Shown here: one piece after another, positions 1 through 64,000 of the stretch
Layout of the letters: each line of letters starts with the position of its first letter
How positions within the stretch are numbered: the first letter of the stretch is position 1
NCBI GenBank assembly: GCA_035516255.1
Contig: DATJAL010000029.1
Span: 62,001-126,000, forward strand
DNA: 64,000 bases
Origin: Chitinivibrionales bacterium
Lineage (GTDB): Bacteria; Fibrobacterota; Chitinivibrionia; Chitinivibrionales; FEN-1185
Direction: 5' to 3'
Notes under the pieces: model-generated
What the model saw: only the letters and a program-made list of their open reading frames with translations
Database searches by the model: none
Told to the model about the DNA's origin: nothing
Position numbers and translations under genes: made by a program

Positions 1-210
1 GGCGAACACCTTCCTGCCAACATTGACATCCGGGATCGTCACGCCGTATTCCTTTTCGAGGAGCACGAGCAGCTCGAGCGTGTCGATGGAGTCGAGCCCC
101 AGCCCCGCGCCCACGAGCGGCGCGTCCGCGTCGATGTCCTCGGGCTTGACATCCGACAGTTTCAGCACGGTGATGATCTGGCTCTTGAGCTTGTCGATCA
201 ATGCTTCCAT
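1..210 (-). CDS. acyl carrier protein, partial (C-terminus beyond window edge)
   Basis: Seventy codons read leftward from an ATG at 210-208 and run off the window without a stop. The protein begins MEALIDKLKSQIITVLKL and carries the acyl-carrier signature GLDSIDTLELLVLLE, whose serine would receive the 4'-phosphopantetheine arm. The acidic helix around that serine and the overall length fit a free-standing ACP of about 80-90 residues. The start codon overlaps the stop of the upstream ketosynthase-like gene by one base (TGATG), so the two are translationally coupled. It is the last visible gene of a four-gene unit and presumably carries the acyl chain handled by the dehydratase and ketosynthases before it. 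Whether it serves primary lipid or a special product cannot be decided from this fragment. Confidence 0.9.
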   Translation of the reverse strand, partial: MEALIDKLKSQIITVLKLSDVKPEDIDADAPLVGAGLGLDSIDTLELLVLLEKEYGVTIPDVNVGRKVFA

Positions 211-989
211 CAAAATTCCTTATGGATTGAAATGCCCGCCTCGATGCCGCCCAAGGCCGCGGAAACGCCGCCGTTTATTTTCTGGACAAGCAACCTCGTC
301 AGTTCGGTAAAATACAATTCCCCAGCGCCACCCCGCACCTCTTTGTCCGAATGGCTGAACGAGGCGTTGAGTCTGAATCCGAGGCCGCCGTTTTGATGAA
401 CGGTGTTCAGGAGAAACGCAAATGCCCGGTTTTGGCGCTCGATCGTCTGGTCAAGCAGCGGGGACTCGAAATCCTCCGGCTCAATCGCGTTGACCGACAG
501 CACCAGCGCGGCGCTCGCCTTGCCATTGTCAAGCAGGAGGCAGGCAAGTTCAAGCGCGGTGAGTCCGCTCGCCGCATCGCCCGCACATACCCGGTTGGGT
601 CCCTTGAGCTCAAAATAAATGGCAACGTCGGCGATGGCGGACGACGGAAGCGTCGCGGAGAAAACAGCAGGGCTTGGAAAACCGGCCATGACCGACTCCA
701 TGTAACGCAGGTCGGTGGACAGCGAGCCCGCGCGGATCCCGAGCGTGATGGCGGCGGTTTCTTTACTTTGGAGAGGATAGCGGGAAAGGATGAGCGATGA
801 CGCGCCAAAGACAAGCCTGTCGGAAAGGGAAAGCTTGCCGAAATTGACATATGGTTTGTCAAGCACCTGCCGCCGCGTGACGTCCTGCGCGCCCTTCTGG
901 CCGCTTTCCCAGGGGATAACTCCTCGCATGCTGTAAATTCCGTCCGGAAGCAGGGCGGAAAAAGATTCGATGTAAAGAGGCCTGCTCAT
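210..989 (-). CDS. ketosynthase-like protein without active-site cysteine (chain-length-factor-like)
   Basis: A 259-aa protein starting at MSRPLYIESF; this ATG overlaps the upstream ketosynthase stop by four bases (ATGA), so I prefer it to the in-frame start 19 codons earlier. It resembles the short beta-ketoacyl-synthase N-terminal-like proteins found in aryl polyene and related clusters. The nucleophile region reads GDAASGL (about residues 137-143), with alanine where the condensing cysteine of ketosynthases sits, so it is probably not a condensing enzyme itself. By analogy with chain-length factors it may pair with the upstream active ketosynthase. The protein is much shorter than a full ketosynthase (about 400 aa), and no histidine motifs of the C-terminal half are seen. 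The family assignment is from motif and context and is moderately sure. Confidence 0.75.
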   Translation of the reverse strand: MSRPLYIESFSALLPDGIYSMRGVIPWESGQKGAQDVTRRQVLDKPYVNFGKLSLSDRLVFGASSLILSRYPLQSKETAAITLGIRAGSLSTDLRYMESVMAGFPSPAVFSATLPSSAIADVAIYFELKGPNRVCAGDAASGLTALELACLLLDNGKASAALVLSVNAIEPEDFESPLLDQTIERQNRAFAFLLNTVHQNGGLGFRLNASFSHSDKEVRGGAGELYFTELTRLLVQKINGGVSAALGGIEAGISIHKEF

Positions 990-2101
990 GCGGCCTCCGT
1001 CAGAACGGCCGCGGCGTTGATTCCGCCGAAACCTGCCGAAAGGCACAGCAGCGACTGGCCGCGAAGATGTTGCATCGAATCGGACACGGGGATTTTTTCG
1101 TCAACGCCGAGACTTGAAAATCTGGCAGTGGGAGGGACAAGCCTGCGGGCCAGGCATTCCGCGGCGACAAGGATTTCCAACAGCGAGCCTGCGCCGCTTG
1201 TATGGCCGATGGCACCCTTCATGGAAAAGCAGGGCGGAATTTCCTCGCCGAACAAGCTGAACAGCGCCTTTGCTTCCATGGCGTCGTTGTAGTTGGTGGC
1301 GGTGCCATGGCATTTCACGCCGCCGATGTCTGGAGGCTGCACGGCCGCATCCGCGAGCGCGGCCTGAGCGGCGCGAAAAAGCCCCTCGCCGGTGCGCGAC
1401 GGCCCGGTGCGGTGGTTGGCGTCGTTTGAACTTCCCGCTCCAGCGACAATGATGTCGCCGCTATAAGGTTCCCTGTATGTCAAGAGCGCGATTGCCGCGC
1501 CGTCGCCGATGGTGAGTCCGTCGCGGCGGGCGTCGAACGGTTTTGCGCCTGCGGGCGACAGCGCGTTGAGCGAGTGGAACCCGGTGGCCACGAACCGCGA
1601 TATGCCGTCGAACCCGAAAATAACGGCCGCGCTTGCGCGGCCGGCAAGAAGCATATCGCGGCCGACCTCTACGCCGGTCGCGCCTGATGCGCATGCGTCC
1701 GAAATCACGATGGCGCGCGCTGCGTTTATTCCAAGGAATTTTTTTGCATACTCGGCCTGCGAGGAAAGCAGGGGAAGGAACGCACCGGGCGGCTTTTTTG
1801 CGGTGCAATACTCTTCGAGCTGCGCAATGTCGCCCTTTGCCGCGCAGAAGATGAAAACAATATCTTTCTTGTCAATGGAGAATAAATCAATGGACGGCGC
1901 GAGCGCCTTTACGCTCGCGTCAAGGCTGCGCCACGAAACGTCCTTGAACGGCGCGTAGGCCACCGGCACTCCGAAGCACGGGCCGGGTATAATGGCGCTT
2001 GCGCCTTCAAACAGATCCGTGACGGTTTCCTCAAGCTCACCGAGGCCGCACAGGATGTTGCCTTGCTCCAGCACCACCGCTTTCTTCTGCGCCGTGCTCA
2101 T
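986..2101 (-). CDS. beta-ketoacyl-ACP synthase (KAS I/II type)
   Basis: A 371-aa condensing enzyme beginning MSTAQKKAVV. The catalytic triad of the KAS I/II family is complete: Cys137 in DACASGA, His265 in CHGTATNYNDAMEA, and His300 in GAIGHTSGAGS. It would condense malonyl-ACP with an acyl-ACP in the cytoplasm. The chosen ATG overlaps the stop of the upstream dehydratase gene (ATGA); an upstream in-frame start would add 20 residues that are not typical of the family. At 371 aa it is somewhat shorter than FabF (about 410 aa), and the N-terminal region before residue 100 is divergent, as in specialised ketosynthases. Its neighbours are a hotdog dehydratase, a Cys-less ketosynthase partner and an ACP, a set more like a polyene or specialised lipid locus than the housekeeping fab cluster. 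Confidence 0.88.
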   Translation of the reverse strand: MSTAQKKAVVLEQGNILCGLGELEETVTDLFEGASAIIPGPCFGVPVAYAPFKDVSWRSLDASVKALAPSIDLFSIDKKDIVFIFCAAKGDIAQLEEYCTAKKPPGAFLPLLSSQAEYAKKFLGINAARAIVISDACASGATGVEVGRDMLLAGRASAAVIFGFDGISRFVATGFHSLNALSPAGAKPFDARRDGLTIGDGAAIALLTYREPYSGDIIVAGAGSSNDANHRTGPSRTGEGLFRAAQAALADAAVQPPDIGGVKCHGTATNYNDAMEAKALFSLFGEEIPPCFSMKGAIGHTSGAGSLLEILVAAECLARRLVPPTARFSSLGVDEKIPVSDSMQHLRGQSLLCLSAGFGGINAAAVLTEAA

Positions 2102-2496
2102 GATTGCGCCGCCTTGATGAAGCCATGCGCCGCCTTTTCGTCCTTGCAGGTCACCTTGCATTCGAACAGCGCGAGATTGCCGAATTTTGTTTTCGTGGTT
2201 ATTTCCGCGATCAGTTCGTCGCCGGCGGCCGCTGCTTTGCCAAAGAAGAAATCGTCTATGCCTGCGAGCACGCCACGTTTTATCGCCCCGCCGCTCGCCA
2301 TTGCCTCGCAGAGGATCGCGGACTGGGCGCAGAATTCCACGATCCCTTCGGGAGAAAGGCCGGGGCCGTAATGTTCGTCGGGTTTAACGGTCCTTTTGCA
2401 TTGGATGGTGCCTTTGTCAAATGAGAGTATCTCGTCAACGACAACGGCGGGAGGGCGGTGGGGAAGAAGGGATGCGACGGAGGGGAAGTTTTGCAC
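2098..2496 (-). CDS. hotdog-fold 3-hydroxyacyl-ACP dehydratase-like protein
   Basis: A 132-aa protein of the FabZ/FabA-like hotdog family. It has the N-terminal motif LLPHRPPAVVVDEI, whose histidine is the usual catalytic base in FabZ-type dehydratases, and the central hotdog helix EGIVEFCAQSAI, in which a glutamate is placed as in FabZ. Length and the LPHRPP form resemble the ApeP/ApeI-type dehydratases of aryl polyene clusters. The start at 2496 is GTG; no strong Shine-Dalgarno is visible. It is the first gene of a tightly overlapping four-gene operon, so a promoter should lie in the AT-rich stretch 2500-2560. A separate function as thioesterase-like hotdog protein is possible but less likely given the ketosynthase and ACP partners. 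Confidence 0.78.
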   Translation of the reverse strand: MQNFPSVASLLPHRPPAVVVDEILSFDKGTIQCKRTVKPDEHYGPGLSPEGIVEFCAQSAILCEAMASGGAIKRGVLAGIDDFFFGKAAAAGDELIAEITTKTKFGNLALFECKVTCKDEKAAHGFIKAAQS

Positions 2497-2600
2497 GATA
2501 GTAAAGCCTTTTTGTTCTTATTGTGTTTTTTAAAATAATTAATAGAAAATTATGATGGGGGAAACATGCCGATACAATTGGAAATTTAAAATCAAAAAAT

Positions 2601-2741
2601 GGGCGTTCCGCGGCTTTGCCGCGGCGGCCCTCCTTCCGGGCTCGGCTATTCGCCTCGTTGCCGGACCGCCCAAGTCGCCTTCGGCGAGGGGTCGGCCGGC
2701 AATGCGCTCCAGCGCACCACTCCAGTCCGGCCTAACGCCGG
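2601..2741 (-). repeat. GC-rich intergenic repeat, family A
   Basis: Read on the minus strand this matches the other family A copies: it starts near GCGTTAGGCCGGACTGGAG, continues through a GCGCTGGAGCGC hairpin, and ends near a GGGGAACGCCC-like tail (here GCCGCGGAACGCCC). Other copies are at 7143, 31371 and 43595. It fills most of the gap 2497-2954, in which I see no gene. Confidence 0.7.
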
Positions 2742-2789
2742 ATAGAAGGTGTCATGCCGGATTTGTTTTAGTGTGGCAGTTAAAGAAAC

Positions 2790-2838
2790 GAATGAAGGTG
2801 TCATTGCGAGGAGCCTTGTGCGACGAAGCAATCTCCTG
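2790..2838 (+). repeat. REP-like element (CATTGCGAGGAGC type)
   Basis: The stretch contains CATTGCGAGGAGC and then GACGAAGCAATCTCC, the widespread bacterial REP motif. The two halves are partly complementary (ATTGC/GCAAT, GAG/CTC). A longer palindromic version lies at 38980-39070. Confidence 0.6.
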
Positions 2839-2954
2839 AAGCATGGCTCACTTTGCTCTTGATCGATGATAAAGATAGAGGAGAGTTGACTTTGGGAGGG
2901 GGGGGTGATTTAGATTATAGACAAGAAGCAAGGTTAACTATCGGGGTGCAGCGT

Positions 2955-3560
2955 ATGAAATCGGATATTGAAATTTATCATTTTGGCCTTCAAGCCACGA
3001 TTCTATTGCTCGTGCTCGTAACCTTTCCCCGCGCGGCAGGTCAATGCCCGGAAAAATATGTTCCAAAATATTTAGAATCTCGGCAACCTGATATCTGTTA
3101 CTTCCTCGTGTGCGCTGAAATAGATACCATGCGCTTTGTCTCAGCGGATACATTTAAATCAAACTATGTGCGGCTAAAAGACAGTGACAAGGTCGTAACT
3201 TCGTTATGGAAAGTTACGTTTAGGGATATTTTTATGGTTCGAGGTGCCGGCGATATTGAAGGTATAATTTATTATCGGGCAAGAGCGCTATACTCAGAAA
3301 AGCCGATATTACCATATTTGCATAAGAAACAAGTATACTGTTTAATGCCCACCGGCAAAGTCATGAACGATTCAACTTGCATGAATAAAATCGACACTTT
3401 GTTTTTATGGATCGGATATGATCCGATACTTTTTAAGAAGGGAGTCTATGAAGGAGATTCGTTCATTGATATGCCTCAAGAAAGAAGCATGGAGCATAAA
3501 ATTGAAGAGGTTTATCGGAAACTTATGGTTGATAACACGGCTATTGACAAAAAGCGGTAA
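2955..3560 (+). CDS. hypothetical exported protein
   Basis: I do not recognise this 201-aa protein. I start it at MKSDIEIYHFGLQATILLLV, because a hydrophobic segment ending in PRAAGQC follows directly and looks like a signal peptide; an upstream in-frame ATG at 2853 would put 34 low-quality residues in front, encoded partly by repeat DNA. The mature part contains four cysteines (CPEK, DICYF, VCAE, YCLM) and one more near DSTC, which suits a periplasmic or surface protein. Codon use is AT-richer than in serS and the ketosynthase operon next door. It stands alone between two repeat-filled gaps, with no partner gene. Confidence 0.6.
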   Translation: MKSDIEIYHFGLQATILLLVLVTFPRAAGQCPEKYVPKYLESRQPDICYFLVCAEIDTMRFVSADTFKSNYVRLKDSDKVVTSLWKVTFRDIFMVRGAGDIEGIIYYRARALYSEKPILPYLHKKQVYCLMPTGKVMNDSTCMNKIDTLFLWIGYDPILFKKGVYEGDSFIDMPQERSMEHKIEEVYRKLMVDNTAIDKKR

Positions 3561-3740
3561 GAACTGAACCGAATTAAAGACAGTATTATACAGCTATGGA
3601 ATATCGATAGTTTAGCCCATCGTAAAAATGCCCGATAAAACTCCTTTGTATGGGATCATATTAGTCAAATTTGTTCTCTCTTTAAAATTCCGAACCCGGC
3701 GCAAGCACCGGGCCACACGGTCAAATCTTCTTTATTAATT

Positions 3741-3969
3741 TTTTATCGCCGCGCAGCGGCATTCTACAGCGGTTGCGTTGCGAAGGTGCGGCGCCTCGCG
3801 AGCTTTAATGCGAGCGACCTCGCGCGCACCTTCGCAGGAAGGGGTGTGCCCCCGGATCGCCGGCGCCGCGCTGTCTCGATACGTGCCCACTAAAGTGTTC
3901 ACTACTCGACAACCGCGCGGCGGCGGAAGCCGGGGGCCAGGGGAAACCACGGAGTGGTTGCCCCACCAG
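3741..3969 (-). repeat. structured intergenic repeat, family B type I
   Basis: Read on the minus strand it begins TGGTGGGGCAACCACTCC, passes GGCCCCCGGCTTCCGCCGCC, then GATCCGGGGGCACACCCC, and ends AATGCCGCTGCGCGGCGATAAAA. Two large inverted repeats are visible: CCGCCGCCGCGC with GCGCGGCG, and GCGAAGGTGCG with CGCACCTTCGC. It occupies much of the 3561-4094 gap; the remainder of that gap is unremarkable. Confidence 0.8.
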
Positions 3970-4094
3970 ATTAAATGCCTTTAATTTTTAATCCGCAATC
4001 CCCGCTAAAAGCTATTTTTCAATATGTCCATCAAGCAACTTTCATCACCTGTTGCCATCATCAATTAAAAAGCGAAAAGGAAAATTAACCTCCC

Positions 4095-5378
4095 ATGCTC
4101 GACCCGCAATTCATCCGCGACAACCCGGACCTCGTGAAAAAGGCCGCCGCTGCCAAGAACTGCAGCGTTGACATAGACAAACTGCTCGGGCTCGACGAGA
4201 AGCGGCGGCAAATCATCCGCGACGTTGAATCGCTCAAGAACACGCGCAACGCCAAATCGCCCGAAATCGCCAGGCTCAAGAAGGAAAAGAAAGACACGGA
4301 GCTTGCCGCGCTCATGGCGGAAATGAAAAATGTTTCCGATAAAGTAAAGGAGCTTGACGAGCAGCAGAAGGCGGTGGAAGGGGAGATTCGCGGCCTGTCG
4401 ATATGGATTCCCAATATCCCGCACGCGAGCGTGCCGCACGGCGCCGGCGCGGCCGACAACACGGTGGTCGCCGAATGGGGGAGCCAGGCGGCGTTTGACT
4501 TTGCGCCCAAAGACCATATCCAGCTCGGCACGGCGCTTGACATCATAGACTTCCCGCGCGGCGCAAAGGTGGCGGGCGCGGGCTTTCCCGTGTACAAGGG
4601 CGCGGGCGCGCTGCTCGAGCGGGCGCTCATCAATTTCATGCTCGACACGCACACGCGGAAAAACGGCTACCGCGAGATATTCCCGCCGTTCCTGGTAAAC
4701 GCCGACAGCCTGTTCGGCACGGGGCAGCTCCCCAAGTCGCAGGACCAGATGTATTACATCAACGAGGACCAGCTCTACTGCGTCCCCACGGCCGAGGTGC
4801 CGGTGACCAACCTTCACCGGGACGAGCTGCTCGACGCCTCGGCGCTGCCCGTGCGCTACTGCGCGTACAGCGCGTGCTTCAGGCGCGAGGCGGGAAGCTA
4901 CGGCAAGGACACCAAGGGGTTTTTGCGCGTGCACGAGTTCAACAAGATCGAGCTTGTCAAGTTCGTGGCGCCCGAAACGTCGTACGACGAGCTGGAAAAA
5001 CTGCGCGCCGACGCGGAAGGCATTCTCAAGGCGCTCGGGCTTGCGTACCGGGTGCTCATGCTGTGCGACGCGGACCTTTCGTTCGCCGCCGCCAAGTGTT
5101 ACGACCTCGAGGCATGGGCGCCGGGCGAGAAAAAATTCCTCGAAGTGTCGTCGTGCAGCAATTTCGAGGACTTCCAGGCGCGCCGCATGAACATTCGGTT
5201 CCGGCCCAAGGCCGGCGAAAAGCCCAGGTTCGTGCACACGCTCAACGGCAGCGGGCTCGCGACCGCGCGAATACTTGTCGCAATACTTGAAACCTATCAG
5301 ACGACCACAGGATCAATCAGAATTCCCGAAGTGCTACAGCCGTACATGCACGGGATGAAAGAAATTATAAAAGGTTGA
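4095..5378 (+). CDS. serS: seryl-tRNA synthetase
   Basis: This 427-aa enzyme charges tRNA-Ser with serine in the cytoplasm. The N-terminal 110 residues form the expected long antiparallel coiled-coil arm (lysine- and glutamate-rich, roughly residues 30-100) that grips the long variable arm of tRNA-Ser. The class II catalytic core follows: motif 2 around FRREAGSYG (Phe262-Arg263-Arg264-Glu265) and motif 3 around NGSGLATAR with the conserved arginine at residue 392. Length is normal for bacterial SerRS. The start is the first ATG after a stop-rich repeat region; a weak AAGGAAAATTAACC lies upstream. It is flanked by structured repeats on both sides and appears to be transcribed alone. Confidence 0.97.
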   Translation: MLDPQFIRDNPDLVKKAAAAKNCSVDIDKLLGLDEKRRQIIRDVESLKNTRNAKSPEIARLKKEKKDTELAALMAEMKNVSDKVKELDEQQKAVEGEIRGLSIWIPNIPHASVPHGAGAADNTVVAEWGSQAAFDFAPKDHIQLGTALDIIDFPRGAKVAGAGFPVYKGAGALLERALINFMLDTHTRKNGYREIFPPFLVNADSLFGTGQLPKSQDQMYYINEDQLYCVPTAEVPVTNLHRDELLDASALPVRYCAYSACFRREAGSYGKDTKGFLRVHEFNKIELVKFVAPETSYDELEKLRADAEGILKALGLAYRVLMLCDADLSFAAAKCYDLEAWAPGEKKFLEVSSCSNFEDFQARRMNIRFRPKAGEKPRFVHTLNGSGLATARILVAILETYQTTTGSIRIPEVLQPYMHGMKEIIKG

Positions 5379-5424
5379 CAGTTGACAGTTGGCGGTTGGC
5401 AGCTGGAGCGTTTATGCGTTCCAG
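5379..5424 (+). repeat. heptad-like tandem repeat and hairpin after serS
   Basis: A short run of near-repeats (GTTGACA twice, then GTTGGCG and GTTGGCA) is followed by the hairpin CTGGAGCG-TTTATG-CGTTCCAG at 5403-5424, an 8-bp stem. There is no U-tract, so an intrinsic terminator for serS is possible but unproven. Confidence 0.5.
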
Positions 5425-5513
5425 CGCTGATGGGTTGATGAGTTTAAGCGTTTCGAGATGATAATTTAATTGACAAGTTGTAAAAATGTAAGATGCAGGG
5501 TAAACGGTATCTA

Positions 5514-5692
5514 TTTTATCGCCGCGTAGCGGCATTCCATAGCGGTTGCGTTGCGAAGGGGCGACGCCCTCGCGAGCTTAATGCGAGCGACCTCGCGCGC
5601 CCCTTCGCAGGAGGGGGTGTGCCGAAGACCCCGCAGGCCGAAGGCCGAGGAGGCTGAGGCCAGGGGGAAACGCGAAGCGGTGCCCCCACCAG
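5514..5692 (-). repeat. structured intergenic repeat, family B type I
   Basis: Same architecture as the copy at 3741-3969: on the minus strand TGGTGGGGGCACCGC at one end and AATGCCGCTACGCGGCGATAAAA at the other. The large 3' hairpin is kept with altered arms (GCGAAGGGGCG with CGCCCCTTCGC). The middle helix is replaced by a different GC-rich hairpin (CTCGGCCTTCGGCCTGCGG). Together with the serS-distal hairpin it fills the gap 5379-5714. Confidence 0.78.
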
Positions 5693-5714
5693 TTTAAGAA
5701 AGAAAAATAAGAAA

Positions 5715-7043
5715 ATGGCCAACCCAACCCTCTACCACCTCCTCATGCGCATCCGTCCCTTTACCGGGCGGTACGTGCTGCTGCTGCTGTGCATCGCCGG
5801 GTTCATCTGGTACGCGCAGTACACGCGCACCATCATCATGGAGCTTCAGGAGGAATCGGTGAGCGTGACTCAGACCTACGCCGAGCTCATCCGCACCGCC
5901 ATCACCGAGCGCATGAACAACGAGGAGATGAACGTCATCTTCGAGGAGATCATCCGCAAGGCCAACATTCCCGTGATCATCGCGGACACGTCGTGGAACC
6001 CGGTCATGTGGCGCAACGTGATGAAGGGGCCGTTTTTCCACCGCACCGAGGTGGCGCCGCACGACACGTCCGCGGCCGCGGTCGAGCAGATACGGAAAAG
6101 CATCGTTGAGTTCAAAAAAAGCTACACGCCCAAGGTGCTTTACCTGAGCGAGACCAAGATGAGGCTCGGGTATCTCGTGTTCGGCAACAGCGAGCTCATC
6201 CACGGTCTGTCGCGGATGCCCTTTATTGAAACGGGGCTGGTCGCGGCGTTCATCTTCTTCGCCTTTCTGGGGTTCCACAACATCCGCGTCACGGAGCGGA
6301 GCAACCTGTGGGTGGGGCTCGCCAAGGAGACCGCGCACCAGCTCGGCACGCCCATCTCGTCGCTCATGGGATGGATCGAGTACATCCGCGGCGTCACCGA
6401 CACCGACGAGCCGGTGGAGCCGGAGGAGTTTGTCAAGCAGGTGCACACCGTGACCGAGAACATGGAGAGCGACCTGTCGCGGCTGCGCAAGGTGACGAGC
6501 CGGTTCTCGCAGATAGGCTCGGTGCCCGCCCTCATGGCGTGCGACATCAACACGGTGCTCAACGACGCGGCCACCTATTTCCGCACGCGGCTGCCGTTTC
6601 TCGGCAAGCATATCGAGATCCGGCTCACGCAGGGCGAATTGCCGCAGATCACGGCGAACAAGCAGCTCATCGAATGGGTGTTCGAGAACCTGCTCAAGAA
6701 CTCGGTTGACGCGATTGTCAAGGCGGACGGCCTCATCGAGATCAAGACGGAACATGTGGCGGGCGACCGCCTCGTGCGCATCACCCACACCGACAACGGC
6801 AAGGGGATACAGTGGGAGGACCAGAAGAAGATTTTCGCGCCGGGCTACACCACCAAGAAGCGCGGCTGGGGCCTGGGGCTCACGCTGGCCAAGCGCATCG
6901 TTGAGGATTACCATAAAGGAAAGATCTACCTTTTGTGGTCGCAGAAGGACAAAGGAACGGCCTTCTGCATCGATTTGCCGGTGGGAGTGGAAAAGTATAT
7001 GGATAAAAAACAAACGCCTGACGTTACGGGCGGGAAGGCGTGA
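5715..7043 (+). CDS. porY: PorY-like sensor histidine kinase
   Basis: A 442-aa membrane histidine kinase. One transmembrane helix lies near residues 19-35 and a second near 177-195, with a ~140-residue sensory segment between them that would be periplasmic. The cytoplasmic part has an H-box AKETAHQLGTPISSLMGW with phosphoacceptor His208, an N-box ENLLKNSVDAI (Asn325/Asn329), a DNGKGI G1 box and a GLGLTLAKRI G2 box. The form ETAHQLGTPISSL is characteristic of PorY-type kinases, which signal to PorX in Bacteroidota. The next gene on the same strand is PorX, which supports that pairing. The gap between them (7044-7271) carries a repeat, so they may not be tightly co-transcribed. The kinase identity is certain; the PorY label is from motif and neighbourhood. 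Confidence 0.85.
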   Translation: MANPTLYHLLMRIRPFTGRYVLLLLCIAGFIWYAQYTRTIIMELQEESVSVTQTYAELIRTAITERMNNEEMNVIFEEIIRKANIPVIIADTSWNPVMWRNVMKGPFFHRTEVAPHDTSAAAVEQIRKSIVEFKKSYTPKVLYLSETKMRLGYLVFGNSELIHGLSRMPFIETGLVAAFIFFAFLGFHNIRVTERSNLWVGLAKETAHQLGTPISSLMGWIEYIRGVTDTDEPVEPEEFVKQVHTVTENMESDLSRLRKVTSRFSQIGSVPALMACDINTVLNDAATYFRTRLPFLGKHIEIRLTQGELPQITANKQLIEWVFENLLKNSVDAIVKADGLIEIKTEHVAGDRLVRITHTDNGKGIQWEDQKKIFAPGYTTKKRGWGLGLTLAKRIVEDYHKGKIYLLWSQKDKGTAFCIDLPVGVEKYMDKKQTPDVTGGKA

Positions 7044-7142
7044 GATGAAGTATTTTATTTGTGAACTTTTTTGGATATTTTTTTGGATTGAAAGTCTCGT
7101 GCCTTTGGCGTAAATTGACAATTGCGGCAGTCAGCAGTTTAC

Positions 7143-7240
7143 CGCGCGCCAGGCAGGACTGGAGGTCGCTCTGGAGAGCCCGAGTGCGAAGCACGAGACC
7201 GGAAGGACGGCCGCCGAAGCGAAGCGGCGGGGCGCCCAAC
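7143..7240 (+). repeat. GC-rich intergenic repeat, family A (short copy)
   Basis: It reads GCGCGCCAGGCAGGACTGGAGG and ends GAGACCGGAAGGACGGCC followed by GGGGCGCCC, matching the two ends of the full copies at 31371 and 43595, with the central part missing. It sits between porY and porX. Confidence 0.65.
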
Positions 7241-7271
7241 TTCTTGTTAAAACTTGAATGAGACAAAAATC

Positions 7272-8840
7272 ATGAGCGGCACCAGAAAAAAAGTCCTCTG
7301 GGCGGACGATGAGATAGAATTCCTCCGCGCGCACATCATGTTCCTCGAGACGCGCGGCTACAGCGTGACGCCCGTGTTTTCCGGCCATGACGCGATACAC
7401 CTGATCCAGGAAAATCCAAAGGCGTTCGACATTGTCCTGCTCGACGAGCAGATGCCGGGCAAGGACGGCCTTACCACGCTCGAGGAGATAAAGGAAATGG
7501 TGCCCGACCTGCCCGTGGTGATGGTGACCAAGAGCGAAGAGGAGCACCTCATGGACGAGGCGCTCGGCAAGAAAATAGACGGCTACCTCACCAAGCCGGT
7601 CAACCCGAGCCAGATCCTTTCGGTGTGCAAGAAGCTGCTCGATTCAAAGCAGATCATCTCCACGCAGATCACGCAGAAATTCGTGCGCAGCTATTCCGAC
7701 ATCCGGCTGTCGATGTCGACCCGCATGACCGCGAAAGAGTGGACCACCCTGTTCGACAACCTTACCAAATGGGACCTCGAGCTGGAGAAGGTGGAGGACG
7801 AAGGCCTGCGCCAGGCGCACGCGGGCCAGAAATCGGACTGCAACACGGCGTTCGGCGATTTCATCGCGGAAAACTACGTGCAGTGGCTCAAGGGCGAAAA
7901 CAACCCGCCGCTGCTCTCGCCGGGCGTGGTGGAGGCGTTTCTGGTGCCGCGGCTCAGGGAGGGCAAGAAGGTCTATTTCGTGGTGCTTGACTGCATGCGA
8001 CTCGACCAGTACTGCGCCATCGAGCTCCTGCTGCGCAAGTACTTCGACATCGAGCGCAATTATTTCTTTTCCATCCTGCCCACGGCCACGCCGTTCGCGC
8101 GCAACGCGCTGTTCGCGGGCAAATTCCCGCTCGACATCGCGCAGGACTATCCCGAGCTGTGGAAAACGCCGTCGGACGACGAGAGCAGCCTCAACCGGTT
8201 CGAGCGCCAGCTCCTCGCCCGCAAGCTCAAGGGCTGCGGCCTGGACTTTGCCGACGACCCGAAGTACGTCAAGATCCTTGACGCATCGGACTCAAAGGAG
8301 TTCCTCAAGAAGATCGGGTCCTACGAGAAGGACCGGCTCGTGTCCATCGTGGTGAACTTCGTTGACATGCTCACGCACAGCCGCTCCACCTCCACCATCC
8401 TGCAGGAGATCGCGCCCGACGAGGCCGCGTTCCGCTCCCTCACGCAGTCGTGGTTCCAGTTCTCCAACATTTTCGCGATCCTCAAGGAGTTCGCGGCGCA
8501 GGACTGCACCGTGATCCTCACCACCGACCACGGCAGCACCCTGTGCACGCGCGGCACCGAGGTGTACGGCAGCAGGGAGCTTTCCAAGAACCTGCGCTAC
8601 AAGTTCGGCGAGAACATCACCTGCGACGAGCGCCACGCGCTGTTCCTGAGCGATCCCACGGTGTTCAGGCTGCCCGCGTTCTCGCTCAATTCTTATTGCA
8701 TCATCGCGCGGGAGAATTACTACTTTGTCTATCCCGACAAGTTCGAGAATTTCCAGAAGCAGTACCAGAACAGCTTTCAGCACGGCGGGATATCGATGGA
8801 AGAGATTATTATTCCGCTCGCGGTGATGAAGCCAAAATAA
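7272..8840 (+). CDS. porX: PorX-like response regulator with PglZ (alkaline phosphatase superfamily) domain
   Basis: A 522-aa protein. Residues 6-125 form a receiver domain: acidic pair Asp12-Asp13, phosphoacceptor Asp58 in IVLLDEQMPG, Thr86 and Lys108 in YLTKPV. Instead of a DNA-binding output it has a helical linker and then a PglZ/alkaline-phosphatase-like domain from about residue 230: VVLDCMRLD (Asp240, Asp245), the threonine-containing PTATPFARNALF (270-281), and ILTTDHGS. These are the metal and phosphoryl-binding positions of the superfamily. This architecture defines PorX, the regulator of T9SS genes and cargo in Bacteroidota, which hydrolyses cyclic oligonucleotides in characterised members. 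I start at the ATG at 7272, because the earlier TTG at 7254 adds only six residues. The kinase gene precedes it and tsaE follows. Confidence 0.93.
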   Translation: MSGTRKKVLWADDEIEFLRAHIMFLETRGYSVTPVFSGHDAIHLIQENPKAFDIVLLDEQMPGKDGLTTLEEIKEMVPDLPVVMVTKSEEEHLMDEALGKKIDGYLTKPVNPSQILSVCKKLLDSKQIISTQITQKFVRSYSDIRLSMSTRMTAKEWTTLFDNLTKWDLELEKVEDEGLRQAHAGQKSDCNTAFGDFIAENYVQWLKGENNPPLLSPGVVEAFLVPRLREGKKVYFVVLDCMRLDQYCAIELLLRKYFDIERNYFFSILPTATPFARNALFAGKFPLDIAQDYPELWKTPSDDESSLNRFERQLLARKLKGCGLDFADDPKYVKILDASDSKEFLKKIGSYEKDRLVSIVVNFVDMLTHSRSTSTILQEIAPDEAAFRSLTQSWFQFSNIFAILKEFAAQDCTVILTTDHGSTLCTRGTEVYGSRELSKNLRYKFGENITCDERHALFLSDPTVFRLPAFSLNSYCIIARENYYFVYPDKFENFQKQYQNSFQHGGISMEEIIIPLAVMKPK

Positions 8841-8845
8841 GGTTT

Positions 8846-9069
8846 TGGTGGGGCAACCACTCCGTGGTTTCCCCCGGCCCCCGGCTTCCGCCGCCGCGTA
8901 CGTTTCTAAGGGCACGGCGTGCCGTGTCCCATGTGTAACAGCGCGGCGGAGGTGATCCGGGGGCACACCCCTTCCAGCGGAAACGTGCGCGAGTCGCAAC
9001 GCTTGCGCATTGCGAGCGCCACGTTTCCGCAACGCCTTCTCAGCGGAATGCCGCTTCGCGGCGATAAAA
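8846..9069 (+). repeat. structured intergenic repeat, family B type I
   Basis: It starts TTGGTGGGGCAACCACTCCG and ends AATGCCGCTTCGCGGCGATAAAA. The large 3' hairpin has arms GCGGAAACGTG and CACGTTTCCGC, a different sequence from the 3741 and 5514 copies but with pairing preserved. The first hairpin's loop holds a palindrome GGGCACGGCGTGCCGTGTCC at 8910-8929. Confidence 0.8.
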
Positions 9070-9087
9070 TTTTTTCTGAAGATTTTT

Positions 9088-9127
9088 CCCCCCTCCCTGA
9101 TCCGGTGAAGGGCAGGGGAGAGGTCAA
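9088..9127 (+). repeat. CCCTCTCC-type intergenic hairpin, family D
   Basis: The sequence CCCCCCTCCCTGATCCGGTG and then AGGGCAGGGGAGAGGTCAAA forms a hairpin. Related copies lie near 21131, 41927 and 46752. It sits just before tsaE. Confidence 0.5.
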
Positions 9128-9150
9128 AAGGGAAAACGGAAAACAAGCCC

Positions 9151-9564
9151 ATGCCCGAAAAAATCATCTCCCATTCGGTCGAGGAAACGCGCAAGGCGGG
9201 CGCACGGGTCGCAAGAACGGCCGGCGCCGGCGATGTGTTCGCCCTTACCGGCGAGCTCGGGACCGGCAAGACCGAGTTCGTGCGGGGGTTCGTGGAGGCG
9301 CTGTGCGGCCCGGCCGCGGTGCGGAGCCCAACGTTCTCTATTGTCAATATCCACGACGCGCCGGATTTTCCCGTCTACCACTTCGATTTCTACCGTCTCA
9401 AGAAAAAGGACGAGCTGCAGGAGATCGGGTTCTACGAGTATGTCACCGGCGGCGTCACCATCATCGAATGGGCGGACATGTTCCCGGAGGTGCTGCCGGA
9501 AAATGCGCGGCAAATTAAATTCATGGATAATGGGCAAAACGAACGGGTGATACTCTTGGATTGA
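9151..9564 (+). CDS. tsaE: tRNA threonylcarbamoyladenosine biosynthesis ATPase TsaE
   Basis: A 137-aa P-loop protein. The Walker A motif is GELGTGKT (residues 34-41), and the family-typical stretch SPTFSIVN and HFDFYRL follow, with IIEWADMFPE near residues 104-113. TsaE works with TsaB and TsaD to make t6A37 in ANN-decoding tRNAs. Length is normal. It follows porX on the same strand; a PorX-TsaE neighbourhood is, as I recall, common in Bacteroidota, which supports the PorX call. The start is the ATG shortly after a repeat; no strong ribosome-binding site is visible. No other t6A gene is in the window. Confidence 0.95.
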   Translation: MPEKIISHSVEETRKAGARVARTAGAGDVFALTGELGTGKTEFVRGFVEALCGPAAVRSPTFSIVNIHDAPDFPVYHFDFYRLKKKDELQEIGFYEYVTGGVTIIEWADMFPEVLPENARQIKFMDNGQNERVILLD

Positions 9565-9677
9565 ATATATTCCCCCTAAAAAAATCCTTTTTTACCTCTT
9601 TTTATTAGTCTCTTGTGGTGTGATCAGCGACTGATACAATATGGTGTATAGTATCTGTCAATTTACGCGTTTAAGTA

Positions 9678-9706
9678 TTGAATTTCTCATCCAATTACTA
9701 TATAAT
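9678..9706 (+). promoter_or_regulatory. sigma-70-type promoter for the giant Ig-repeat gene
   Basis: TTGAAT at 9678-9683, a 17-base spacer, and a perfect TATAAT at 9701-9706. Transcription would start near 9713 and leave an untranslated leader of about 60 nt before the ATG at 9775. This is the only strong promoter-like match in the gap 9565-9774. Confidence 0.65.
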
Positions 9707-9774
9707 AGATAGATGGGGAACCCTTTATCATTTTCGGCAGATCAGGACTGGATGAACAACAAGGCAGGCGCAAC

Positions 9775-12700
9775 ATGAGGATTGACAGATGGTGTACTGC
9801 GGCAATGATGGTTTTCATGGGGATGTTCGGATGGACGGCCACGACGGAGGCAGATGATTTTTCCCCGTGGAAGTATGCCAGCGACGTGAACCTCAACACG
9901 ACCGGCCTCGGCGTTTCGGGCGACGTTGCCGGGTTCCCGGTGCTCATAAGATTATCCGGCACGACTTTCACCCCGAGCATATTTTCACAAGCCAATAGCG
10001 ACGGATCGGACATCAGGTTTTCAAAATCAGATCATGTCACCGCGCTGCCTTATCAGATAGAGCGGTGGGACTTCGCGAATTCCGTAGCGGAGATATGGGT
10101 GAAGGTCGACGTGACCGGCGCCACCAACGGCGGGCAGACGCAGATAAGGATGTATTGGGGAAATTCGGGCGCGACGAGCCAGTCGAACGGGGCGAATGTT
10201 TTTAACAACGGGTATTTGGGTGCATACCATCTCAATGAAACAGGAAGCAACACTCCTAACGGATACGCCGACGCAACCGGCGTTTATTCCGCCACCGGAT
10301 ACAACATGGTGAGCGGCGACCAGGTTGCTGGACAAATCGCATTCGGTCAAAACTTTGGTGATGGGTATCATGGTAAATACCTTTCAATATTCGGAGGTAC
10401 AACCGGAACAGGGTGTCAGGTAAACGTAACAGCTGTTGATGCTAACGGAGCAATTACCACTATCAATACTACTCCTGTCAGTGGCGGTACAGGTTATGCC
10501 GTGGGTGATTACCTTCTTGTAGGAAACAGTGCGAATGGGGGACAGGGAAATAATGGAGTAGTCAAAGTCACCGCAGTATCAGGGACTGCTGCTTCCACCC
10601 TCGCTTTTGTCACGTGTCCTCATCAAGGCGGGTCTGGGGGCGGAGGGAATGTGGCAACAGTAAATATTACCGCTCCTACTGGCGCAATCACTGCTGCAAC
10701 TGTTGCAAATTACGGTGTTGCATATAATGTTGGTGATACCTTGCTCGTTGCTGGCGGCAACGGCGATGGAAAGCTACTCGTAGCAACTACAAATACAACG
10801 AACGGGGGACAATGGGGCTTCGGAGCTAAGACGGTAACCATACTCTCGGGGGGATCAGGTTATACTACCGCGAATGGAGTTTCTACCACAGATAAAAACT
10901 GGTATACCACTGGCACGAAGGCAACAACAAAACTCGGGCCGGGCCTTACTTTTGCAAGCGCCCCCAACTTCACGTTTTCGGCGTGGGCATGGTCTTCTGG
11001 GACCGCAGACGCAGACGTTTTGTTTTCATTGACAAAGGCGACCAACGGTAATTGTATAAAACTGAAACGGCACGATGCTAACAATTTAACGGTTGCATTC
11101 ACGACGAACGGTGCAGAAACCTACACGACAAGCAATAACTTTCCCAATCCCTCTTCTTCATGGGTCCATGTCGGCTTCACAGTCACCAACACAGGTACCT
11201 GCGCCGTTTATATAAATGGAACCCCACAAGCCATTACAACAACGCCAACCGCCATTTCAACCGGCTCATATTATTTCAATTATTTGGGTTCAGACTATTA
11301 CATGAACCCATGTCAACTGTTCCAAGGAAAGTTTAACGAGGCTGAAATATCAAATGTCGCCCGTTCCGCCGACTGGATGATGCTCGCGTATCAATCTCAG
11401 AAGACGGGCGCTTCCTGGTTTTCCTTCACCCCGATCGCCTCCTCTGCCCCGACCATTGTCACCCAACCCACAAATCAGACCGTCAGCGTCGGTTCTGTCG
11501 CCTCCTTCTCAGTTGTCGCCAACGGCGGCGGACTTTCATATCAATGGCAGCGCAGCAACGACGGCGGCTCGACATGGAACAATGTGTCGGGCGGCGCGGG
11601 CGGCACCACGGCCAACTACACTCTCACCACGGTCGCCGGCGACAACGGCGCCCAGTTCCGCTGCTATGTCTCCAATTCCTATGGCAACGTGACCTCGAAC
11701 GCGGCCACGCTCACCGTTACCTGTACGAACCCTTCCATTTCCGGCAATCCTCAGAACACCACCGTCAACGCCGGCCAGACCGCGACCTTCACGGTCACGG
11801 CGAGCGGTTCGAACCTCTCGTATCAATGGCAGCGCAACACGGGCACCTGGACCAATGTCGGCACGAACTCCGCCTCGTACGGCTTTACAACCGCGTATCC
11901 CGCCGACAACGGCGCCCAGTTCCGGTGCGTGGTTTCCGGCGCTTGCGGGAGTCCGGTCACCTCGGGCACGGCCACGCTTACGGTGCAGTGCCCGCTTGCC
12001 ACGATCACGGCCCAGCCGACCAACCAGTCGGCCTCGGGCGGAAACCCGGTCACCTTCAGCATCACGGCATCGGGCTCCGTTACCTACCAGTGGCTGCGCA
12101 GCGACAACAGCGGCGGATCATGGTATACGCCTTCGGGCACGACCACGAACTCCTCATACACATTTACAACTGCGTATCCTGCGGACAATGGCTCATGGTA
12201 TGAATGTAATGTCACCAACTCCTGCGGAACCGTCACTTCTAATCACGCGACGCTCACCGTTTCCCCGGCCTGCGTTCCGCCGTCGATCTCGGCGGGGCCC
12301 GTGACCCAGACCATTCCGGCGGGAGACAATGTCACGTTCAGCGTGACCGCGACCGGCGACGGCCTCGTTTACCAATGGCAATACAGCACCGACAACGGCA
12401 CCACGTGGAACCCATGGACCATCGGCACCGGGTACACGACCGCGACCCTCACCTTTGCCACGAGCGATGTCGTGAACGGGTATTATTTCCGCTGCCAGAT
12501 CACCGGCACCTGCGGTAACGCGACATCGGGTTCGGCCGTTCTCAATGTATGCGATCCGCCCTTCGTGAGTCAGGACCCGCAGAACCAAAGCGTGCTGGCG
12601 GGACAGAACGCTTCCTTTACCATTTCCGCGGCCGGGCCGAACATCTCTTATCAGTGGTTCTGCGATTCCGGAAGCGGGATTTTTCATCCGATTTCCGGGC

Positions 12701-15700
12701 AGACAGGCACGATTTTATCGTTCACGGCCTCGCAATCCCAAGACGGCTACCAATATCTTTGCATGGTGAGCAATTCATGTGATTTCGTGAATTCAAACGA
12801 AGCCACGCTTTCGGTCTGCACGCCCACGGCCATCACTTCGCAGCCGTCAAATGTCAACGTGACCGCGGGGCAGCCGGCATCGTTTACCGTTGCGGCCATC
12901 GGCAGCGGAACGCTCACGTACCAATGGCAGTACAGCCTGAACGGCGGAGGCACCTGGGGCAATGTGCCGTCGGGCGGGACCGCGGCCACCTATTCATTCA
13001 CGACATCGTCGTCGGACAACGGCAGTCTTTACAAATGCCTTGTCTCCAACGGGTGCGCGACGCCCGCGGTTTCGAACAACGCGACGCTCACCGTATGCAC
13101 GCCGCCGTCGCTGGCCTCCCAGCCGGTGAACTGGTCTGGCGTGGCCGGCAACACCGCTTCATTTTCCATAACAGTCCCCGGCAACGTGACGAGTCCCTCG
13201 TATCAATGGCAGAAGAGCACCAACGGCGGGTCATCCTGGAGCAATGTGACGCTCGGCACCGGCGGGAACACGCCGTCGTACAGTTTCACCACCCAGGGAA
13301 GCGACAACGGCAGCCAGTATCATTGCGTCGTGACCAACTCGTGCGGCACGGCCACTTCGAACGCGGCGCTCGCGACGGTGTGCGTTCCGGCCTCGATCAC
13401 GGGTAATCCTTCCAACCAGAACGTCATTGACGGCGGCGGCGCCACGTTCACCGTGACCGCGGCGGGCGGCGGCACCATCTACTATCAGTGGCAGCAAAGT
13501 ACCGACGGCGGCAACACCTGGTCCATCATCGGTGGCGCGACCTCGGCGAGTTACGCCTTTACCGCCAACATCGGCGAGAACGGCTACCAATACCGGTGCG
13601 GCGCACTTGTCAATGGCTGCGGCGGCACGGCTTATTCGGCGGCGGCCGCGCTTTCGGTGTGCATACCTCCGGCCATCACCGCGAATCCGTCGAACCAATC
13701 GGTCAACGCGGGCTCCACGGCATCGTTCAGTGCAGCAGCATCGGGCAGCGGAACAATTTCATACCAGTGGCAGCAGAGCGCCGACGGCGGGTCGACGTGG
13801 AACCCGATAGGCGGGGCCACATCGGCAACCTACGGCTTTACCGCGGCGGCAAATCAGGACCAGTACCGCTTCCGGTGCCAGGCGAGCAACGGCTGCGGCA
13901 GCGCCGCGTTGTCGGCCGCCGCGGTGCTTACCGTGTGTTCGCAGGCCGCGGTGAGCGTCGGCCCGTCGCCGCAGAGCGTCACGGCCGGGGCGAACGCGAC
14001 GTTCTCGATAACCGCCACCGGCACGCCGTTGATTTCGTACCAGTGGCAGGTGAGCACCGACAACGGCAGCACCTGGAACAACGTGACGAGCGGCGGTCTC
14101 GCCGCGACCTATACGTTTACAACCGCAACGGGAGAGAACGGGTGGCAGTACCGGTGCGCCGTGTCGACGGGCTGCTTTACAACCGCGTATTCGCCTGCAG
14201 CGCTGCTTACGGTGTGCACGCCGCCGTCGATCACCCAGCAGCCCGTGTCGCAGCCGGGCAAGCAGGTGGGCGACCAGGTGACCTTCACGGTGACCGTGCC
14301 GGCCGAGGTCACGGCGCCGGTCAATTACCAGTGGCAGAAAAGCACCGACGGCGGGACGACGTGGCCCCCCGCGCCCGGAGCGAGCACGTCGTCGTCGTAC
14401 ACCTTTACGGTTGCGAGCGGCGACGGCACCGCGCAGTTCAGGTGCTACATCACCAACGGCTGCGGCCAGATCTATTCCAACGCGGTCAACATCGGCGTGT
14501 GCACGGCCGTTTCCATCACGTCGAACCCGTCGGCGCAGAACGTGACCGCGGGCAACGCGGCGACGTTCACGGTGGCGGCCACCGGCGTTCCCGCGCCTTC
14601 GTATCAGTGGCAGGTAAGCGTTGACAATCAGGCAACGTGGAACAACGTGGCGCTCAACGGCACGTCGGCGGCCTACACCTTCACCACCGCGTCGACCGAC
14701 AACGGCAGCTATTTCCGGTGCAACGTGACCAACGGGTGCGGCTCGCCCGCGACGTCGGCCTCGGCGCTGCTCACGGTGTGCACGCCGCCGTCGATCTCGC
14801 AGCAACCGACCAACCCCGGAACCGTGATCGCGGGCTCGCCGATAACCCTTACGGTCGCGGTGCCTGTGGTCGTGACGTCGCCGTCGTTCCAGTGGCAGCG
14901 GAGCCTCGACACCGGGAAAACATGGAACAATGTGGCGACCGGCGGGGCCGCCGCGTCGTACAACTTCACTTCGGCATCGACCGACAACGGAGTGCAGGTC
15001 AGGTGCATGGTATCCAATTCCTGCGGCACGGTGTATTCGAGCGTGATCACCCTCGCGGTGTGCACGCCCGTGGCAATCGCCGGCAATCCCGGCAACCAGA
15101 GCGTGACCGCGGGCCAGAACGCGACCTTCACGGTGACCGCGACGGGCAGCGGCACCCTTCTTTACCAATGGGACTACAGCGCCAACGGCGGCGCCACGTG
15201 GAGCAACGTGCTGTCGGGCGGCACGGCCGCGTCGCTCGTCGTGGCCACGACGTCGAACCTTGACGGATACAAATACCGCTGCAACGTGTCGAACGGCTGC
15301 GGCAGCCCCGCGGTCTCGGCGGCCGCCAGCCTGTCGGTGTGCACGCCGCCGTCCATCGCAACGCAGCCCGTGCCGCCGCCGCTCAAGAACGTGGGCGATC
15401 CCGTGACGATCTCGGTCACGGTGCCCGCCCAGGTGACGAGCCCCGCCTATCAGTGGCAGCGCAGCGGCGACAACGGCGCGACGTGGCAAAGCGCTTCGGG
15501 CGCGTCCGCGACCACGGCCACCTACACCTTCACGGCCGCCGCCGGCGACTTCGGCGCGCAATACCGGTGCGTCGTGAGCAACGGCTGCGGCACGGCAACG
15601 TCCAACGCCGTGACCCTTTCGGTGTGCACGCAGGCGGCGGTGACCGTTCCGCCCGCGCCGCAGAGCGTGACGGCGGGCCAGAACGCGACCTTCACGGTGA

Positions 15701-18700
15701 CCGCGACCGGCACGCCGTCGGTATCGTACCAGTGGCAGTACAGCGCCGACACCGGCAAGACGTGGACGAACGTCGCGGTCGGCGGGACCGCGGCATCCTA
15801 TACCTTTACATCCGCGACGGCCAACAACGCGTGGCAGTACCGCGCGGCCGTCTCCACCGGCTGCGGCACGGTGGTCTATTCGGCGGCCGCCCTGCTTTCG
15901 GTGTGCACGCCGCCGTCGGTCTTACAGCCGCCCGCGTCGCAGACGGACATGATCGGCCAGAGCGTCACGTTCGGGGTGGTGGTACCGCCCGAAGTGACGT
16001 CGCCCGCGTACCAGTGGCAGCGGAGCCCCGACGGCAACACATGGACAAATGCGACAGGCGCCACCGCCGCGACCGCCTCGTACACCTTCACCGTGGCGGC
16101 GGGCGACGACGGCGCCCGCTTCCGCTGCGTCGTCACCAACGGTTGCGGAACGGTGAATTCCGCCGCCGCGACGCTCACGATCTGCACCCCGGCTTCGATC
16201 ACCATGGCACCCGTTGACCAGAGCACCGTGGCGGGCCAGAACGTTACGTTCTCGGTGGCGGCGGCCGGCAGCGCGCCGCTGTCGTACCAGTGGCAGACCA
16301 GCCCCGACAGCATCACGTGGAGCCCCGTTTCCTCGGGCGGGACGGCGGCGTCGTACACGTTCGCTTCCGCCACGAGCGAGGACCTTTCGTATTTCCGGTG
16401 CGTGGTGTCGGGCAACTGCGGAACGCCGGCGGTATCGCCCGGCGGCCGGCTGCACGTGTGCACGCCGCCGCATGTGGTCTCCCAGCCCGGCAACCAGGAC
16501 AAAAACCTCGGCGACACCGCCGTGTTCGGCGTCACCTGCACCGGATCGTCACTGGCGTACCAGTGGCAGCGCAGCCCCACCGGCACAACATGGACAAATG
16601 CGACTGCCGGGACCGGCGCCGCCACCGCGATGTACCGGCTCGTTTCAACGGCCGGCGACGACAGCGCGCGCTTCCGCTGCATGGTGACCAACGGCTGCGG
16701 CAGGGACTCGTCGGCGGCGGCAATGCTGCTCGTGTGTTCTCCTCCGTCAATAGCGGCCCAGCCCAAGGACACCAGCGTGGTGACGGGCGGCACCGCCACC
16801 TTCAGGGTCGGCTTCGTCGGCACCCTGCCGCAGTACCAGTGGCAGAAAAGCAGCGACGGCCTCGTGTGGAACGACACCGCGGGCGCCACGGCCGCGGCGT
16901 TCGCCTTCACCGCAAAAGCGACGGACAACGGCCTGCGGTTCCGCTGCTACATCAAGAGCAAATGCGGCGACGTCATCTCGAACCCGGCCGTGCTCACGGT
17001 GTGCGACCCGGCGGCGATCACGGCCCAGACCGTGGCCAACGACACGCTGATCTCTGGCGCCACCGTGGTGTTCGGCGTCACCGCCACCGGAACCTCGCGC
17101 ACCTACCAGTGGCAGAGGAGGGGAGCGGCCGACACCGGATTCATGGCCATTCCCGCGGCCGCCGCGGCCACCTACGCGTTCGTGGCACAGACGCCGGACA
17201 GCGGCGCGCGCTACCGGTGCTTGGTGAGCGCCTCCTGCGGCGCGCCCGCGGTAAGCGCGGTCGCGCTGCTCACCGTCTACGGCAGGGTGCACGCCGCCTT
17301 CGGCGCGGTCCCGGCCGCGGGCCAGGTGCCCCTGTCCGTTTCGTTCTACGATTCGTCAAGCGGCAATTTCTCGACGAGGGCGTGGGACTTCGGCGACAGC
17401 ACCGTGGACACGGTCTCGAAGAACCCGGCGCACTCCTTCACGCGGGCCGGCACCTACACCGTGCGGCTCGCCGTGACCGGTGTGGGCGGCACCGACACAG
17501 CGTCGCTGTCGGTCTTCGCGTACAACCCGGGCGGCAACCCGATCCAGATGACGGGCGCCTATGTTACGCCGCAGAAGATCCGCGTCACCCTCACCGGGTA
17601 CAACGCGATCGCGCCGCCGTCGCCGTCGGTTTCCGCGGATTCCGTGGGGCTCTGGTACACCGTTGCGTCGTGGCCGCAGACCCGCGGCCAGTCGACCTTC
17701 ATAAAGTATTACACGCCGGCAGCGCTGCGCGCGGGCGGGGCCACGTTCACCGACGTCATCGACGTGCCCGCGCTCACCGGCAAAGACAGCGTGTACGGCA
17801 TCATGAGCGACATTCTTTGGAGCGACCGAAAGACCACGCCGTTTGACAGCGGCAACGGTGCGCTGGTGCTCATGCGCGACACCATGCCCATCGCCGACTC
17901 ACTCCTTATTTCGGGCGTTTACATTCCGGACGATACGGCCCGCATCTATCTCGACAACGCCGCCGGCATCGACACGTCGCGCGTGGACTCGGTGGGCGTG
18001 TGGTACAGCCTGGCCACCGACACGGTGAACTTCAAGGACCAGGCCTTTACAAAATGGTTCGCCGCCGCCGACGTGGTGAAGGCGGGATCCCGGTACGTGT
18101 ACTCGATTGTCAACTCCCAGTTCAACAACGAGCAGAAGACCATGTACGCCGCCGTCGAGCTCCATGGCAAGAACGGCCGCTACAGCCCGCCGCTTTCGAC
18201 GTCGTTTACCGTGGGCAAGCAGCGGCCGCACAACCCGATCCACCTCGCGGCGCATGCGCTGTCGGCCACGCGGATCAGGCTCACCTGGAACAATCTCGCC
18301 GCGTACGGGATCGAGCGGATGATCATCTGGTACCGCACCGGCTCGCCGGTGCCGCTCTCCGTTGACGTCACCTCGCTCCATCTGGACTCGCTCGTGCCCG
18401 GCGTCTCCGACACCGTCATCATCGGGAACAAGTTCAGCGAAGACACCCGGTACTTCTTTGGCGCACAGGTGTTCAAGGGAGGGCTGTGGTCGGCCATCAC
18501 CGACTCGTCGAGCGCGACCGATTCAACGCTCAAGGCGGGCGACACGCTGCCGTACAACAGCGTGCAGGTGAAGAGCCTCGTCTTCGACACCTCGGTCAAC
18601 CAGCTCAGGGTGTGCTGGAGCGTCAACATGGCGCAGGCCGAAAGCCTGCAGGTGGGCATATTGTACTCGACCGACGGCCCGCCGACCGTGAACACCGGCC

Positions 18701-20988
18701 AGCAGCAGGCCATCGACGTGCGGGCCGCGGGCGACTGCGCCTACGTTGCGGTGCAGGGCAACATCCTCTTCAACCACACCTATTACGTAGGCCTGTGGCT
18801 GCGCCGTTCCGACGGCGCGTGGACGCGGCCTTCGGCGGCCGGGTACGACAGCGTGCGCACGCCGTCGTACACCTGGCAGAACGTGGTATACTTTACAAAA
18901 CAGAACGACACGGTGTTCGCCTTCAACAACAGCGTACGGCTGCTCAACACGCCGGGCGACTCGTCGGTGACGCACAACACGCTCTACTACGTTCCGCTCG
19001 ACACCGCGGCGCTCGCCGGGTTCGTGCAGGCGGGCGTGGGCTTTACGTTCAAGAACAAGGACGGCGGCGTTCCTTTCTACATAGGAATCAGGGTCGATAC
19101 GATCCCGCCGGGATACTCCCTCGCCGACGTGCGCATCTTCCACCGCACCGACGCCGGCGCGTGGCTCGTGGACGGCAGCCCGCTCGCCGTGGACACGGCC
19201 GGCCGGTACGTGTACGTGCTCACCAACAAGCTCGACCTGCCGTTCGTCGCCCTGATCGACACCACGCATCCGAAGCTGAGCGTGAACGCGGGCGCATGGG
19301 ACCCGGTCCCGGCGCAGCACCCTTTTGCCGACACCATCGTGGTGCGCGACCATCTGTCCAATGTCTCGTGGCACTTCTACGCGGCAAAGGGAGGCTCGTC
19401 GCTTTTCACGAGCGACACCGCGCAGCTGGGCACCCTCTCCGACACGCTCGACACCATCATCGTCTCTGTGGACGGCCAGTACGCGAGCGTCGACAACGGC
19501 GCGCGCGCCGTTGTGTATGTTTTCGACGGCACGCACCGCGATTCCGTCGACCTGTCGCGGTCGGTGATCCTCGACACGGCCGGGATCGTGCGCACCGCGG
19601 CGCAGGACTGGACGCCCCTGAGCACCACCATGGTGCTTGACACGCAGGACGTCAAGCGGATCCTCAGGCCGCTTTCGTCCAAGAGCCCGTGGAAATACGA
19701 TCCCAAGCAGTTCAGGCTCTTCCGCTGGATGCCGGGCCCCGCGAACGCCGCGAGCGCGTCGAAATGGACCGAATATTCCGACAGCGGCGCCGCAACGTTC
19801 GCGCTCGCGCGCGGCAGCCTGCTCTGGCTCAAGACCAGGGACATGGCCGCGCTGCCGCTCGGCCGCGGCGTCACCCCGCCCCTCACGAAGCCTTTCGCCG
19901 TGCGGCTTGGGCCCAAGACCTTCACCGATGTCGCCCTGCCGTTCAACTTCGACGTGACGCTGGGCGACATTTTCGCGGCTACCGGCGCGCTGCCGGTCGC
20001 GCCGGACTCGCTGCAGTTCTATTCCTGGCACAAGAACGCCGCGGGAAGGTACTGGACCGATGCGAAGTTCATCGCGGGCATCGATTCCCTCAACAACAGG
20101 GCGGCGACGCTCGCCGGCGGCGCGGGATTCTCGGTGTTCAACCCGAGCGCCGACACCCTCATGCTCGTGGTGCCGCCGCTGCCGCAGGCGATGTCGAACA
20201 TCGGCCTGTCCAAGAAGCGGCAAACAACGGGCGGCTGGGCCCTCAGGGTGGTGCCCGTGCTCTCCGACGGCACGCCGCTCACCTCGTTGTACTGCGGCTT
20301 CGCGCCCGCGCGGGACGGCGGCGTGTCGTGGTATCCGACGGCGCCCTCACTTGTCAAGGCGTATGCCGCGGTATATGATCCTGCCGCGGGCCAGACGCAC
20401 GGCAACGCCGTGGTCCATGCCATGCCGGACGGAGGCGCAGCGTACCTGCTCGTGTTCGGCAACGAGACCGACCAGCGGGCCGCGATTTCATACAAGGTAG
20501 AAAATGTGAAGACGCTGCCGCAGGGCATGAAGGCGCGGCTGTACAACCCGGCCGCCGATTCGGCCGCCGACGCCTCAAGTGCCGGCGCGACCGTGGCCGT
20601 GGATGCGGGCGGCCGGGAATACCGCTGGCTGTTCGCGGGCACCGACGCGTATCTCGCCAAGGTGCGCACCATCGCGCGGCCGGGCGTGCTGCGGTTCATG
20701 GGGACGTATCCCAACCCGTTCAGGTCGTTCGTGCGGATACGGTACAGCCTGCCGTACGACGGCGTGGACAAAGTAAAGTTCGTGATCTACGACCTGCGCG
20801 GCCGCGCCGTGTGGAAGACGCAGATAACGCCGGGCTTCATGACCGGCAGCAGCGAGCTCCTGTGGAACGCGCAGGCGTCCGACGGCCGGCCCGCGGCCGC
20901 GGGCGTGTACATCGTTTCGATGTCGGCGCTCGCGAAGACGGGCAGGCAACTGGGGGTGTTTAACGGGAAGATGACGTTGATAAAATAG
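9775..20988 (+). CDS. giant secreted protein: DUF2341, LamG-like, 21 Ig-like repeats, PKD, T9SS sorting domain
   Basis: A 3737-aa exported protein. An N-terminal signal peptide (residues 1-26, ending near TTEA) precedes a DUF2341-type beta domain (about 30-150), then a LamG/concanavalin-like domain that begins at LGAYHLNETGS and resumes at NFTFSAWAW, interrupted by a Gly-rich segment of about 165 residues. From residue 559 to 2502 I count 21 Ig-like units of about 92 aa, each with YQWQ near the middle, an F/YRC motif, usually NGCG, and a closing VC. A PKD-like domain follows (about 2503-2580, WDFGDS), then fibronectin-like and unassigned beta domains. The last ~98 residues (from YPNPFRSF) form a type A T9SS sorting domain ending in a basic tail. 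It is probably a surface adhesin or carbohydrate-binding protein; no catalytic motif is seen. Confidence 0.9.
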   Translation: MRIDRWCTAAMMVFMGMFGWTATTEADDFSPWKYASDVNLNTTGLGVSGDVAGFPVLIRLSGTTFTPSIFSQANSDGSDIRFSKSDHVTALPYQIERWDFANSVAEIWVKVDVTGATNGGQTQIRMYWGNSGATSQSNGANVFNNGYLGAYHLNETGSNTPNGYADATGVYSATGYNMVSGDQVAGQIAFGQNFGDGYHGKYLSIFGGTTGTGCQVNVTAVDANGAITTINTTPVSGGTGYAVGDYLLVGNSANGGQGNNGVVKVTAVSGTAASTLAFVTCPHQGGSGGGGNVATVNITAPTGAITAATVANYGVAYNVGDTLLVAGGNGDGKLLVATTNTTNGGQWGFGAKTVTILSGGSGYTTANGVSTTDKNWYTTGTKATTKLGPGLTFASAPNFTFSAWAWSSGTADADVLFSLTKATNGNCIKLKRHDANNLTVAFTTNGAETYTTSNNFPNPSSSWVHVGFTVTNTGTCAVYINGTPQAITTTPTAISTGSYYFNYLGSDYYMNPCQLFQGKFNEAEISNVARSADWMMLAYQSQKTGASWFSFTPIASSAPTIVTQPTNQTVSVGSVASFSVVANGGGLSYQWQRSNDGGSTWNNVSGGAGGTTANYTLTTVAGDNGAQFRCYVSNSYGNVTSNAATLTVTCTNPSISGNPQNTTVNAGQTATFTVTASGSNLSYQWQRNTGTWTNVGTNSASYGFTTAYPADNGAQFRCVVSGACGSPVTSGTATLTVQCPLATITAQPTNQSASGGNPVTFSITASGSVTYQWLRSDNSGGSWYTPSGTTTNSSYTFTTAYPADNGSWYECNVTNSCGTVTSNHATLTVSPACVPPSISAGPVTQTIPAGDNVTFSVTATGDGLVYQWQYSTDNGTTWNPWTIGTGYTTATLTFATSDVVNGYYFRCQITGTCGNATSGSAVLNVCDPPFVSQDPQNQSVLAGQNASFTISAAGPNISYQWFCDSGSGIFHPISGQTGTILSFTASQSQDGYQYLCMVSNSCDFVNSNEATLSVCTPTAITSQPSNVNVTAGQPASFTVAAIGSGTLTYQWQYSLNGGGTWGNVPSGGTAATYSFTTSSSDNGSLYKCLVSNGCATPAVSNNATLTVCTPPSLASQPVNWSGVAGNTASFSITVPGNVTSPSYQWQKSTNGGSSWSNVTLGTGGNTPSYSFTTQGSDNGSQYHCVVTNSCGTATSNAALATVCVPASITGNPSNQNVIDGGGATFTVTAAGGGTIYYQWQQSTDGGNTWSIIGGATSASYAFTANIGENGYQYRCGALVNGCGGTAYSAAAALSVCIPPAITANPSNQSVNAGSTASFSAAASGSGTISYQWQQSADGGSTWNPIGGATSATYGFTAAANQDQYRFRCQASNGCGSAALSAAAVLTVCSQAAVSVGPSPQSVTAGANATFSITATGTPLISYQWQVSTDNGSTWNNVTSGGLAATYTFTTATGENGWQYRCAVSTGCFTTAYSPAALLTVCTPPSITQQPVSQPGKQVGDQVTFTVTVPAEVTAPVNYQWQKSTDGGTTWPPAPGASTSSSYTFTVASGDGTAQFRCYITNGCGQIYSNAVNIGVCTAVSITSNPSAQNVTAGNAATFTVAATGVPAPSYQWQVSVDNQATWNNVALNGTSAAYTFTTASTDNGSYFRCNVTNGCGSPATSASALLTVCTPPSISQQPTNPGTVIAGSPITLTVAVPVVVTSPSFQWQRSLDTGKTWNNVATGGAAASYNFTSASTDNGVQVRCMVSNSCGTVYSSVITLAVCTPVAIAGNPGNQSVTAGQNATFTVTATGSGTLLYQWDYSANGGATWSNVLSGGTAASLVVATTSNLDGYKYRCNVSNGCGSPAVSAAASLSVCTPPSIATQPVPPPLKNVGDPVTISVTVPAQVTSPAYQWQRSGDNGATWQSASGASATTATYTFTAAAGDFGAQYRCVVSNGCGTATSNAVTLSVCTQAAVTVPPAPQSVTAGQNATFTVTATGTPSVSYQWQYSADTGKTWTNVAVGGTAASYTFTSATANNAWQYRAAVSTGCGTVVYSAAALLSVCTPPSVLQPPASQTDMIGQSVTFGVVVPPEVTSPAYQWQRSPDGNTWTNATGATAATASYTFTVAAGDDGARFRCVVTNGCGTVNSAAATLTICTPASITMAPVDQSTVAGQNVTFSVAAAGSAPLSYQWQTSPDSITWSPVSSGGTAASYTFASATSEDLSYFRCVVSGNCGTPAVSPGGRLHVCTPPHVVSQPGNQDKNLGDTAVFGVTCTGSSLAYQWQRSPTGTTWTNATAGTGAATAMYRLVSTAGDDSARFRCMVTNGCGRDSSAAAMLLVCSPPSIAAQPKDTSVVTGGTATFRVGFVGTLPQYQWQKSSDGLVWNDTAGATAAAFAFTAKATDNGLRFRCYIKSKCGDVISNPAVLTVCDPAAITAQTVANDTLISGATVVFGVTATGTSRTYQWQRRGAADTGFMAIPAAAAATYAFVAQTPDSGARYRCLVSASCGAPAVSAVALLTVYGRVHAAFGAVPAAGQVPLSVSFYDSSSGNFSTRAWDFGDSTVDTVSKNPAHSFTRAGTYTVRLAVTGVGGTDTASLSVFAYNPGGNPIQMTGAYVTPQKIRVTLTGYNAIAPPSPSVSADSVGLWYTVASWPQTRGQSTFIKYYTPAALRAGGATFTDVIDVPALTGKDSVYGIMSDILWSDRKTTPFDSGNGALVLMRDTMPIADSLLISGVYIPDDTARIYLDNAAGIDTSRVDSVGVWYSLATDTVNFKDQAFTKWFAAADVVKAGSRYVYSIVNSQFNNEQKTMYAAVELHGKNGRYSPPLSTSFTVGKQRPHNPIHLAAHALSATRIRLTWNNLAAYGIERMIIWYRTGSPVPLSVDVTSLHLDSLVPGVSDTVIIGNKFSEDTRYFFGAQVFKGGLWSAITDSSSATDSTLKAGDTLPYNSVQVKSLVFDTSVNQLRVCWSVNMAQAESLQVGILYSTDGPPTVNTGQQQAIDVRAAGDCAYVAVQGNILFNHTYYVGLWLRRSDGAWTRPSAAGYDSVRTPSYTWQNVVYFTKQNDTVFAFNNSVRLLNTPGDSSVTHNTLYYVPLDTAALAGFVQAGVGFTFKNKDGGVPFYIGIRVDTIPPGYSLADVRIFHRTDAGAWLVDGSPLAVDTAGRYVYVLTNKLDLPFVALIDTTHPKLSVNAGAWDPVPAQHPFADTIVVRDHLSNVSWHFYAAKGGSSLFTSDTAQLGTLSDTLDTIIVSVDGQYASVDNGARAVVYVFDGTHRDSVDLSRSVILDTAGIVRTAAQDWTPLSTTMVLDTQDVKRILRPLSSKSPWKYDPKQFRLFRWMPGPANAASASKWTEYSDSGAATFALARGSLLWLKTRDMAALPLGRGVTPPLTKPFAVRLGPKTFTDVALPFNFDVTLGDIFAATGALPVAPDSLQFYSWHKNAAGRYWTDAKFIAGIDSLNNRAATLAGGAGFSVFNPSADTLMLVVPPLPQAMSNIGLSKKRQTTGGWALRVVPVLSDGTPLTSLYCGFAPARDGGVSWYPTAPSLVKAYAAVYDPAAGQTHGNAVVHAMPDGGAAYLLVFGNETDQRAAISYKVENVKTLPQGMKARLYNPAADSAADASSAGATVAVDAGGREYRWLFAGTDAYLAKVRTIARPGVLRFMGTYPNPFRSFVRIRYSLPYDGVDKVKFVIYDLRGRAVWKTQITPGFMTGSSELLWNAQASDGRPAAAGVYIVSMSALAKTGRQLGVFNGKMTLIK

Positions 20989-21019
20989 AAAATAGAAATC
21001 AGATAACTAGAAAATAATA

Positions 21020-21108
21020 ATTTGGTGGGGGAGGTTTCCCCCTGGGATGCGGCCGGGTACCGACGGTTGCAAGATTCACGCATCCGCTGGGCGCACCCGC
21101 GGAGATCG
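21020..21108 (+). repeat. structured intergenic repeat, family B type III (short)
   Basis: It starts TTTGGTGGGGGAGGTTTCCC and continues GATGCGGCCGGGTACCGACGG, with GGGCGCACCCGCGGAGATCGG at the end. The 3' half matches the copy at 32908-33077. Confidence 0.7.
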
Positions 21109-21130
21109 GTTTGATTGCTGATTAAAAATT

Positions 21131-21180
21131 CCCCTCTCCGATTCGGAAAGGGGCCGCCCGGAGGGCCGGGGTGAGGTCAA
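21131..21180 (+). repeat. CCCTCTCC-type intergenic hairpin, family D
   Basis: CCCCTCTCCGATTCGGAAAG and then GGGCCGGGGTGAGGTCAAAG. It resembles the elements near 9088, 41927 and 46752, and can form a stem from CCCCTCTCCG paired with the following CGGAAAGGGG. Confidence 0.5.
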
Positions 21181-21282
21181 AGGAAAAAAGAAAAATCATG
21201 CGAAATACCGTTTACGTTGCAACTTTGTCACTCTGATACTCTGTTGCTATTTTTAATACTTTTTTGCCGAAGGGGATTACGA

Positions 21283-24200
21283 ATGAGAAGAAGTTTTGGA
21301 ATTTCCGCGATAGCCGTGGGTGCGGTGCTGGCATGGTTCACAATTGCGAATGCGCAAACGTATCCGGCGACGATGACGATACCGGTTACGTTTTTCGATT
21401 TTCATTCGGATGGATCATGCCCTGACTTTAATCCCGGGTGCGATCCCGGAGGCTCACGAAATCAACTTCCGTTTCTGAAGCTGGTTGCCGACACACTCGA
21501 TAGCGATGGTCTGCCGGTGCGCGGAGACTCACTTCTATTCAGCTATTACGTTAACAAATGGTTCCGGCCTTGGCCGCAAAGCAATTATGGACAGGGAAGT
21601 GACTTCATGCGGCCGACGTATGGAGTGGGCGGTACTCCGGCGGCCTATGGTAAGACCGCTACGGTGGCAACTTATGATAAAGACACCTCTTACAAAAATA
21701 TTGAAATAGACACCTCGCTTATCTTCACTTATGTTGCAAATTCTGACGGTCAATATCAAATAACAAGTGCGAATTATTTTCCGCTTAACGGAAAAGGTTT
21801 CGGAATTGATCCGAACACAAAGAATTGGGATTACTTTCATTTTAACAACGGTCTGGTGTGGAACGCCGATTATATAAATCCGACAACATTCCCTAACAAT
21901 TACTCGTTTTCAATGCACCTCAATAGGAAATTTATTCTCAGGGCAGGGCTTACTTTCAATTTCAAGGGTGACGATGACGTTTGGGTATTCATCAATGGAC
22001 ATCTTGTTCTTGACCTCGGCGGAATGCACAACAATACTACAGGCGGTTTCAATCTTGACAATTGGTTTGCGCCTTTGCATCTTCAACTCGGGCAACCAGC
22101 TACTATCGATGTTTTCTACTGCGAACGCCAGGCAACGGGCTCCAACATCCAGATTACCACCAACCTCCTCAACGTTCCCTATATCGACCTGACCGTGACG
22201 CCGAAGCAAGATACGATTTCCGCGGGTGACTCCATTGTGATGCACGGCCACGTGGTTGACGAGCTCGGCCTCATAAACACCCATTCCGACACCGCAATGA
22301 AATGGAGGATAGAGGACGCAATCACCCACCAGACCACGGGCTTCAGGGAATATCTGAACAAAAGCTACCCGCCCTACACGGATTCCCTCAACGTTTTCCA
22401 CGCGGTTGACGCATACCACTGGTACAACATCATCGTCTGGGTCGACCAGGTGCTCGGTCTCGGTGTGCTTGCCGACACCATTCATGTTTTCATCAGACCC
22501 AGCACGGCCAACCATCTCGTGATCGAAGCGAGCCCTAATCAGAGCGCCAGTCCCAACGCGGACGCGCCGCTGGGAACCATAACGATCCCCGGCAATGTCC
22601 TACACGACTCGGTCTACGCCGTATTGCGCGACAGGTTCGGAAACTTCGTGGGCCCCGCCGCGTCCCTTTCGCCGTGGACGTACGATCCAGCCTATGTGAC
22701 CGCCACGACGGTCAACGCGCCGCTGGGCGAGGGCGACATCATGCGGAACACCAGCAACAACGGCACCACCACGGTCACGGCGCATCAGGGTTCAATGTCC
22801 GGTTCGGTGCAGGTGATCCTGTCCAATGTGTCGTATTCAAAGGTCATCATCACCGGCAGCAAGACCGCCACCACCGACATCGGTTCCATTTCGCTCCGCA
22901 CCGACCAGAGCACTACGCTCTGGGCAAAGGCGCTCCGCGCCGACGGCAGCGGCATCTGGGACACGGTGCAGGCGCAATGGGGCGCCAGCCCGTACCTTAA
23001 ATTCAGCGTGCCCCCGCCGTACGGATTTTCATGGGGCTTTCAGCCTGACACCGCCGCGTCGGGCAAGATTTTTATTTCCATGGGATCGCTGCGCGACACG
23101 ATCAGCGCGGTTTTCAGCGTTGGCCTTCCCGCGAGCATGGCACTATATCCCAATTCCGGTGCGCCGGGCCAGGGTGGTAATAATGTTTATGGCCCGTCGG
23201 CAAACGCAACGGCGGGACAGCCGTTCCCGCTGTATGCCAAGATTTTCTCGAGCAACAGCGAATGGCTGAGCGCCAATGAGGGCGCGGGCGTTTCCGGATT
23301 TACCTGGACCTTGACAGATGCGCAGGGTAATCCCACCACGGCGGGAGCGATCACCTCGAACGGGTCCATCGCCTCGTTCACCGGCACGGTTTCCGGCAAG
23401 GCGGTGAAGGTGACCGCGACCTACGGCGCCATGAGCAAATCAATCCTGATCGCCATTCTGCCCGGGGCCGCGGCCAAACTCGTGATCGAGCCCGACGCCA
23501 CGGGCGGCAGCGCGTATCCCAACGACCCGACCGGCGCCCACCGCGCGGGCACCGTCACCATCCTGGGAACTTCCACGAGCATTTCCGTGTACGCGGTGCT
23601 GCGCGACCAGTACGGCAACTTTGCCGGGTTTTCCGATCCGACAACTTGGACCAGCAGAGACCCGACCACGGTGCGTGACTCCGCGGGCAATGCGGCGATA
23701 GGCGAGGGAGTCTGCATCCGCAACGCCGCATCAGGCCAGACCTACATTGTGGCGCAGGACGGGACAAATCCATCCCTGCACGACAGCGTGCTCGTGGTGC
23801 TGAGCAGCATCTCCTACACGGCGCTGCGGATCGTGGTGCGTGATTCCACCAAGATTTCCGTCCTTTCCATGACCATAGACCAGGACACCACGCTCAAGGT
23901 GCAGGGCCTGCGCTCGGACGGCGCGGGCTGGGACTACGTGCCGGCGCAATGGTTGATTTCAGGCACATTTGTCAATCCGCCCGGAGCGCCCGGCGCGGCC
24001 TCGAGCTGGCACGTGTATCCGCAGGACACCGGCAACGGGTGGATCAAGGTGAGCATGGGCGGCGCGCTCCCCGACTCGGTGCGCACGCAGTTCGGGCCCG
24101 GCGCGCCCAAATACATCGTTCTCTATCCGGCCGCGGGCGCGCCCGGACCGGGCAACACCGCGTATTTCGACCCGACGTACGCCTATTCCGACATCGCGGG

Positions 24201-27200
24201 CCAGGCCTTCCCCGTGGTGGCCAAGGTGTTTGACAAAGCGGGAATCTGGCTCAGCTCTTACGAGACCGGCACCTCGCCCGTCGCGTGGAGCGTGTACGAA
24301 TTCCCGTCCAACCATGCCACGCCCACCGGGAGCCTGAGCCTCGGCGCGGGGTACAGCACCTCATTTACGGGGCAGAAGGCCCAGAACGCGGTGTACGTGA
24401 TCGCCGCGTTCACCGCAAGCGGCGGCACGTTCCGCGATTCAATACAGGTGCGCGTGGCGGCCGGAGCGGCCACGCACCTCACCATCGAGGCGGCGTGGGA
24501 CTCCACGACGAGCCCCAACGCCGACAACCGCCTCGGGTCGGTCCCCTTTACCACCACGATGCTGCGGGACACGGTGTACGCCGTTTTGCGCGACGCGTTC
24601 GGTAATTTCGCGGGCCGCGCCACGGCCGCGTCCTGGACAAGCAGGAATACCGCGGTGGCGACGGCCTCCATGATCAACGCGGCCATGGGCCAGGGCCAGA
24701 TCGTGCGGCAGGCGCAGAACGCCGCGAACACCTACGTGGTGGCGGCGCAGGGGGGCATGAGCGATTCGGTGCAGGTGATACTCCCGAACGTCGGGTATTC
24801 GCAGATCCAGATCGCGGTGCGGGACTCGTTTACCATAGACACGCTCCACATGCGCACCGACCAGGACACCACGCTGTTCGCCCGCGGCCTCCGCGGCGAC
24901 GGCAGCGGCATCTGGGACGCCGTGCTGGTGCAGTGGTCGGCCAGCGCGGGCCTTGCGTTCAACAATACGCCGCCGTCGAACACGAAGTGGTCGTTCATGC
25001 CCACCACCGCGACATCGGGGAAAATCTACATCACCCTCGGCGCGCTCGGCGATTCCATCGTTGTCTTATTTGACAAGGGCCTGCCCAAGGCCATGGCGCT
25101 GTACCCGGCCGCCGGACAGCCCAACACGGTGGGCAACGCCGCGTACGCGCCCGCGGTGAACGCGGTCGCCGGAACACCGCTGCCGCTCTTCGCGAAGCTG
25201 TTCTCCCAGAGCGGCGAGTGGCTCAACTCCTACGAGCGCTCCGACGCGCCCATCACCTGGACGGTGCGCGAGCTGTCGGGCGGGACCAACTCCGGATCGC
25301 TTGACAAAAGCACAGGATCGTCCGCGAATTTCACGGGCGTCAAGGCCTACCAGACCGTGCTCGTGACCGCGACTTTCATGCAAAACGGCATGGTCATCAT
25401 GGACTCGGTCGCAATCACCATCCAGCCCGGCGCGGCGGCGCGGCTCGTGATCGAGCCCGATGCCACGGCGCCCACGGCCTATCCCTACGACCCGACCGGC
25501 GTGCACCGCGCCGGCCAGGTGACCATCGCGGGAACGGCGCAGAACCTGTCGGTGTTCGCGGTCCTGCGCGACAACCTCGGCAACTTCGTCGCCTTCTCGA
25601 ACCCCACCGCCTGGACCTCCCGCGACGCCGCGACCGTGGGCGTTTCGGCGGGCAACGCGGCGCAGGGCGAGGGGGTACTGCACCGCAACGTCCAGACCGG
25701 CCAGGCGTGGGTGGTCGCGCAGGGCCAGGGCTTCACCGACAGCGTGCTGGTCATTCTGAGCACCGTGTATTACACCGCGCTGCGCATCGTGGTGCGCGAC
25801 TCGACGAAGATAACGAATGTGCTTATGTCAATAGACCAGGACACCGTGATCAAGGTGCAGGGCCTGCGCTCCGACGGCGGGGGCTGGGAAAACACGGCCG
25901 CCGCGTGGACCGTGTCGGGCAGCCTGGGAGGCGCCGTCGCGCTCCCCGGCACCGCGGTCTCGTGGCAGATCGTGCCGTCCGACTCCGGATCGGGGTGGGT
26001 AAAGGCGAGCCTTGCCTCCGCCACGCCCGATTCCATATTGCTGCAGATCACGCCCGGCGCGCCGCGCACCGTGGTGCTCTATCCGCTCGACGGCCCGCCC
26101 GGCGGCGCCAACACGCCGTATCCCGGCCCTTCCTTCGTGCTCGCGGACTCCGCGGGCCGCGGCATGCAGCTGGTGGCCAAGGTGTTTGACAAAGCGGGAA
26201 TATGGCTTTCGGGCTACGAGCGCAGCACCGCGCCGGTCGCCTGGACCGTGATAGAGCTTCCCGGCAACCTCTCGCTGCCCACGGGCGGCCTGAGCCTCAG
26301 CGCCGGGTACAAGACCGTGTACACGCCCACCAAGGCGGGGAATTCGGTGTACGTGGTCGCGTCGTTCAGCGAAGCGGGCGTTTCGTGCGCCGACACCGTC
26401 GCCTTGCGCGTAACGCCCGGACCGGTGCAGCACATGGTGATCGAGGCCAGCCCTGATTCAACGGTGAGCCCCAACGCCGACAAGCGCCTCGGCTCGGTCA
26501 CGTTCACCAGCAGCATGCTCAAGGACAGCGTGTACGCCGTGCTGCGCGACCAGTTCGGCAACTTCGTGAGCCACGCCACGGCGGCGTTGTGGCTGAGCCG
26601 CGACACGCTCGTCGCCACCGCGACCGGAGCCCGCGCCGCGCTCGGCGAAGGCGAGATAACGCGCCACTCGATCAGCAACACCTCGACCTGGGTCGTCGCC
26701 GCGCAGGGGTCCTGGATCGACTCGGTGCAGGTGATCCTCTCCAACGTGACGTATTCGCAGATCCAGATCGTGGTGCGCGGCAGCGTGCGGATCGACACGC
26801 TGCAGATGCGCACCGACCAGGACACGACGCTGTCGGCCATCGGCCTGCGGTCGGACGGCAGCGGCATCTGGGACGACATCCAGGCGACGTGGGGGAACAC
26901 GTCGGGGCTGTCGTTCAACAACGTGGCGCCGCCGAGCGCCACGTCGTGGACGTTCTCGCCCGTAAACCCGGCAACGGGGAAGATCTTCATCGTGTGGGGG
27001 AGCGGAAGCCAGCAGGTGAGCGACACCGTCACCGCGATATTCTCCTACGGCAATCCCGTCTCGATGGCGCTGTACCCGGCGCCGGGCGCGCCGGACGCCA
27101 GCACGAACATGGCGTATCCCGCCACCGTCACGGTGGCCGCGGGCACGCCGCTGCCGCTTGTGGCCAAGCTCTTCACGCAGGGCGGGCAGTGGCTCTCCGG

Positions 27201-30200
27201 CTACGAGCGTTCCGACGCGCCGTTTGCCTGGACCATCACCGAGCTTTCGGGCGCCACCGCGTCGGGCACGCTTGACAAATACACCGGGTTCTCGGCGACG
27301 TTCACCGGGTTCAAGGCCTACCAGACGGTGCGGGTGACGGCCACATTTACAGAAGGGAACATCACCCTCACGAAGGCGATCGCCGTCACCATCACGCCCG
27401 GCCCCTCCGCCATGCTCGTGATCGAGCCCGACACCACGGGCAGGACCTCGTCGCCCAACGCGCCGGATCGCGCTGGCCAGGTCTCCATCATGGGCACCGA
27501 CACCACGCTGGACGTGTTCGCGGTGCTGCGCGACCGGTACGGCAACTTCGTCGGCTTCTCCAATCCCACGACATGGCTGAGCCGCGACACCACGCAGGTG
27601 GCGGCAAAAAACGGCGATCCCGCCTTGGGCACGGGCATCATGGTGCGCAGGACCAATACGGGCCAGGCAATCGTGGTCGCCAAAGACGGCAAGACCCCGG
27701 CCTTCACCGACAGCGTGCTCGTGATTCTCTCCAACGTCAGCTACACGGCGCTGCGCATCGTGGTGGGCGACTCGACCAAGATTACGTCGCTCGCGCTGGC
27801 GATCGAACGCGACACTACCCTGCGCGTGCAGGGGCTGCGCTCCGACGGCCAGGGCTGGGAATACGTGCCGGCCGGCTGGGCCATCACAAGCGGGCTCACC
27901 ACCGTGCTCGCGCCGCCCGGCGCCGCCAACAGCTGGGACGTGTCGCCCACCGACACGGGCAGCGGCATCATCAGGGTGAGGCTCGGCTCGGCAAAGCCGG
28001 ATTCGATACGGGTGCAGTTCACCACGGGCACGGCGCGGTCCATCGTGCTGTATCCCGCCGCCGGCGATCCCGCAAACCAGCAGCCGTATCCGGGCGTGAA
28101 CCAGGCCGTGATCGATTCGGCGGGCATCGCCCTGCCGGTGTACGTCAAGGTGTTTGACAAAGCGGGAAACTGGCTCGCGTCGTACGAATCGGCGTCATCG
28201 CCGGTCACCTGGTCCGTCGTCGAGCAGCCGGCCAACACCGACGTTCCCACGGGCAGCTTTACTCCCGCGAACGGCTACGTCACCGTGTACGTGCCCACGC
28301 GGGCGAACAACACGGTCCTGCTCATCGCCCTGTTCCAGCAGAACGGCCAGTCGTATGCCGACACCATGAAGGTGGCCGTGGTGGCCGGAAGGCCCAACCA
28401 TCTCGTGCTGGAGAACGATCCGCGCATGGAGGCGAGCCCGCACAAGGACAATCCGGACACGCTCGTGCAGATCCCGAGCTCGGTGAAATACGGGTTCGTG
28501 TACGCCGTGATCCGCGACCTGTACGGGAACTACATCCAGGCGTCGCAGCATACCGCGTGGACCAGCCTCGACACCGCGGTGGTGACCGTGGCCGACGGCC
28601 AGAAGAGCCAGGGCGAGGGCGTGATCGCGCGCGCCGTGTCCGCGCCGCGGGACCGCGCCCAGGTGATCGCCGCGAGCCTCGACTATCCGGGACTGCGCGA
28701 CACCACCACGGCCCTCGTGCTGCAGTACTACTACGTGGCATTGCGGATCGTGACCGGCGGCGGGCCGGCGCCCATCACGGGCCTTGTCATGAACACGAAC
28801 CAGGACACCACGCTGATGGTGCAGGGACAGCGGTCAACGGATTCGGTGTGGGAATACGTGTCGGCGAAATGGGAAAGCTCGCCCGGCCTGAGCATCGTGC
28901 CGGCCGCGCCGGCCACCGCCCAGAGCTGGACATTCTCTCCTGACAAGCCCGACACCGCGGGCGGCACCATACGGGTGACGCTCGGCGGCGACACCGTCAC
29001 CACGAAGCCCGGTTTCATCACGGTGAAGTTCCTGGTCGGGCCGCCCGTGTCCATGGAGCTTTCGATCCTCACGCCGCCGGCGCAGCGCATCGTGGGCGAC
29101 ACCATGGTCGCCGTGGTGCGTGTCATGAACAAGGACGGCCTCGTGCCCGGGACGTGGTGCGGCACCGTGACCTATCAGAACGCGCTGGGCAGGGGCGGCG
29201 CCTCGCGCCCGGCGCCCGTCGTCATCGGCGACACCACGGTGACCATGGGATCGGACCTCGGGGAATGCTTCCGGGACGGACTTGACACAATAAGATTCGT
29301 GCTGTACTACGCCCCGCCGGCGGACCAGGACAGCCTGGAAAAGATCACGGCCGCCATGGCCGGCCTGAGCGCCTCGTCGGACGCCTTCACCCTGCACCCC
29401 GGAGCGCTGTCCAGCATCGCGCTCGAGGACTTCAACGGCAGGGACCTCGACTCGGTCCATCTGGATTATCCCAACGGCTCAAAGCTCATCATCGCGATGG
29501 GGTACGACCGTTTCGGCAACCAGGTGGGCGAGGAGGCCAGCGACTGGACGGTCAACGGCACGCTGCACGCCGTCGACGGCGGCACCGGCGTGGCGCGCGT
29601 GTTCTACACCGCCGGCAGCGTGAAGAACGACGAGAGCGGCTTCATCTTCGCGGCCGACACGGCGCCGACCGGGATGAAGCTGCTTGACAGCGTGCGCGTC
29701 ACCATCACGGGCCCGGCCACGCGCCTCGTCAGCGCTGTGACGCAGGACGTCAACGGCGACGGCTACCTCGACCACATCGTTTTGTATTTTGACAAGAACG
29801 TCACCTGGCCCGACTCCGGCGTGTCCTTCACGTTCTCCGGGACCTATCAGGACCCGGTGACCGGCGAGAAGGTGACGTATTTGCTCACCGTCGACAGCGT
29901 GACGTCGAAAAACGGGACCGCGACCGATTCGGTGTTCGTGGTGAGCCTGGTGGAGCCGAAGAGCGGCGACCCGCTCGCCCGGTACCCGCAGACCGGCTGG
30001 ACGCCGTCGATCACCGTCACCGGGCTCGCCGGCGTTTCGCCCATTGTCAACGTGCAGGCGGCCGACGGCGCGGGCCCGGTGATCTGGGCGGTGACCAAGA
30101 CCATCGGCAGCCCCGGCTCGCACACGCAGGACAAGGTGACCGTGACGTTCTCAGAGCCCATCGGCACCGACGGCAACAATTTCAACACCAGCCTCCTGCC

Positions 30201-30930
30201 CTCGGGCGTGATCCGGGTGTGGGAGGACTCGGTGCTCGCCAGCGGCAAGGACACGCTCATCGAGGTAACCACCATGCTCAACGGGATATCCAGTTTCTTC
30301 CGCGTCGATTCGGGCGTCTCGGTGGAGTTCTACATGACAAACGGCAATGACCTCACCGCCAAGTACTGGCTGAGCCTCGCCTCCGATTCCGTGGGCAAGA
30401 GCCTGTCGGACCGGGCCGCGAGCGGCCAGGTGAACGCGCCCGCCGCGAACAACCGGCGCGTTGAAGTGGTGGTGCAAAGCCTGCCGGTCAAAGAGATCAA
30501 GAGCGTGCCGAGCCCGACGTCGCCCACGTTCGTCCGCGAGCGGCCCGGCGTGCTCAACCTCATGTACCAGCCGCGCGCCCGGGACTGGGTGCGCCAGGAC
30601 GGCGCCGGCGCGGTGCTCACGTTCACCATTGTTCCGGCGGCGAACCAGACCATCACCGCGAAGCTCGCCATCTTCGACGTGATCGGGAACCTGGTGACGT
30701 CGGCGGACAGCTCGAATTCGACCGCCGGGATCGTACCGCCCGGGTGGGTGGTGTCGTCGTCGAGCACTTACGACTTCGACATTTACTGGAACTGCTCCAA
30801 CAGCCGCGGCATGAGATGCGCGCCCGGCGTGTACCGCACCATCCTGATGCTCAAGTACACGGATACCGTGAAAAAGACATCTACGTATTCCACGCTCCAG
30901 GGCACGGTGGGGATAGCGGGGGGGAGGTAA
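21283..30930 (+). CDS. giant fibro-slime domain protein with alternating ~330-aa repeats
   Basis: A 3215-aa exported protein. I start at ATG 21283, preceded by AGGGGATTACGA and followed by a good signal peptide ending ANA; an upstream start would add 22 unlikely residues. The fibro-slime domain covers about residues 25-310 and contains the signature FKGDDDVWVFINGHLVLDLGG (from residue 227). From residue 410 to about 2590 there are seven units of about 330 aa beginning HLVIEAS or LVIEPDATG and containing YAVLRD.FGNF; two types alternate A-B-A-B-A-B-A. Downstream are unassigned domains including DVNGDGYLDHIVLYF, which looks like a calcium loop, and a C-terminal FlgD-like/T9SS-like domain (ARDWVRQDG to the end). 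Fibro-slime proteins are known from Fibrobacter and slime moulds, and in Fibrobacter some are adhesion proteins. It is probably exported by the same route as its upstream neighbour. Confidence 0.9.
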   Translation: MRRSFGISAIAVGAVLAWFTIANAQTYPATMTIPVTFFDFHSDGSCPDFNPGCDPGGSRNQLPFLKLVADTLDSDGLPVRGDSLLFSYYVNKWFRPWPQSNYGQGSDFMRPTYGVGGTPAAYGKTATVATYDKDTSYKNIEIDTSLIFTYVANSDGQYQITSANYFPLNGKGFGIDPNTKNWDYFHFNNGLVWNADYINPTTFPNNYSFSMHLNRKFILRAGLTFNFKGDDDVWVFINGHLVLDLGGMHNNTTGGFNLDNWFAPLHLQLGQPATIDVFYCERQATGSNIQITTNLLNVPYIDLTVTPKQDTISAGDSIVMHGHVVDELGLINTHSDTAMKWRIEDAITHQTTGFREYLNKSYPPYTDSLNVFHAVDAYHWYNIIVWVDQVLGLGVLADTIHVFIRPSTANHLVIEASPNQSASPNADAPLGTITIPGNVLHDSVYAVLRDRFGNFVGPAASLSPWTYDPAYVTATTVNAPLGEGDIMRNTSNNGTTTVTAHQGSMSGSVQVILSNVSYSKVIITGSKTATTDIGSISLRTDQSTTLWAKALRADGSGIWDTVQAQWGASPYLKFSVPPPYGFSWGFQPDTAASGKIFISMGSLRDTISAVFSVGLPASMALYPNSGAPGQGGNNVYGPSANATAGQPFPLYAKIFSSNSEWLSANEGAGVSGFTWTLTDAQGNPTTAGAITSNGSIASFTGTVSGKAVKVTATYGAMSKSILIAILPGAAAKLVIEPDATGGSAYPNDPTGAHRAGTVTILGTSTSISVYAVLRDQYGNFAGFSDPTTWTSRDPTTVRDSAGNAAIGEGVCIRNAASGQTYIVAQDGTNPSLHDSVLVVLSSISYTALRIVVRDSTKISVLSMTIDQDTTLKVQGLRSDGAGWDYVPAQWLISGTFVNPPGAPGAASSWHVYPQDTGNGWIKVSMGGALPDSVRTQFGPGAPKYIVLYPAAGAPGPGNTAYFDPTYAYSDIAGQAFPVVAKVFDKAGIWLSSYETGTSPVAWSVYEFPSNHATPTGSLSLGAGYSTSFTGQKAQNAVYVIAAFTASGGTFRDSIQVRVAAGAATHLTIEAAWDSTTSPNADNRLGSVPFTTTMLRDTVYAVLRDAFGNFAGRATAASWTSRNTAVATASMINAAMGQGQIVRQAQNAANTYVVAAQGGMSDSVQVILPNVGYSQIQIAVRDSFTIDTLHMRTDQDTTLFARGLRGDGSGIWDAVLVQWSASAGLAFNNTPPSNTKWSFMPTTATSGKIYITLGALGDSIVVLFDKGLPKAMALYPAAGQPNTVGNAAYAPAVNAVAGTPLPLFAKLFSQSGEWLNSYERSDAPITWTVRELSGGTNSGSLDKSTGSSANFTGVKAYQTVLVTATFMQNGMVIMDSVAITIQPGAAARLVIEPDATAPTAYPYDPTGVHRAGQVTIAGTAQNLSVFAVLRDNLGNFVAFSNPTAWTSRDAATVGVSAGNAAQGEGVLHRNVQTGQAWVVAQGQGFTDSVLVILSTVYYTALRIVVRDSTKITNVLMSIDQDTVIKVQGLRSDGGGWENTAAAWTVSGSLGGAVALPGTAVSWQIVPSDSGSGWVKASLASATPDSILLQITPGAPRTVVLYPLDGPPGGANTPYPGPSFVLADSAGRGMQLVAKVFDKAGIWLSGYERSTAPVAWTVIELPGNLSLPTGGLSLSAGYKTVYTPTKAGNSVYVVASFSEAGVSCADTVALRVTPGPVQHMVIEASPDSTVSPNADKRLGSVTFTSSMLKDSVYAVLRDQFGNFVSHATAALWLSRDTLVATATGARAALGEGEITRHSISNTSTWVVAAQGSWIDSVQVILSNVTYSQIQIVVRGSVRIDTLQMRTDQDTTLSAIGLRSDGSGIWDDIQATWGNTSGLSFNNVAPPSATSWTFSPVNPATGKIFIVWGSGSQQVSDTVTAIFSYGNPVSMALYPAPGAPDASTNMAYPATVTVAAGTPLPLVAKLFTQGGQWLSGYERSDAPFAWTITELSGATASGTLDKYTGFSATFTGFKAYQTVRVTATFTEGNITLTKAIAVTITPGPSAMLVIEPDTTGRTSSPNAPDRAGQVSIMGTDTTLDVFAVLRDRYGNFVGFSNPTTWLSRDTTQVAAKNGDPALGTGIMVRRTNTGQAIVVAKDGKTPAFTDSVLVILSNVSYTALRIVVGDSTKITSLALAIERDTTLRVQGLRSDGQGWEYVPAGWAITSGLTTVLAPPGAANSWDVSPTDTGSGIIRVRLGSAKPDSIRVQFTTGTARSIVLYPAAGDPANQQPYPGVNQAVIDSAGIALPVYVKVFDKAGNWLASYESASSPVTWSVVEQPANTDVPTGSFTPANGYVTVYVPTRANNTVLLIALFQQNGQSYADTMKVAVVAGRPNHLVLENDPRMEASPHKDNPDTLVQIPSSVKYGFVYAVIRDLYGNYIQASQHTAWTSLDTAVVTVADGQKSQGEGVIARAVSAPRDRAQVIAASLDYPGLRDTTTALVLQYYYVALRIVTGGGPAPITGLVMNTNQDTTLMVQGQRSTDSVWEYVSAKWESSPGLSIVPAAPATAQSWTFSPDKPDTAGGTIRVTLGGDTVTTKPGFITVKFLVGPPVSMELSILTPPAQRIVGDTMVAVVRVMNKDGLVPGTWCGTVTYQNALGRGGASRPAPVVIGDTTVTMGSDLGECFRDGLDTIRFVLYYAPPADQDSLEKITAAMAGLSASSDAFTLHPGALSSIALEDFNGRDLDSVHLDYPNGSKLIIAMGYDRFGNQVGEEASDWTVNGTLHAVDGGTGVARVFYTAGSVKNDESGFIFAADTAPTGMKLLDSVRVTITGPATRLVSAVTQDVNGDGYLDHIVLYFDKNVTWPDSGVSFTFSGTYQDPVTGEKVTYLLTVDSVTSKNGTATDSVFVVSLVEPKSGDPLARYPQTGWTPSITVTGLAGVSPIVNVQAADGAGPVIWAVTKTIGSPGSHTQDKVTVTFSEPIGTDGNNFNTSLLPSGVIRVWEDSVLASGKDTLIEVTTMLNGISSFFRVDSGVSVEFYMTNGNDLTAKYWLSLASDSVGKSLSDRAASGQVNAPAANNRRVEVVVQSLPVKEIKSVPSPTSPTFVRERPGVLNLMYQPRARDWVRQDGAGAVLTFTIVPAANQTITAKLAIFDVIGNLVTSADSSNSTAGIVPPGWVVSSSSTYDFDIYWNCSNSRGMRCAPGVYRTILMLKYTDTVKKTSTYSTLQGTVGIAGGR

Positions 30931-30963
30931 GGTTTATTAGTTTAATTTGTCAATATTAAGGTT

Positions 30964-31225
30964 TTTGGTGGGGGAAGTCTCCCCCTGGGGTGCGGCTTCC
31001 GCCGCCAACGCATATCATTAAATTTTATTGCAGGGACACGGCATACCGTGTCCCTTTTTATTTCCAAATAAACAATGTTGAAACAGGGCGTTGGCGGCGG
31101 CGATCCGCACCCACACCCCCTCCTTGGCGCCGGAGTCCTGTGGTTTGCGGAAACCCGGGTGGCTCGCAGTCCGCCGGCGGCAGGTCAAGCTTTACACGGC
31201 GGAAGAAGAGAATAGTATATCGGCA
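30964..31225 (+). repeat. structured intergenic repeat, family B type II (full)
   Basis: It begins TTTGGTGGGGGAAGTCTCCC and ends CTTTACACGGCGGAAGAAG then AATAGTATATCGGC. The central helix pairs CCGCCGCCAACGC with GCGTTGGCGGCGG. The loop contains the perfect palindrome-like GGGACACGGCATACCGTGTC at 31033-31052. With the family A copy that follows, it accounts for most of the gap 30931-31516. Confidence 0.82.
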
Positions 31226-31370
31226 AAGGATAGATGCGCGTATTGTTAATCAATAATCATTCTTTTAACCCCTCCGCCTCCGGCGGTCTTCACCTTGATA
31301 AGCGGGAAGTGTTTGCTAAAGATCTTTGTATTTAAATTGATTAGAGAGGTGCGGCTTAAACTTAGTGCCG

Positions 31371-31511
31371 CGCGTTAGGGGCGACTGCAGGCCGCTGCTG
31401 GAGCGCGGTGCTGCCCGGACCCCGCCGCGTTTCGCGGCCTCGGGCCGTGGCAGCCCGAGCCGGAGGCGAGACCGGAAGGAGAACCGACCCGGCCGTAGGC
31501 CGGGGAACGTC
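31371..31511 (+). repeat. GC-rich intergenic repeat, family A (full)
   Basis: It starts GCGCGTTAGGGGCGACTGCA and contains CTGGAGCGCGGTGCTGCCCGG, CCGTGGCAGCCCGAGCCGGA, GCGAGACCGGAAGG and the final GGCCGGGGAACG. It nearly matches 43595-43731 throughout. It lies about 150 nt after a family B copy, as in the other locus. Confidence 0.78.
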
Positions 31512-31516
31512 CAATT

Positions 31517-32758
31517 TTATTTTTCATCTTCTTTCTTTTTACACTCTATTATCACCTCATGAATCTTCGACCTCCTCACCTTCGCGATCACGAATTCGTA
31601 ATTCGCCGTTGAAATGCGGACGTTTCTTGCGACCGCCTTTTTCGACTGGCCGCGGATCCACGCGTCGACCGTGGCGGGCTCGTCCGGAAAATCGGCGCAC
31701 ACCTTGAGTCTGAGCTCGCTCATGGGGGTGGCGCCGCCAGCGAGATAGCGGCCCTCGGGAAGGGCGCGCACGAACCGGGGGAGAATGTCGAACTCGTCCT
31801 GGATCTCTCCGAACACCTCCTCGATGATGTCCTCGAGCGTGACCAGCCCGCTCACCTTTCCGGCAGCGTCGCGCGCGACCGCGATGTGGTGGTGGCCGAG
31901 TATCAGTTTGTTAAGCACGGCGGAGGCGTTCTCGGCCTCGTCCACCGAGAGCATGGGCCGCATGATGCCGCGCAGCGACGGGTCCTTGGGGTTGATGTGC
32001 AGGGCGATCACGATGTCCTTGAAGTTGACATAGCCCACGATGCGGTCCATATCGCCGCCCTCCACGATGGGGTAGCGGGTGTGGTAGTGCAGGTGCGCGG
32101 CGATGAGCGCGTCGGTAAGCGACATGGTGTCGGAGAGGTACTTTATCTGGTCGCGCTTCATCATGATGTCGGCCACCTTGGACCGCGACAGGCCGATGCT
32201 CCGCATCACGAGCCGCGCCTGTTCTTTACTTATGAGATTGTTGAGCGCCGCGAACCTGGTGAGCACATTGATGTCGCCGAGCGCGTCCGCCGCCGTTTCC
32301 CTGCGCCTTCCGGTAAAGGGCCGGGTGAGGAACTGGGTGACCCAGACCACCGGCGTCATCCCGATCACCACGGTTTTTATCGGTATCCCGAACCACATGG
32401 CGACGAATTTGTTGTATTGGTAGCCGAGCGTTTTCGGCAGGATCTCGGACCACAGGATGATCATCAGGGAGAAGACGATCGAAAACAGCCAGACCCATTT
32501 GACGCCGTACAGGTCGCTGAACATGGTGCCGCACAGCGCCGCGCCCACGGTGTTCGCGAACGTGTTGATGATGAGGATGGTGGCGATGGGCTTCTGGATG
32601 TTGTCGCGGAAATCCCTCCAGATGGAGCCGATGAGCTGGCGCTTCTCGGAGATCTTGGCGATGTCGGCCAGCGACAGGCTCATGAGGCACGCTTCGAGGA
32701 GCGAGCAGAAGAACGAGGCCGACATGGTGATGACGACGGTGATGATGAGCAGGGTCAC
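31517..32758 (-). CDS. CNNM/CorC-family transporter-like protein with CBS pair
   Basis: A 413-aa inner-membrane protein. I start at the GTG at 32758, because AAAGGAGC lies directly upstream at good spacing and because the next residues (MTLLIITVVITMSASFF) open the first transmembrane helix; longer in-frame starts run through repeat DNA. Residues 1-180 carry about four hydrophobic segments of the CNNM domain, with the conserved WSEILPKTLG. A CBS domain pair follows (about 200-325, with MMKRDQIKYL and DIIEEVFGEIQDEFD), and a CorC/HlyC C-terminal domain at the end. Members are linked to magnesium or cobalt efflux and to haemolysin C. The substrate cannot be told from sequence. It is a single gene between two repeat-rich gaps. 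Confidence 0.9.
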   Translation of the reverse strand: MTLLIITVVITMSASFFCSLLEACLMSLSLADIAKISEKRQLIGSIWRDFRDNIQKPIATILIINTFANTVGAALCGTMFSDLYGVKWVWLFSIVFSLMIILWSEILPKTLGYQYNKFVAMWFGIPIKTVVIGMTPVVWVTQFLTRPFTGRRRETAADALGDINVLTRFAALNNLISKEQARLVMRSIGLSRSKVADIMMKRDQIKYLSDTMSLTDALIAAHLHYHTRYPIVEGGDMDRIVGYVNFKDIVIALHINPKDPSLRGIMRPMLSVDEAENASAVLNKLILGHHHIAVARDAAGKVSGLVTLEDIIEEVFGEIQDEFDILPRFVRALPEGRYLAGGATPMSELRLKVCADFPDEPATVDAWIRGQSKKAVARNVRISTANYEFVIAKVRRSKIHEVIIECKKKEDEK

Positions 32759-32907
32759 GGATGCTCCTTTATCATTCTTTTCCGGATGAATTAATGAAGG
32801 TTTAGCAAGAATGAAAATATAGTTAATGTTGCGTTGATTTTCTTTTATTTGGTGGGGGAAGCCGCATTGAAAATCCATTGATTCATGTTTGTTTTCACCA
32901 AGATTTT

Positions 32908-33077
32908 TTGTGGGGGAGGTTTCCCCCTCGCTGCGGCCCGGCCGTGCTCCAAAATTTATCACCTATTCCGTATCCGTAAAGCACGCCCGGTCCTCCGCCA
33001 CCCCCTCCTGGGTGCGGCCGGGTACCGGCGGTCACAAGATCCATTCATTTGTTGGGCGCACCCGCGAACGGCGGTTG
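32908..33077 (+). repeat. structured intergenic repeat, family B type III
   Basis: It starts TGTGGGGGAGGTTTCCCCC and carries the helix arms CCGGCCGTGCT and AGCACGCCCGG around an AT-rich loop. The 3' half, GTGCGGCCGGGTACCGGCGG to GGGCGCACCCGCGAACGG, matches 21020-21108. A fragment of the same 5' end (TTGGTGGGGGAAGCCGC) precedes it at 32849. Confidence 0.75.
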
Positions 33078-33134
33078 TTTAGGGAGAATGACAGATAGGC
33101 GGAAAATCATGCGGAAAAGACAGGATGATGTTTC

Positions 33135-33266
33135 GCGCCAGTGCGGACCGTAGGGTGGGCCAGAGCGAATTGTTACTTCGTTCCGTGAAGTAAGATAGTT
33201 GCGCTTCGCGCATTTTATCATGCCGTTTGCCTCATGCCAGCTCCTAGAAAGAACTGCGATTCTGCG
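33135..33266 (+). repeat. family A-prime repeat
   Basis: It shares with 42128-42268 the blocks GAGCGAATTGTTACTTCGTTCC, ATAGTTGCGCTTCGCGCATTT and ATGCCGTTTGCCTCATGCC. The beginning (GCGCCAGTGCGGACC) is a decayed version of the family A start. The gap 32759-33289 holds this and the preceding family B copy and nothing else I can name. Confidence 0.65.
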
Positions 33267-33289
33267 GGGCATTTAAATCTTTTTAACAT

Positions 33290-35254
33290 TTATTTTATCA
33301 CGACTCGCTTTACCGTTTGCCAAGTACCATCGCCCGATATTCTCCAGATATATACTCCCGCCCGCAACCCGCCCTCATGCAGTGCAAAAGACCTGTTCAT
33401 GCCGTCGAGGCTTCCCGAATAGGCCAGCATGCACCGTCCCGAAACATCGTACAGCCTGCCGATTACCTTTTTGTCAAACAGCGGGCCGCGTGCCGTGCCT
33501 TGGATGACCGCCGCCGCGCACGATGTGCCGTCATAGCGGAGCTTTGCGGGGATGTCGTTTGCCTGGCCCGTGACGTCCGGGCCGATCGGCGGCCAGGGAA
33601 TGTTGTCGCACCACCAGGACGGCTTTGAGGCGTAATACATTGAATTTGTCAAGGCATGGTCTGCGCCGCCTTCCCAGAACGCAACGCCGTTGGTCTTGTA
33701 ATCAAAGTTGCCGTGGTTCAGGGACGTGGCGTCCGTGCTCGGAATGGTTCCGCTCGCGCCGCCGTAACTGTACACCATGGGTGCGGTTGGGCTCGCGTAT
33801 GAATTGAATCCCCGCAGTGTCGCGGCCGGCCAGGCAGTGTGCATGCCAGTGACGCCCAGCACGTTGCCGACAAAGCTGTAATAGGTGTTCAGGGGATAAA
33901 CGTCAACGGCGACGTAGCCGTCGGCCGGGGGAAAACCCGGGACGCCCGCACCGGTTTCGTCGCCCCACAGCCAGTTCCTGAAGAACACGAAATGCGACGA
34001 CGTTCCCCAGAAGTTGTCGGCCGCGATGTGGGAGATGATGTTCCCCTCGAAAAGGTTCATGTACGGGTGCGCGCCGTGCGAGGTCCGTGCGGAGCCGAGA
34101 TATGTCAGGTCGTCGGTGAAATTGTCGTCCATGTAGTTGTACAGCACCGCCGTTCCCGACCCGCCGCCCTGGTACACGATACTGTGGCGGTTATGGCGCA
34201 TGACGTTGTTCTCCACCTTGTGATCGCTGTTTACAAACTGGAAATACACGCCGTAATTGGCGCCGCTCGCCGACGACCTGCCGTCGTGGAGGGAGCACTC
34301 GCGCACCTCGCAGCCGTACGAAAAGTCAAGCTCGATGTGCGCGGAGCCGCTCGAACTGCCGGTGTTGAAGGTCTCCACGTTCTTCACCCAGCAGAACAGC
34401 GCGCCCTGCAGGGTGACGAGCTGGCCCGCGCCCCGGTCGGCGACGCCCGACACCTTGAAATCCTCGAAGCCGGCGTTTTTCGTGGGAAACGTATACTTGC
34501 GGTATTGGGGATTGGTGAACAGGGTGTAATACAGCGGCCTGCTCATGAAGATCGACGAACCGTTTTTGGCGTTCACCCGCACGATCTGCTGCATCAGGTG
34601 ATAGCCGGTGTTGTCCGCGCACCAGGTGCAGTGGCCGTCCGCGCCGTTGGCGGTCACCAGGGTCGAGTCATCATCGGAAAAAACGGAAATCCAGTCTCCG
34701 GCGTTTACCGTGCCTGAAGCAACGGCGAGCACCGTGTCGCCTTTTTTCGGCGCGCCGGCGAGCAGGTACCCGGGCGAATGCGCACCGTACGAGGTGGCCG
34801 GGTCAAGATGCACCGAGGTCGAAAAGTTCTGGGTTGTCAACCAACCGTTTGCGCCGAGATTGATGAACGTCTTGTCCGGCCCGGCGCCGCGCAGCGCCAC
34901 GCTGCTCCTGAGCCGCACCGTGCCGTTCACGTAATAAGTGCCCGCCGGAAGATACACCGCGGTGTTGTCAGCGGCGGAATTAATGCAGGCCTGGATCGCA
35001 GGGCCGTCGTCGGTAACGCCGTCACCGGCAAGGCCGGTGCAGTTGACAGAAGGGTAAACAGGGAGAATGCCGTTGTTCCACAGGTCGGATCCGGCGACCC
35101 AGTGGATCCGGCGGCAGCCTGCGGGGCAGGAGTTCGGGTCGTCGGGGAGGGAATAATAGGCGAAGGCGTGGGAGGGAATGCAAAGAATTATCGCCGACAT
35201 AAAAGATGATACGAAGTAAAAGGAGATAAAAAAGATATTTTGCCTTGCCGACAT
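33290..35254 (-). CDS. secreted right-handed beta-helix (pectate-lyase-like) protein with T9SS sorting domain
   Basis: A 654-aa exported protein. A signal peptide (about 1-32, ending SHAFA) is followed by a region typical of pectate-lyase-like beta-helices: DGVTDDGPAIQACINSA and VYLPAGTYYVNGTVRL near residues 77-115, then irregular helix rungs with many Asn residues such as VENNVMRHNRH and YNYMDDNF. The last ~75 residues, VIGRLYDVSGRCML to WQTVKRVVIK, form a type A T9SS sorting domain. The family includes pectate lyases, polygalacturonases and polysaccharide epimerases; I see no decisive catalytic motif, so the substrate is unknown. A cell-surface polysaccharide-acting role is the best inference. 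The SGNH hydrolase gene upstream might act on the same substrate. Confidence 0.85.
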   Translation of the reverse strand: MSARQNIFFISFYFVSSFMSAIILCIPSHAFAYYSLPDDPNSCPAGCRRIHWVAGSDLWNNGILPVYPSVNCTGLAGDGVTDDGPAIQACINSAADNTAVYLPAGTYYVNGTVRLRSSVALRGAGPDKTFINLGANGWLTTQNFSTSVHLDPATSYGAHSPGYLLAGAPKKGDTVLAVASGTVNAGDWISVFSDDDSTLVTANGADGHCTWCADNTGYHLMQQIVRVNAKNGSSIFMSRPLYYTLFTNPQYRKYTFPTKNAGFEDFKVSGVADRGAGQLVTLQGALFCWVKNVETFNTGSSSGSAHIELDFSYGCEVRECSLHDGRSSASGANYGVYFQFVNSDHKVENNVMRHNRHSIVYQGGGSGTAVLYNYMDDNFTDDLTYLGSARTSHGAHPYMNLFEGNIISHIAADNFWGTSSHFVFFRNWLWGDETGAGVPGFPPADGYVAVDVYPLNTYYSFVGNVLGVTGMHTAWPAATLRGFNSYASPTAPMVYSYGGASGTIPSTDATSLNHGNFDYKTNGVAFWEGGADHALTNSMYYASKPSWWCDNIPWPPIGPDVTGQANDIPAKLRYDGTSCAAAVIQGTARGPLFDKKVIGRLYDVSGRCMLAYSGSLDGMNRSFALHEGGLRAGVYIWRISGDGTWQTVKRVVIK

Positions 35255-35269
35255 GAAATCCTCCCGTGT

Positions 35270-35998
35270 TTACTTTCCCGGCGATTGATCCTTTGTCAAC
35301 TCCTCCGTCAAATGCCCATACGCCTTTTCATTCATGTGTATGCCGTCATCCGAGAGTTTTTCCGATTTGATTTTCGGAAGGAGTATGCTGTAAGCATCCA
35401 GCAGCCGCACCTTATATTGGCCTGCGAGCCGACGGATCCCGTCGTTGATCTTCGTCTGGCAGCCGTCTATCTCCGGCCGGTAAAGAACGCGGTACATCAA
35501 CGGCAGTTTGAACGCCGGCGGAATGGTGGCCAGCACGATCTCGTCAAAATGCCCCTGATGATTTTTGATGATCCCCTCTATTGACAAAAGGCATTGCTCG
35601 ACGATGGCGTCCCTCCGCTCGAGATTGGTGCTTATGCTCTTGACGTCATTGCCGCCGGCAAAGATGATCAGCATTGCTCCCGAGAGTGAATCGCGGTAAC
35701 GGTCGGACCGCAGGCGTATCTGCACCGAGGTCTGGCTCGGAATGCCGAGGTTGAGCACGTCGCCGCCGGGGTATCTCCAGTTCCATGCGTGAGAGTCGCC
35801 GAGAAGCACAACGGCATGATGGCCCTTGGCAATTGCGTCGAGGTTCCATGCCTGCCCGCCGATGGGGTCCAAACGCGAATCGTTGTATTTGTCAAGTGCC
35901 GTAACGGCGATGTGATAGCCGTAGAAATTGGCGGCAAGGGAGAAGAGAAGGACGAAGGAGAGACCGGTGATGAGGAGGGGGAGAGGTTTGAGTTTCAT
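35270..35998 (-). CDS. SGNH/GDSL-family hydrolase, membrane-anchored or exported
   Basis: A 242-aa protein with an N-terminal hydrophobic segment (residues 7-27) that is either a signal anchor or uncleaved signal. SGNH blocks are present: GDSHAW with nucleophile Ser69, AGGND with Asn117 (block III), and SDDGIHMN with Asp218 and His221 (block V). Such enzymes are esterases, often acting on acylated polysaccharides or lipids. The ATG overlaps by four bases the stop of a decayed transposase remnant upstream, which is presumably accidental. The beta-helix cargo gene begins 16 nt downstream on the same strand, so the two may be co-transcribed and a role in polysaccharide deacetylation is plausible but not shown. 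Confidence 0.85.
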   Translation of the reverse strand: MKLKPLPLLITGLSFVLLFSLAANFYGYHIAVTALDKYNDSRLDPIGGQAWNLDAIAKGHHAVVLLGDSHAWNWRYPGGDVLNLGIPSQTSVQIRLRSDRYRDSLSGAMLIIFAGGNDVKSISTNLERRDAIVEQCLLSIEGIIKNHQGHFDEIVLATIPPAFKLPLMYRVLYRPEIDGCQTKINDGIRRLAGQYKVRLLDAYSILLPKIKSEKLSDDGIHMNEKAYGHLTEELTKDQSPGK

Positions 35999-36198
35999 GG
36001 TTTAAATAATATTCCGTGTAAATGGTTCGGCATTACGATAAATTCATCCAAATCAACATGGGGATATTGTTCCGCCAACCATTGCCATTTTTCCCGGACG
36101 ATATTTCCGTTTTGATTCAGGAATAATTTTCCGTTGATTATTTCATATCCGGGTAAACGAATGGAATGGCGATGATGGATTGAAGGATTAAACGGCAT
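35995..36198 (-). pseudogene. REP-associated tyrosine transposase (RAYT, Y1_Tnp) remnant
   Basis: A 67-codon open frame that matches the N-terminal part of RAYT transposases: it begins MPFNPSIHHRHSIRLPGYE and ends ELDEFIVMPNHLHGILFKP-like (here DLDEFIVMPNHLHGILFKP). The HLH (HUH-type) motif is kept. Missing between them is the usual stretch with YFVTICT and the following residues, so an internal deletion of about 15-20 codons has occurred, and everything after the HLH motif, including the catalytic tyrosine, is gone. It cannot be an active transposase. RAYTs mobilise REP palindromes; REP-like elements lie at 2790 and 38980. Confidence 0.75.
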
Positions 36199-36220
36199 CG
36201 TTTGCAGAAAATGAGAAATA

Positions 36221-37222
36221 TTATTTCCCTTTTTTCGCCCTGTATTCCTCCGAATATTTTCTCACCGCGTCAAGCAGCCCCTTGTCGATGTTCTTGAGGT
36301 AGCCCTTTTCAAACCCGCCCTGCACCGCGGCGCGCCACGCGTCTTCGGCCGCTTGGGGCACGGGGTTCACCGCGAGGCCGTATTTCTTCATGACCGTGAC
36401 CGCCTCGTCGTCGGCCTTGAGGATGTCGGCCTGCATGTCCGCGCCCACCTTCTGCGCGGCGGAGTCGAGCCTGGCGGCGAGGGCAGGGTCGAGCTTGGCC
36501 CACGCGTTTGCGCTCACCACGATGCCGCCGATGAGCGGCGCCCATTTCATGGCGCACATGTTCTTGGCGATGCCGAACCACTGGTACGACGCGGCCGACA
36601 GCGCGGTGGCCGAGAACGCGTCGATCATTCCGCTTTGCAAAGAGGTCATGATGTCGGGGGGCGTGAGCGGGACAACGTGGAACCCGCTTTCCTTCCACAC
36701 CATCACCGCGTCCGGGTCGCCGCTCCACACGAACATCTTCTGCGCCTTGAGGTCGTCGGGCGTCACCACCGGGTTGCGCGAGAAGAAGTGCACCCAGCCC
36801 ACGAACGACCAGATCAGGACCTTGAACCCGCGCTTTTCGAGCTCCGCGGCGAACACGGGTTTCATTTTGTCAAGAACGTAGTCGAGCTCATCGTTGCCGC
36901 GGATGAAGAGCGGGAGCTGCACCGTGATGATCTCGGGAAAGATGCGGCTGAGGCCGATGCCGGTGAGGCCCGCGGCGTTGAGCTGGCCGATGCGCATCTT
37001 GCGGATCATGTCCGCCTCGTCGCCCGCGATGCCGCCGGGGTAGATCCGCAGCTCGACGGCGCCGAAGGAGATTTTTTCCCATTCGGCGCCGAGCCGCTGC
37101 AGGCCCTTGTCCCAGGGCGAGCCGCCGGGCGCGAGGCTGCCGAGCTTGATAGTGACGCTCGCGGCGGAAGCCGAGAAAAGGCACGCCGAGAAAAAGGCGC
37201 AGCAGAGCATCCGGGCGTTCAT
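36221..37222 (-). CDS. TRAP-type periplasmic substrate-binding protein (DctP/TatP-like)
   Basis: A 333-aa exported protein with a signal peptide ending SASAA near residue 21. The mature part matches the DctP family: IKLGSLAPGGSPWDKGLQ, EWEKISFGAVELRIYPGG, GDEADMIRKMRIGQLNAAG, and later the ligand-gate region LKAQKMFVWSGDPD and PPDIMTSLQSGMIDAFSATA. The ATG at 37222 overlaps by four bases the stop of the upstream TPR lipoprotein gene, so it is coupled with it. This arrangement is that of the TPR-protein-associated TRAP transporters (TatT/TatP) described in Treponema pallidum. No DctQ/DctM membrane permease follows; downstream lie only a transposase remnant and an SGNH hydrolase. The ligand is unknown. 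Confidence 0.9.
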   Translation of the reverse strand: MNARMLCCAFFSACLFSASAASVTIKLGSLAPGGSPWDKGLQRLGAEWEKISFGAVELRIYPGGIAGDEADMIRKMRIGQLNAAGLTGIGLSRIFPEIITVQLPLFIRGNDELDYVLDKMKPVFAAELEKRGFKVLIWSFVGWVHFFSRNPVVTPDDLKAQKMFVWSGDPDAVMVWKESGFHVVPLTPPDIMTSLQSGMIDAFSATALSAASYQWFGIAKNMCAMKWAPLIGGIVVSANAWAKLDPALAARLDSAAQKVGADMQADILKADDEAVTVMKKYGLAVNPVPQAAEDAWRAAVQGGFEKGYLKNIDKGLLDAVRKYSEEYRAKKGK

Positions 37223-38166
37223 TTGGTTGTGTCTCCTTCCGCGGGCAGGAAAAAGGCGTCGGTGTGATCGAGCAGCCAATGCGCCTTCTGTATGTTCAGA
37301 ATGTTGAGGAGCCTGTTGCCGGGACACTTGTTCACGTCGACCTTGAGCGCGGTTTCGACAAGGGACTTGAACTCCGCCAGGTTCTGGTTCTTGACGCATA
37401 CCGTGGTCGCGAGCGCGATATAGGGGCTCGATTTGCATCCCTTGGAATACGCCACCGCCTTGTTGAAATGTTCACGCGCCTTTTCCTCGCTGCCGCCCAT
37501 CGCCGCGGGCATGGCGCCGTAATAGGTGATGAAGAACTCATGCGCCGCGCCTTCGCTGTATCCGTCGTTGAGTTCCAAAACTTTATTGGCGAGCGCGACC
37601 GCCTTTGGGATGTCGACCATCAGGCTCACGTCGCCCTTGTCCGCCGTGAACGCGGCCATCCACGCCATGCCGAGCCAGTACAGGTACGACGTGTCGCGCG
37701 CCGAGATGCCGTGGAACGCGTCGGCGAAATCGTTCTTGTCAAGGTATTCCATGAAATGCGGGTGGCGCAGCGTGATCGCCCTGAGGATGTAATCCCTTCC
37801 CCGCAGGTAGAGCCTCTTCGCCCGCTGGAGCATTTCGTTCTTGGTGTCGAGGTCGGTGTACGTCAATTGCTCGGCAGGCACCTGGACAAACGCGTACGCG
37901 TACATGCACAGCGATTTTCCCGTGGCAAGGAGCAGGGGACGGTTGTTGGGCGAGCTGGCAACCAGGGATTCGTAGAGTTTTATGGCGAACGGCATCGCGT
38001 CGCCCACCAGTCCAGGATCGTCGTCGCCCGAGAACACGGCGGCACCGCTCTCCTTTGACAAGGCCCCGGCCATCAGGTTGACCGTCGTGGTCTTCACGCA
38101 GCCGGAGATCAGGAGCGCAAGGATGATGAAAAGCCAGGGGAAAATATTTTTTGATGACCATCTCAT
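37219..38166 (-). CDS. TatT-family TPR lipoprotein of a TRAP-associated system
   Basis: A 315-aa lipoprotein: the lipobox LLISGC puts the acylated cysteine at residue 23. The rest is helical and TPR-like, with family-typical phrases such as YESLVASSPNNRPLLLATG, RGRDYILRAI, YLYWLGMAWMAAF, and GYSEGAAHEFFITYYGAMP. These fit the TRAP transporter TatT component family. In T. pallidum, TatT trimers bind TatP and are proposed to hand hydrophobic ligands to it. The next gene encodes a DctP-like partner and overlaps by four bases, which strongly supports a pair. The lipid anchor would hold it at the inner or outer membrane facing the periplasm. The permease is not in this operon. Confidence 0.9.
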   Translation of the reverse strand: MRWSSKNIFPWLFIILALLISGCVKTTTVNLMAGALSKESGAAVFSGDDDPGLVGDAMPFAIKLYESLVASSPNNRPLLLATGKSLCMYAYAFVQVPAEQLTYTDLDTKNEMLQRAKRLYLRGRDYILRAITLRHPHFMEYLDKNDFADAFHGISARDTSYLYWLGMAWMAAFTADKGDVSLMVDIPKAVALANKVLELNDGYSEGAAHEFFITYYGAMPAAMGGSEEKAREHFNKAVAYSKGCKSSPYIALATTVCVKNQNLAEFKSLVETALKVDVNKCPGNRLLNILNIQKAHWLLDHTDAFFLPAEGDTTK

Positions 38167-38439
38167 AATGTTAATCGCTTTAGCGTATTGATTCCCGGCT
38201 TTAACTCAGGGTGAAACTTCTCGCACCGATAACATTTATCGCTTTATTTAGTATATAATATATAAAAAAATCCGCCAATTTCTCTAAGGTCTCAATATAA
38301 TTTTTCCACCCATCAATCAGCCTAAACTTTATGATCCGTCGGCAGCCGTCCTTGTAGAATCAAGTCTCAAAACGTATATTTTTCCAACCATCAATGTAAA
38401 AACAATCCGATAAAACCGTTCGCAAGCCAAGGAGACCGC

Positions 38440-38958
38440 ATGAACCTCGACAAGGCCATCCGCAAGGTAGCCGATTTTCCCAAACCCGGCGTTTTGTTCT
38501 ACGACGTGACGAGCATCTTCATCAACCCGAAGGCGTTCCGCTACGTGGTGCGTGAAATGCTGAAGGCGTATGAAACAACGGCGGTGGACGGGGTGATCGC
38601 CATCGAAAGCCGGGGGTTCCTCCTCGGGTCGTGCTTCGCGCTCAAGCGCAAGGTGCCGCTCGTGCTCGCCAGGAAAAAGGGCAAGCTGCCGGGCAAGACG
38701 GTCGAGGAAAGCTATTCGCTGGAATACGGACAGGCCACGCTGCAGATGCACGAGGAAGACCTGAAACCGGGCAAATGGCTCATCATCGACGATCTGATCG
38801 CCACCGGCGGCACGCTCGCCGCGGTCGCGAACATGGTGAAGCGCCAGGGCGGGGAGGTGGCCGGCATGTTCGGCGTGATCGGGCTTCCGTTCCTCAAGTA
38901 CGCGGAGAAAATCGGGCAGTATAATCCAAAAACGCTGATCAATTATTCGGGCGAATAA
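38440..38958 (+). CDS. apt: adenine phosphoribosyltransferase
   Basis: A 172-aa type I phosphoribosyltransferase that salvages adenine to AMP in the cytoplasm. The PRPP-binding motif is IIDDLIATGGT (residues 115-125), and the Apt signatures FPKPGVLFYDVT (13-24), IESRGFLLG (55-63), and ARKKGKLPGKT (77-87) are all present. Length is standard. The start ATG has AAGGAGACCGC just before it, a good ribosome-binding site. It is separated from the next gene by a REP palindrome, and the gap 38167-38439 upstream, divergent from the tatT-like gene, is AT-rich with no other feature I can name. Confidence 0.96.
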   Translation: MNLDKAIRKVADFPKPGVLFYDVTSIFINPKAFRYVVREMLKAYETTAVDGVIAIESRGFLLGSCFALKRKVPLVLARKKGKLPGKTVEESYSLEYGQATLQMHEEDLKPGKWLIIDDLIATGGTLAAVANMVKRQGGEVAGMFGVIGLPFLKYAEKIGQYNPKTLINYSGE

Positions 38959-38979
38959 AATTATAACGATAAAACGCCG

Positions 38980-39070
38980 CTTGTCATTGCGAGCCCAGCG
39001 AAGCAATCTCGCGTTGAGGCAATTAAGATAGGGAGATTGCTTCGCCGCTTCGCTTCTCGCAATGGCGCTT
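38980..39070 (+). repeat. REP palindrome (CATTGCGAG type)
   Basis: The left arm TTGTCATTGCGAGCCCAGCG, AAGCAATCTCGC is complementary to the right arm AGATTGCTTCGCCGC and TTCTCGCAATGGCG, forming a long imperfect hairpin after apt. It is the paired form of the REP motif at 2790 and could also attenuate transcription of the downstream genes. Confidence 0.7.
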
Positions 39071-39103
39071 CTAGGGTGATACATATCCTGAGGAACAATA
39101 ACC

Positions 39104-39559
39104 ATGCGGCTGCGACTTTTCAAAGAGCCGTTCCCGGAGCCTTTTTCCAAGGGGAAAACAAGGCTTTTGTTCGAAATGGCCGCGGATGAAAACGCGCCCG
39201 GCATTGACAAAAAGGATTTCTATTTGTATGTCTGGATACAGGACCTTAAAAGGGTCGCGGGATTCCAGGCGGTGCTCAACGAGGAAATCACCGCAGAGTA
39301 CCGGCCCGAATCGCCGCTTGCGTTCACGCGCGTCTCAAAAAGGCCGATAACCCGCGCGCTGCGGGAGCGGCTCACGCAAAAGGAGCGCACGGCATTCCTG
39401 GGCTTCATGAAAGACATGGAATGCCCGGTGTTCACGCACCTGGTGCGCCGCATTGAATCCGTGATCCACGGCGACCCTGCAACGGCGGTGGAATTGACTC
39501 AGGAAGAAACGGCGACGCTCAAGGACCTGGTTCTTCTCTCGGCCGGCAAGCAACAATAA
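39104..39559 (+). CDS. conserved-looking hypothetical protein upstream of asnS
   Basis: I do not recognise this 151-aa protein. It is cytoplasmic by appearance: no signal peptide or membrane segment, highly charged, with a mixed start (KGKTRLLFEMAADE, YLYVWIQDLKRVAGFQAVLNE) and a helical C-terminal half (RALRERLTQKERTAFLGFMKDM). A ribosome-binding site (CTGAGGAACAA) lies 10-15 bases before the ATG. Only 15 bases separate its stop from asnS on the same strand, so the two are probably co-transcribed. Codon use matches the surroundings. Nothing in the sequence reveals a function; coupling with asnS is the only clue. Confidence 0.75.
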   Translation: MRLRLFKEPFPEPFSKGKTRLLFEMAADENAPGIDKKDFYLYVWIQDLKRVAGFQAVLNEEITAEYRPESPLAFTRVSKRPITRALRERLTQKERTAFLGFMKDMECPVFTHLVRRIESVIHGDPATAVELTQEETATLKDLVLLSAGKQQ

Positions 39560-39574
39560 CGAGGCGCTTTTTCA

Positions 39575-40963
39575 ATGATTGACACGAGGATACGGGATAT
39601 ACTTGAATCCGCCAAGCCTGGTGCCGTCGCGTGCGTGGCCGGCTGGGTCCGAACGAAGCGCGACGCAAAGGGCTTCTCGTTCGTCGAGGTCAACGACGGG
39701 TCGTGCCTCGCGTCGCTGCAGGTGATCGCGGAAGGTTCGCTGCCGAATTACCAATCCGAAATCGTGAAGTTGACAACCGGCAGCGCCATCGCGTGCGAAG
39801 GCGCTCTCGTCGAGTCGCCGGGCAAGTGGCAGAAATACGAGCTCCGCGCGTCAAAGGTCACGGTGTTCAGCATCGCGCCCCCTGATTTTCCGCTCCAGAA
39901 AAAGCGCCACAGCTTCGAGTTCCTGCGCGAAATAGGGCATCTGCGGCCGCGCACCAACACCATGGGCGCGGTGGCGCGGCTGCGCAGCTCGCTTTCGCTG
40001 GCGGTGCACGACTTTTTCCGCGGGCGCAACTTCGCGTACGTGCACACGCCCATCATCTCCGCGAGCGACTGCGAGGGCGCGGGTGAGATGTTCCGGGTCA
40101 CGGTGCTTCCGCTTGAAAACGTGCCGCGCGATGAAAAGGGCGGCGTGGATTATGCAAAGGACTTTTTCGGAAAAAAGGCCAGCCTCACGGTGAGCGGCCA
40201 GCTCGAGGCGGAAATTTACGCGCTCGCGCTGGGCCGCGTGTACACGTTCGGCCCCACGTTCCGGGCCGAAAATTCAAACACGCCGCGCCACCTCGCCGAA
40301 TTCTGGATGGTGGAGCCCGAGGCGGCGTTCTTCACGCTCGAAGACGACATGCAACTGGCGGAGGATTTCGTTAAGCATTTGGTGCGCCACGCGCTTGACC
40401 ACGATAAGGCCGACCTTGAATTTTTCAACCAGCGCATCGAGCCGGCGCTTCTTTCTTCGCTTGACACAATAGCAAACACGCCGTTTGAGCGCGTGTCGTA
40501 TTCCGATGCGATCGGCATCCTGGAAAAGGCGAACGACTCGTTTGAGTTCAAGGTGCGATGGGGAAGCGACATCCAGTCGGAGCACGAGCGGTATCTCACC
40601 GAAAAGGCGTTCGGAAAACCGGTGATTGTGTACGATTACCCGAAAGCCATCAAGGCGTTTTACATGAAGCAGAACGACGACGGCACAACCGTGCGGGCCA
40701 TGGACGTGCTCGTGCCGCGCATCGGCGAGCTCATCGGCGGCAGCGAGCGCGAGGACCGCTATGACGTTCTGCGGGCGAGCATTTTCGGGCTCGGCCTCAA
40801 CGAAAAGGACTACTGGTGGTACCTTGACTTGCGGAAATACGGCGGCGCCCCGCACGCCGGCTTCGGCCTCGGGTTCGAGCGCCTGATGCTCCTGCTCACC
40901 GGCCTGCAGAACATCCGCGAGGTGATCCCGTTCCCGCGTTGGCCGGGCAATGCCGAGTTTTGA
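39575..40963 (+). CDS. asnS: asparaginyl-tRNA synthetase
   Basis: A 462-aa class IIb synthetase. The N-terminal OB-fold that recognises the anticodon covers about residues 15-110 ([23 protein letters not shown]). The catalytic domain follows, with motif 2 in [25 protein letters not shown] and motif 3 in [27 protein letters not shown]. The phrase [26 protein letters not shown] and the Glu residues after it fit AsnS rather than AspS. Length is normal. It makes Asn-tRNA directly, so an amidotransferase route for asparagine is not required. It follows the unknown 151-aa gene closely. Confidence 0.96.
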
Positions 40964-41019
40964 AATTGCGGACATCGGATTGATGATTGCGGATTGAAAA
41001 AGCAAAGCAGGAATTAAAC

Positions 41020-41056
41020 TATTAACTCTTCACTCTTAACTCTTAACTGTTCACTC
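41020..41056 (+). repeat. short tandem repeat between asnS and trmB
   Basis: Near-copies of TTAACTCTTCACTC are repeated (TATTAACTCTTCACTCTTAAC, TCTTAACTGTTCACTCTC), about two and a half units. It is too short and irregular for a CRISPR array. Confidence 0.5.
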
Positions 41057-41100
41057 TCTTCTTCTTTGTGTCTCTGCGGCGATGTTCTCTTTAATGAGTA

Positions 41101-41778
41101 ATGTGGAATAACCTCATGGCCAGAGGCCGTCACCCCACCCGCATCCGCATCGCGCCTCCCGACGAGCAGACCGCCGCGAAGTACCTTCGCTTCTGGCGCG
41201 GCATAGACCTTCACCATGAGCCGCAGCGCTTTCCGGGCCTGACGTCGCCGGAAATGTTCGGCAACGGCAATCCGCTCGAAATAGATTTCGGCTGCGGCAC
41301 CGGCGCGCTGCTATGCGAACGGGCGCAACGGTTTCCCAATGTCAACTTCATAGGCATAGACAAATCGCAAAAACCGCTGTTCTGCGCCGTGCGGCAGGCC
41401 GCCGCCGCCGATGCGGGCAACGTCACGTTCATCCGCGGGGATTTCGGCGCCATGCTGGCGCTGCTTCGCCGGGACACGGTTTCGCGGGCCTATTACCTGT
41501 TCCCCAATCCGCCTGACGATTACGATAACAAACGCGCCAACGGACGGCGGCGTCGTTTTCTGGAGGCCGCTTATAATTCCTTGACAGCAGGCGGCCAGTT
41601 TTATTTCGCCACGGACTCTGAACGGTTTTTTCAGAACATGAAGGATATCGTAAAAATTGATCTGAAGTTCCAAATGGTCGGCCTTGAATTCAATGAGGAG
41701 GAGATAAGCTCGAAATACCTGCACCTGTGGAGGGAAAAGGGAAGGGTGGTGATGGGATTGACGGTGGAGAAGAAATGA
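41101..41778 (+). CDS. trmB: tRNA (guanine-N7)-methyltransferase-like protein
   Basis: A 225-aa SAM-dependent methyltransferase of the TrmB family, which makes m7G46 in tRNA. Visible features are the SAM loop EIDFGCGTGALLCERA (about residues 60-75), NFIGIDKSQKPLFCAV (acidic Asp after motif II), and LFPNPPDD after motif IV, followed by RANGRRRRFLEAAYNSLTAGGQFYFATDSERF. In most TrmB proteins the motif is FPDPWPKKRHHKRR; here the Trp-Pro-Lys part is replaced by PPDDYDNKRANGRR, so the enzyme is divergent at the tRNA-facing site. The start may be the GTG-less ATG at 41101 or the ATG at 41116 (MARGRHPTRI); I keep the first. It is separated from asnS by tandem repeats. Confidence 0.82.
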   Translation: MWNNLMARGRHPTRIRIAPPDEQTAAKYLRFWRGIDLHHEPQRFPGLTSPEMFGNGNPLEIDFGCGTGALLCERAQRFPNVNFIGIDKSQKPLFCAVRQAAAADAGNVTFIRGDFGAMLALLRRDTVSRAYYLFPNPPDDYDNKRANGRRRRFLEAAYNSLTAGGQFYFATDSERFFQNMKDIVKIDLKFQMVGLEFNEEEISSKYLHLWREKGRVVMGLTVEKK

Positions 41779-41782
41779 ATTG

Positions 41783-41890
41783 TTTGGTGGGGGAAGTGCC
41801 CCTGGCCCCCGGCTTCCGGCACACTCCTAATTGTCAAACATAATGCAGTAAGGAATGCGCCGGTGATCCGTCCGGCGCCGCGCGGGACTC
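41783..41890 (+). repeat. structured intergenic repeat, family B (short)
   Basis: It begins TTTGGTGGGGGAAGTGCCCC and has helix arms CCGGCACACTCC and GGAATGCGCCGG around an AT-rich loop, then GATCCGTCCGGCGCCG. It matches the first half of the full copies at 30964 and 43284. Confidence 0.72.
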
Positions 41891-41926
41891 TTTTGCGCCG
41901 GTACCTTTGTGATTCGCGGATGCCCT

Positions 41927-41963
41927 CACCCCGCCCTCTCCCGAAAACGGGAGAGGGAGAAAA
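41927..41963 (+). repeat. CCCTCTCC-type intergenic hairpin, family D
   Basis: CCTCACCCCGCCCTCTCCCG, AAAACGGGAGAGGGAG forms a stem (CTCTCCCG with CGGGAGAG). Versions are near 9088, 21131 and 46752. Confidence 0.55.
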
Positions 41964-42127
41964 TACGGCGTGAAGATCATTATAGGTGGCTGGCGAGACT
42001 GGGGAGCAACGCGGACTATTATTATATGGAAGAAGAAAACAATTATAATCTTTACAGATAAAAGACGAGGCGCTATAGCATTAAACGCGGAACGGCAAAG
42101 ATAAATGTGCAAATTGACTTATGCGCA

Positions 42128-42268
42128 GCGTTAGGCGGACCGGAGGGCGAGCGGGAGCGAATTGTCATTTCATTCCCTGAGGCAAGGTAATTGCGCTTCG
42201 CGCTTTTTATTATGCCGTTTGCCTCATGCCGGCCCCCAAATCGCCCGGCCCTAGGCCGGGGAACGACC
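42128..42268 (+). repeat. family A-prime repeat
   Basis: It starts GCGTTAGGCGGACCGGAGGG, shares GAGCGAATTGTCATTTCATT and ATGCCGTTTGCCTCATGCC with 33135-33266, and ends GGCCCTAGGCCGGGGAACG, the family A tail. It appears to be a hybrid of both families. The gap 41779-42282 holds this, a family B copy and a family D hairpin. Confidence 0.7.
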
Positions 42269-42282
42269 AGATTGTTATCGTT

Positions 42283-43158
42283 TCACAAATATGATATTGT
42301 ATCTTTGAACCTTCTATGAAACCATCCGAAATAATGCTCCGGATATTTCATGATCCATCCCGAAATCACGTCGTTGTGCGCCTTTTGCGCTGCCGCGATG
42401 AATTCATCCTCGCTGTCGCGTGAAACCGTGATTTCGGGGCACGCCTCTATCTTCACATGGTAGGTGCCGTCGTGCTGCAGGATCGCGTAGGGAAGAACCA
42501 CGCCGCAGCCGGTCTTGCACTGCATGCCCGCCATGGTGCGGTAGGTCCTGGCGGGTTTGCCGAGAAACGGGACGACCGTGCCCTGGTCTCCGGCGTACTG
42601 ATCGATGAGCATGGCAAGAATGCCGTTCTGCTTGAGCACGGTGAGCATCTTCCGGAGCGCACCCGCCGCGTAGAACAGGGTCACGTTTGTTTCTTTCCTT
42701 TTTTCATGCATCCATTTTTCAACGAGCGTATTGTGGAGGCGGCCGGAGAAAACGTTCAGCTCCTTATAGCGCGACCCGAACATGGCGGCCAGGAGCTCCC
42801 AATTGCCGAAATGGGCGAGCACGGCGATTACGCCTTTGCCCCGCGCCAGGGCGGAATCCACGAGCTCGATGTTCTCGACTGTAAAGGCCGGGGGTTTTTT
42901 GCCTATGCGCAGCAATTCCACGCCGTATTTGCCCATGTTCCTGTAAAGGGCTTTCACCATGGCGGGCCTGCCCGACTCCTTGAACAGCCCAACGTGATCG
43001 AGGTTGCAGTCAACGATTTTGCGGTAAAAACCGGAATAGTATAATGCAAGGCCGCCGACGCCGCCGAGCCACAGCGTCACCCGCCGCGGCAGCATGCCAG
43101 CGATGATTTCGATGGTCCTGAGGCCGACGTATTCGAGGACGTGGGAGAATCGTTTCAT
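42283..43158 (-). CDS. LpxL/HtrB-like lysophospholipid acyltransferase
   Basis: A 291-aa protein of the late lipid A acyltransferase family. The acceptor-binding motif HX4E appears as HFGNWE (His116, Glu121), preceded by GKGVIAVLAHFG. A hydrophobic stretch at about residues 27-45 anchors it to the inner membrane. Downstream phrases MLIDQYAGDQGTVVPFLGKPART and VVLPYAILQHDG fit the family. It would transfer an acyl chain to a lipid A precursor, in keeping with the LptD gene elsewhere in the window. Length is a little under that of E. coli LpxL (306 aa). Specificity (laurate, myristate or other) cannot be inferred. It is a single gene flanked by repeats. Confidence 0.88.
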   Translation of the reverse strand: MKRFSHVLEYVGLRTIEIIAGMLPRRVTLWLGGVGGLALYYSGFYRKIVDCNLDHVGLFKESGRPAMVKALYRNMGKYGVELLRIGKKPPAFTVENIELVDSALARGKGVIAVLAHFGNWELLAAMFGSRYKELNVFSGRLHNTLVEKWMHEKRKETNVTLFYAAGALRKMLTVLKQNGILAMLIDQYAGDQGTVVPFLGKPARTYRTMAGMQCKTGCGVVLPYAILQHDGTYHVKIEACPEITVSRDSEDEFIAAAQKAHNDVISGWIMKYPEHYFGWFHRRFKDTISYL

Positions 43159-43283
43159 TATATTTCTTTTTTCAGGATGATTTTTTATTGGATGAAAATT
43201 ATTTGAAAAGATATGCCGGTGTAATGAAAATAAATGAATGATTTATATTGAGAGGTTAATTAAAGTATAGTTGATATTGATTG

Positions 43284-43490
43284 AGCGGGGGAAGTCTCCC
43301 CCTGGCCCCCGGCTTCCGGCGTACTCCCAATACAAAGCTATACTATGTAAAGGAGTGCGCCGGCGATCCGGGGGCACACCCCCTCTTTGGCGCCGGAGTC
43401 CTACGGTATGCGGAAACCCGGGTGGCTACCGACCCATCTGTGGCGGGTCGAGCTTTACACGGCGGAAGAAGAGAATAGTATATCGGCATA
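43284..43490 (+). repeat. structured intergenic repeat, family B type II (full)
   Basis: It starts GCGGGGGAAGTCTCCCCCTG, has arms CCGGCGTACTCC and GGAGTGCGCCGG around an AT-rich loop, then GATCCGGGGGCACACCCCC, GCGCCGGAGTCCTACGGTAT, GGAAACCCGGGTGGCT, and ends CTTTACACGGCGGAAGAAG then AGAATAGTATATCGG. It is nearly identical in the 3' half to 30964-31225. Confidence 0.85.
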
Positions 43491-43594
43491 GTGCCATTTG
43501 CGAATCCTGTCATGTCCCTGGAATTATAGCTCAGAAGAAGTGTTATCTTTTTTCGCAAGCGTCAATATAAGATATGGAAGAGCTCTTATGCCAT

Positions 43595-43731
43595 GCGTTA
43601 GGCAGGACTGGAGGCCGCGCTGGAGCGCGGTGCTGCCCGGCCCTCGCCGTCAGGCTTATGGGGGCCGTGGCAGCCCGAGCCGATAGGCGAGACCGGAAGG
43701 ACGGCCGACCCCGCGAAGCCGGGGAACGCCC
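43595..43731 (+). repeat. GC-rich intergenic repeat, family A (full)
   Basis: It starts GCGTTAGGCAGGACTGGAGG, contains CGCTGGAGCGCGGTGCTGCC, GGGCCGTGGCAGCCCGAGCC, GAGACCGGAAGGACGGCC and the tail AGCCGGGGAACGCCC. Several short palindromes (GCGCTCCAGCGC form) are visible. Together with the preceding family B copy it fills most of the gap 43159-43766. Confidence 0.8.
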
Positions 43732-43766
43732 GACTTGACTTATTATAACATGAAAAGAGAATAATC

Positions 43767-44750
43767 ATGAAATGCATCGTCATGTTCTCTGGCGGGCTCG
43801 ACAGCACCATTGCCGTGCACCTGATGCAGCGGCAGGGGCTCGACGCCCTCGCCCTGCATTTTATCCTGCCGTTTTACTCGGGGTTCGCTCTCGGCCACGA
43901 GGGAATCAAGAAACGCGCGGCGGCGCTCGGCGTGCCGCTGCGCATCGAGGAGGAGGGCGAGGAATACCTTGCCATGTTCAAGACACGCAGCTACGGGTTC
44001 GGGAAAAACGTCAACCCGTGCCTTGACTGCCGCATACACCGCCTTGAAAAGGCGAAGCGCATCATGGAGGAGACCGGCGCGTCATTTGTCGCCACCGGCG
44101 AGGTGGTGGGCCAGCGGCCCATGTCGCAGCGAAGGGACTGCCTTGACATAATAGAAAAGAAGACGGGCCTCAGGGGGCTCCTTGTGCGGCCGCTGTGCGC
44201 GCGGCTCCTGCGGCCCACCGTTCCCGAAGAGCAAGGATGGGTGAAGCGCGGCGAGCTGCTCGATTTTTCGGGCAGGGGCCGCAAGGGCCAGATGGCCTAT
44301 GCCGCGCGGTTCGGGCTCAGCTATCCCATGCCCGCGGGCGGCTGCATCCTCACCAACGGCCGCACCGCCGAGCGTTACGCCGATCTTGCCGCCGATACGC
44401 CCGATTTTTCACTCAACGATTTCAAGCTGCTGGCCTGGGGCCGGCATTTTCGCCTGGGCCCGTCGCTCAGGTTCATCGTGGCCAGGGACGACGGCGAAAA
44501 CGGCATTTTGGAAAAACTTGTTCTGCCGGCGGACGGGTTGGTGCTCATGAGAGATGTTCTGGGCCCGCTCGGGGTCCTTCGCGGAACATTCAGCGAAGAC
44601 CAGGCCCGGCTTGCCTGCTCGATCTTCGCGAAGTACACGCGGGCGCGCGGCGGCGCCGCCGCCGCGGTGGAATTGACAAGCGGCGGTGTGAAAACGGTGT
44701 ACGAGGTCGCGCCGGCAAGCGAGGAACTATGCGGGAAATACAGGATATGA
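43767..44750 (+). CDS. PP-loop ATPase, MnmA/ThiI-like tRNA thiolation protein
   Basis: A 327-aa protein. The N-terminal PP-loop SGGLDST (residues 8-14) marks an N-type ATP pyrophosphatase. A CxxC pair (Cys85, Cys88 in NPCLDCRIHRL) and a later PAGGCILT (Cys193) fit enzymes that thiolate or otherwise modify tRNA with an activated adenylate intermediate. The C-terminal third (from about residue 200, DFKLLAWGRHFRLGPSLRFIVARDDGEN) resembles an NFACT-R-like domain found in a bacterial family often annotated as tRNA 4-thiouridine synthase ThiI-like or thiouridylase-like. I do not know the precise reaction; 2-thio or 4-thio modification are both possible. The start ATG is the first after a repeat and is preceded by GAAAAGAGAATAATC. 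Confidence 0.8.
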   Translation: MKCIVMFSGGLDSTIAVHLMQRQGLDALALHFILPFYSGFALGHEGIKKRAAALGVPLRIEEEGEEYLAMFKTRSYGFGKNVNPCLDCRIHRLEKAKRIMEETGASFVATGEVVGQRPMSQRRDCLDIIEKKTGLRGLLVRPLCARLLRPTVPEEQGWVKRGELLDFSGRGRKGQMAYAARFGLSYPMPAGGCILTNGRTAERYADLAADTPDFSLNDFKLLAWGRHFRLGPSLRFIVARDDGENGILEKLVLPADGLVLMRDVLGPLGVLRGTFSEDQARLACSIFAKYTRARGGAAAAVELTSGGVKTVYEVAPASEELCGKYRI

Positions 44751-44829
44751 GATTCCTGCAGTGATAACAAATTCCAGGTTCCACATTCCCGACGTAAATT
44801 ATTGACTTTGGAACATGGAACCTTTAATC

Positions 44830-46599
44830 TTATTTCAGCAGCACCTTCCCCTTGGTGAGCCTGTTCGCTTCATTGATTTCAACAATGTACAGCCCCGCCG
44901 GAAGGCATTTGTCAAGCAGTATCATCCCGCTGCCGGTAGCATTGACGCTTCCCTCGTACAAGCATTTCCCGGAGATGGAATAGATCCTCACGTCGGGCTG
45001 GCCGGTAAATGCCCTGTCCTGAATGATCCGGATGCGGCTCCCGTCGCTTAAAATCCTCAGAGGGCCCGCCGCGGCTTTCGCATTCTGCATCACTTCAACG
45101 GGCGCAATCACAAAGCTGTCAGCGGGGCTGAAAAGCTGGTAGTTCCTTCCGCAGCTCACGTGCCAGAACCATGTTCCCTGCGTCATATCGACGAGGGGCG
45201 CGTAAAAGGTGTCGGGGACGGGAACGGTGGTGTAATTCTGCGTAAAGTTGCGGTCTGAGGCGGCTTCGATCCGGTAGCCGCCGGCGTTGGCCACCGGGTG
45301 CCACAAAAACGTCGGCCTTTTGGTCGAAAGGGTCGCGCCGTTGAACCGGATGAGGAATGGAATCGTATCGGGCATGATCTGGAACGTGTCGACGGTTGAC
45401 CATTTGTCAACGAGGTCCGATTTCACCCGCCAGTAAATGGTGCTTATGGGAAAATCCGTTTGCGCAACATAGTGCGTGTCGGGCATGGGCGACAGCAATA
45501 CCAAATTGGTGAAAAGGCCGTTGGTTGCCGCCTCCAGGGTGTAGGTGGTCGCGCCTGCAACGGGATGCCATGCGAGTGCGGGTCTTCGCTCCTGGGTGAC
45601 CTTGGGCTCATAGGGGATGAGCAACGGGACCCTCGGGTCCTGGATGACGAACGAACCGATTTCCGAGTAATACATCGTGGAGTCGTTTATGCCGGCGATC
45701 ACCTGCCAGTAGATCGTGTCGACGGGAAGGTCGATGGGAACCTGGTAGGTCGTGTCGAGCAGCGGCGTTTTCAGGCACGGCTTGGCGAACAGACGCGTGG
45801 TGTCAACCTGGACCGTGTAGGCCGCGGCCTGCGGCACTGTGTGCCAGGACAGCGCGGGCCTGCGGTTGGTGGTCGGGCTCGGCACGGGGATGAGAATGGG
45901 ACTGGAATATGGCGGAAAATTGTACAGGCCAGTTATCTCTGACTGTGACAGCGCACGATTGAAAATAATGACTTCGTCGATCGCGCCCTGGAAATAGTAC
46001 GTATTGTCAGGCTTCCGTCCGATAATGAGCGGGCCCGTGGAAGAGAGCACCGGTCCATATGCCGCAACCTGTTCCGGCTGCAGCACGCCGTTGAGATAGG
46101 CGCGCAGCGTCGTGCCGTCCCATGTGCCTGCCACGTGGCTCCATTTGTTCAACGGAATAAGCTGGCTGCAATTGGTGTTGTTCTGGCCGTTGCTATTCCA
46201 GACGCAAAAGTAAATTCCGCCGTTCATCGCCATTCCAAGGCACCAAGTGTTCTCGCTTTGGGTTGAATTGGACATGCCGACGATCCGGTACCACATGCTT
46301 CCTTTTTCCGGCTTTATCCATGCAGAAACACTCAGCTGGTTGGTGATCGTGAGCGAATTGCTGTTGGGGACCGAAACGTAATCGTTGACGCCGTCACAAT
46401 ACAGCGCATTGCCGGAATAGCCGGCGACCCAGGCCGGGCCTCCATATGCGGAGCCGTTGTTTCCATTGCCGCTGTAGTCGTTGCAATTGTTGTCGAGGGG
46501 ATAATAGGCTATGGTTCCGGCCGGCAGCGAATAGGTATTAAGTGCGAGGGCGTAACAAAAGAGAAAAAAAGCCTGAAAGAAGAAGGAACGGTGATTCAT
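44830..46599 (-). CDS. secreted LamG-domain protein with three FN3-like repeats and T9SS sorting domain
   Basis: A 589-aa exported protein. I start at ATG 46599, which follows AAAGGGGGATCGC, and opens a signal peptide (MNHRSFFFQAFFLFCYALALNTYS). A LamG domain spans about residues 26-225, with the hallmark start IAYYPLDNNCNDYSGNGNNG, SVSAWIKPEKG, WSHVAGTWDG and GAIDEVIIFNRALS. Three ~90-aa FN3-like repeats follow, each beginning RRPALSWH, RRPALAWHP or KRPTFLWHP and containing IYWQV or IYWRV. The C-terminus from IYSISGKCLYEG to RLTKGKVLLK is a type A T9SS sorting domain. LamG domains bind sugars or proteins; no catalytic domain is present, so a binding or adhesin role is likely. Confidence 0.88.
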   Translation of the reverse strand: MNHRSFFFQAFFLFCYALALNTYSLPAGTIAYYPLDNNCNDYSGNGNNGSAYGGPAWVAGYSGNALYCDGVNDYVSVPNSNSLTITNQLSVSAWIKPEKGSMWYRIVGMSNSTQSENTWCLGMAMNGGIYFCVWNSNGQNNTNCSQLIPLNKWSHVAGTWDGTTLRAYLNGVLQPEQVAAYGPVLSSTGPLIIGRKPDNTYYFQGAIDEVIIFNRALSQSEITGLYNFPPYSSPILIPVPSPTTNRRPALSWHTVPQAAAYTVQVDTTRLFAKPCLKTPLLDTTYQVPIDLPVDTIYWQVIAGINDSTMYYSEIGSFVIQDPRVPLLIPYEPKVTQERRPALAWHPVAGATTYTLEAATNGLFTNLVLLSPMPDTHYVAQTDFPISTIYWRVKSDLVDKWSTVDTFQIMPDTIPFLIRFNGATLSTKRPTFLWHPVANAGGYRIEAASDRNFTQNYTTVPVPDTFYAPLVDMTQGTWFWHVSCGRNYQLFSPADSFVIAPVEVMQNAKAAAGPLRILSDGSRIRIIQDRAFTGQPDVRIYSISGKCLYEGSVNATGSGMILLDKCLPAGLYIVEINEANRLTKGKVLLK

Positions 46600-46751
46600 G
46601 CGATCCCCCTTTAATAATGGTGAAATGGCTTTAATATTATCTATTGTTAATATAAAGATATCTTTGACAAATTGCAAGACTTATGTATTTAAATGAAGGG
46701 CGGTTTAAGCACTTGAAATGCCATGAAAAAATGAGGTTTGTTTGGTGGCAG

Positions 46752-46792
46752 GCCTCACCCCGCCCGCCCCTTTCAGAATCGGAGAGGGAAAT
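46752..46792 (+). repeat. CCCTCTCC-type intergenic element, family D (degenerate)
   Basis: CCTCACCCCGCCCGCCCCTT, TCAGAATCGGAGAGGGAAAT. It matches the family D core loosely. Nothing else of note is seen in 46600-46940. Confidence 0.45.
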
Positions 46793-46944
46793 GCGCTTTG
46801 GACTTATCATTCATACGGGGCGCATAGAGTTATAAATATCACGTCCCTACGGGCTTAAAAAATTCATGGACAATAACTTTAATCAGTCAATCTAAGCAAA
46901 GTGCTGCGATCATTGATAAAAGGCCTTCTAACCTGATGCTCTTA

Positions 46945-47131
46945 CAATATCTCTTTTTTCACCGTGTAAATTCACTACCACCACTGCCGTAACGACGCAA
47001 CCCCCCTGTCCGCATGCCACCGAAGTCCCGGCGCCAAGGGGGCGTGCCTCTCGGATCGCCGGAGCATCCCGCGGAAATGTATTGTCTTGACATACGGGAT
47101 GCGGTGGAAGCCGGAGAGACTTCCTCCCCAT
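46945..47131 (-). repeat. structured intergenic repeat, family B type II (diverged)
   Basis: On the minus strand it begins GGGGAGGAAGTCTCTCCGGC, has a hairpin GCATCCCG with CGGGATGC around an AT-rich loop, then GCGATCCGAGAGGCACGCCC, TTGGCGCCGGGACTTCGGTG, and ends TTTACACGGTGAAAAAAGAG. It is an older version of the copies at 30964 and 43284, in the opposite orientation. Confidence 0.7.
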
Positions 47132-47150
47132 GAATATTTATTTGCAATTG

Positions 47151-49778
47151 TCATCCTCTCTGTTCCCACTTGATTTCCGGAATCTTTTTGATATTAATCA
47201 GGAAATAATACCCGGGATTATATCCCGACGGACGCCAGTCGAACCGCATCTCCCAGCATTCCTGGTCGTAAACGAAATGCAGGTCGTGGTCGACGAACTG
47301 GTTCGCGACGAAGTTATAGGTGCTGCTCCATGAAAGGGACCAGTTGCGCGTGAAGTTGATGCTCGCCGATGTGCCCAGGTTGTACTGCCGCGTGGTCACG
47401 AACGGGGTCGTGGGGCTTGCCCTCGACTGCGAAAAAGTGTACGACGGGCTGATGCTCGCCTGCCACTGCTGGGGGCCGGCATGGAGGTAATGCAGGTCGT
47501 TTTTCACCTGCAGGCTGTCCGCGGCGATCTTGTCTCCCTCCCAGAGCGTGCCGCGCGCGCCGAGCGAAGTGGCCGGCGAGATGCTCAGGGTGTAATTGCG
47601 CAGCAGCGGCATCGAAATCCGGTCGTTCTCGTCGTACATCCAGAAGTCGGAATTGTACGATACGCGCACGAGGTCGTACGAGGTGGACGCGGAGAGCAAC
47701 AGGTCGCTGAACTTTCTCGATGTCGCCTCGAAATCGTAGGAGGTGCTGAGGTTCGCGGAGAGGATCTCGAATTTTTTCTCCACCGGCTTGTCGCCGCCCG
47801 CGGTCGGCTTTTCAAGCAGCTTTCCCTGGAAATCGTTGGCCAGGCTGATCCCCACGCTCTGGCTCCGCTTGTCGCGCCCCGTTTCGTACGGGACGATGGG
47901 TAAAAATTTATAACGCTGGTTGTGCGTCGGCACGAAGTTGTAGCTTATCGAGGGCGTGAACGTGTGCCTGAGTCCCTCGAAGTTGAGGATTTTTACCGGG
48001 AACAGGCCGTAGAGGATGGTGCTGAGGCTCACGCCCGTCCTCCATGAGGCATCGTACGCCTTGTCCCAGCCGTTGCGTGTGCGGAAGAGGGGCCTTCTCA
48101 GCGTGTCGATGCTGTCGACCACGACGAACGTTGTGTCGTTTTTCAAGGTCGACAGGTTTTGCGCAAACAGGGTGTCAACGATGCGCGGCGCCGGGGTTTT
48201 CGCGACGAGGCCTGCCGGCGTGAGCGTGTCGAACACGGTGTCGGCGATGCGGGCGGTGTCGTAGGCCGCGGTGTCCATGTACGAATCGAAATTTGAAAGC
48301 TGGGCGTTGAAATAGGGGCTGACCGTGAAATATTTGAAGATTTTTTGCGGCGATGTCAGCCCCAGCGACTGCGTGATCGCCGAGTGCAGAGAGCTCTGGC
48401 CCGTGTCGCCCGGCGTGACGGTGTGGGACTGGATGCCGGACGCCGAATAGGAAACGAAAATATTGTTGTACCACGCGGGCTCGTCCTTTTCGTTCGCGGG
48501 AAGGTTTTCCCGCGGCGTAAACGGGACGATGGCCCGCGACGGCAGGCTGAAGGAGACCGACGGCAGGTTTTCGGAGATCGCGCCGGTGGATAAGTTCTGG
48601 TCCCTGGACCACGAAATGTTGGCGCTGCCGTTGATGGACGGCATTGTTTTTGTCAACGAAAGGTTCGCTTTTGTCGTCTGGTTGAGCAACTGCGCGCTGT
48701 CTTCCGAAAACGAGCGGTAGAACGTTTGGGTCCCCACGAGGCTGCCGCTGCCGGCGAGCGTGAGGTTGCCGTCGGGCGTGAGCTTCTGGTCGTGGTAATA
48801 GTCGATCGACCACTCATCGCTGCGCTGCATGAAGTCGCCTCCGGTGGCGTACTTGGCGGTGATCGAGCCGTCAAGGGTGTATTTGAGGGCGTAGCGAGCC
48901 GCCCCGTTCAGGACAAAATCGCGGAATTCCTGTATCCTGGCCCAGGCCGTGAAATCCATGTAATCGTTGGGAACAAAATAATAACCGAGGTTGTCGAGAT
49001 ACCCGCCCGACTCGGGATGCCCGCCCCAGATGGGCGTGAGCAGGCCGCTCTGGCGGTTGCGCTCGAGCGGAAAGATGAAAAAGGGGAGCGAGGCGACCGG
49101 TGCGTCGGAGAGCGCGAGCACCACGGGACGGCTGATCACCTTGTCGTTGGGGATCACCTTCACATTCCTTCCGTAAAAATAGTAGTCGGGCGTGTCGAGG
49201 AATGCGCAGGTGGTGTAGTTGCCCTCGTCGATGTAAAGCTGGTTGCCTTCCGTTTTGACGATCTTATTGCCGTTGAAATAGGCCTCGTCCATGTGGGCAC
49301 TCGCGTATTTCACCCGGCCGCGCTTCGTTTTTATGTTGTAAAGCATGGTCTCGCCCACGGTGGTGTCTTTTTTCTCCACGAGCTGGGGCTTGCCCGAGGC
49401 CTCCACCAGGCCGTCGTCGAGCATGTAGATGATGGTGTCGGCCGAAAGCGTGATGTCCTGGTATCGTATAATGGCGTTGCGGATGAGCGTGAGCCTCTTG
49501 TTCTCGATGTCGTAATCGATATACCCGCCGTCGGCGCTGTAATAAACGGTATCGGTGATGCCGTTTTTTTGCGTTTTTTTTGTGGTGTCCGGGGCGATGG
49601 CCTTCATCCGGGCCTTGGGCGGCGATGGTTTGACCACGCCTTGGAGGGTGTCGTTGACAAGCGGCGCGGGCGGCTTTTGCGCCGAATCCGGTGCGGTCGC
49701 CGGCGCGCCAAGCAGCATCGCCGGAAACGCTGCGATGAAAAGAAACAGCGCACATGCAGGATGGTCAAGCCGGATCAT
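47151..49778 (-). CDS. lptD: LPS assembly protein LptD (OstA)
   Basis: An 875-aa outer-membrane protein with signal peptide ending LLGAPA near residue 26. The periplasmic OstA/LptA-like jellyroll follows from about residue 85 (YIDYDIENKRLTLIRNAIIRYQDITLSADTI, LVEKKDTTVGETMLYNIKTKRG), and then the C-terminal beta-barrel begins, recognisable from strand-rich sequence such as RNRQSGLLTPIWGG and LNGAARYALKYTLDGS and ending in aromatic strands. LptD inserts lipopolysaccharide into the outer leaflet. Its presence says the organism makes LPS. A linker rich in Pro, Ala and Thr (residues 27-60) lies between the signal and the jellyroll. The lptE gene and other lpt genes are not in the window. Confidence 0.88.
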   Translation of the reverse strand: MIRLDHPACALFLFIAAFPAMLLGAPATAPDSAQKPPAPLVNDTLQGVVKPSPPKARMKAIAPDTTKKTQKNGITDTVYYSADGGYIDYDIENKRLTLIRNAIIRYQDITLSADTIIYMLDDGLVEASGKPQLVEKKDTTVGETMLYNIKTKRGRVKYASAHMDEAYFNGNKIVKTEGNQLYIDEGNYTTCAFLDTPDYYFYGRNVKVIPNDKVISRPVVLALSDAPVASLPFFIFPLERNRQSGLLTPIWGGHPESGGYLDNLGYYFVPNDYMDFTAWARIQEFRDFVLNGAARYALKYTLDGSITAKYATGGDFMQRSDEWSIDYYHDQKLTPDGNLTLAGSGSLVGTQTFYRSFSEDSAQLLNQTTKANLSLTKTMPSINGSANISWSRDQNLSTGAISENLPSVSFSLPSRAIVPFTPRENLPANEKDEPAWYNNIFVSYSASGIQSHTVTPGDTGQSSLHSAITQSLGLTSPQKIFKYFTVSPYFNAQLSNFDSYMDTAAYDTARIADTVFDTLTPAGLVAKTPAPRIVDTLFAQNLSTLKNDTTFVVVDSIDTLRRPLFRTRNGWDKAYDASWRTGVSLSTILYGLFPVKILNFEGLRHTFTPSISYNFVPTHNQRYKFLPIVPYETGRDKRSQSVGISLANDFQGKLLEKPTAGGDKPVEKKFEILSANLSTSYDFEATSRKFSDLLLSASTSYDLVRVSYNSDFWMYDENDRISMPLLRNYTLSISPATSLGARGTLWEGDKIAADSLQVKNDLHYLHAGPQQWQASISPSYTFSQSRASPTTPFVTTRQYNLGTSASINFTRNWSLSWSSTYNFVANQFVDHDLHFVYDQECWEMRFDWRPSGYNPGYYFLINIKKIPEIKWEQRG

Positions 49779-50013
49779 ATCGCCCGTGGTTGATGATGGT
49801 TGCGGTCCAGAAAAAAACCGCTGATGACAAAGGCAACAAAAAGTACGCTCAATCGTGCCTTGGTTAAAATACTTTAGAGCGGGCGGATGTTAACAGCATG
49901 ATATTCCAAACAAATCAATCGCCAGCGCTTTCTTCGCATACTATTTTTAATAAAAGATGGGAAGCCGCGTAATTATAGCGCTGCTTCTTCAACTATATTT
50001 ATACGAGGCTTTT

Positions 50014-50811
50014 ATGACGAAACAAAATTATTCGATGATGGGAATTGTTTTATTGCTCCTGGCGCTCGCGGGGGCCGGGCCGGCGGTAACGACAGACACG
50101 CTCGCGGCCAAAAAGATCGCTTCTGCGGTTGCCAAGGAAGCACCCGCGGCTAAAAAGGTTATCCCTGCCGTCAAGAAGGACACGCTGACAACGGCAAATG
50201 ATACGATAGTTGCGAAGAAAGAAACGGCTGGCGTAAAGGATTCAGCCGCAAGACCGGCCTATGGCCGCTTGTCAATCACCACCGAGCCCGCCCAGGCCGA
50301 GGTGATGCTCGACAGCGCCGCGAGGGGCCAGAGCCCCTGCGTTCTCGACAGCGTCACGCCGGGCCCGCACGTCCTTATCATAAAGAAAAAGGGATTTTTC
50401 GGAAAAAAAGTGAGCATCGACGTCCCGGCCGACAGCATGGTGGCGTTGCCGGTCACGCTGGTGGCCCCGGGAGGTCTGGTGGTGACCACACGGCCCTCCG
50501 GCGCGCGCGTTCTTCTTGACGGAAAAGAAATGGGCGTGACGCCGTGGGAAAACGCGAAACTCAGGCCGGGCACGCATGCCTTTGCATGCGAAAAGGACGG
50601 TTTTGCAGCGTACGAAAAGCAGGTCACGGTTGTTGAAGGAAAAACGGACTCGCTGTCCTTTGCGTTGGAACCTAAACCGGCGGCGCCGGCGGCAGCACCG
50701 GTCAAAGAAAAAGGCAAGCCGGTGGGATTTGACAAGGTCACGGCCATCGTGGTCGGCTGCGTTTTCGTAGTGTTCGCGATCGTGCTCCTTGCCGTTGATT
50801 TGCAAAAATGA
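50014..50811 (+). CDS. PEGA-domain protein, membrane-associated
   Basis: A 265-aa protein. I start at ATG 50014 (MTKQNYSMMGIVLLLLALAG), which opens a signal-like segment; the upstream start at 49957 would add 19 residues. A lysine- and alanine-rich low-complexity region (about residues 30-80) of repeats like AAKK and VAKKE precedes two PEGA domains: YGRLSITTEPAQAEVMLDSA... GPHVLIIKKKGFFGKKV, and GGLVVTTRPSGARVLLDGKEMGVTPWENAKLRPGTHAFACEKDGF. A transmembrane helix lies at the C-terminus (TAIVVGCVFVVFAIVLLAVDLQ). PEGA domains are found on surface proteins and in kinase partners; their role here is unknown. The gap 49779-50013 separates it divergently from lptD; no clear promoter motif stands out. 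Confidence 0.75.
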   Translation: MTKQNYSMMGIVLLLLALAGAGPAVTTDTLAAKKIASAVAKEAPAAKKVIPAVKKDTLTTANDTIVAKKETAGVKDSAARPAYGRLSITTEPAQAEVMLDSAARGQSPCVLDSVTPGPHVLIIKKKGFFGKKVSIDVPADSMVALPVTLVAPGGLVVTTRPSGARVLLDGKEMGVTPWENAKLRPGTHAFACEKDGFAAYEKQVTVVEGKTDSLSFALEPKPAAPAAAPVKEKGKPVGFDKVTAIVVGCVFVVFAIVLLAVDLQK

Positions 50812-50865
50812 CAAAGGCGCCTTGATTTAAAAGAAATTCTTTGCCTATAAATATTTTGGACAAAA

Positions 50866-50910
50866 TCCCTTCACCCTGAGCTGAGCTTGTCGAAGCATTG
50901 TTGAGGGGTG
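50866..50910 (+). repeat. CCCTGAGCTGAGCTTGTCGAAG repeat
   Basis: TTCACCCTGAGCTGAGCTTG, TCGAAGCATTGTTGAGGGGTG is a fragment of the widely distributed TTCGACAAGCTCAGGGTGA repeat. It lies in the gap before the FGE-like gene. Confidence 0.6.
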
Positions 50911-51024
50911 AACGGCCATGGTTTAACAGGCTCGCAACGAACGGAGACTGAAATTTTGCCAACGAACTGATTAATAAATCAACATGGCCGTTTTTTTTCC
51001 GCGAATTTCAATTTAAACCAACCG

Positions 51025-51771
51025 ATGCGTCAATTTTTTTTTATATTTTTATCTCTCGTTTTTCCGCTCGGCGCCCAGACGGCAAATTTCCCGGGCGGGG
51101 CGTTTCAGATGGGCGGCGCGGGCGGCGATTCCAACGAAACGCCTTCCCACGCCGTCACGCTTTCCCCGTTCTCGCTTGACATTTACGAAGTGACGCGAGC
51201 GCAATACGATTCGTGCGTGGCCGCCGGCCGCTGCACGCCCGCACATTACGACGACGGCGCATGCGTCATCTGGACAAACCAGGGATTCAAAAACGTGCGG
51301 GTGCCGCCGGCGTTTTCCAGCCCCGCGTATCCGGTGGTGTGCGTCACCTGGTTCCAGGCGCAGCAATACTGCCTGTACAAAGGCGAAAAACTTCCCACCG
51401 AGGCGCAGTGGGAATACGCGGCCGAAGCGGGACGGAACGCGACCTATTCCTGGGGCGAGCAGCCGCCGTCGGCAGCCAACTGCACGCAGCCGTCTGTCAA
51501 GCGGCCGCAGAAACCGGGTTCGTTCAGTCCGAACCCTGCGGGTTTGTACGACATGACCGGAAACGTGTGGGAATGGGTTTCCGACCACTATGCGCCCGAC
51601 TATTATTCCGTTTCGCCGCCGCAAGACCCTCAAGGCGCGGAGGCGGGGCAATACCGCGTGATCAGGGGCGGCGGCTGGTACAGCACGGCGCACCAGCTCC
51701 GGATAAAGAACCGCCACTGGTTCGAACCCAATTTCGGCGAAGTGAGCATAGGATTCAGATGCGCCAGATAA
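51025..51771 (+). CDS. secreted FGE-sulfatase (SUMF1-like) domain protein
   Basis: A 248-aa protein with a signal peptide (about 1-20, ending GAQTA) and a formylglycine-generating-enzyme-like fold: GGAFQMGGAGGDSNETPSHAVTLSPFSLDIYEVTRAQYDSC, then PVVCVTWFQAQQYCLYKGEKLPTEAQWEYAAEAG, LYDMTGNVWEWVSDHY, and VIRGGGWYSTAHQLRIKNR ... SIGFRCAR. True FGEs use two cysteines near the C-terminus (as in GFRC); a single Cys in IGFRCAR is seen here and the second expected one is not obvious, so catalytic sulfatase activation is doubtful. Many family members are structural or secreted proteins of unknown role. The stop codon overlaps the next gene's start by 13 bases. Confidence 0.82.
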   Translation: MRQFFFIFLSLVFPLGAQTANFPGGAFQMGGAGGDSNETPSHAVTLSPFSLDIYEVTRAQYDSCVAAGRCTPAHYDDGACVIWTNQGFKNVRVPPAFSSPAYPVVCVTWFQAQQYCLYKGEKLPTEAQWEYAAEAGRNATYSWGEQPPSAANCTQPSVKRPQKPGSFSPNPAGLYDMTGNVWEWVSDHYAPDYYSVSPPQDPQGAEAGQYRVIRGGGWYSTAHQLRIKNRHWFEPNFGEVSIGFRCAR

Positions 51772-52397
51772 AAACGGCATTCGCCTCCATGGCATCCGGC
51801 ATCCTGATAATCGCCGGCACCGCCTGCGCGGTGCAGGTGGTCCCGGTGGAGCGCACCGGCCGCACCATCCAGCTCGACGGATTTCTGCTCGAATGGAACA
51901 AGGCCGACGCCAGGCCGCTTGCCCCCGGTTCCGCCTGGCAGTTCGACGCGTGCAACACGCGGGAAGGGCTTACCGGCTATTTCACCTTGTCAAATGACAT
52001 TCCCTGCCCGGCGTGGCGATTCAGGTTTCTCAATCACCGGCTTTCACCGTACGCTTTCATGGACCTGCAATCGCGCTCCGACTCTTCAGAAACCTTTTAC
52101 CGGCTATCATCGCCCGCCGGAACTTCCAAGAAAGGCACGACCGCCGAATGGCTCATCCCCTGGGACAGCATCTGGCACGATACCTCGGGCGCCTATCAGG
52201 TGGGACTATTCGCGTTTGACACCTGCGGCGACACGATGCAGCCGATCATTTTTACCGGCCATGTGTACAAACAGAAGCCCCCGGCGTGGGGCGGGGTGTA
52301 TCTAAAGGGGATACTGCTCGCGGCATTGATGGTTGTTTTGTTCATGCTGCAGAGGAGCGCGAGGAGGAAATTGAGGGTGAGGAAGAACAGGTACTGA
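51759..52397 (+). CDS. CBM9-like periplasmic protein with C-terminal membrane helix
   Basis: A 212-aa protein read in a different frame from the gene it overlaps. The first ATG is at 51759 (MRQIKTAF); a second at 51789 (MASGILIIAGTACA) would avoid the 13-base overlap and open a better signal segment, so the true start is uncertain. The body contains IQLDGFLLEWNKADARPL, the typical opening of carbohydrate-binding family 9 or DOMON-like beta-sandwiches (xxIDGxLxEWxxA), followed by a beta-rich region to residue 180 and then a transmembrane helix (LKGILLAALMVVLFML) and a basic tail. It probably faces the periplasm and anchors to the inner membrane. It is likely co-transcribed with the FGE-like gene; function is not known. 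Confidence 0.65.
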   Translation: MRQIKTAFASMASGILIIAGTACAVQVVPVERTGRTIQLDGFLLEWNKADARPLAPGSAWQFDACNTREGLTGYFTLSNDIPCPAWRFRFLNHRLSPYAFMDLQSRSDSSETFYRLSSPAGTSKKGTTAEWLIPWDSIWHDTSGAYQVGLFAFDTCGDTMQPIIFTGHVYKQKPPAWGGVYLKGILLAALMVVLFMLQRSARRKLRVRKNRY

Positions 52398-52540
52398 GAT
52401 GTTTTTTCCCGCCGTCTCGAAAACACACGTAAAAGCAGGCCGTTTCCCCGGCGCACCGGCGCGGTGCATGGACCACACCCGTTGAAAGACCACGCGGCAA
52501 ACCGCGGGGAATCTTTGAAAACGGCTCCAGCTTCTTGTCT

Positions 52541-52705
52541 TTACTTCCGCAATCCGAAATGAGGCTTCTTCCGCGCCGCGATGCGGGCGCACAGGTCGAT
52601 GAACCGATCGGGGCACAGGCCGCTCTTGCAGTCGTTGACCAGCCACGACACGATCTCGAAGGCAAGCGTTTTTAAATCGGGATCGACATGGTCGACCGAA
52701 GGCAT
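52541..52705 (-). CDS. possible small protein, function unknown
   Basis: A 54-aa frame starting at an ATG at 52705 (MPSVDHVDPDLKTLAFEI), reading VSWLVNDCKSGLCPDRFIDLCARIAARKK. An upstream GTG at 52726 would add seven residues. It has plausible amphipathic helices and two cysteines but no recognisable domain or strong ribosome-binding site, so it may be a shadow. The rest of 52398-52908 is intergenic; a TAACC to GGTTA inverted pair at about 52788-52817 lies in its last third. Confidence 0.35.
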   Translation of the reverse strand: MPSVDHVDPDLKTLAFEIVSWLVNDCKSGLCPDRFIDLCARIAARKKPHFGLRK

Positions 52706-52908
52706 GAGCAGGATAAGAAGCCCCACTGCGCATTTAAACCTTACAAAAGGTAAAAACGCATGATATACTTAAGCGGCGAGAACCTATAACCTGCATGCCG
52801 CTTTGTACCTGTGGTTAATTTTGAAGGTTTTTCGGAGTATATCATGCGGCTAGCTGTTTGCAATTTGGGCGCTTCTAATGTAAGAAAACTCATTCAGCTT
52901 TTACATAT

Positions 52909-53538
52909 ATGTATAAAAAAGCTTTTTTATGCGGAATATCCTGTTTTTGCATTACGATAATTTGTTTTTGTAGCAGTTCACTACAGACGAGCCGAATGAG
53001 TCTTTTAATTCGAGGTTTGGATAATATTTCAACCGCCCCGAGTTATTTGGTAATAAATGTCGCAGACCAATCAGATTCTAATTTTATCCCATATTGTTTT
53101 GAATCAACGCATCTTTATCATAAATTTGCTGATGAACTTAATATGCCCAATAATGATAGAATATTTTCCTTAGGAAATCGTTGGCGAATTATCGGGTATG
53201 TTAAAAAGCATAAAGATTTGAACTTTAAATTTCGTGTTCCTATAACTGGTATTCCCATATTTAAAGGGCGCGGGGATACTCTGCTTCAAATTGCTCGTAC
53301 TGAATTAGGTAGTCTTTGCAGGGATAGCCTTGGTAGTCTCATTATTTCTGGTAATATTTACAGCTATTTTAAAAATAAGTATGGAATTTCTCCTCTGGTC
53401 GCAGATTGGGATTGCCTCCAACGCGCAATAGCGACTGTATATTTTGAAAAAGGAATCGTTCTTGGTAGAGGATGTTTGGATCCTTCTTTTTATATTTATG
53501 ATGCAGATTCGAGAAAAGAGCCTGTTAACTGCAAATAA
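52909..53538 (+). CDS. hypothetical lipoprotein-like exported protein
   Basis: I do not recognise this 209-aa protein. A hydrophobic N-terminus (AFLCGISCFCITIICFCSSSL) gives either a signal anchor or a lipoprotein signal; a cysteine within CFCSSS could be acylated but the lipobox is atypical. The mature part contains no known motif; several Cys residues (PYCFES, LCRDS, DWDCLQRA, GRGCLDP) suggest disulfides outside the cytoplasm. Base composition is markedly AT-rich compared with the upstream genes, and the gene is followed by an attC-like inverted repeat at 53604. These are signs of horizontal acquisition. Nothing in the neighbourhood suggests a function. Confidence 0.7.
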   Translation: MYKKAFLCGISCFCITIICFCSSSLQTSRMSLLIRGLDNISTAPSYLVINVADQSDSNFIPYCFESTHLYHKFADELNMPNNDRIFSLGNRWRIIGYVKKHKDLNFKFRVPITGIPIFKGRGDTLLQIARTELGSLCRDSLGSLIISGNIYSYFKNKYGISPLVADWDCLQRAIATVYFEKGIVLGRGCLDPSFYIYDADSRKEPVNCK

Positions 53539-53603
53539 AATATCAGGTAACATTGTGATAATTAGTACCAACTTTCCGAAAGAGAAGGGCCCAAACTGCA
53601 ACC

Positions 53604-53719
53604 AACAGCGCCAGCATGAAAATGCCGAATACAGAAATTCAATTTTCTTTGATCGATAGCGCGAAGCAAATACAGTAACAAGCTTTGGGGCGGCACTTCG
53701 TGCGTTTAGCGCGCACGTT
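53604..53719 (+). other. attC-like inverted-repeat site (gamma), putative cassette boundary
   Basis: Left end AACAGCGCC at 53604, right end GCGCACGTT at 53711-53719; the arms are roughly complementary. It resembles sites at 55945 and 58465 in placement, orientation and end pattern (AACAG at left, CACGTT at right), but is longer (116 nt). I cannot show that an integrase uses it. Confidence 0.4.
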
Positions 53720-53816
53720 GGGATGCAATTTCACGGTTGGGCATTGTAAAAACTTGAAGAGCGGCACCCGATGAGAATTCTGAAGCAATGGTGAAACAGG
53801 AGACTAGAGGAATCCC

Positions 53817-55853
53817 ATGGCACCAATTGGCAAATCTAGGCTATTTTGTTTTTCAAAAAGCGTTCTAATTTGTCTTCTTATTATTTCTGGTACCTGCCTC
53901 GGACAATCAAGATGGGAGTGGAGAAATCCCCTGCCACAAGGAAATCACCTTTATTCCGTGGCGTATGGGAATGGCCTCTGCATCGCCGTGGGTAGTGCAG
54001 GTACAATCCTAGTTTCCCAAGATGCTGCAGCTTGGTCGGTAACATCTACTTCACAAACAAGCCAATTTCATTCCGTGGCCTTTGGGAATAGCTCGTTCGT
54101 GGCCGTGGGGTACGGAGGTACAATCCTAACTTCCTCCGACGCAACCACATGGACGACGAGAAGTTCCGGGACAACTAATGACCTTAATTACGTAGCTTAT
54201 ATCGGCAATCAGTTTGTCGCTGTTGGTGCATCAGGTACGATTTTAACGTCACCAGACGGAATAATTTGGGCAACAAGGAATTCAACGACAAGTAAATACC
54301 TCTATTCCGCAAGTTATGGTAGTAATGAATTCACCGTAGTAGGCGATGGGGGGACAATATTAACCTCTCCTGACTGCATAATTTGGACACCACAGAATTC
54401 AGGAACAACTTTTCCCTTGTATTCTATCACCTACGGCGACAGTGAATTCGTTGCTGTTGGCGGGTTCCCCGGAATGACGAGTGGCGTTATTCTAACGTCC
54501 AAAAACGGCACGACATGGTCAAGTAAGCCATCAGGGACGCTTAATGCTTTACTTTCGGTTGTTTTTGACAATGGAATGTTTGTCGCTGGGGGCTTTGCCG
54601 GAACAATTGTGGTTTCCAATGACGGTTCAACTTGGTCACTCGAGTCGTCAATAACAAGTAATAGTATATTCTCTGTAGTTTATGCTAACGGCAAGTTTCT
54701 TGCAGTTGGTGGGTTTGGAACAATTCTTACATCTTCTAATGGCACCACATGGGCAAGTATTTCATCTGGAACTTTGAGTAACCTAAATTCCGTAACCTAC
54801 AGCGACAATAAGTTCATTGCAGTGGGTGAGAAGGGAACTATATTTGCCTCGTCAGGTATTTCAGTGTGGAATAGCAAATCGTCAGGAATCACCGATTTTC
54901 ATTCTTCAGTGGCCTATGGCGATAGCGTGTTTGTAGTTGTAGGCAATAATAGCACCATTCTTACGTCGTTGGACGCATCTACCTGGACAACCAGATTATC
55001 TGGTTCGCAGCAGTTGCTCACTTGCGTAACCTATGCTAATAGCAAGTTTGTGACGGTTGGCACTTATGGCACAGTTCTCACATCCACTGACGGCGCTGTT
55101 TGGCGAGGTGAATCATCTGAAACCACCATCGACATTCGTGCCGTGACCTATGGGAACGGTCAACTGGTGGTAGCGGGTGATTCCGGCAGGATTTTAACTT
55201 CTCCCGACGGTGCGGCTTGGGCACCAGTTACTTCCGGCGTATCTTATGGTTTAACTTCACTGGCATACGGCAATAGCGAGTTCATTGCGGTCGGCAATCA
55301 TGGTACTGTCCTTACTTCCTATGATGCCAATACATGGACAAGCAGACTCTCGGGAACAGTAAATAACCTCCATTCAGTTGCCTATGGTGACAACCAGTTC
55401 GTGGCGGTTGGTGATTCCGGTACAATTTTGATCTCTGCTGACGCAAGTTCTTGGAGGCCGACAAATCCCGGCACTTCCTACGCTCTCAATTCCATAACCT
55501 GCGGAAACAGCCAATTTGTTGTAGTAGGCGAGGCGGGTACAATTTTATCCTCAGAGAAAGACAGTTCTGGAATAGTATTCAGATCACACTCCATTAATTT
55601 TAGCTGCGGCCGTGTAATTGTCCATATCGCAAAAATGCTTATTTACACAACAGTACCGTACATTCCCAAAGCCAGTCAATTGAAAATAACAATTTTCAAT
55701 ATTGCCGGTAAGAAAGTCTATTCACTTTTAACCGAAACAAGTAATGGAATTCTGGATGTACCAACCTTTCAATTGCCGACCGGTATGTTGTTTATATCAA
55801 TTTCAGATAACAAGAAAACCGTATTTTCGTCGCCATTGGTTCTTGTGCGTTGA
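53817..55853 (+). CDS. secreted protein of 14 propeller-like repeats with T9SS sorting domain
   Basis: A 678-aa exported protein. A signal sequence (about 1-29, ending CLGQ) is followed by 14 repeats of about 39 aa with the pattern (L)xSVAYGNxxFVAVGxxGTILTSxDGxxWTxxxSGT from residue 37 to about 585. Fourteen blades would make two seven-bladed propellers. The last ~70 residues, from IFNIAGKKVYSLL to VFSSPLVLVR, look like a type A T9SS sorting domain. The repeats resemble BNR/Kelch-like or photosynthesis-assembly-type beta-propellers by pattern only; I see no catalytic motif. It is AT-rich and lies between attC-like sites gamma and alpha. A binding or surface role is likely. Confidence 0.82.
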   Translation: MAPIGKSRLFCFSKSVLICLLIISGTCLGQSRWEWRNPLPQGNHLYSVAYGNGLCIAVGSAGTILVSQDAAAWSVTSTSQTSQFHSVAFGNSSFVAVGYGGTILTSSDATTWTTRSSGTTNDLNYVAYIGNQFVAVGASGTILTSPDGIIWATRNSTTSKYLYSASYGSNEFTVVGDGGTILTSPDCIIWTPQNSGTTFPLYSITYGDSEFVAVGGFPGMTSGVILTSKNGTTWSSKPSGTLNALLSVVFDNGMFVAGGFAGTIVVSNDGSTWSLESSITSNSIFSVVYANGKFLAVGGFGTILTSSNGTTWASISSGTLSNLNSVTYSDNKFIAVGEKGTIFASSGISVWNSKSSGITDFHSSVAYGDSVFVVVGNNSTILTSLDASTWTTRLSGSQQLLTCVTYANSKFVTVGTYGTVLTSTDGAVWRGESSETTIDIRAVTYGNGQLVVAGDSGRILTSPDGAAWAPVTSGVSYGLTSLAYGNSEFIAVGNHGTVLTSYDANTWTSRLSGTVNNLHSVAYGDNQFVAVGDSGTILISADASSWRPTNPGTSYALNSITCGNSQFVVVGEAGTILSSEKDSSGIVFRSHSINFSCGRVIVHIAKMLIYTTVPYIPKASQLKITIFNIAGKKVYSLLTETSNGILDVPTFQLPTGMLFISISDNKKTVFSSPLVLVR

Positions 55854-55944
55854 GATAATGCATATAACAACTGTCGCCTTTTGTGCTTAGAAAGACTTAC
55901 AGCGGGTGCCGCAAGACAAAAAGCCCAACCGGAACCGTTCGCCC

Positions 55945-56031
55945 AACAGCCGCGGCACAAAAGCGCGGCAGAACTGTAGGATTGCTGAGTGTAATTGATA
56001 GCCGCGCCTTCGTGCGGGTGCGGCACACGTT
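55945..56031 (+). other. attC-like inverted-repeat site (alpha), putative cassette boundary
   Basis: It begins AACAGCCGC and ends GTGCGGCACACGTT, 87 nt. The ends are partly complementary (GCCGC with GCGGC, AAC with GTT). A second copy of the same length and identical ends lies at 58465-58551. Upstream of it the gap from 55854 also holds short GC-rich palindromes but no gene. Confidence 0.5.
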
Positions 56032-56220
56032 GGTGTCAATGTTTGCGCTGAATGAAATTACAGGTTTGCGCCGAAGACAGGAAAGGCAAAAGATATTTTA
56101 AATCCGAAGAGCCGCGCCCCAAGAAGAAGCCGCATAAACGCGGCGAAAAACTTCCAAAAATATTGGGGATTTCCCAGCGAGAACCTATTAACTTACCGTT
56201 ATCCATCAAAGGAGCAAGTT

Positions 56221-56745
56221 ATGAAAAAATGGCACAGCCTAACCTTATTAATAGTACTCTTCTTTAAACTTAATAGTTATGGAGATTCACACATGGAACC
56301 TGTAACAAACTTTGATTTAAACAGATATTTAGGAAAATGGTATGAACTTGCCCGGTTACCGGCCTCGTTTGAAAAGAACTTAACAAGCGTTACGGCAACC
56401 TATTCTTTGAAAAAAAACGGAAAAGTAAAAGTTCAAAACGAAGGAACCGACAGCAAATCCCTGAAAAGAAAAACAGCCATCGGAAAAGCCAAAATTGCCC
56501 AAAGCAAGGATATTGGATATCTAAAAGTGTCATTTTTCGGACCATTTTACGCTGACTATATTGTTTTAGAATTGGATAAAGAATATCAATATGCAATGGT
56601 AGCCAGCTCAATGAAATATTTATGGATATTATCAAGAAAGCCGGAATTGGAAAAAGAAATAATGGATAAATTAATTCAGAAGGCCAAGAACCTTGGATTT
56701 CAAATAGAGAATTTATACTTTACGCCACAGAAAACAAACGAGTAA
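56221..56745 (+). CDS. blc: lipocalin (Blc-like)
   Basis: A 174-aa protein of the bacterial lipocalin family. The signature GKWYELARLPASFEK lies near residues 40-54, and further family phrases follow: VTATYSLKKNGKVKVQNEG, GKAKIAQSKDIGYLKVSFF, and ADYIVLELDKEYQYAMVASSMKYLWILSRKPEL. A signal-like segment opens the protein (SLTLLIVLFFKLNSYG), but the lipobox of E. coli Blc is not obvious, so it may be a soluble periplasmic form. Blc-type proteins bind lysophospholipids or fatty acids and store or transport them. The gene is AT-rich, lies just after attC-like site alpha, and is followed by a CrtI-like gene 92 bases later. Confidence 0.9.
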   Translation: MKKWHSLTLLIVLFFKLNSYGDSHMEPVTNFDLNRYLGKWYELARLPASFEKNLTSVTATYSLKKNGKVKVQNEGTDSKSLKRKTAIGKAKIAQSKDIGYLKVSFFGPFYADYIVLELDKEYQYAMVASSMKYLWILSRKPELEKEIMDKLIQKAKNLGFQIENLYFTPQKTNE

Positions 56746-56837
56746 TCAGCTGTTTTGATAATTCGAATTAATTGCATTGGCGGGTATTTTATCGTTTGCC
56801 CAATTATTTAAACAGGCTCGCTCTTGGAGACGGATTT

Positions 56838-58376
56838 ATGAACAAGAAAAAAATAGTGATTGTCGGCGCCGGTCCCGGCGGCCTGACGGCCGGTATGATA
56901 CTTCAACACCGCGGTTTTGATGTTACGATATATGAAAAAGCCGAGAAGGTCGGCGGCAGAAACGCTCCTATTGAAATCAACGGCTATACATTTGACACCG
57001 GCCCGACGTTTTTGATGATGTACTTCATACTACAGGAGATGTTTGAGGAAACCGGCAGGAAAGCCGAAGATTATATAAAAGTGCACAAGCTCGACCCTAT
57101 GTACAGACTGAAGTTTTTTGAGAATGAGATACGTGTGACTGACGACCACGATAAAATGGAAATGGAAATAGCTCGCGAGTTCCCTGGTGAGGAAAAAAGA
57201 TTCAAGGAGTACCTTAAGAATGAAGAGAAAAGGCTAAAATACCTTTTCCCCTGCCTACAGAAGCCCTATTCATCCATATTTGACATGATGAAGAACCCCC
57301 TGCTTAAGGCGATACCGCACCTTGATATTGACAAAAGCGTCTATAATGCGATTAGTAAATACTTTCAAAGAGAAAATTTAAAATTCACGTTTATGTTTCA
57401 GTCAAAATACCTCGGCATGTCCGCGTGGGAGTGCCCGGCAGCTTTTGCAATGGTGGCTTTTATTGAACACAAATGGGGCATATACCATGTAATCGGTGGG
57501 CTGAACAAAATATCCACGGCTATGGCGAAGGTGTTTATCGAAGAGGGCGGAACGCTGAAACTTAACACCCCTGTAAAAAGCCTTGTTAATAAAAACAAAT
57601 TGGTGCAAGGCGTGCAACTGTCGGATGGTACCGTTATTACTGCTGATGAAGTGATTGTAAATGCAGATTTTTCATATGCTGCTGTTTCTCTTATGGAAGA
57701 GAAATATGTTAAAAAGTATGCTCCACGAAAGCTGTCGAAAAGGAAATATTCCTGTTCAACATTCATGCTGTATCTCGGCGTGAAAAAGAAATATAATTTC
57801 CCACACCACAATGTTTTTTTCGCAAAAGACTACAGACGAAACGTTGAGGATATTTTCACTCGCCTTACGCTTTCCGACCAGATATCCTTTTACATTCAGA
57901 ACGCTTCAATAGTTGATCACACTCTCGCGCCTGAGGGCAAATCAACCATATACATATTGGTGCCCGTCGCGAACCTCAAAGCGGGCATAGACTGGAATAA
58001 GGAAAAGGATGCCTTTAAGAAAAGGGTGCTTGAAGAGGTCGTAAAGAGGACTGAAATGAAAGACTTGCTAGAAAATATAGAAGTTGAAAAAGTGTACACG
58101 CCCGAAACATGGCGCGACGATCTGAACGTATATTACGGCGCGACATTCAACTTGGGGCATAACCTCACTCAGATGCTATACCTAAGGCCGAGGAACAGGT
58201 TTGAGTGTTTTGAAAATACGTACCTGGTCGGTGGCGGAACACACCCGGGAAGCGGACTTCCCACTATTTATGAAAGCGGTAGGATATCCGCCAACATGAT
58301 ATGCGAGAAGCATGGAGTGCATTTCAAAAAACCGTCAAGTCTTGAAGACAAACTCGGTAACCCTGAAAAGGAATGA
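56838..58376 (+). CDS. phytoene desaturase-like (CrtI/CrtN family) FAD oxidoreductase
   Basis: A 512-aa protein. I start at ATG 56838, which has TTGGAGACGGA just upstream; the earlier ATG at 56772 would add 22 residues. The N-terminus is a Rossmann dinucleotide-binding motif, IVIVGAGPGGLTAGMIL (GAGPGG, residues 10-15), and the family phrases VGGRNAPIEINGYTFDTGPTFLM and HPGSGLPTIYESGRISANMI at the C-terminus match CrtI/CrtN desaturases. It could desaturate a carotenoid precursor or act on another lipid; nearby carotenoid synthesis genes such as crtB are not present. It shares an AT-rich segment with a lipocalin, between attC-like sites alpha and beta. Confidence 0.85.
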   Translation: MNKKKIVIVGAGPGGLTAGMILQHRGFDVTIYEKAEKVGGRNAPIEINGYTFDTGPTFLMMYFILQEMFEETGRKAEDYIKVHKLDPMYRLKFFENEIRVTDDHDKMEMEIAREFPGEEKRFKEYLKNEEKRLKYLFPCLQKPYSSIFDMMKNPLLKAIPHLDIDKSVYNAISKYFQRENLKFTFMFQSKYLGMSAWECPAAFAMVAFIEHKWGIYHVIGGLNKISTAMAKVFIEEGGTLKLNTPVKSLVNKNKLVQGVQLSDGTVITADEVIVNADFSYAAVSLMEEKYVKKYAPRKLSKRKYSCSTFMLYLGVKKKYNFPHHNVFFAKDYRRNVEDIFTRLTLSDQISFYIQNASIVDHTLAPEGKSTIYILVPVANLKAGIDWNKEKDAFKKRVLEEVVKRTEMKDLLENIEVEKVYTPETWRDDLNVYYGATFNLGHNLTQMLYLRPRNRFECFENTYLVGGGTHPGSGLPTIYESGRISANMICEKHGVHFKKPSSLEDKLGNPEKE

Positions 58377-58464
58377 TTGGTTCAAAATCTTCCTCGGAGA
58401 GTAATGAGCAAGTGGGCGCAAGCCGTAAATTCAAATATGGTAGCTTGCAGCAAAACAAACACAC

Positions 58465-58551
58465 AACAGCCGCAGCCCAACATTTTGCGCAGTTTACTAA
58501 GGTGTAATCGCCCATTATGTCGCTTCGCTCCGTCGGAGTGCGGCACACGTT
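58465..58551 (+). other. attC-like inverted-repeat site (beta), putative cassette boundary
   Basis: Same ends as site alpha (AACAGCCGC at left, GTGCGGCACACGTT at right) and the same length, 87 nt; the middle differs but includes GTGTAAT, also found in alpha. It sits about 2.5 kb after alpha. The rest of the gap 58377-58692 has no gene. Confidence 0.5.
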
Positions 58552-58692
58552 ATTTGCAATTTTTGGCACCCCTGAAAGGCAAAAGAGCGCCGCGCGAGAA
58601 AAGCAGGTACACCACAATCAATTCGTTTTCTGCTCCTGGGGCTTACGTATTTTAGAGTCAGGTTCCATTTGTTAAAGATGTAAATAAGAAAA

Positions 58693-59512
58693 ATGTCTAT
58701 GCAAGAAAAAAACGTGAAGCAACAGATCATTCTTAGAGGAACTCCGCTTTCCGGGGGCTTTTCCCATGGTACCGCATATGTATATAGTGATATTCTTCAA
58801 GGTAAGCAAGCTTCATATAATATCAGAAAAAACCAGTATGATACAGAGTATGCTAGAATACATGCCGCGAAGGAAAGTGTGCGTCAGCAGCTTACCGATT
58901 CGGCAAAGCGGGTAGGGGCGTCCTTCAGAAGGGGCGTCGCGGACATATTCCTTGCTCAGGAAACAATGCTTATAGATCCGCAATTGGTGTCGGATCTGAA
59001 ACAAACACTTCGTCAGAAGCATGTAAATGCGGAACAGGTTATCGGGATTGTCTTCCGGAGGTGGATGCAGAAATTTCGAGACTCGCCAAGTAAGATGCTC
59101 AATGAGCGGGCTGATGATTTAGAGGACCTATATCGCAGAAGGAGCCATGATCGAAACCCCTGCCGTCGCTCTTGATGTAAGGTCGCTGAGCAAGCTGGCG
59201 GATTTTCTTTGCGTCGGCACCAATGATCTTACGCAGTATGTAATGGCCGCCGACCGCGAAAGCGCATTGATAAGCGATTACTTTAGGGATGACCATCCAA
59301 TCATGCTGAATCTGCTTAGTACCATCATTGCCGATGCCGGCAAGACGCCGGTCACGTTATGCGGAGAGCTGGCTGTAAAACGCGAATCGCTGGATGCCGT
59401 AATGGGAACCGGCGTTAATTCGATCAGTATTGCACCGGCAAGCATTCCGGAAATCAAGGATATTATTCGTCGCGTCAAACTTCCATCCGAAAAGAAGAAC
59501 AATCGCAAATAA
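58693..59512 (+). pseudogene. ptsI: ptsI (phosphotransferase enzyme I) remnant with internal deletion
   Basis: Two parts in different frames. Part one (58693-59175) matches the N-terminus of PTS enzyme I: ILRGTPLSGGFSHGTAYVY, VADIFLAQETMLIDPQLVSDLKQ, and LNERADDLEDLYRR. Part two (59147-59512) matches the C-terminal TIM barrel: MIETPAVALDVRSLSKLADFLCVGTNDLTQYVMAADRE and CGELAVKRES. Between them roughly 280 residues are missing, including the phospho-histidine loop and much of the PEP-binding barrel. The frame also changes at the junction near 59140. A good Shine-Dalgarno (AGAAGGAGCC) lies before the ATG of part two, so a C-terminal fragment could be made. As enzyme I it cannot work. Confidence 0.85.
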
Positions 59513-60933
59513 TGCTGCTCTATTTGATAAATCCATACAATCCGCTGGTAAGTGTCGTTAAAAGCAAACAGAACCGTTGGAACCGTTACACCGTTTGGAA
59601 ACCCTTGGGACTCCTGGTTGTTGCCGGCTTGACTCCCCGCGACTGGGAGACCGTTATCTTTGATGAAAATGTAGAACGGCGGGACTACGCGACCCTGCCC
59701 GCTCCCGATCTTGTCGGTATAACGGCATTTACTTCCCAGGCGGATCGGGCGTATGCGATAGCGAAGGAATTCAAGAGTCGTGGGGTCGCCGTCGTGATGG
59801 GTGGCATTCATGCCACCATGTGTCCCGAAGAAGCGTCGCGATACGTTGATTCCGTTGTGACTGGTGAAGCGGAAAGCATCTGGGAAGAAGTCCTGGCCGA
59901 TAAAGTAAACCGTATATTAAAACCACTTTATTCCGGCGCGCGAATCAACCTTTCCATGGCACCCATTGCGCGCCATGATTTGTTGCCGCACGGGTACAGG
60001 TTTGGCTCGATTCAGACGACTCGCGGCTGCCCGCTTTCCTGCAATTTCTGCAGCGTCACCGCGTTCAATGGCAGACATTACAGGCACCGCCCGGTTCCCA
60101 ATGTTATTGACGAGTATCGGGCCATCCGCGAAAAACTGGTTCTATTCGTTGATGACAATTTCATTGGAACAAGAACGGACCACATTGTACGGGCCAAGGA
60201 ACTCCTTCGGGCAATAATCGGATCGGGGATCCGCAAGAAATGGATCGCGCAGGTTACCATGAACTTCTGCGATGATGAAGAGCTTCTCTCGCTTGCGAAA
60301 AAAGCGGGTTGTATCGGCGTGTTTATCGGGTTCGAATCGATAACGACCGAAGGCCTCAAGGAAATCCACAAACCCTTCAACATCCGCAAGCTCAATGACA
60401 TCAAGGCCGGGATCAAGCACATTCACCGGCACGGCATTTCAGTGGTCGGATCGTTCATTTTAGGTCTTGACATCGATAAAAAGCATATCGGCAAGGACAT
60501 CGCCTCCACCGCCCAGCATTATGGTCTTGATGCGCTCAATGTCATGTTCCTGACCCCGCTTCCCGGCACGCGCCTCTGGGAAGAGATGGAGTCGGCGGGC
60601 CGCATAATTCTTAACGGTTTTCCCGGTGATTGGAATTATTATACTTTGACTTTTCCGGTCGCCCGGTATAACCAACTTTCGTGGAGCGAAATGCTGGCGG
60701 AGAAAGAGGCCTGCTACCGGGCGTTTTACAGCTATGGCGGAATTTTGCGCAGGGTTTGGTCAAACATCTGCCATTTGCGCAATCCCTTCGTAACCTTGGT
60801 AAGCAATCTATGGTATAGGCGTAATACACTTCGTCTTGACCGTGAGGCATATGAAACGTTCGACGTAAAACCCGGCACCGTGCCCCAACGGGAAGCAAGG
60901 ATGGGGAATGATAACGATACCCCCGGCGAATGA
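59512..60933 (+). CDS. B12-binding-domain radical SAM protein
   Basis: A 473-aa protein with an N-terminal cobalamin-binding-like domain (about residues 1-130, with GITAFTSQADRAYAIAKEFKSRGVAVVMGGIHATM) and a radical SAM core beginning TTRGCPLSCNFCSV, with the [4Fe-4S] cysteines at 173, 177 and 180. The later DLNVMFLTPLPGT-like stretch (ALNVMFLTPLPGTRLWEEM) is characteristic of the family. Members methylate or rearrange diverse substrates, such as hopanoids, bacteriochlorophyll and lipids. The start ATG overlaps the ptsI stop by one base (TAATG). The next gene, a diguanylate cyclase, overlaps by 26 bases. The substrate is unknown. Confidence 0.88.
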   Translation: MLLYLINPYNPLVSVVKSKQNRWNRYTVWKPLGLLVVAGLTPRDWETVIFDENVERRDYATLPAPDLVGITAFTSQADRAYAIAKEFKSRGVAVVMGGIHATMCPEEASRYVDSVVTGEAESIWEEVLADKVNRILKPLYSGARINLSMAPIARHDLLPHGYRFGSIQTTRGCPLSCNFCSVTAFNGRHYRHRPVPNVIDEYRAIREKLVLFVDDNFIGTRTDHIVRAKELLRAIIGSGIRKKWIAQVTMNFCDDEELLSLAKKAGCIGVFIGFESITTEGLKEIHKPFNIRKLNDIKAGIKHIHRHGISVVGSFILGLDIDKKHIGKDIASTAQHYGLDALNVMFLTPLPGTRLWEEMESAGRIILNGFPGDWNYYTLTFPVARYNQLSWSEMLAEKEACYRAFYSYGGILRRVWSNICHLRNPFVTLVSNLWYRRNTLRLDREAYETFDVKPGTVPQREARMGNDNDTPGE

Positions 60934-61816
60934 GAATCCGTCCAATGAAGAAACCGAGAAGGAAAGGCTGGACGGTCTCCTTGCGGCCGATGTTATTACC
61001 CTTGAGCTGGTATCGGCCTTTGCCGGTGACCGGAGCTTGACCAGGGAAGAAGAGCTGTTTTTTGAAATCAAGAGAAAAAGCCTCGGGAACCGATTATTCT
61101 CGGCTTTGCTCTATGCCATCACGCATCAGCATTTTGAACCGGATATCGCAAAACCGCTCTGGCGGGAAATCATCAAACATAAATACGAGATGTCCGGCGC
61201 GCTGAAACGGAATACCCGCGTCGTTGTCGCCGCGTTGGACTATCTATCTAACATCACCGGTGACATTAATTCAACGACATTGATTTCAGAAGAACGTATC
61301 GCCGATATTGTCGATGGTTCAATTCGAGACGGTCTGACGGGCTTATTTAACCATGCATTCTTCTTTCGCAGAACGGAGATTGAGATCAAGCGATCGATTC
61401 AATCGTGCGATTCCGTTTCCATTATGATGATAGACCTTGATGATTTCAAGGACTTCAATGACCGTTATGGCCATCAGGAGGGCGATGCGATTCTGCATAG
61501 AATCGGTGCTATAATCAAAGCGGAAACGCGGCATGCTGATTTCTGCTGCCGCTATGGCGGAGAGGAGTTTGGCGTGGTGCTTCCCGGAGCAGACATGCGC
61601 GAAGCACAAGCGCTGGCGGAAAGACTTCGAAGGGCAGTGGAGGCGGGCCTGGCGAACGACAAGAAACTTACCGTCAGCATTGGGATTGCGACTATGACAA
61701 GCGCACACGTTTGTTTGTCCGAAGATTTGATTAAATACGCCGATGAAGCTTTGTATAAGGCTAAAACCGCTGGAAAAAATCGCGTTGCGGCGTATGAATG
61801 GTCGGCGCAGGATTGA
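60908..61816 (+). CDS. GGDEF-domain diguanylate cyclase
   Basis: A 302-aa cytoplasmic protein. The N-terminal ~135 residues are helical with no known sensor domain. The GGDEF domain covers about residues 138-296, with DGLTGLFNHAFF, IDLDDFKDFNDRYGHQEGD, the active motif RYGGEEFG (GGEEF at 217-221), and GIATMT. An inhibitory I-site RHAD (208-211) lies five residues before the motif, so product inhibition by c-di-GMP is expected. The start overlaps the radical SAM gene by 26 bases, so the two are presumably co-transcribed. An association with the membrane protein that follows is possible. Confidence 0.9.
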   Translation: MITIPPANENPSNEETEKERLDGLLAADVITLELVSAFAGDRSLTREEELFFEIKRKSLGNRLFSALLYAITHQHFEPDIAKPLWREIIKHKYEMSGALKRNTRVVVAALDYLSNITGDINSTTLISEERIADIVDGSIRDGLTGLFNHAFFFRRTEIEIKRSIQSCDSVSIMMIDLDDFKDFNDRYGHQEGDAILHRIGAIIKAETRHADFCCRYGGEEFGVVLPGADMREAQALAERLRRAVEAGLANDKKLTVSIGIATMTSAHVCLSEDLIKYADEALYKAKTAGKNRVAAYEWSAQD

Positions 61817-61865
61817 ACGGGAACCTTTGGCGCACGCAGTACAATTTACCAGGGGGAGGATCTAC

Positions 61866-62450
61866 ATGTCGATGAACAAGAATGATCTTGCGCAATCCGT
61901 TGTTCAGTTCCTTTGCATTTCCGGATTAATACTGGCGATGGCGTTTCTCGTCTATCAAAGGAATATTTTTATTCCGACCCGTTGGCCGTTTCAATTCGTT
62001 GTTTCCGGGATTACGATCGGTTTGGCCTATACGGCCTTCAAAAAGCGCCGTGTTTTGACGGGGCTCTTGGCTTTGCTTTTATGGTATATTGTCGTGACGT
62101 GCGTCATCTGCAACGGCTTGCACAATTCATGGCTATTCATTCTTAACGGCGCGTACATCGGGCTGATTGCGGTTGCGGTTTACGTGTACCTGCGTATTAT
62201 TCAAAGGCCTTTTGCTTCGGACAAAGTAATTCAAATAATCATTTCTTCCGTTTTAATGGGAATAATGAATGGTTTTGTCGTTTTTGTATTGAGGTTGCAC
62301 GCCCGCGCTTTTTCCACCGGGCATTCCGCATTTGTCATAATGCAAAATATAAGGATCGGCATCGGACTCGGATTTCTTTTTGGCATAGGCATCTTGTTTT
62401 CGGACCATCTAATAAAGTCGTCCTCAATCCAAACCAAAAACAACCGGTAA
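61866..62450 (+). CDS. hypothetical polytopic membrane protein
   Basis: A 194-aa integral membrane protein with about six hydrophobic segments. I start at ATG 61866 (MSMNKNDLAQSV), because GGGGGAGGATC stands just upstream, a strong Shine-Dalgarno; in-frame starts before it would overlap the diguanylate cyclase. I do not recognise a family. It follows the cyclase by about 50 bases and may be in one operon with the radical SAM and cyclase genes. A hairpin GCGGCC to GGCCGC at 62472-62492, without a U-tract, lies just after its stop. Confidence 0.72.
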   Translation: MSMNKNDLAQSVVQFLCISGLILAMAFLVYQRNIFIPTRWPFQFVVSGITIGLAYTAFKKRRVLTGLLALLLWYIVVTCVICNGLHNSWLFILNGAYIGLIAVAVYVYLRIIQRPFASDKVIQIIISSVLMGIMNGFVVFVLRLHARAFSTGHSAFVIMQNIRIGIGLGFLFGIGILFSDHLIKSSSIQTKNNR

Positions 62451-62544
62451 GGGCTGGCTTTGCTTTTTAGGGCGGCCTGCCCTTAAGGCCGCGTTCAATC
62501 AACACCAAAGATGGATGCTTTACAGATAATGCTTCTTTAGTTGG

Positions 62545-62574
62545 AAAAAAAAAGCCGCAGGCAAATCCCGCGAC
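62545..62574 (-). terminator. intrinsic terminator after the Trm112-like gene
   Basis: On the minus strand a hairpin (GTCGCGG, loop, CTGCGGC; one or two G-U pairs) is followed by nine U residues (TTTTTTTTT in DNA). It lies 39 bases after the stop of the Trm112-like gene. Confidence 0.75.
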
Positions 62575-62612
62575 TCTTTGGAATCAATCCATCATATAAG
62601 AGGGCTTAAAAC

Positions 62613-62873
62613 TTATTTCCCGAACTCCTCAAACGGTATCGCCTCGTCAATAAGCATTATCGGAATATCTTCCCTGATAGGATATAGGTATTTCTTATCT
62701 TCTCTTAAAAGCCCCGCGTCTATTTCTTCCTTGACAACTTCTCCGCCTCTGTTCTTGAGCGTGCCCTCCTTGATTTTCGCGTTTATCTTCCTTATCACAT
62801 CCCCTTCGACAAGCTTCACGTCCTGTTTTGTTTCGGGGCAGCAGAGGATATCGAGTAACTCTTTGTCAACCAT
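62613..62873 (-). CDS. Trm112-family small protein
   Basis: An 86-aa protein of the Trm112/UPF0434 type. It begins VDKELLDILCCPETKQDVKLVE, with two cysteines of the usual zinc-type CPxCK pattern replaced here by CCPETKQ, so metal binding is uncertain. The C-terminal phrase YLYPIREDIPIMLIDEAI is typical of the family. AAAAGGAGCCATC precedes the ATG, a strong ribosome-binding site. In bacteria these proteins are activators of methyltransferases in some cases; here the partner is unknown. Its terminator is at 62545-62574, and its promoter faces left from near 62890. Confidence 0.9.
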   Translation of the reverse strand: MVDKELLDILCCPETKQDVKLVEGDVIRKINAKIKEGTLKNRGGEVVKEEIDAGLLREDKKYLYPIREDIPIMLIDEAIPFEEFGK

Positions 62874-63037
62874 GATGGCTCCTTTTATGGTTCTAATGAA
62901 TTACGAAATCCATTACTTATAAAATAGCGTCTTCACGTGAAGGTGAGCAAGGGAAATAGGTGACGCCGCCGCGCGCGAGTCGCGGGAAATGGAATATTAA
63001 TGTAATTTTCCGGTATGGTTAGAAAATGAAAAAACTA

Positions 63038-63066
63038 TTGACATTTTTTTCCAAATGCCTTATATT
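63038..63066 (+). promoter_or_regulatory. rrn promoter P1
   Basis: TTGACA at 63038-63043, 17-base spacer, TATATT at 63061-63066. Transcription would start near 63073. Confidence 0.75.
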
Positions 63067-63167
63067 TAACACCGCCTCAATGCAGGTGAGTTCTTTTAAA
63101 ATCTCCTGATTTCCTGCCAAAAATACAGGTAACCACAGGGCATAGTAGTTAAAGTGTTGTCAAAGTA

Positions 63168-63196
63168 TTGACAATGATTGTACTATTTAGTATATT
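63168..63196 (+). promoter_or_regulatory. rrn promoter P2
   Basis: TTGACA at 63168-63173, 17-base spacer, TATATT at 63191-63196, the same hexamers and spacing as P1. The start would fall near 63203, just before boxB. Confidence 0.78.
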
Positions 63197-63202
63197 AAAA
63201 AA

Positions 63203-63234
63203 TTGCCCAAAAATCGGGCAAGTGCTCTTTGAAA
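63203..63234 (+). promoter_or_regulatory. rrn leader boxB hairpin and boxA antitermination element
   Basis: The hairpin TTGCCC-loop-GGGCAA (63203-63221) is followed by TGCTCTTTGAAA (63223-63234), which resembles boxA (TGCTCTTTAACA). This is the usual arrangement for NusB/S10-dependent antitermination of rRNA operons. Confidence 0.75.
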
Positions 63235-63301
63235 GTTTAGATGTGTGTGATCGGGTTCTCTGATTACATTCTTTTTTTACGTTGGGATATTAAACTTTTC
63301 A

Positions 63302-64000
<699 letters not shown>

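What the first reader, a model, noticed from the sequence alone, without database searches (positions are those of the whole stretch)
5715..9564. PorY-PorX two-component pair with tsaE in a non-Bacteroidota-looking context
The kinase has the PorY-type H-box ETAHQLGTPISSL, and the next gene is a receiver-PglZ protein with Asp58, Lys108 and the PglZ metal-site residues. This pair controls T9SS gene expression in Bacteroidota, and at least four genes in this window encode proteins with T9SS-type tails. A PorXY system outside Bacteroidota is useful for asking whether the control is ancestral in the FCB group.
Basis: partly seen in the sequence, partly recalled or inferred. Interest (0 to 1): 0.65.

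Follow-up and report, generated by a model that had tools for sequence, protein, structure and literature searches.

The report
Linked PorY-PorX pair in a Fibrobacterota genome
This bacterium outside the Bacteroidota carries, side by side, the sensor and the switch protein known to control a protein-export machine in gum-disease bacteria; comparison across related phyla indicates that the pair is ancient, that sensor and switch belong together, and that the switch's enzyme part has been lost repeatedly in the group.

Summary
Window 5715-9564 encodes a histidine kinase with H-box AKETAHQLGTPISSL, a PorX (643 bits to NCBIfam T9SS_RR_PorX, cut-off 300; D58, K108 and the whole PglZ metal site intact) and TsaE, after serS. 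The genome is Fibrobacterota, with SprA, PorV-family proteins and about 90-110 T9SS tails. The pair is not unique to it: PorX and this kinase family occur across FCB phyla, and their trees agree, which fits vertical descent.

Three results go beyond the finding. (1) The kinase sits next to porX in Fibrobacterota, Zixibacteria and the Gemmatimonadota/Latescibacterota group (40 of 55 loci) but in 0 of 60 Bacteroidota-side loci, where it lies elsewhere. (2) The PglZ catalytic site is perfect in 75/75 PorX outside Fibrobacterota but degraded in most Fibrobacterota PorX, though not in the window's. (3) Where porY is missing from the operon, the receiver domain specifically decays in four of five sister comparisons.

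Fibrobacter-family genomes keep SprA but lack PorX, so PorX is not universal in T9SS bacteria. PorL and PorM were not detected outside Bacteroidota, with weakly sensitive models. Regulation of T9SS by this pair here is inferred, not shown.

The parts
4095..5378 (+). serS, seryl-tRNA synthetase, conserved upstream neighbour
   Evidence: TIGR00414 510 bits; serS-porY-porX-tsaE order in Fibrobacterota and Zixibacteria
5715..7043 (+). porY-family sensor histidine kinase, 442 aa; two TM segments (about 16-34 and 167-193), His208 in AKETAHQLGTPISSL
   Evidence: 657 bits to profile A1, which was built with it
7254..8840 (+). porX: CheY-like receiver, three-helix bundle, PglZ phosphodiesterase-like domain; likely start ATG 7272
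   Evidence: NF052313 643 bits; 7pv7 E 4e-127; catalytic residues intact
9151..9564 (+). tsaE, tRNA t6A ATPase subunit, conserved downstream neighbour of porX
   Evidence: TIGR00150 106 bits, PF02367 127 bits; downstream of porX in 41/43 Fibrobacterota and 49/55 Bacteroidia loci
9775..20988 (+). 3737-aa Ig-repeat surface protein with T9SS type A tail (candidate cargo)
   Evidence: TIGR04183 21.8 bits on the fragment, 25.2 bits in the genome scan, cut-off 23
33293..35254 (-). 654-aa pectate-lyase-like protein, T9SS tail just below cut-off (22.1 bits)
44833..46677 (-). 615-aa LamG protein with T9SS tail (25.7 bits)
53817..55850 (+). 678-aa beta-propeller protein with T9SS tail (28.3 bits)

Best explanation
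This is a vertically inherited, operon-linked PorY-PorX two-component system of Fibrobacterota. Most likely mechanism: PorY senses an unknown envelope signal through its ~130-residue periplasmic loop, autophosphorylates on His208 and phosphorylates PorX on Asp58; [quoted passage not shown] In the window's genus the PglZ domain should also be an active zinc phosphodiesterase. Across the phylum, however, the conserved part of the job is the phospho-switch plus the PglZ fold as a scaffold, because the catalytic site has decayed repeatedly while the receiver stayed intact wherever PorY is present. Shown by sequence: identity, linkage, co-occurrence, congruent trees, residue conservation. Inferred: phosphotransfer, T9SS as the target, the signal.
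For: PorX equivalog match and solved-structure match. Own genome has SprA, nine PorV-family matches and 110 tail matches at E<=1e-3. Kinase adjacent to porX in 27/41 Fibrobacterota, 9/10 Gemmatimonadota/Latescibacterota and 4/4 Zixibacteria loci against 0/60 on the Bacteroidota side. Each PorX-bearing genome tested except G025 has one kinase scoring >=257 bits to A1; the next best kinase in any of them is <=124. 30/30 PorX-bearing but only 8/20 PorX-lacking genomes of one Bacteroidota order have it (Fisher p 1e-6, not corrected for kinship). PorX and kinase trees both recover Fibrobacterota (100/98; 97/93) and the Bacteroidota-side group (100/99; 100/98). Receiver pocket D-D-D-T-K intact in all 75 outsiders and in every PorY-linked PorX whose pocket is covered; changed at the five sites only in porY-less genera. 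Receiver identity to outgroups falls 14-28 points in four of five porY-less lineages against PorY-bearing sisters, other domains at most about 5. No terminator-like site on the + strand between these genes. P. gingivalis PorY phosphorylates PorX in vitro (PMC4800418) and D58 matters in vivo (PMC11320123).
Against: No experiment in any Fibrobacterota. The equivalence of this kinase family with P. gingivalis PorY rests on architecture and primer-derived residues, and NCBIfam's own PorY model does not match it. Fibrobacter-family genomes have SprA without PorX, so the T9SS link is not obligatory. Known PorX partners PorL and SigP were not detected or not searched. The independent-pair test of porY loss against receiver change does not reach significance (4-5 pairs), and absence of porY elsewhere in the genome was checked only for one porY-less genome that keeps PorX (G025). 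In the window's genus the genes are 210 and 310 nt apart, looser than in relatives.
Confidence: 0.8

Rival explanations
1. The linked kinase is PorX's true kinase but is a different family from P. gingivalis PorY; PorY in the sense of NCBIfam NF052314 is another kinase that took over or cross-talks in some Bacteroidota.
For: NF052314 T9SS_HK_PorY matches the ETAHQLGTP kinases poorly (52-61 bits, cut-off 350), and deletion of porY in P. gingivalis does not reproduce porX deletion (PMC11320123).
Against: NF052314 is over its cut-off in only 3 of 19 PorX-bearing genomes outside Fibrobacterota that were tested, and also in a control Bacteroides without SprA, so it does not track PorX. Its members have the His ~50-60 residues past TM2; P. 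gingivalis PorY has TM2 at 149-173 and His193 (PMC5005315), as in the ETAHQLGTP family (TM2 end to His about 14-20). Primers in PMC8050853 give PorY residues FFERSR (9-14) and ALLAE (171-175), close to family members (ILEISR; ALLST).
Confidence: 0.08
2. Recent lateral transfer of a Bacteroidota porXY cassette into this lineage.
For: PorXY is best known from Bacteroidota; two-component genes move often (general knowledge).
Against: Fibrobacterota form one clade in both trees, with the window nested inside it next to its genus mate; serS-porY-porX-tsaE order is shared with Zixibacteria, and Bacteroidota lack the porY link.
Confidence: 0.03
3. PorXY in Fibrobacterota regulates something other than T9SS (for example other surface or growth functions), and T9SS control is a Bacteroidota addition.
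For: PorX is absent from SprA-bearing Fibrobacter-family genomes; PorL/PorM not detected outside Bacteroidota; constant neighbours are housekeeping genes serS and tsaE, not T9SS genes.
Against: Every PorX-bearing Fibrobacterota genome has at least a SprA match, but SprA is nearly universal there, so this is weak. The GldL model also misses a Bacteroidota genome (Bernardetia), so motor absence is uncertain.
Confidence: 0.25

Closest known systems
PorY-PorX (PGN_2001/PGN_1019) of Porphyromonas gingivalis
   Same: PorX domain order, D58, K108, T272 nucleophile and all zinc ligands; kinase with two TM helices and His shortly after TM2 (PMC5005315)
   Different: Genes adjacent here, ~1000 genes apart in P. 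gingivalis (PMC5005315); 41% PorX identity; PorL/PorM not detected here, SigP not searched
PorX of Flavobacterium johnsoniae (8p6f, 8ted)
   Same: Full-length match, E about 1e-124; same active-site residues
   Different: F. johnsoniae PorX binds GldL (PMC10951265); no GldL over cut-off was detected in Fibrobacterota
BREX-3 PglZ
   Same: PglZ domain (NF033449 90.6 bits, cut-off 250)
   Different: No receiver there; the window protein is far below the BREX cut-off and sits among serS, a kinase and tsaE
NCBIfam NF052314 'T9SS_HK_PorY' kinases
   Same: Membrane histidine kinases of Bacteroidota
   Different: Different H-box (SHELQTP-type), longer TM2-to-His linker, does not track PorX

Membership tests
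PorX | Equivalog-level full-length match | tested here: met
   NF052313 643.5 bits, cut-off 300, positions 2-513/513
PorX | Receiver with phosphoacceptor Asp, Thr, Lys and acidic pair | tested here: met
   D18 D19 D64 T92 K114 in TTG numbering = D58/K108 from ATG
PorX | PglZ nucleophile Thr and two zinc sites | tested here: met
   D246 T279 D425 H426 and D371 H375 H510
PorX | Phosphodiesterase activity, dimerisation, PorL or SigP binding | not testable with these tools
   needs bench work
PorY | Inner-membrane kinase, two TM, His soon after TM2, ETAHQLGTP-type box | tested here: met
   box shared with the PorX-tracking kinases found in Bacteroidota
PorY | Orthology to PGN_2001 by sequence | tested here: inconclusive
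   sequence not obtainable; architecture and primer-derived residues agree
PorY | NCBIfam NF052314 over cut-off | tested here: not met
   not among the 25 families listed for the window kinase; best match in the own genome, 93 bits of 350, lies on contig C27; the model appears not to describe the PorX-tracking kinase
PorY | Phosphotransfer to PorX | not testable with these tools
   shown for P. gingivalis only (PMC4800418)
Type IX secretion system in the own genome | SprA/Sov translocon | tested here: met
   482.5 bits summed, cut-off 200; PF14349 96 bits
Type IX secretion system in the own genome | PorV family | tested here: met
   NF033709 167 bits, cut-off 90; not over the stricter PorV equivalog cut-off (107 of 250)
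Type IX secretion system in the own genome | C-terminal sorting tails | tested here: met
   110 matches at E<=1e-3, about 90 over cut-off
Type IX secretion system in the own genome | PorL/PorM motor | tested here: inconclusive
   TIGR03513 and TIGR03517 find nothing over cut-off in Fibrobacterota, but the GldL model also misses Bernardetia
Type IX secretion system in the own genome | PorU, PorK, PorN, SigP | not tested

The most novel reading that the evidence does not exclude
PorX is in essence a PorY-driven protein-interaction switch: in most PorX-bearing Fibrobacterota it has become a pseudo-enzyme with an intact receiver, and in lineages that lost porY it has gone on to a phosphorylation-independent scaffold with a decaying receiver. 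This would mean that neither phosphodiesterase activity nor zinc sensing is the essential output of PorX in this phylum.
Probability: 0.5. Interest if true: 0.75.

Novelty: new member of a known kind. Interest (0 to 1): 0.6.

Why it matters
The P. gingivalis PorX-PorY partnership has been questioned because the two genes are far apart and porY deletion does not copy porX deletion. Linkage in three other FCB lineages, co-occurrence, and receiver decay after porY loss are independent genomic evidence that the two are partners, and suggest that adjacency is the older state, lost on the Bacteroidota line (root not inferred). Fibrobacterota also offer natural PorX proteins with a broken catalytic site, which makes the open question of whether PorX acts through its phosphodiesterase or as a switch directly testable. 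Fibrobacter-family genomes with SprA but no PorX contradict the statement that PorX is strictly conserved in T9SS bacteria.

Tried and rejected
I first took the ETAHQLGTP kinases to be PorY without question; the NCBIfam PorY model then disagreed and forced a check by architecture and primers, which favours the ETAHQLGTP family. P. gingivalis itself was not in the sampled order (closest PorX 79%), so the PGN_2001 sequence could not be read; the primer string was in no fetched locus. Lateral transfer was rejected by both trees. A PorY-PorX fusion suspected in L233 (923-aa frame) is most likely an open frame overlapping porY. L114 shows a receiver 'change' only because its N-terminus is missing. 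The Gemmatimonadota and Latescibacterota labels intermix in the trees; I treat them as one group and draw no phylum-level claim from the names. The independent-pair sign test of porY loss against receiver change was too small to reach significance.
Full report
Identity and place. The window is G000:C29:62001-126000 of a 4.28-Mb, 61-contig genome, 96.6% complete. Nearest PorX proteins are in Fibrobacterota MAGs: 89% in 'Fibrobacteres bacterium fen_1185', 67% in a Chitinivibrionales MAG. The region reads serS (4095-5378), histidine kinase (5715-7043), porX (7254 or 7272-8840), tsaE (9151-9564), all on +, with no terminator-like site on that strand between them.

PorX. NCBIfam T9SS_RR_PorX 643.5 bits against a cut-off of 300, positions 2-513/513; PDB PorX structures at E 1e-123 to 1e-127. 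Counted from the ATG at 7272, the phosphoacceptor is D58 and the lysine K108, exactly as in P. gingivalis; the nucleophile threonine and all six other zinc-site residues are present (residue roles from PMC10951265 and PMC11320123).

T9SS in the own genome. SprA 482 bits summed, PorV family (nine matches), 110 tail-domain matches at E<=1e-3, about 90 over cut-off, four of the 110 in the window. GldM and GldL models found nothing over cut-off in any Fibrobacterota, Zixibacteria or Latescibacterota genome tested, but the GldL model also missed Bernardetia, a Bacteroidota, and the Rhodothermales tested, so absence of the motor is not established.

Distribution in the phylum. Of 168 Fibrobacterota genomes, SprA is over cut-off in 160. 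PorX is over cut-off in 44 and full-length just below it in three more. All 111 genomes of the family coded f9, complete ones included, lack PorX although nearly all have strong SprA; in several of these every candidate of the first look was scored, so this is not a cap effect. This contradicts 'strict conservation of PorX in T9SS-utilizing bacteria' (PMC11320123).

The kinase. Twenty-two porX-linked kinases from several phyla share WVG[LM]AKETAHQ[LM]GTP, IGSxP and TKKRGWGLGL blocks. With that profile, each PorX-bearing genome tested outside the training phyla has one outstanding kinase (257-401 bits) and nothing else above 124 bits; eight PorX-less Fibrobacterota have none, and G025, which has PorX but no adjacent kinase, has none either. 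In one Bacteroidota order 30/30 PorX-bearing genomes have it against 8/20 PorX-less ones, whose completeness is unknown. Bacteroidota members have the same box but lie away from porX, on another contig or hundreds of kilobases off on the same one.

Is it PorY? NCBIfam's 'T9SS_HK_PorY' model NF052314 does not match these kinases and does not track PorX. P. gingivalis PorY is 395 aa with TM 14-36 and 149-173 and His193 (PMC5005315). Primers printed in PMC8050853 translate, with the stated nucleotide positions, to FFERSR at residues 9-14 and ALLAE at 171-175 (my translation). ETAHQLGTP kinases of Bacteroidales mostly have His at 180-202, similar TM2-to-His spacing, ILEISR or FFYFNSR near the N-terminus and ALLST/ALMSS/ALAST before the box; NF052314 members have a much longer linker. 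I conclude that PorY belongs to the ETAHQLGTP family, at about 90%, pending the sequence itself.

Linkage. Counting loci with enough flank, the kinase is directly upstream of porX in 27/41 Fibrobacterota, 9/10 Gemmatimonadota/Latescibacterota, 4/4 Zixibacteria, and in 0/55 Bacteroidia, 0/4 Rhodothermales and 0/1 Chlorobiales (the Bacteroidia set is heavy in Sphingobacterium). tsaE follows porX in 41/43 Fibrobacterota and 49/55 Bacteroidia loci, so porX-tsaE is the more widely kept bond. porY and porX often overlap or lie within 60 nt in relatives; in the window's genus the gaps are 210 nt (porY-porX) and about 310 nt (porX-tsaE).

Trees. PorX and kinase-core trees both give Fibrobacterota as one side of a branch (100/98; 97/93) and Bacteroidota plus Rhodothermales plus Chlorobiales as another (100/99; 100/98), with Gemmatimonadota, Latescibacterota and Zixibacteria together (weaker support). 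This is what vertical descent as a pair predicts. The root is not inferred.

Enzyme loss. The seven PglZ active-site residues are D,T,D,H,D,H,H in 75/75 PorX outside Fibrobacterota. Inside, only the window's genus and close relatives (window, L005, L006, L087) keep them; every other full-length one read has lost some, in many different ways. On the tree the site needs at least three changes; since every outside PorX is intact I read these as losses. PglZ-domain identity to outgroups falls from 41 to 31% while the receiver hardly changes, 60 to 57%. An AlphaFold model of one such protein (L104; mean pLDDT 84, residues 86-108 poor) still matches P. gingivalis PorX over its whole length, TM 0.84, so the fold is predicted to be kept. 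In P. gingivalis a nucleophile mutant keeps 41-67% of gingipain activity while a zinc-ligand double mutant keeps 13-20% (PMC11320123); many Fibrobacterota have lost one or more of the equivalent zinc ligands too.

Sensor loss. In 15 Fibrobacterota genomes of six genera porY is missing from its place upstream of porX. The five receiver-pocket residues are unchanged in all 18 PorY-bearing genera whose pocket is covered, but changed in three of the six porY-less genera; a fourth (g7) has the Glu after the phosphoacceptor replaced by Lys (by genus, 3/6 against 0/18, Fisher p 0.01, kinship not corrected). Against PorY-bearing sisters, receiver identity to outgroups drops 17, 28, 19 and 14 points while PglZ drops 2-5 and the helix bundle 3 points or less; the fifth comparison shows no drop. 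The independent-pair test is too small for significance, and genome-wide absence of porY was checked only in G025 among porY-less genomes that keep PorX.

Reading. The window holds an ordinary-looking, intact, linked PorYX pair. Its value lies in the comparison: it supports an ancient PorY-PorX partnership, suggests that adjacency is the older state, and shows that the phosphodiesterase site is dispensable in much of this phylum. That the pair controls T9SS here is the most likely reading but rests on analogy.

Noticed in passing
L225:8502-11021 (-), G000:C54: An 840-aa PorV/PorQ-family barrel with a ~400-aa propeller insert (Reg_prop 61.7 bits, weak PorZ match) near its first strand; PorV-family matches split at about model positions 41-58 in frames of 737-900 aa in several other Fibrobacterota.
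   Followed up: partly
NCBIfam NF052314, e.g. L160-L163: The model named T9SS PorY appears to describe a different kinase with a longer linker before the His; it does not track PorX and passes its cut-off in one control genome, most likely Bacteroides ihuae, which has no SprA.
   Followed up: partly
Fibrobacterota family f9 (G042-G152): Fibrobacter-type genomes carry high-scoring SprA but no PorX; the three scanned for the kinase (G056, G101, G144) have no PorY-type match.
   Followed up: partly
L225:4782-8444 (-), G000:C54: Gene next to the PorV chimera matches the T9SS-dependent M6-like inactivated metalloprotease model below its cut-off (318 of 600 bits).
   Followed up: no
window 9775-20988 and 21217-30927: Two consecutive giant proteins (3737 and 3237 aa) directly after tsaE; the first is an Ig-repeat protein with a T9SS tail.
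   Followed up: no
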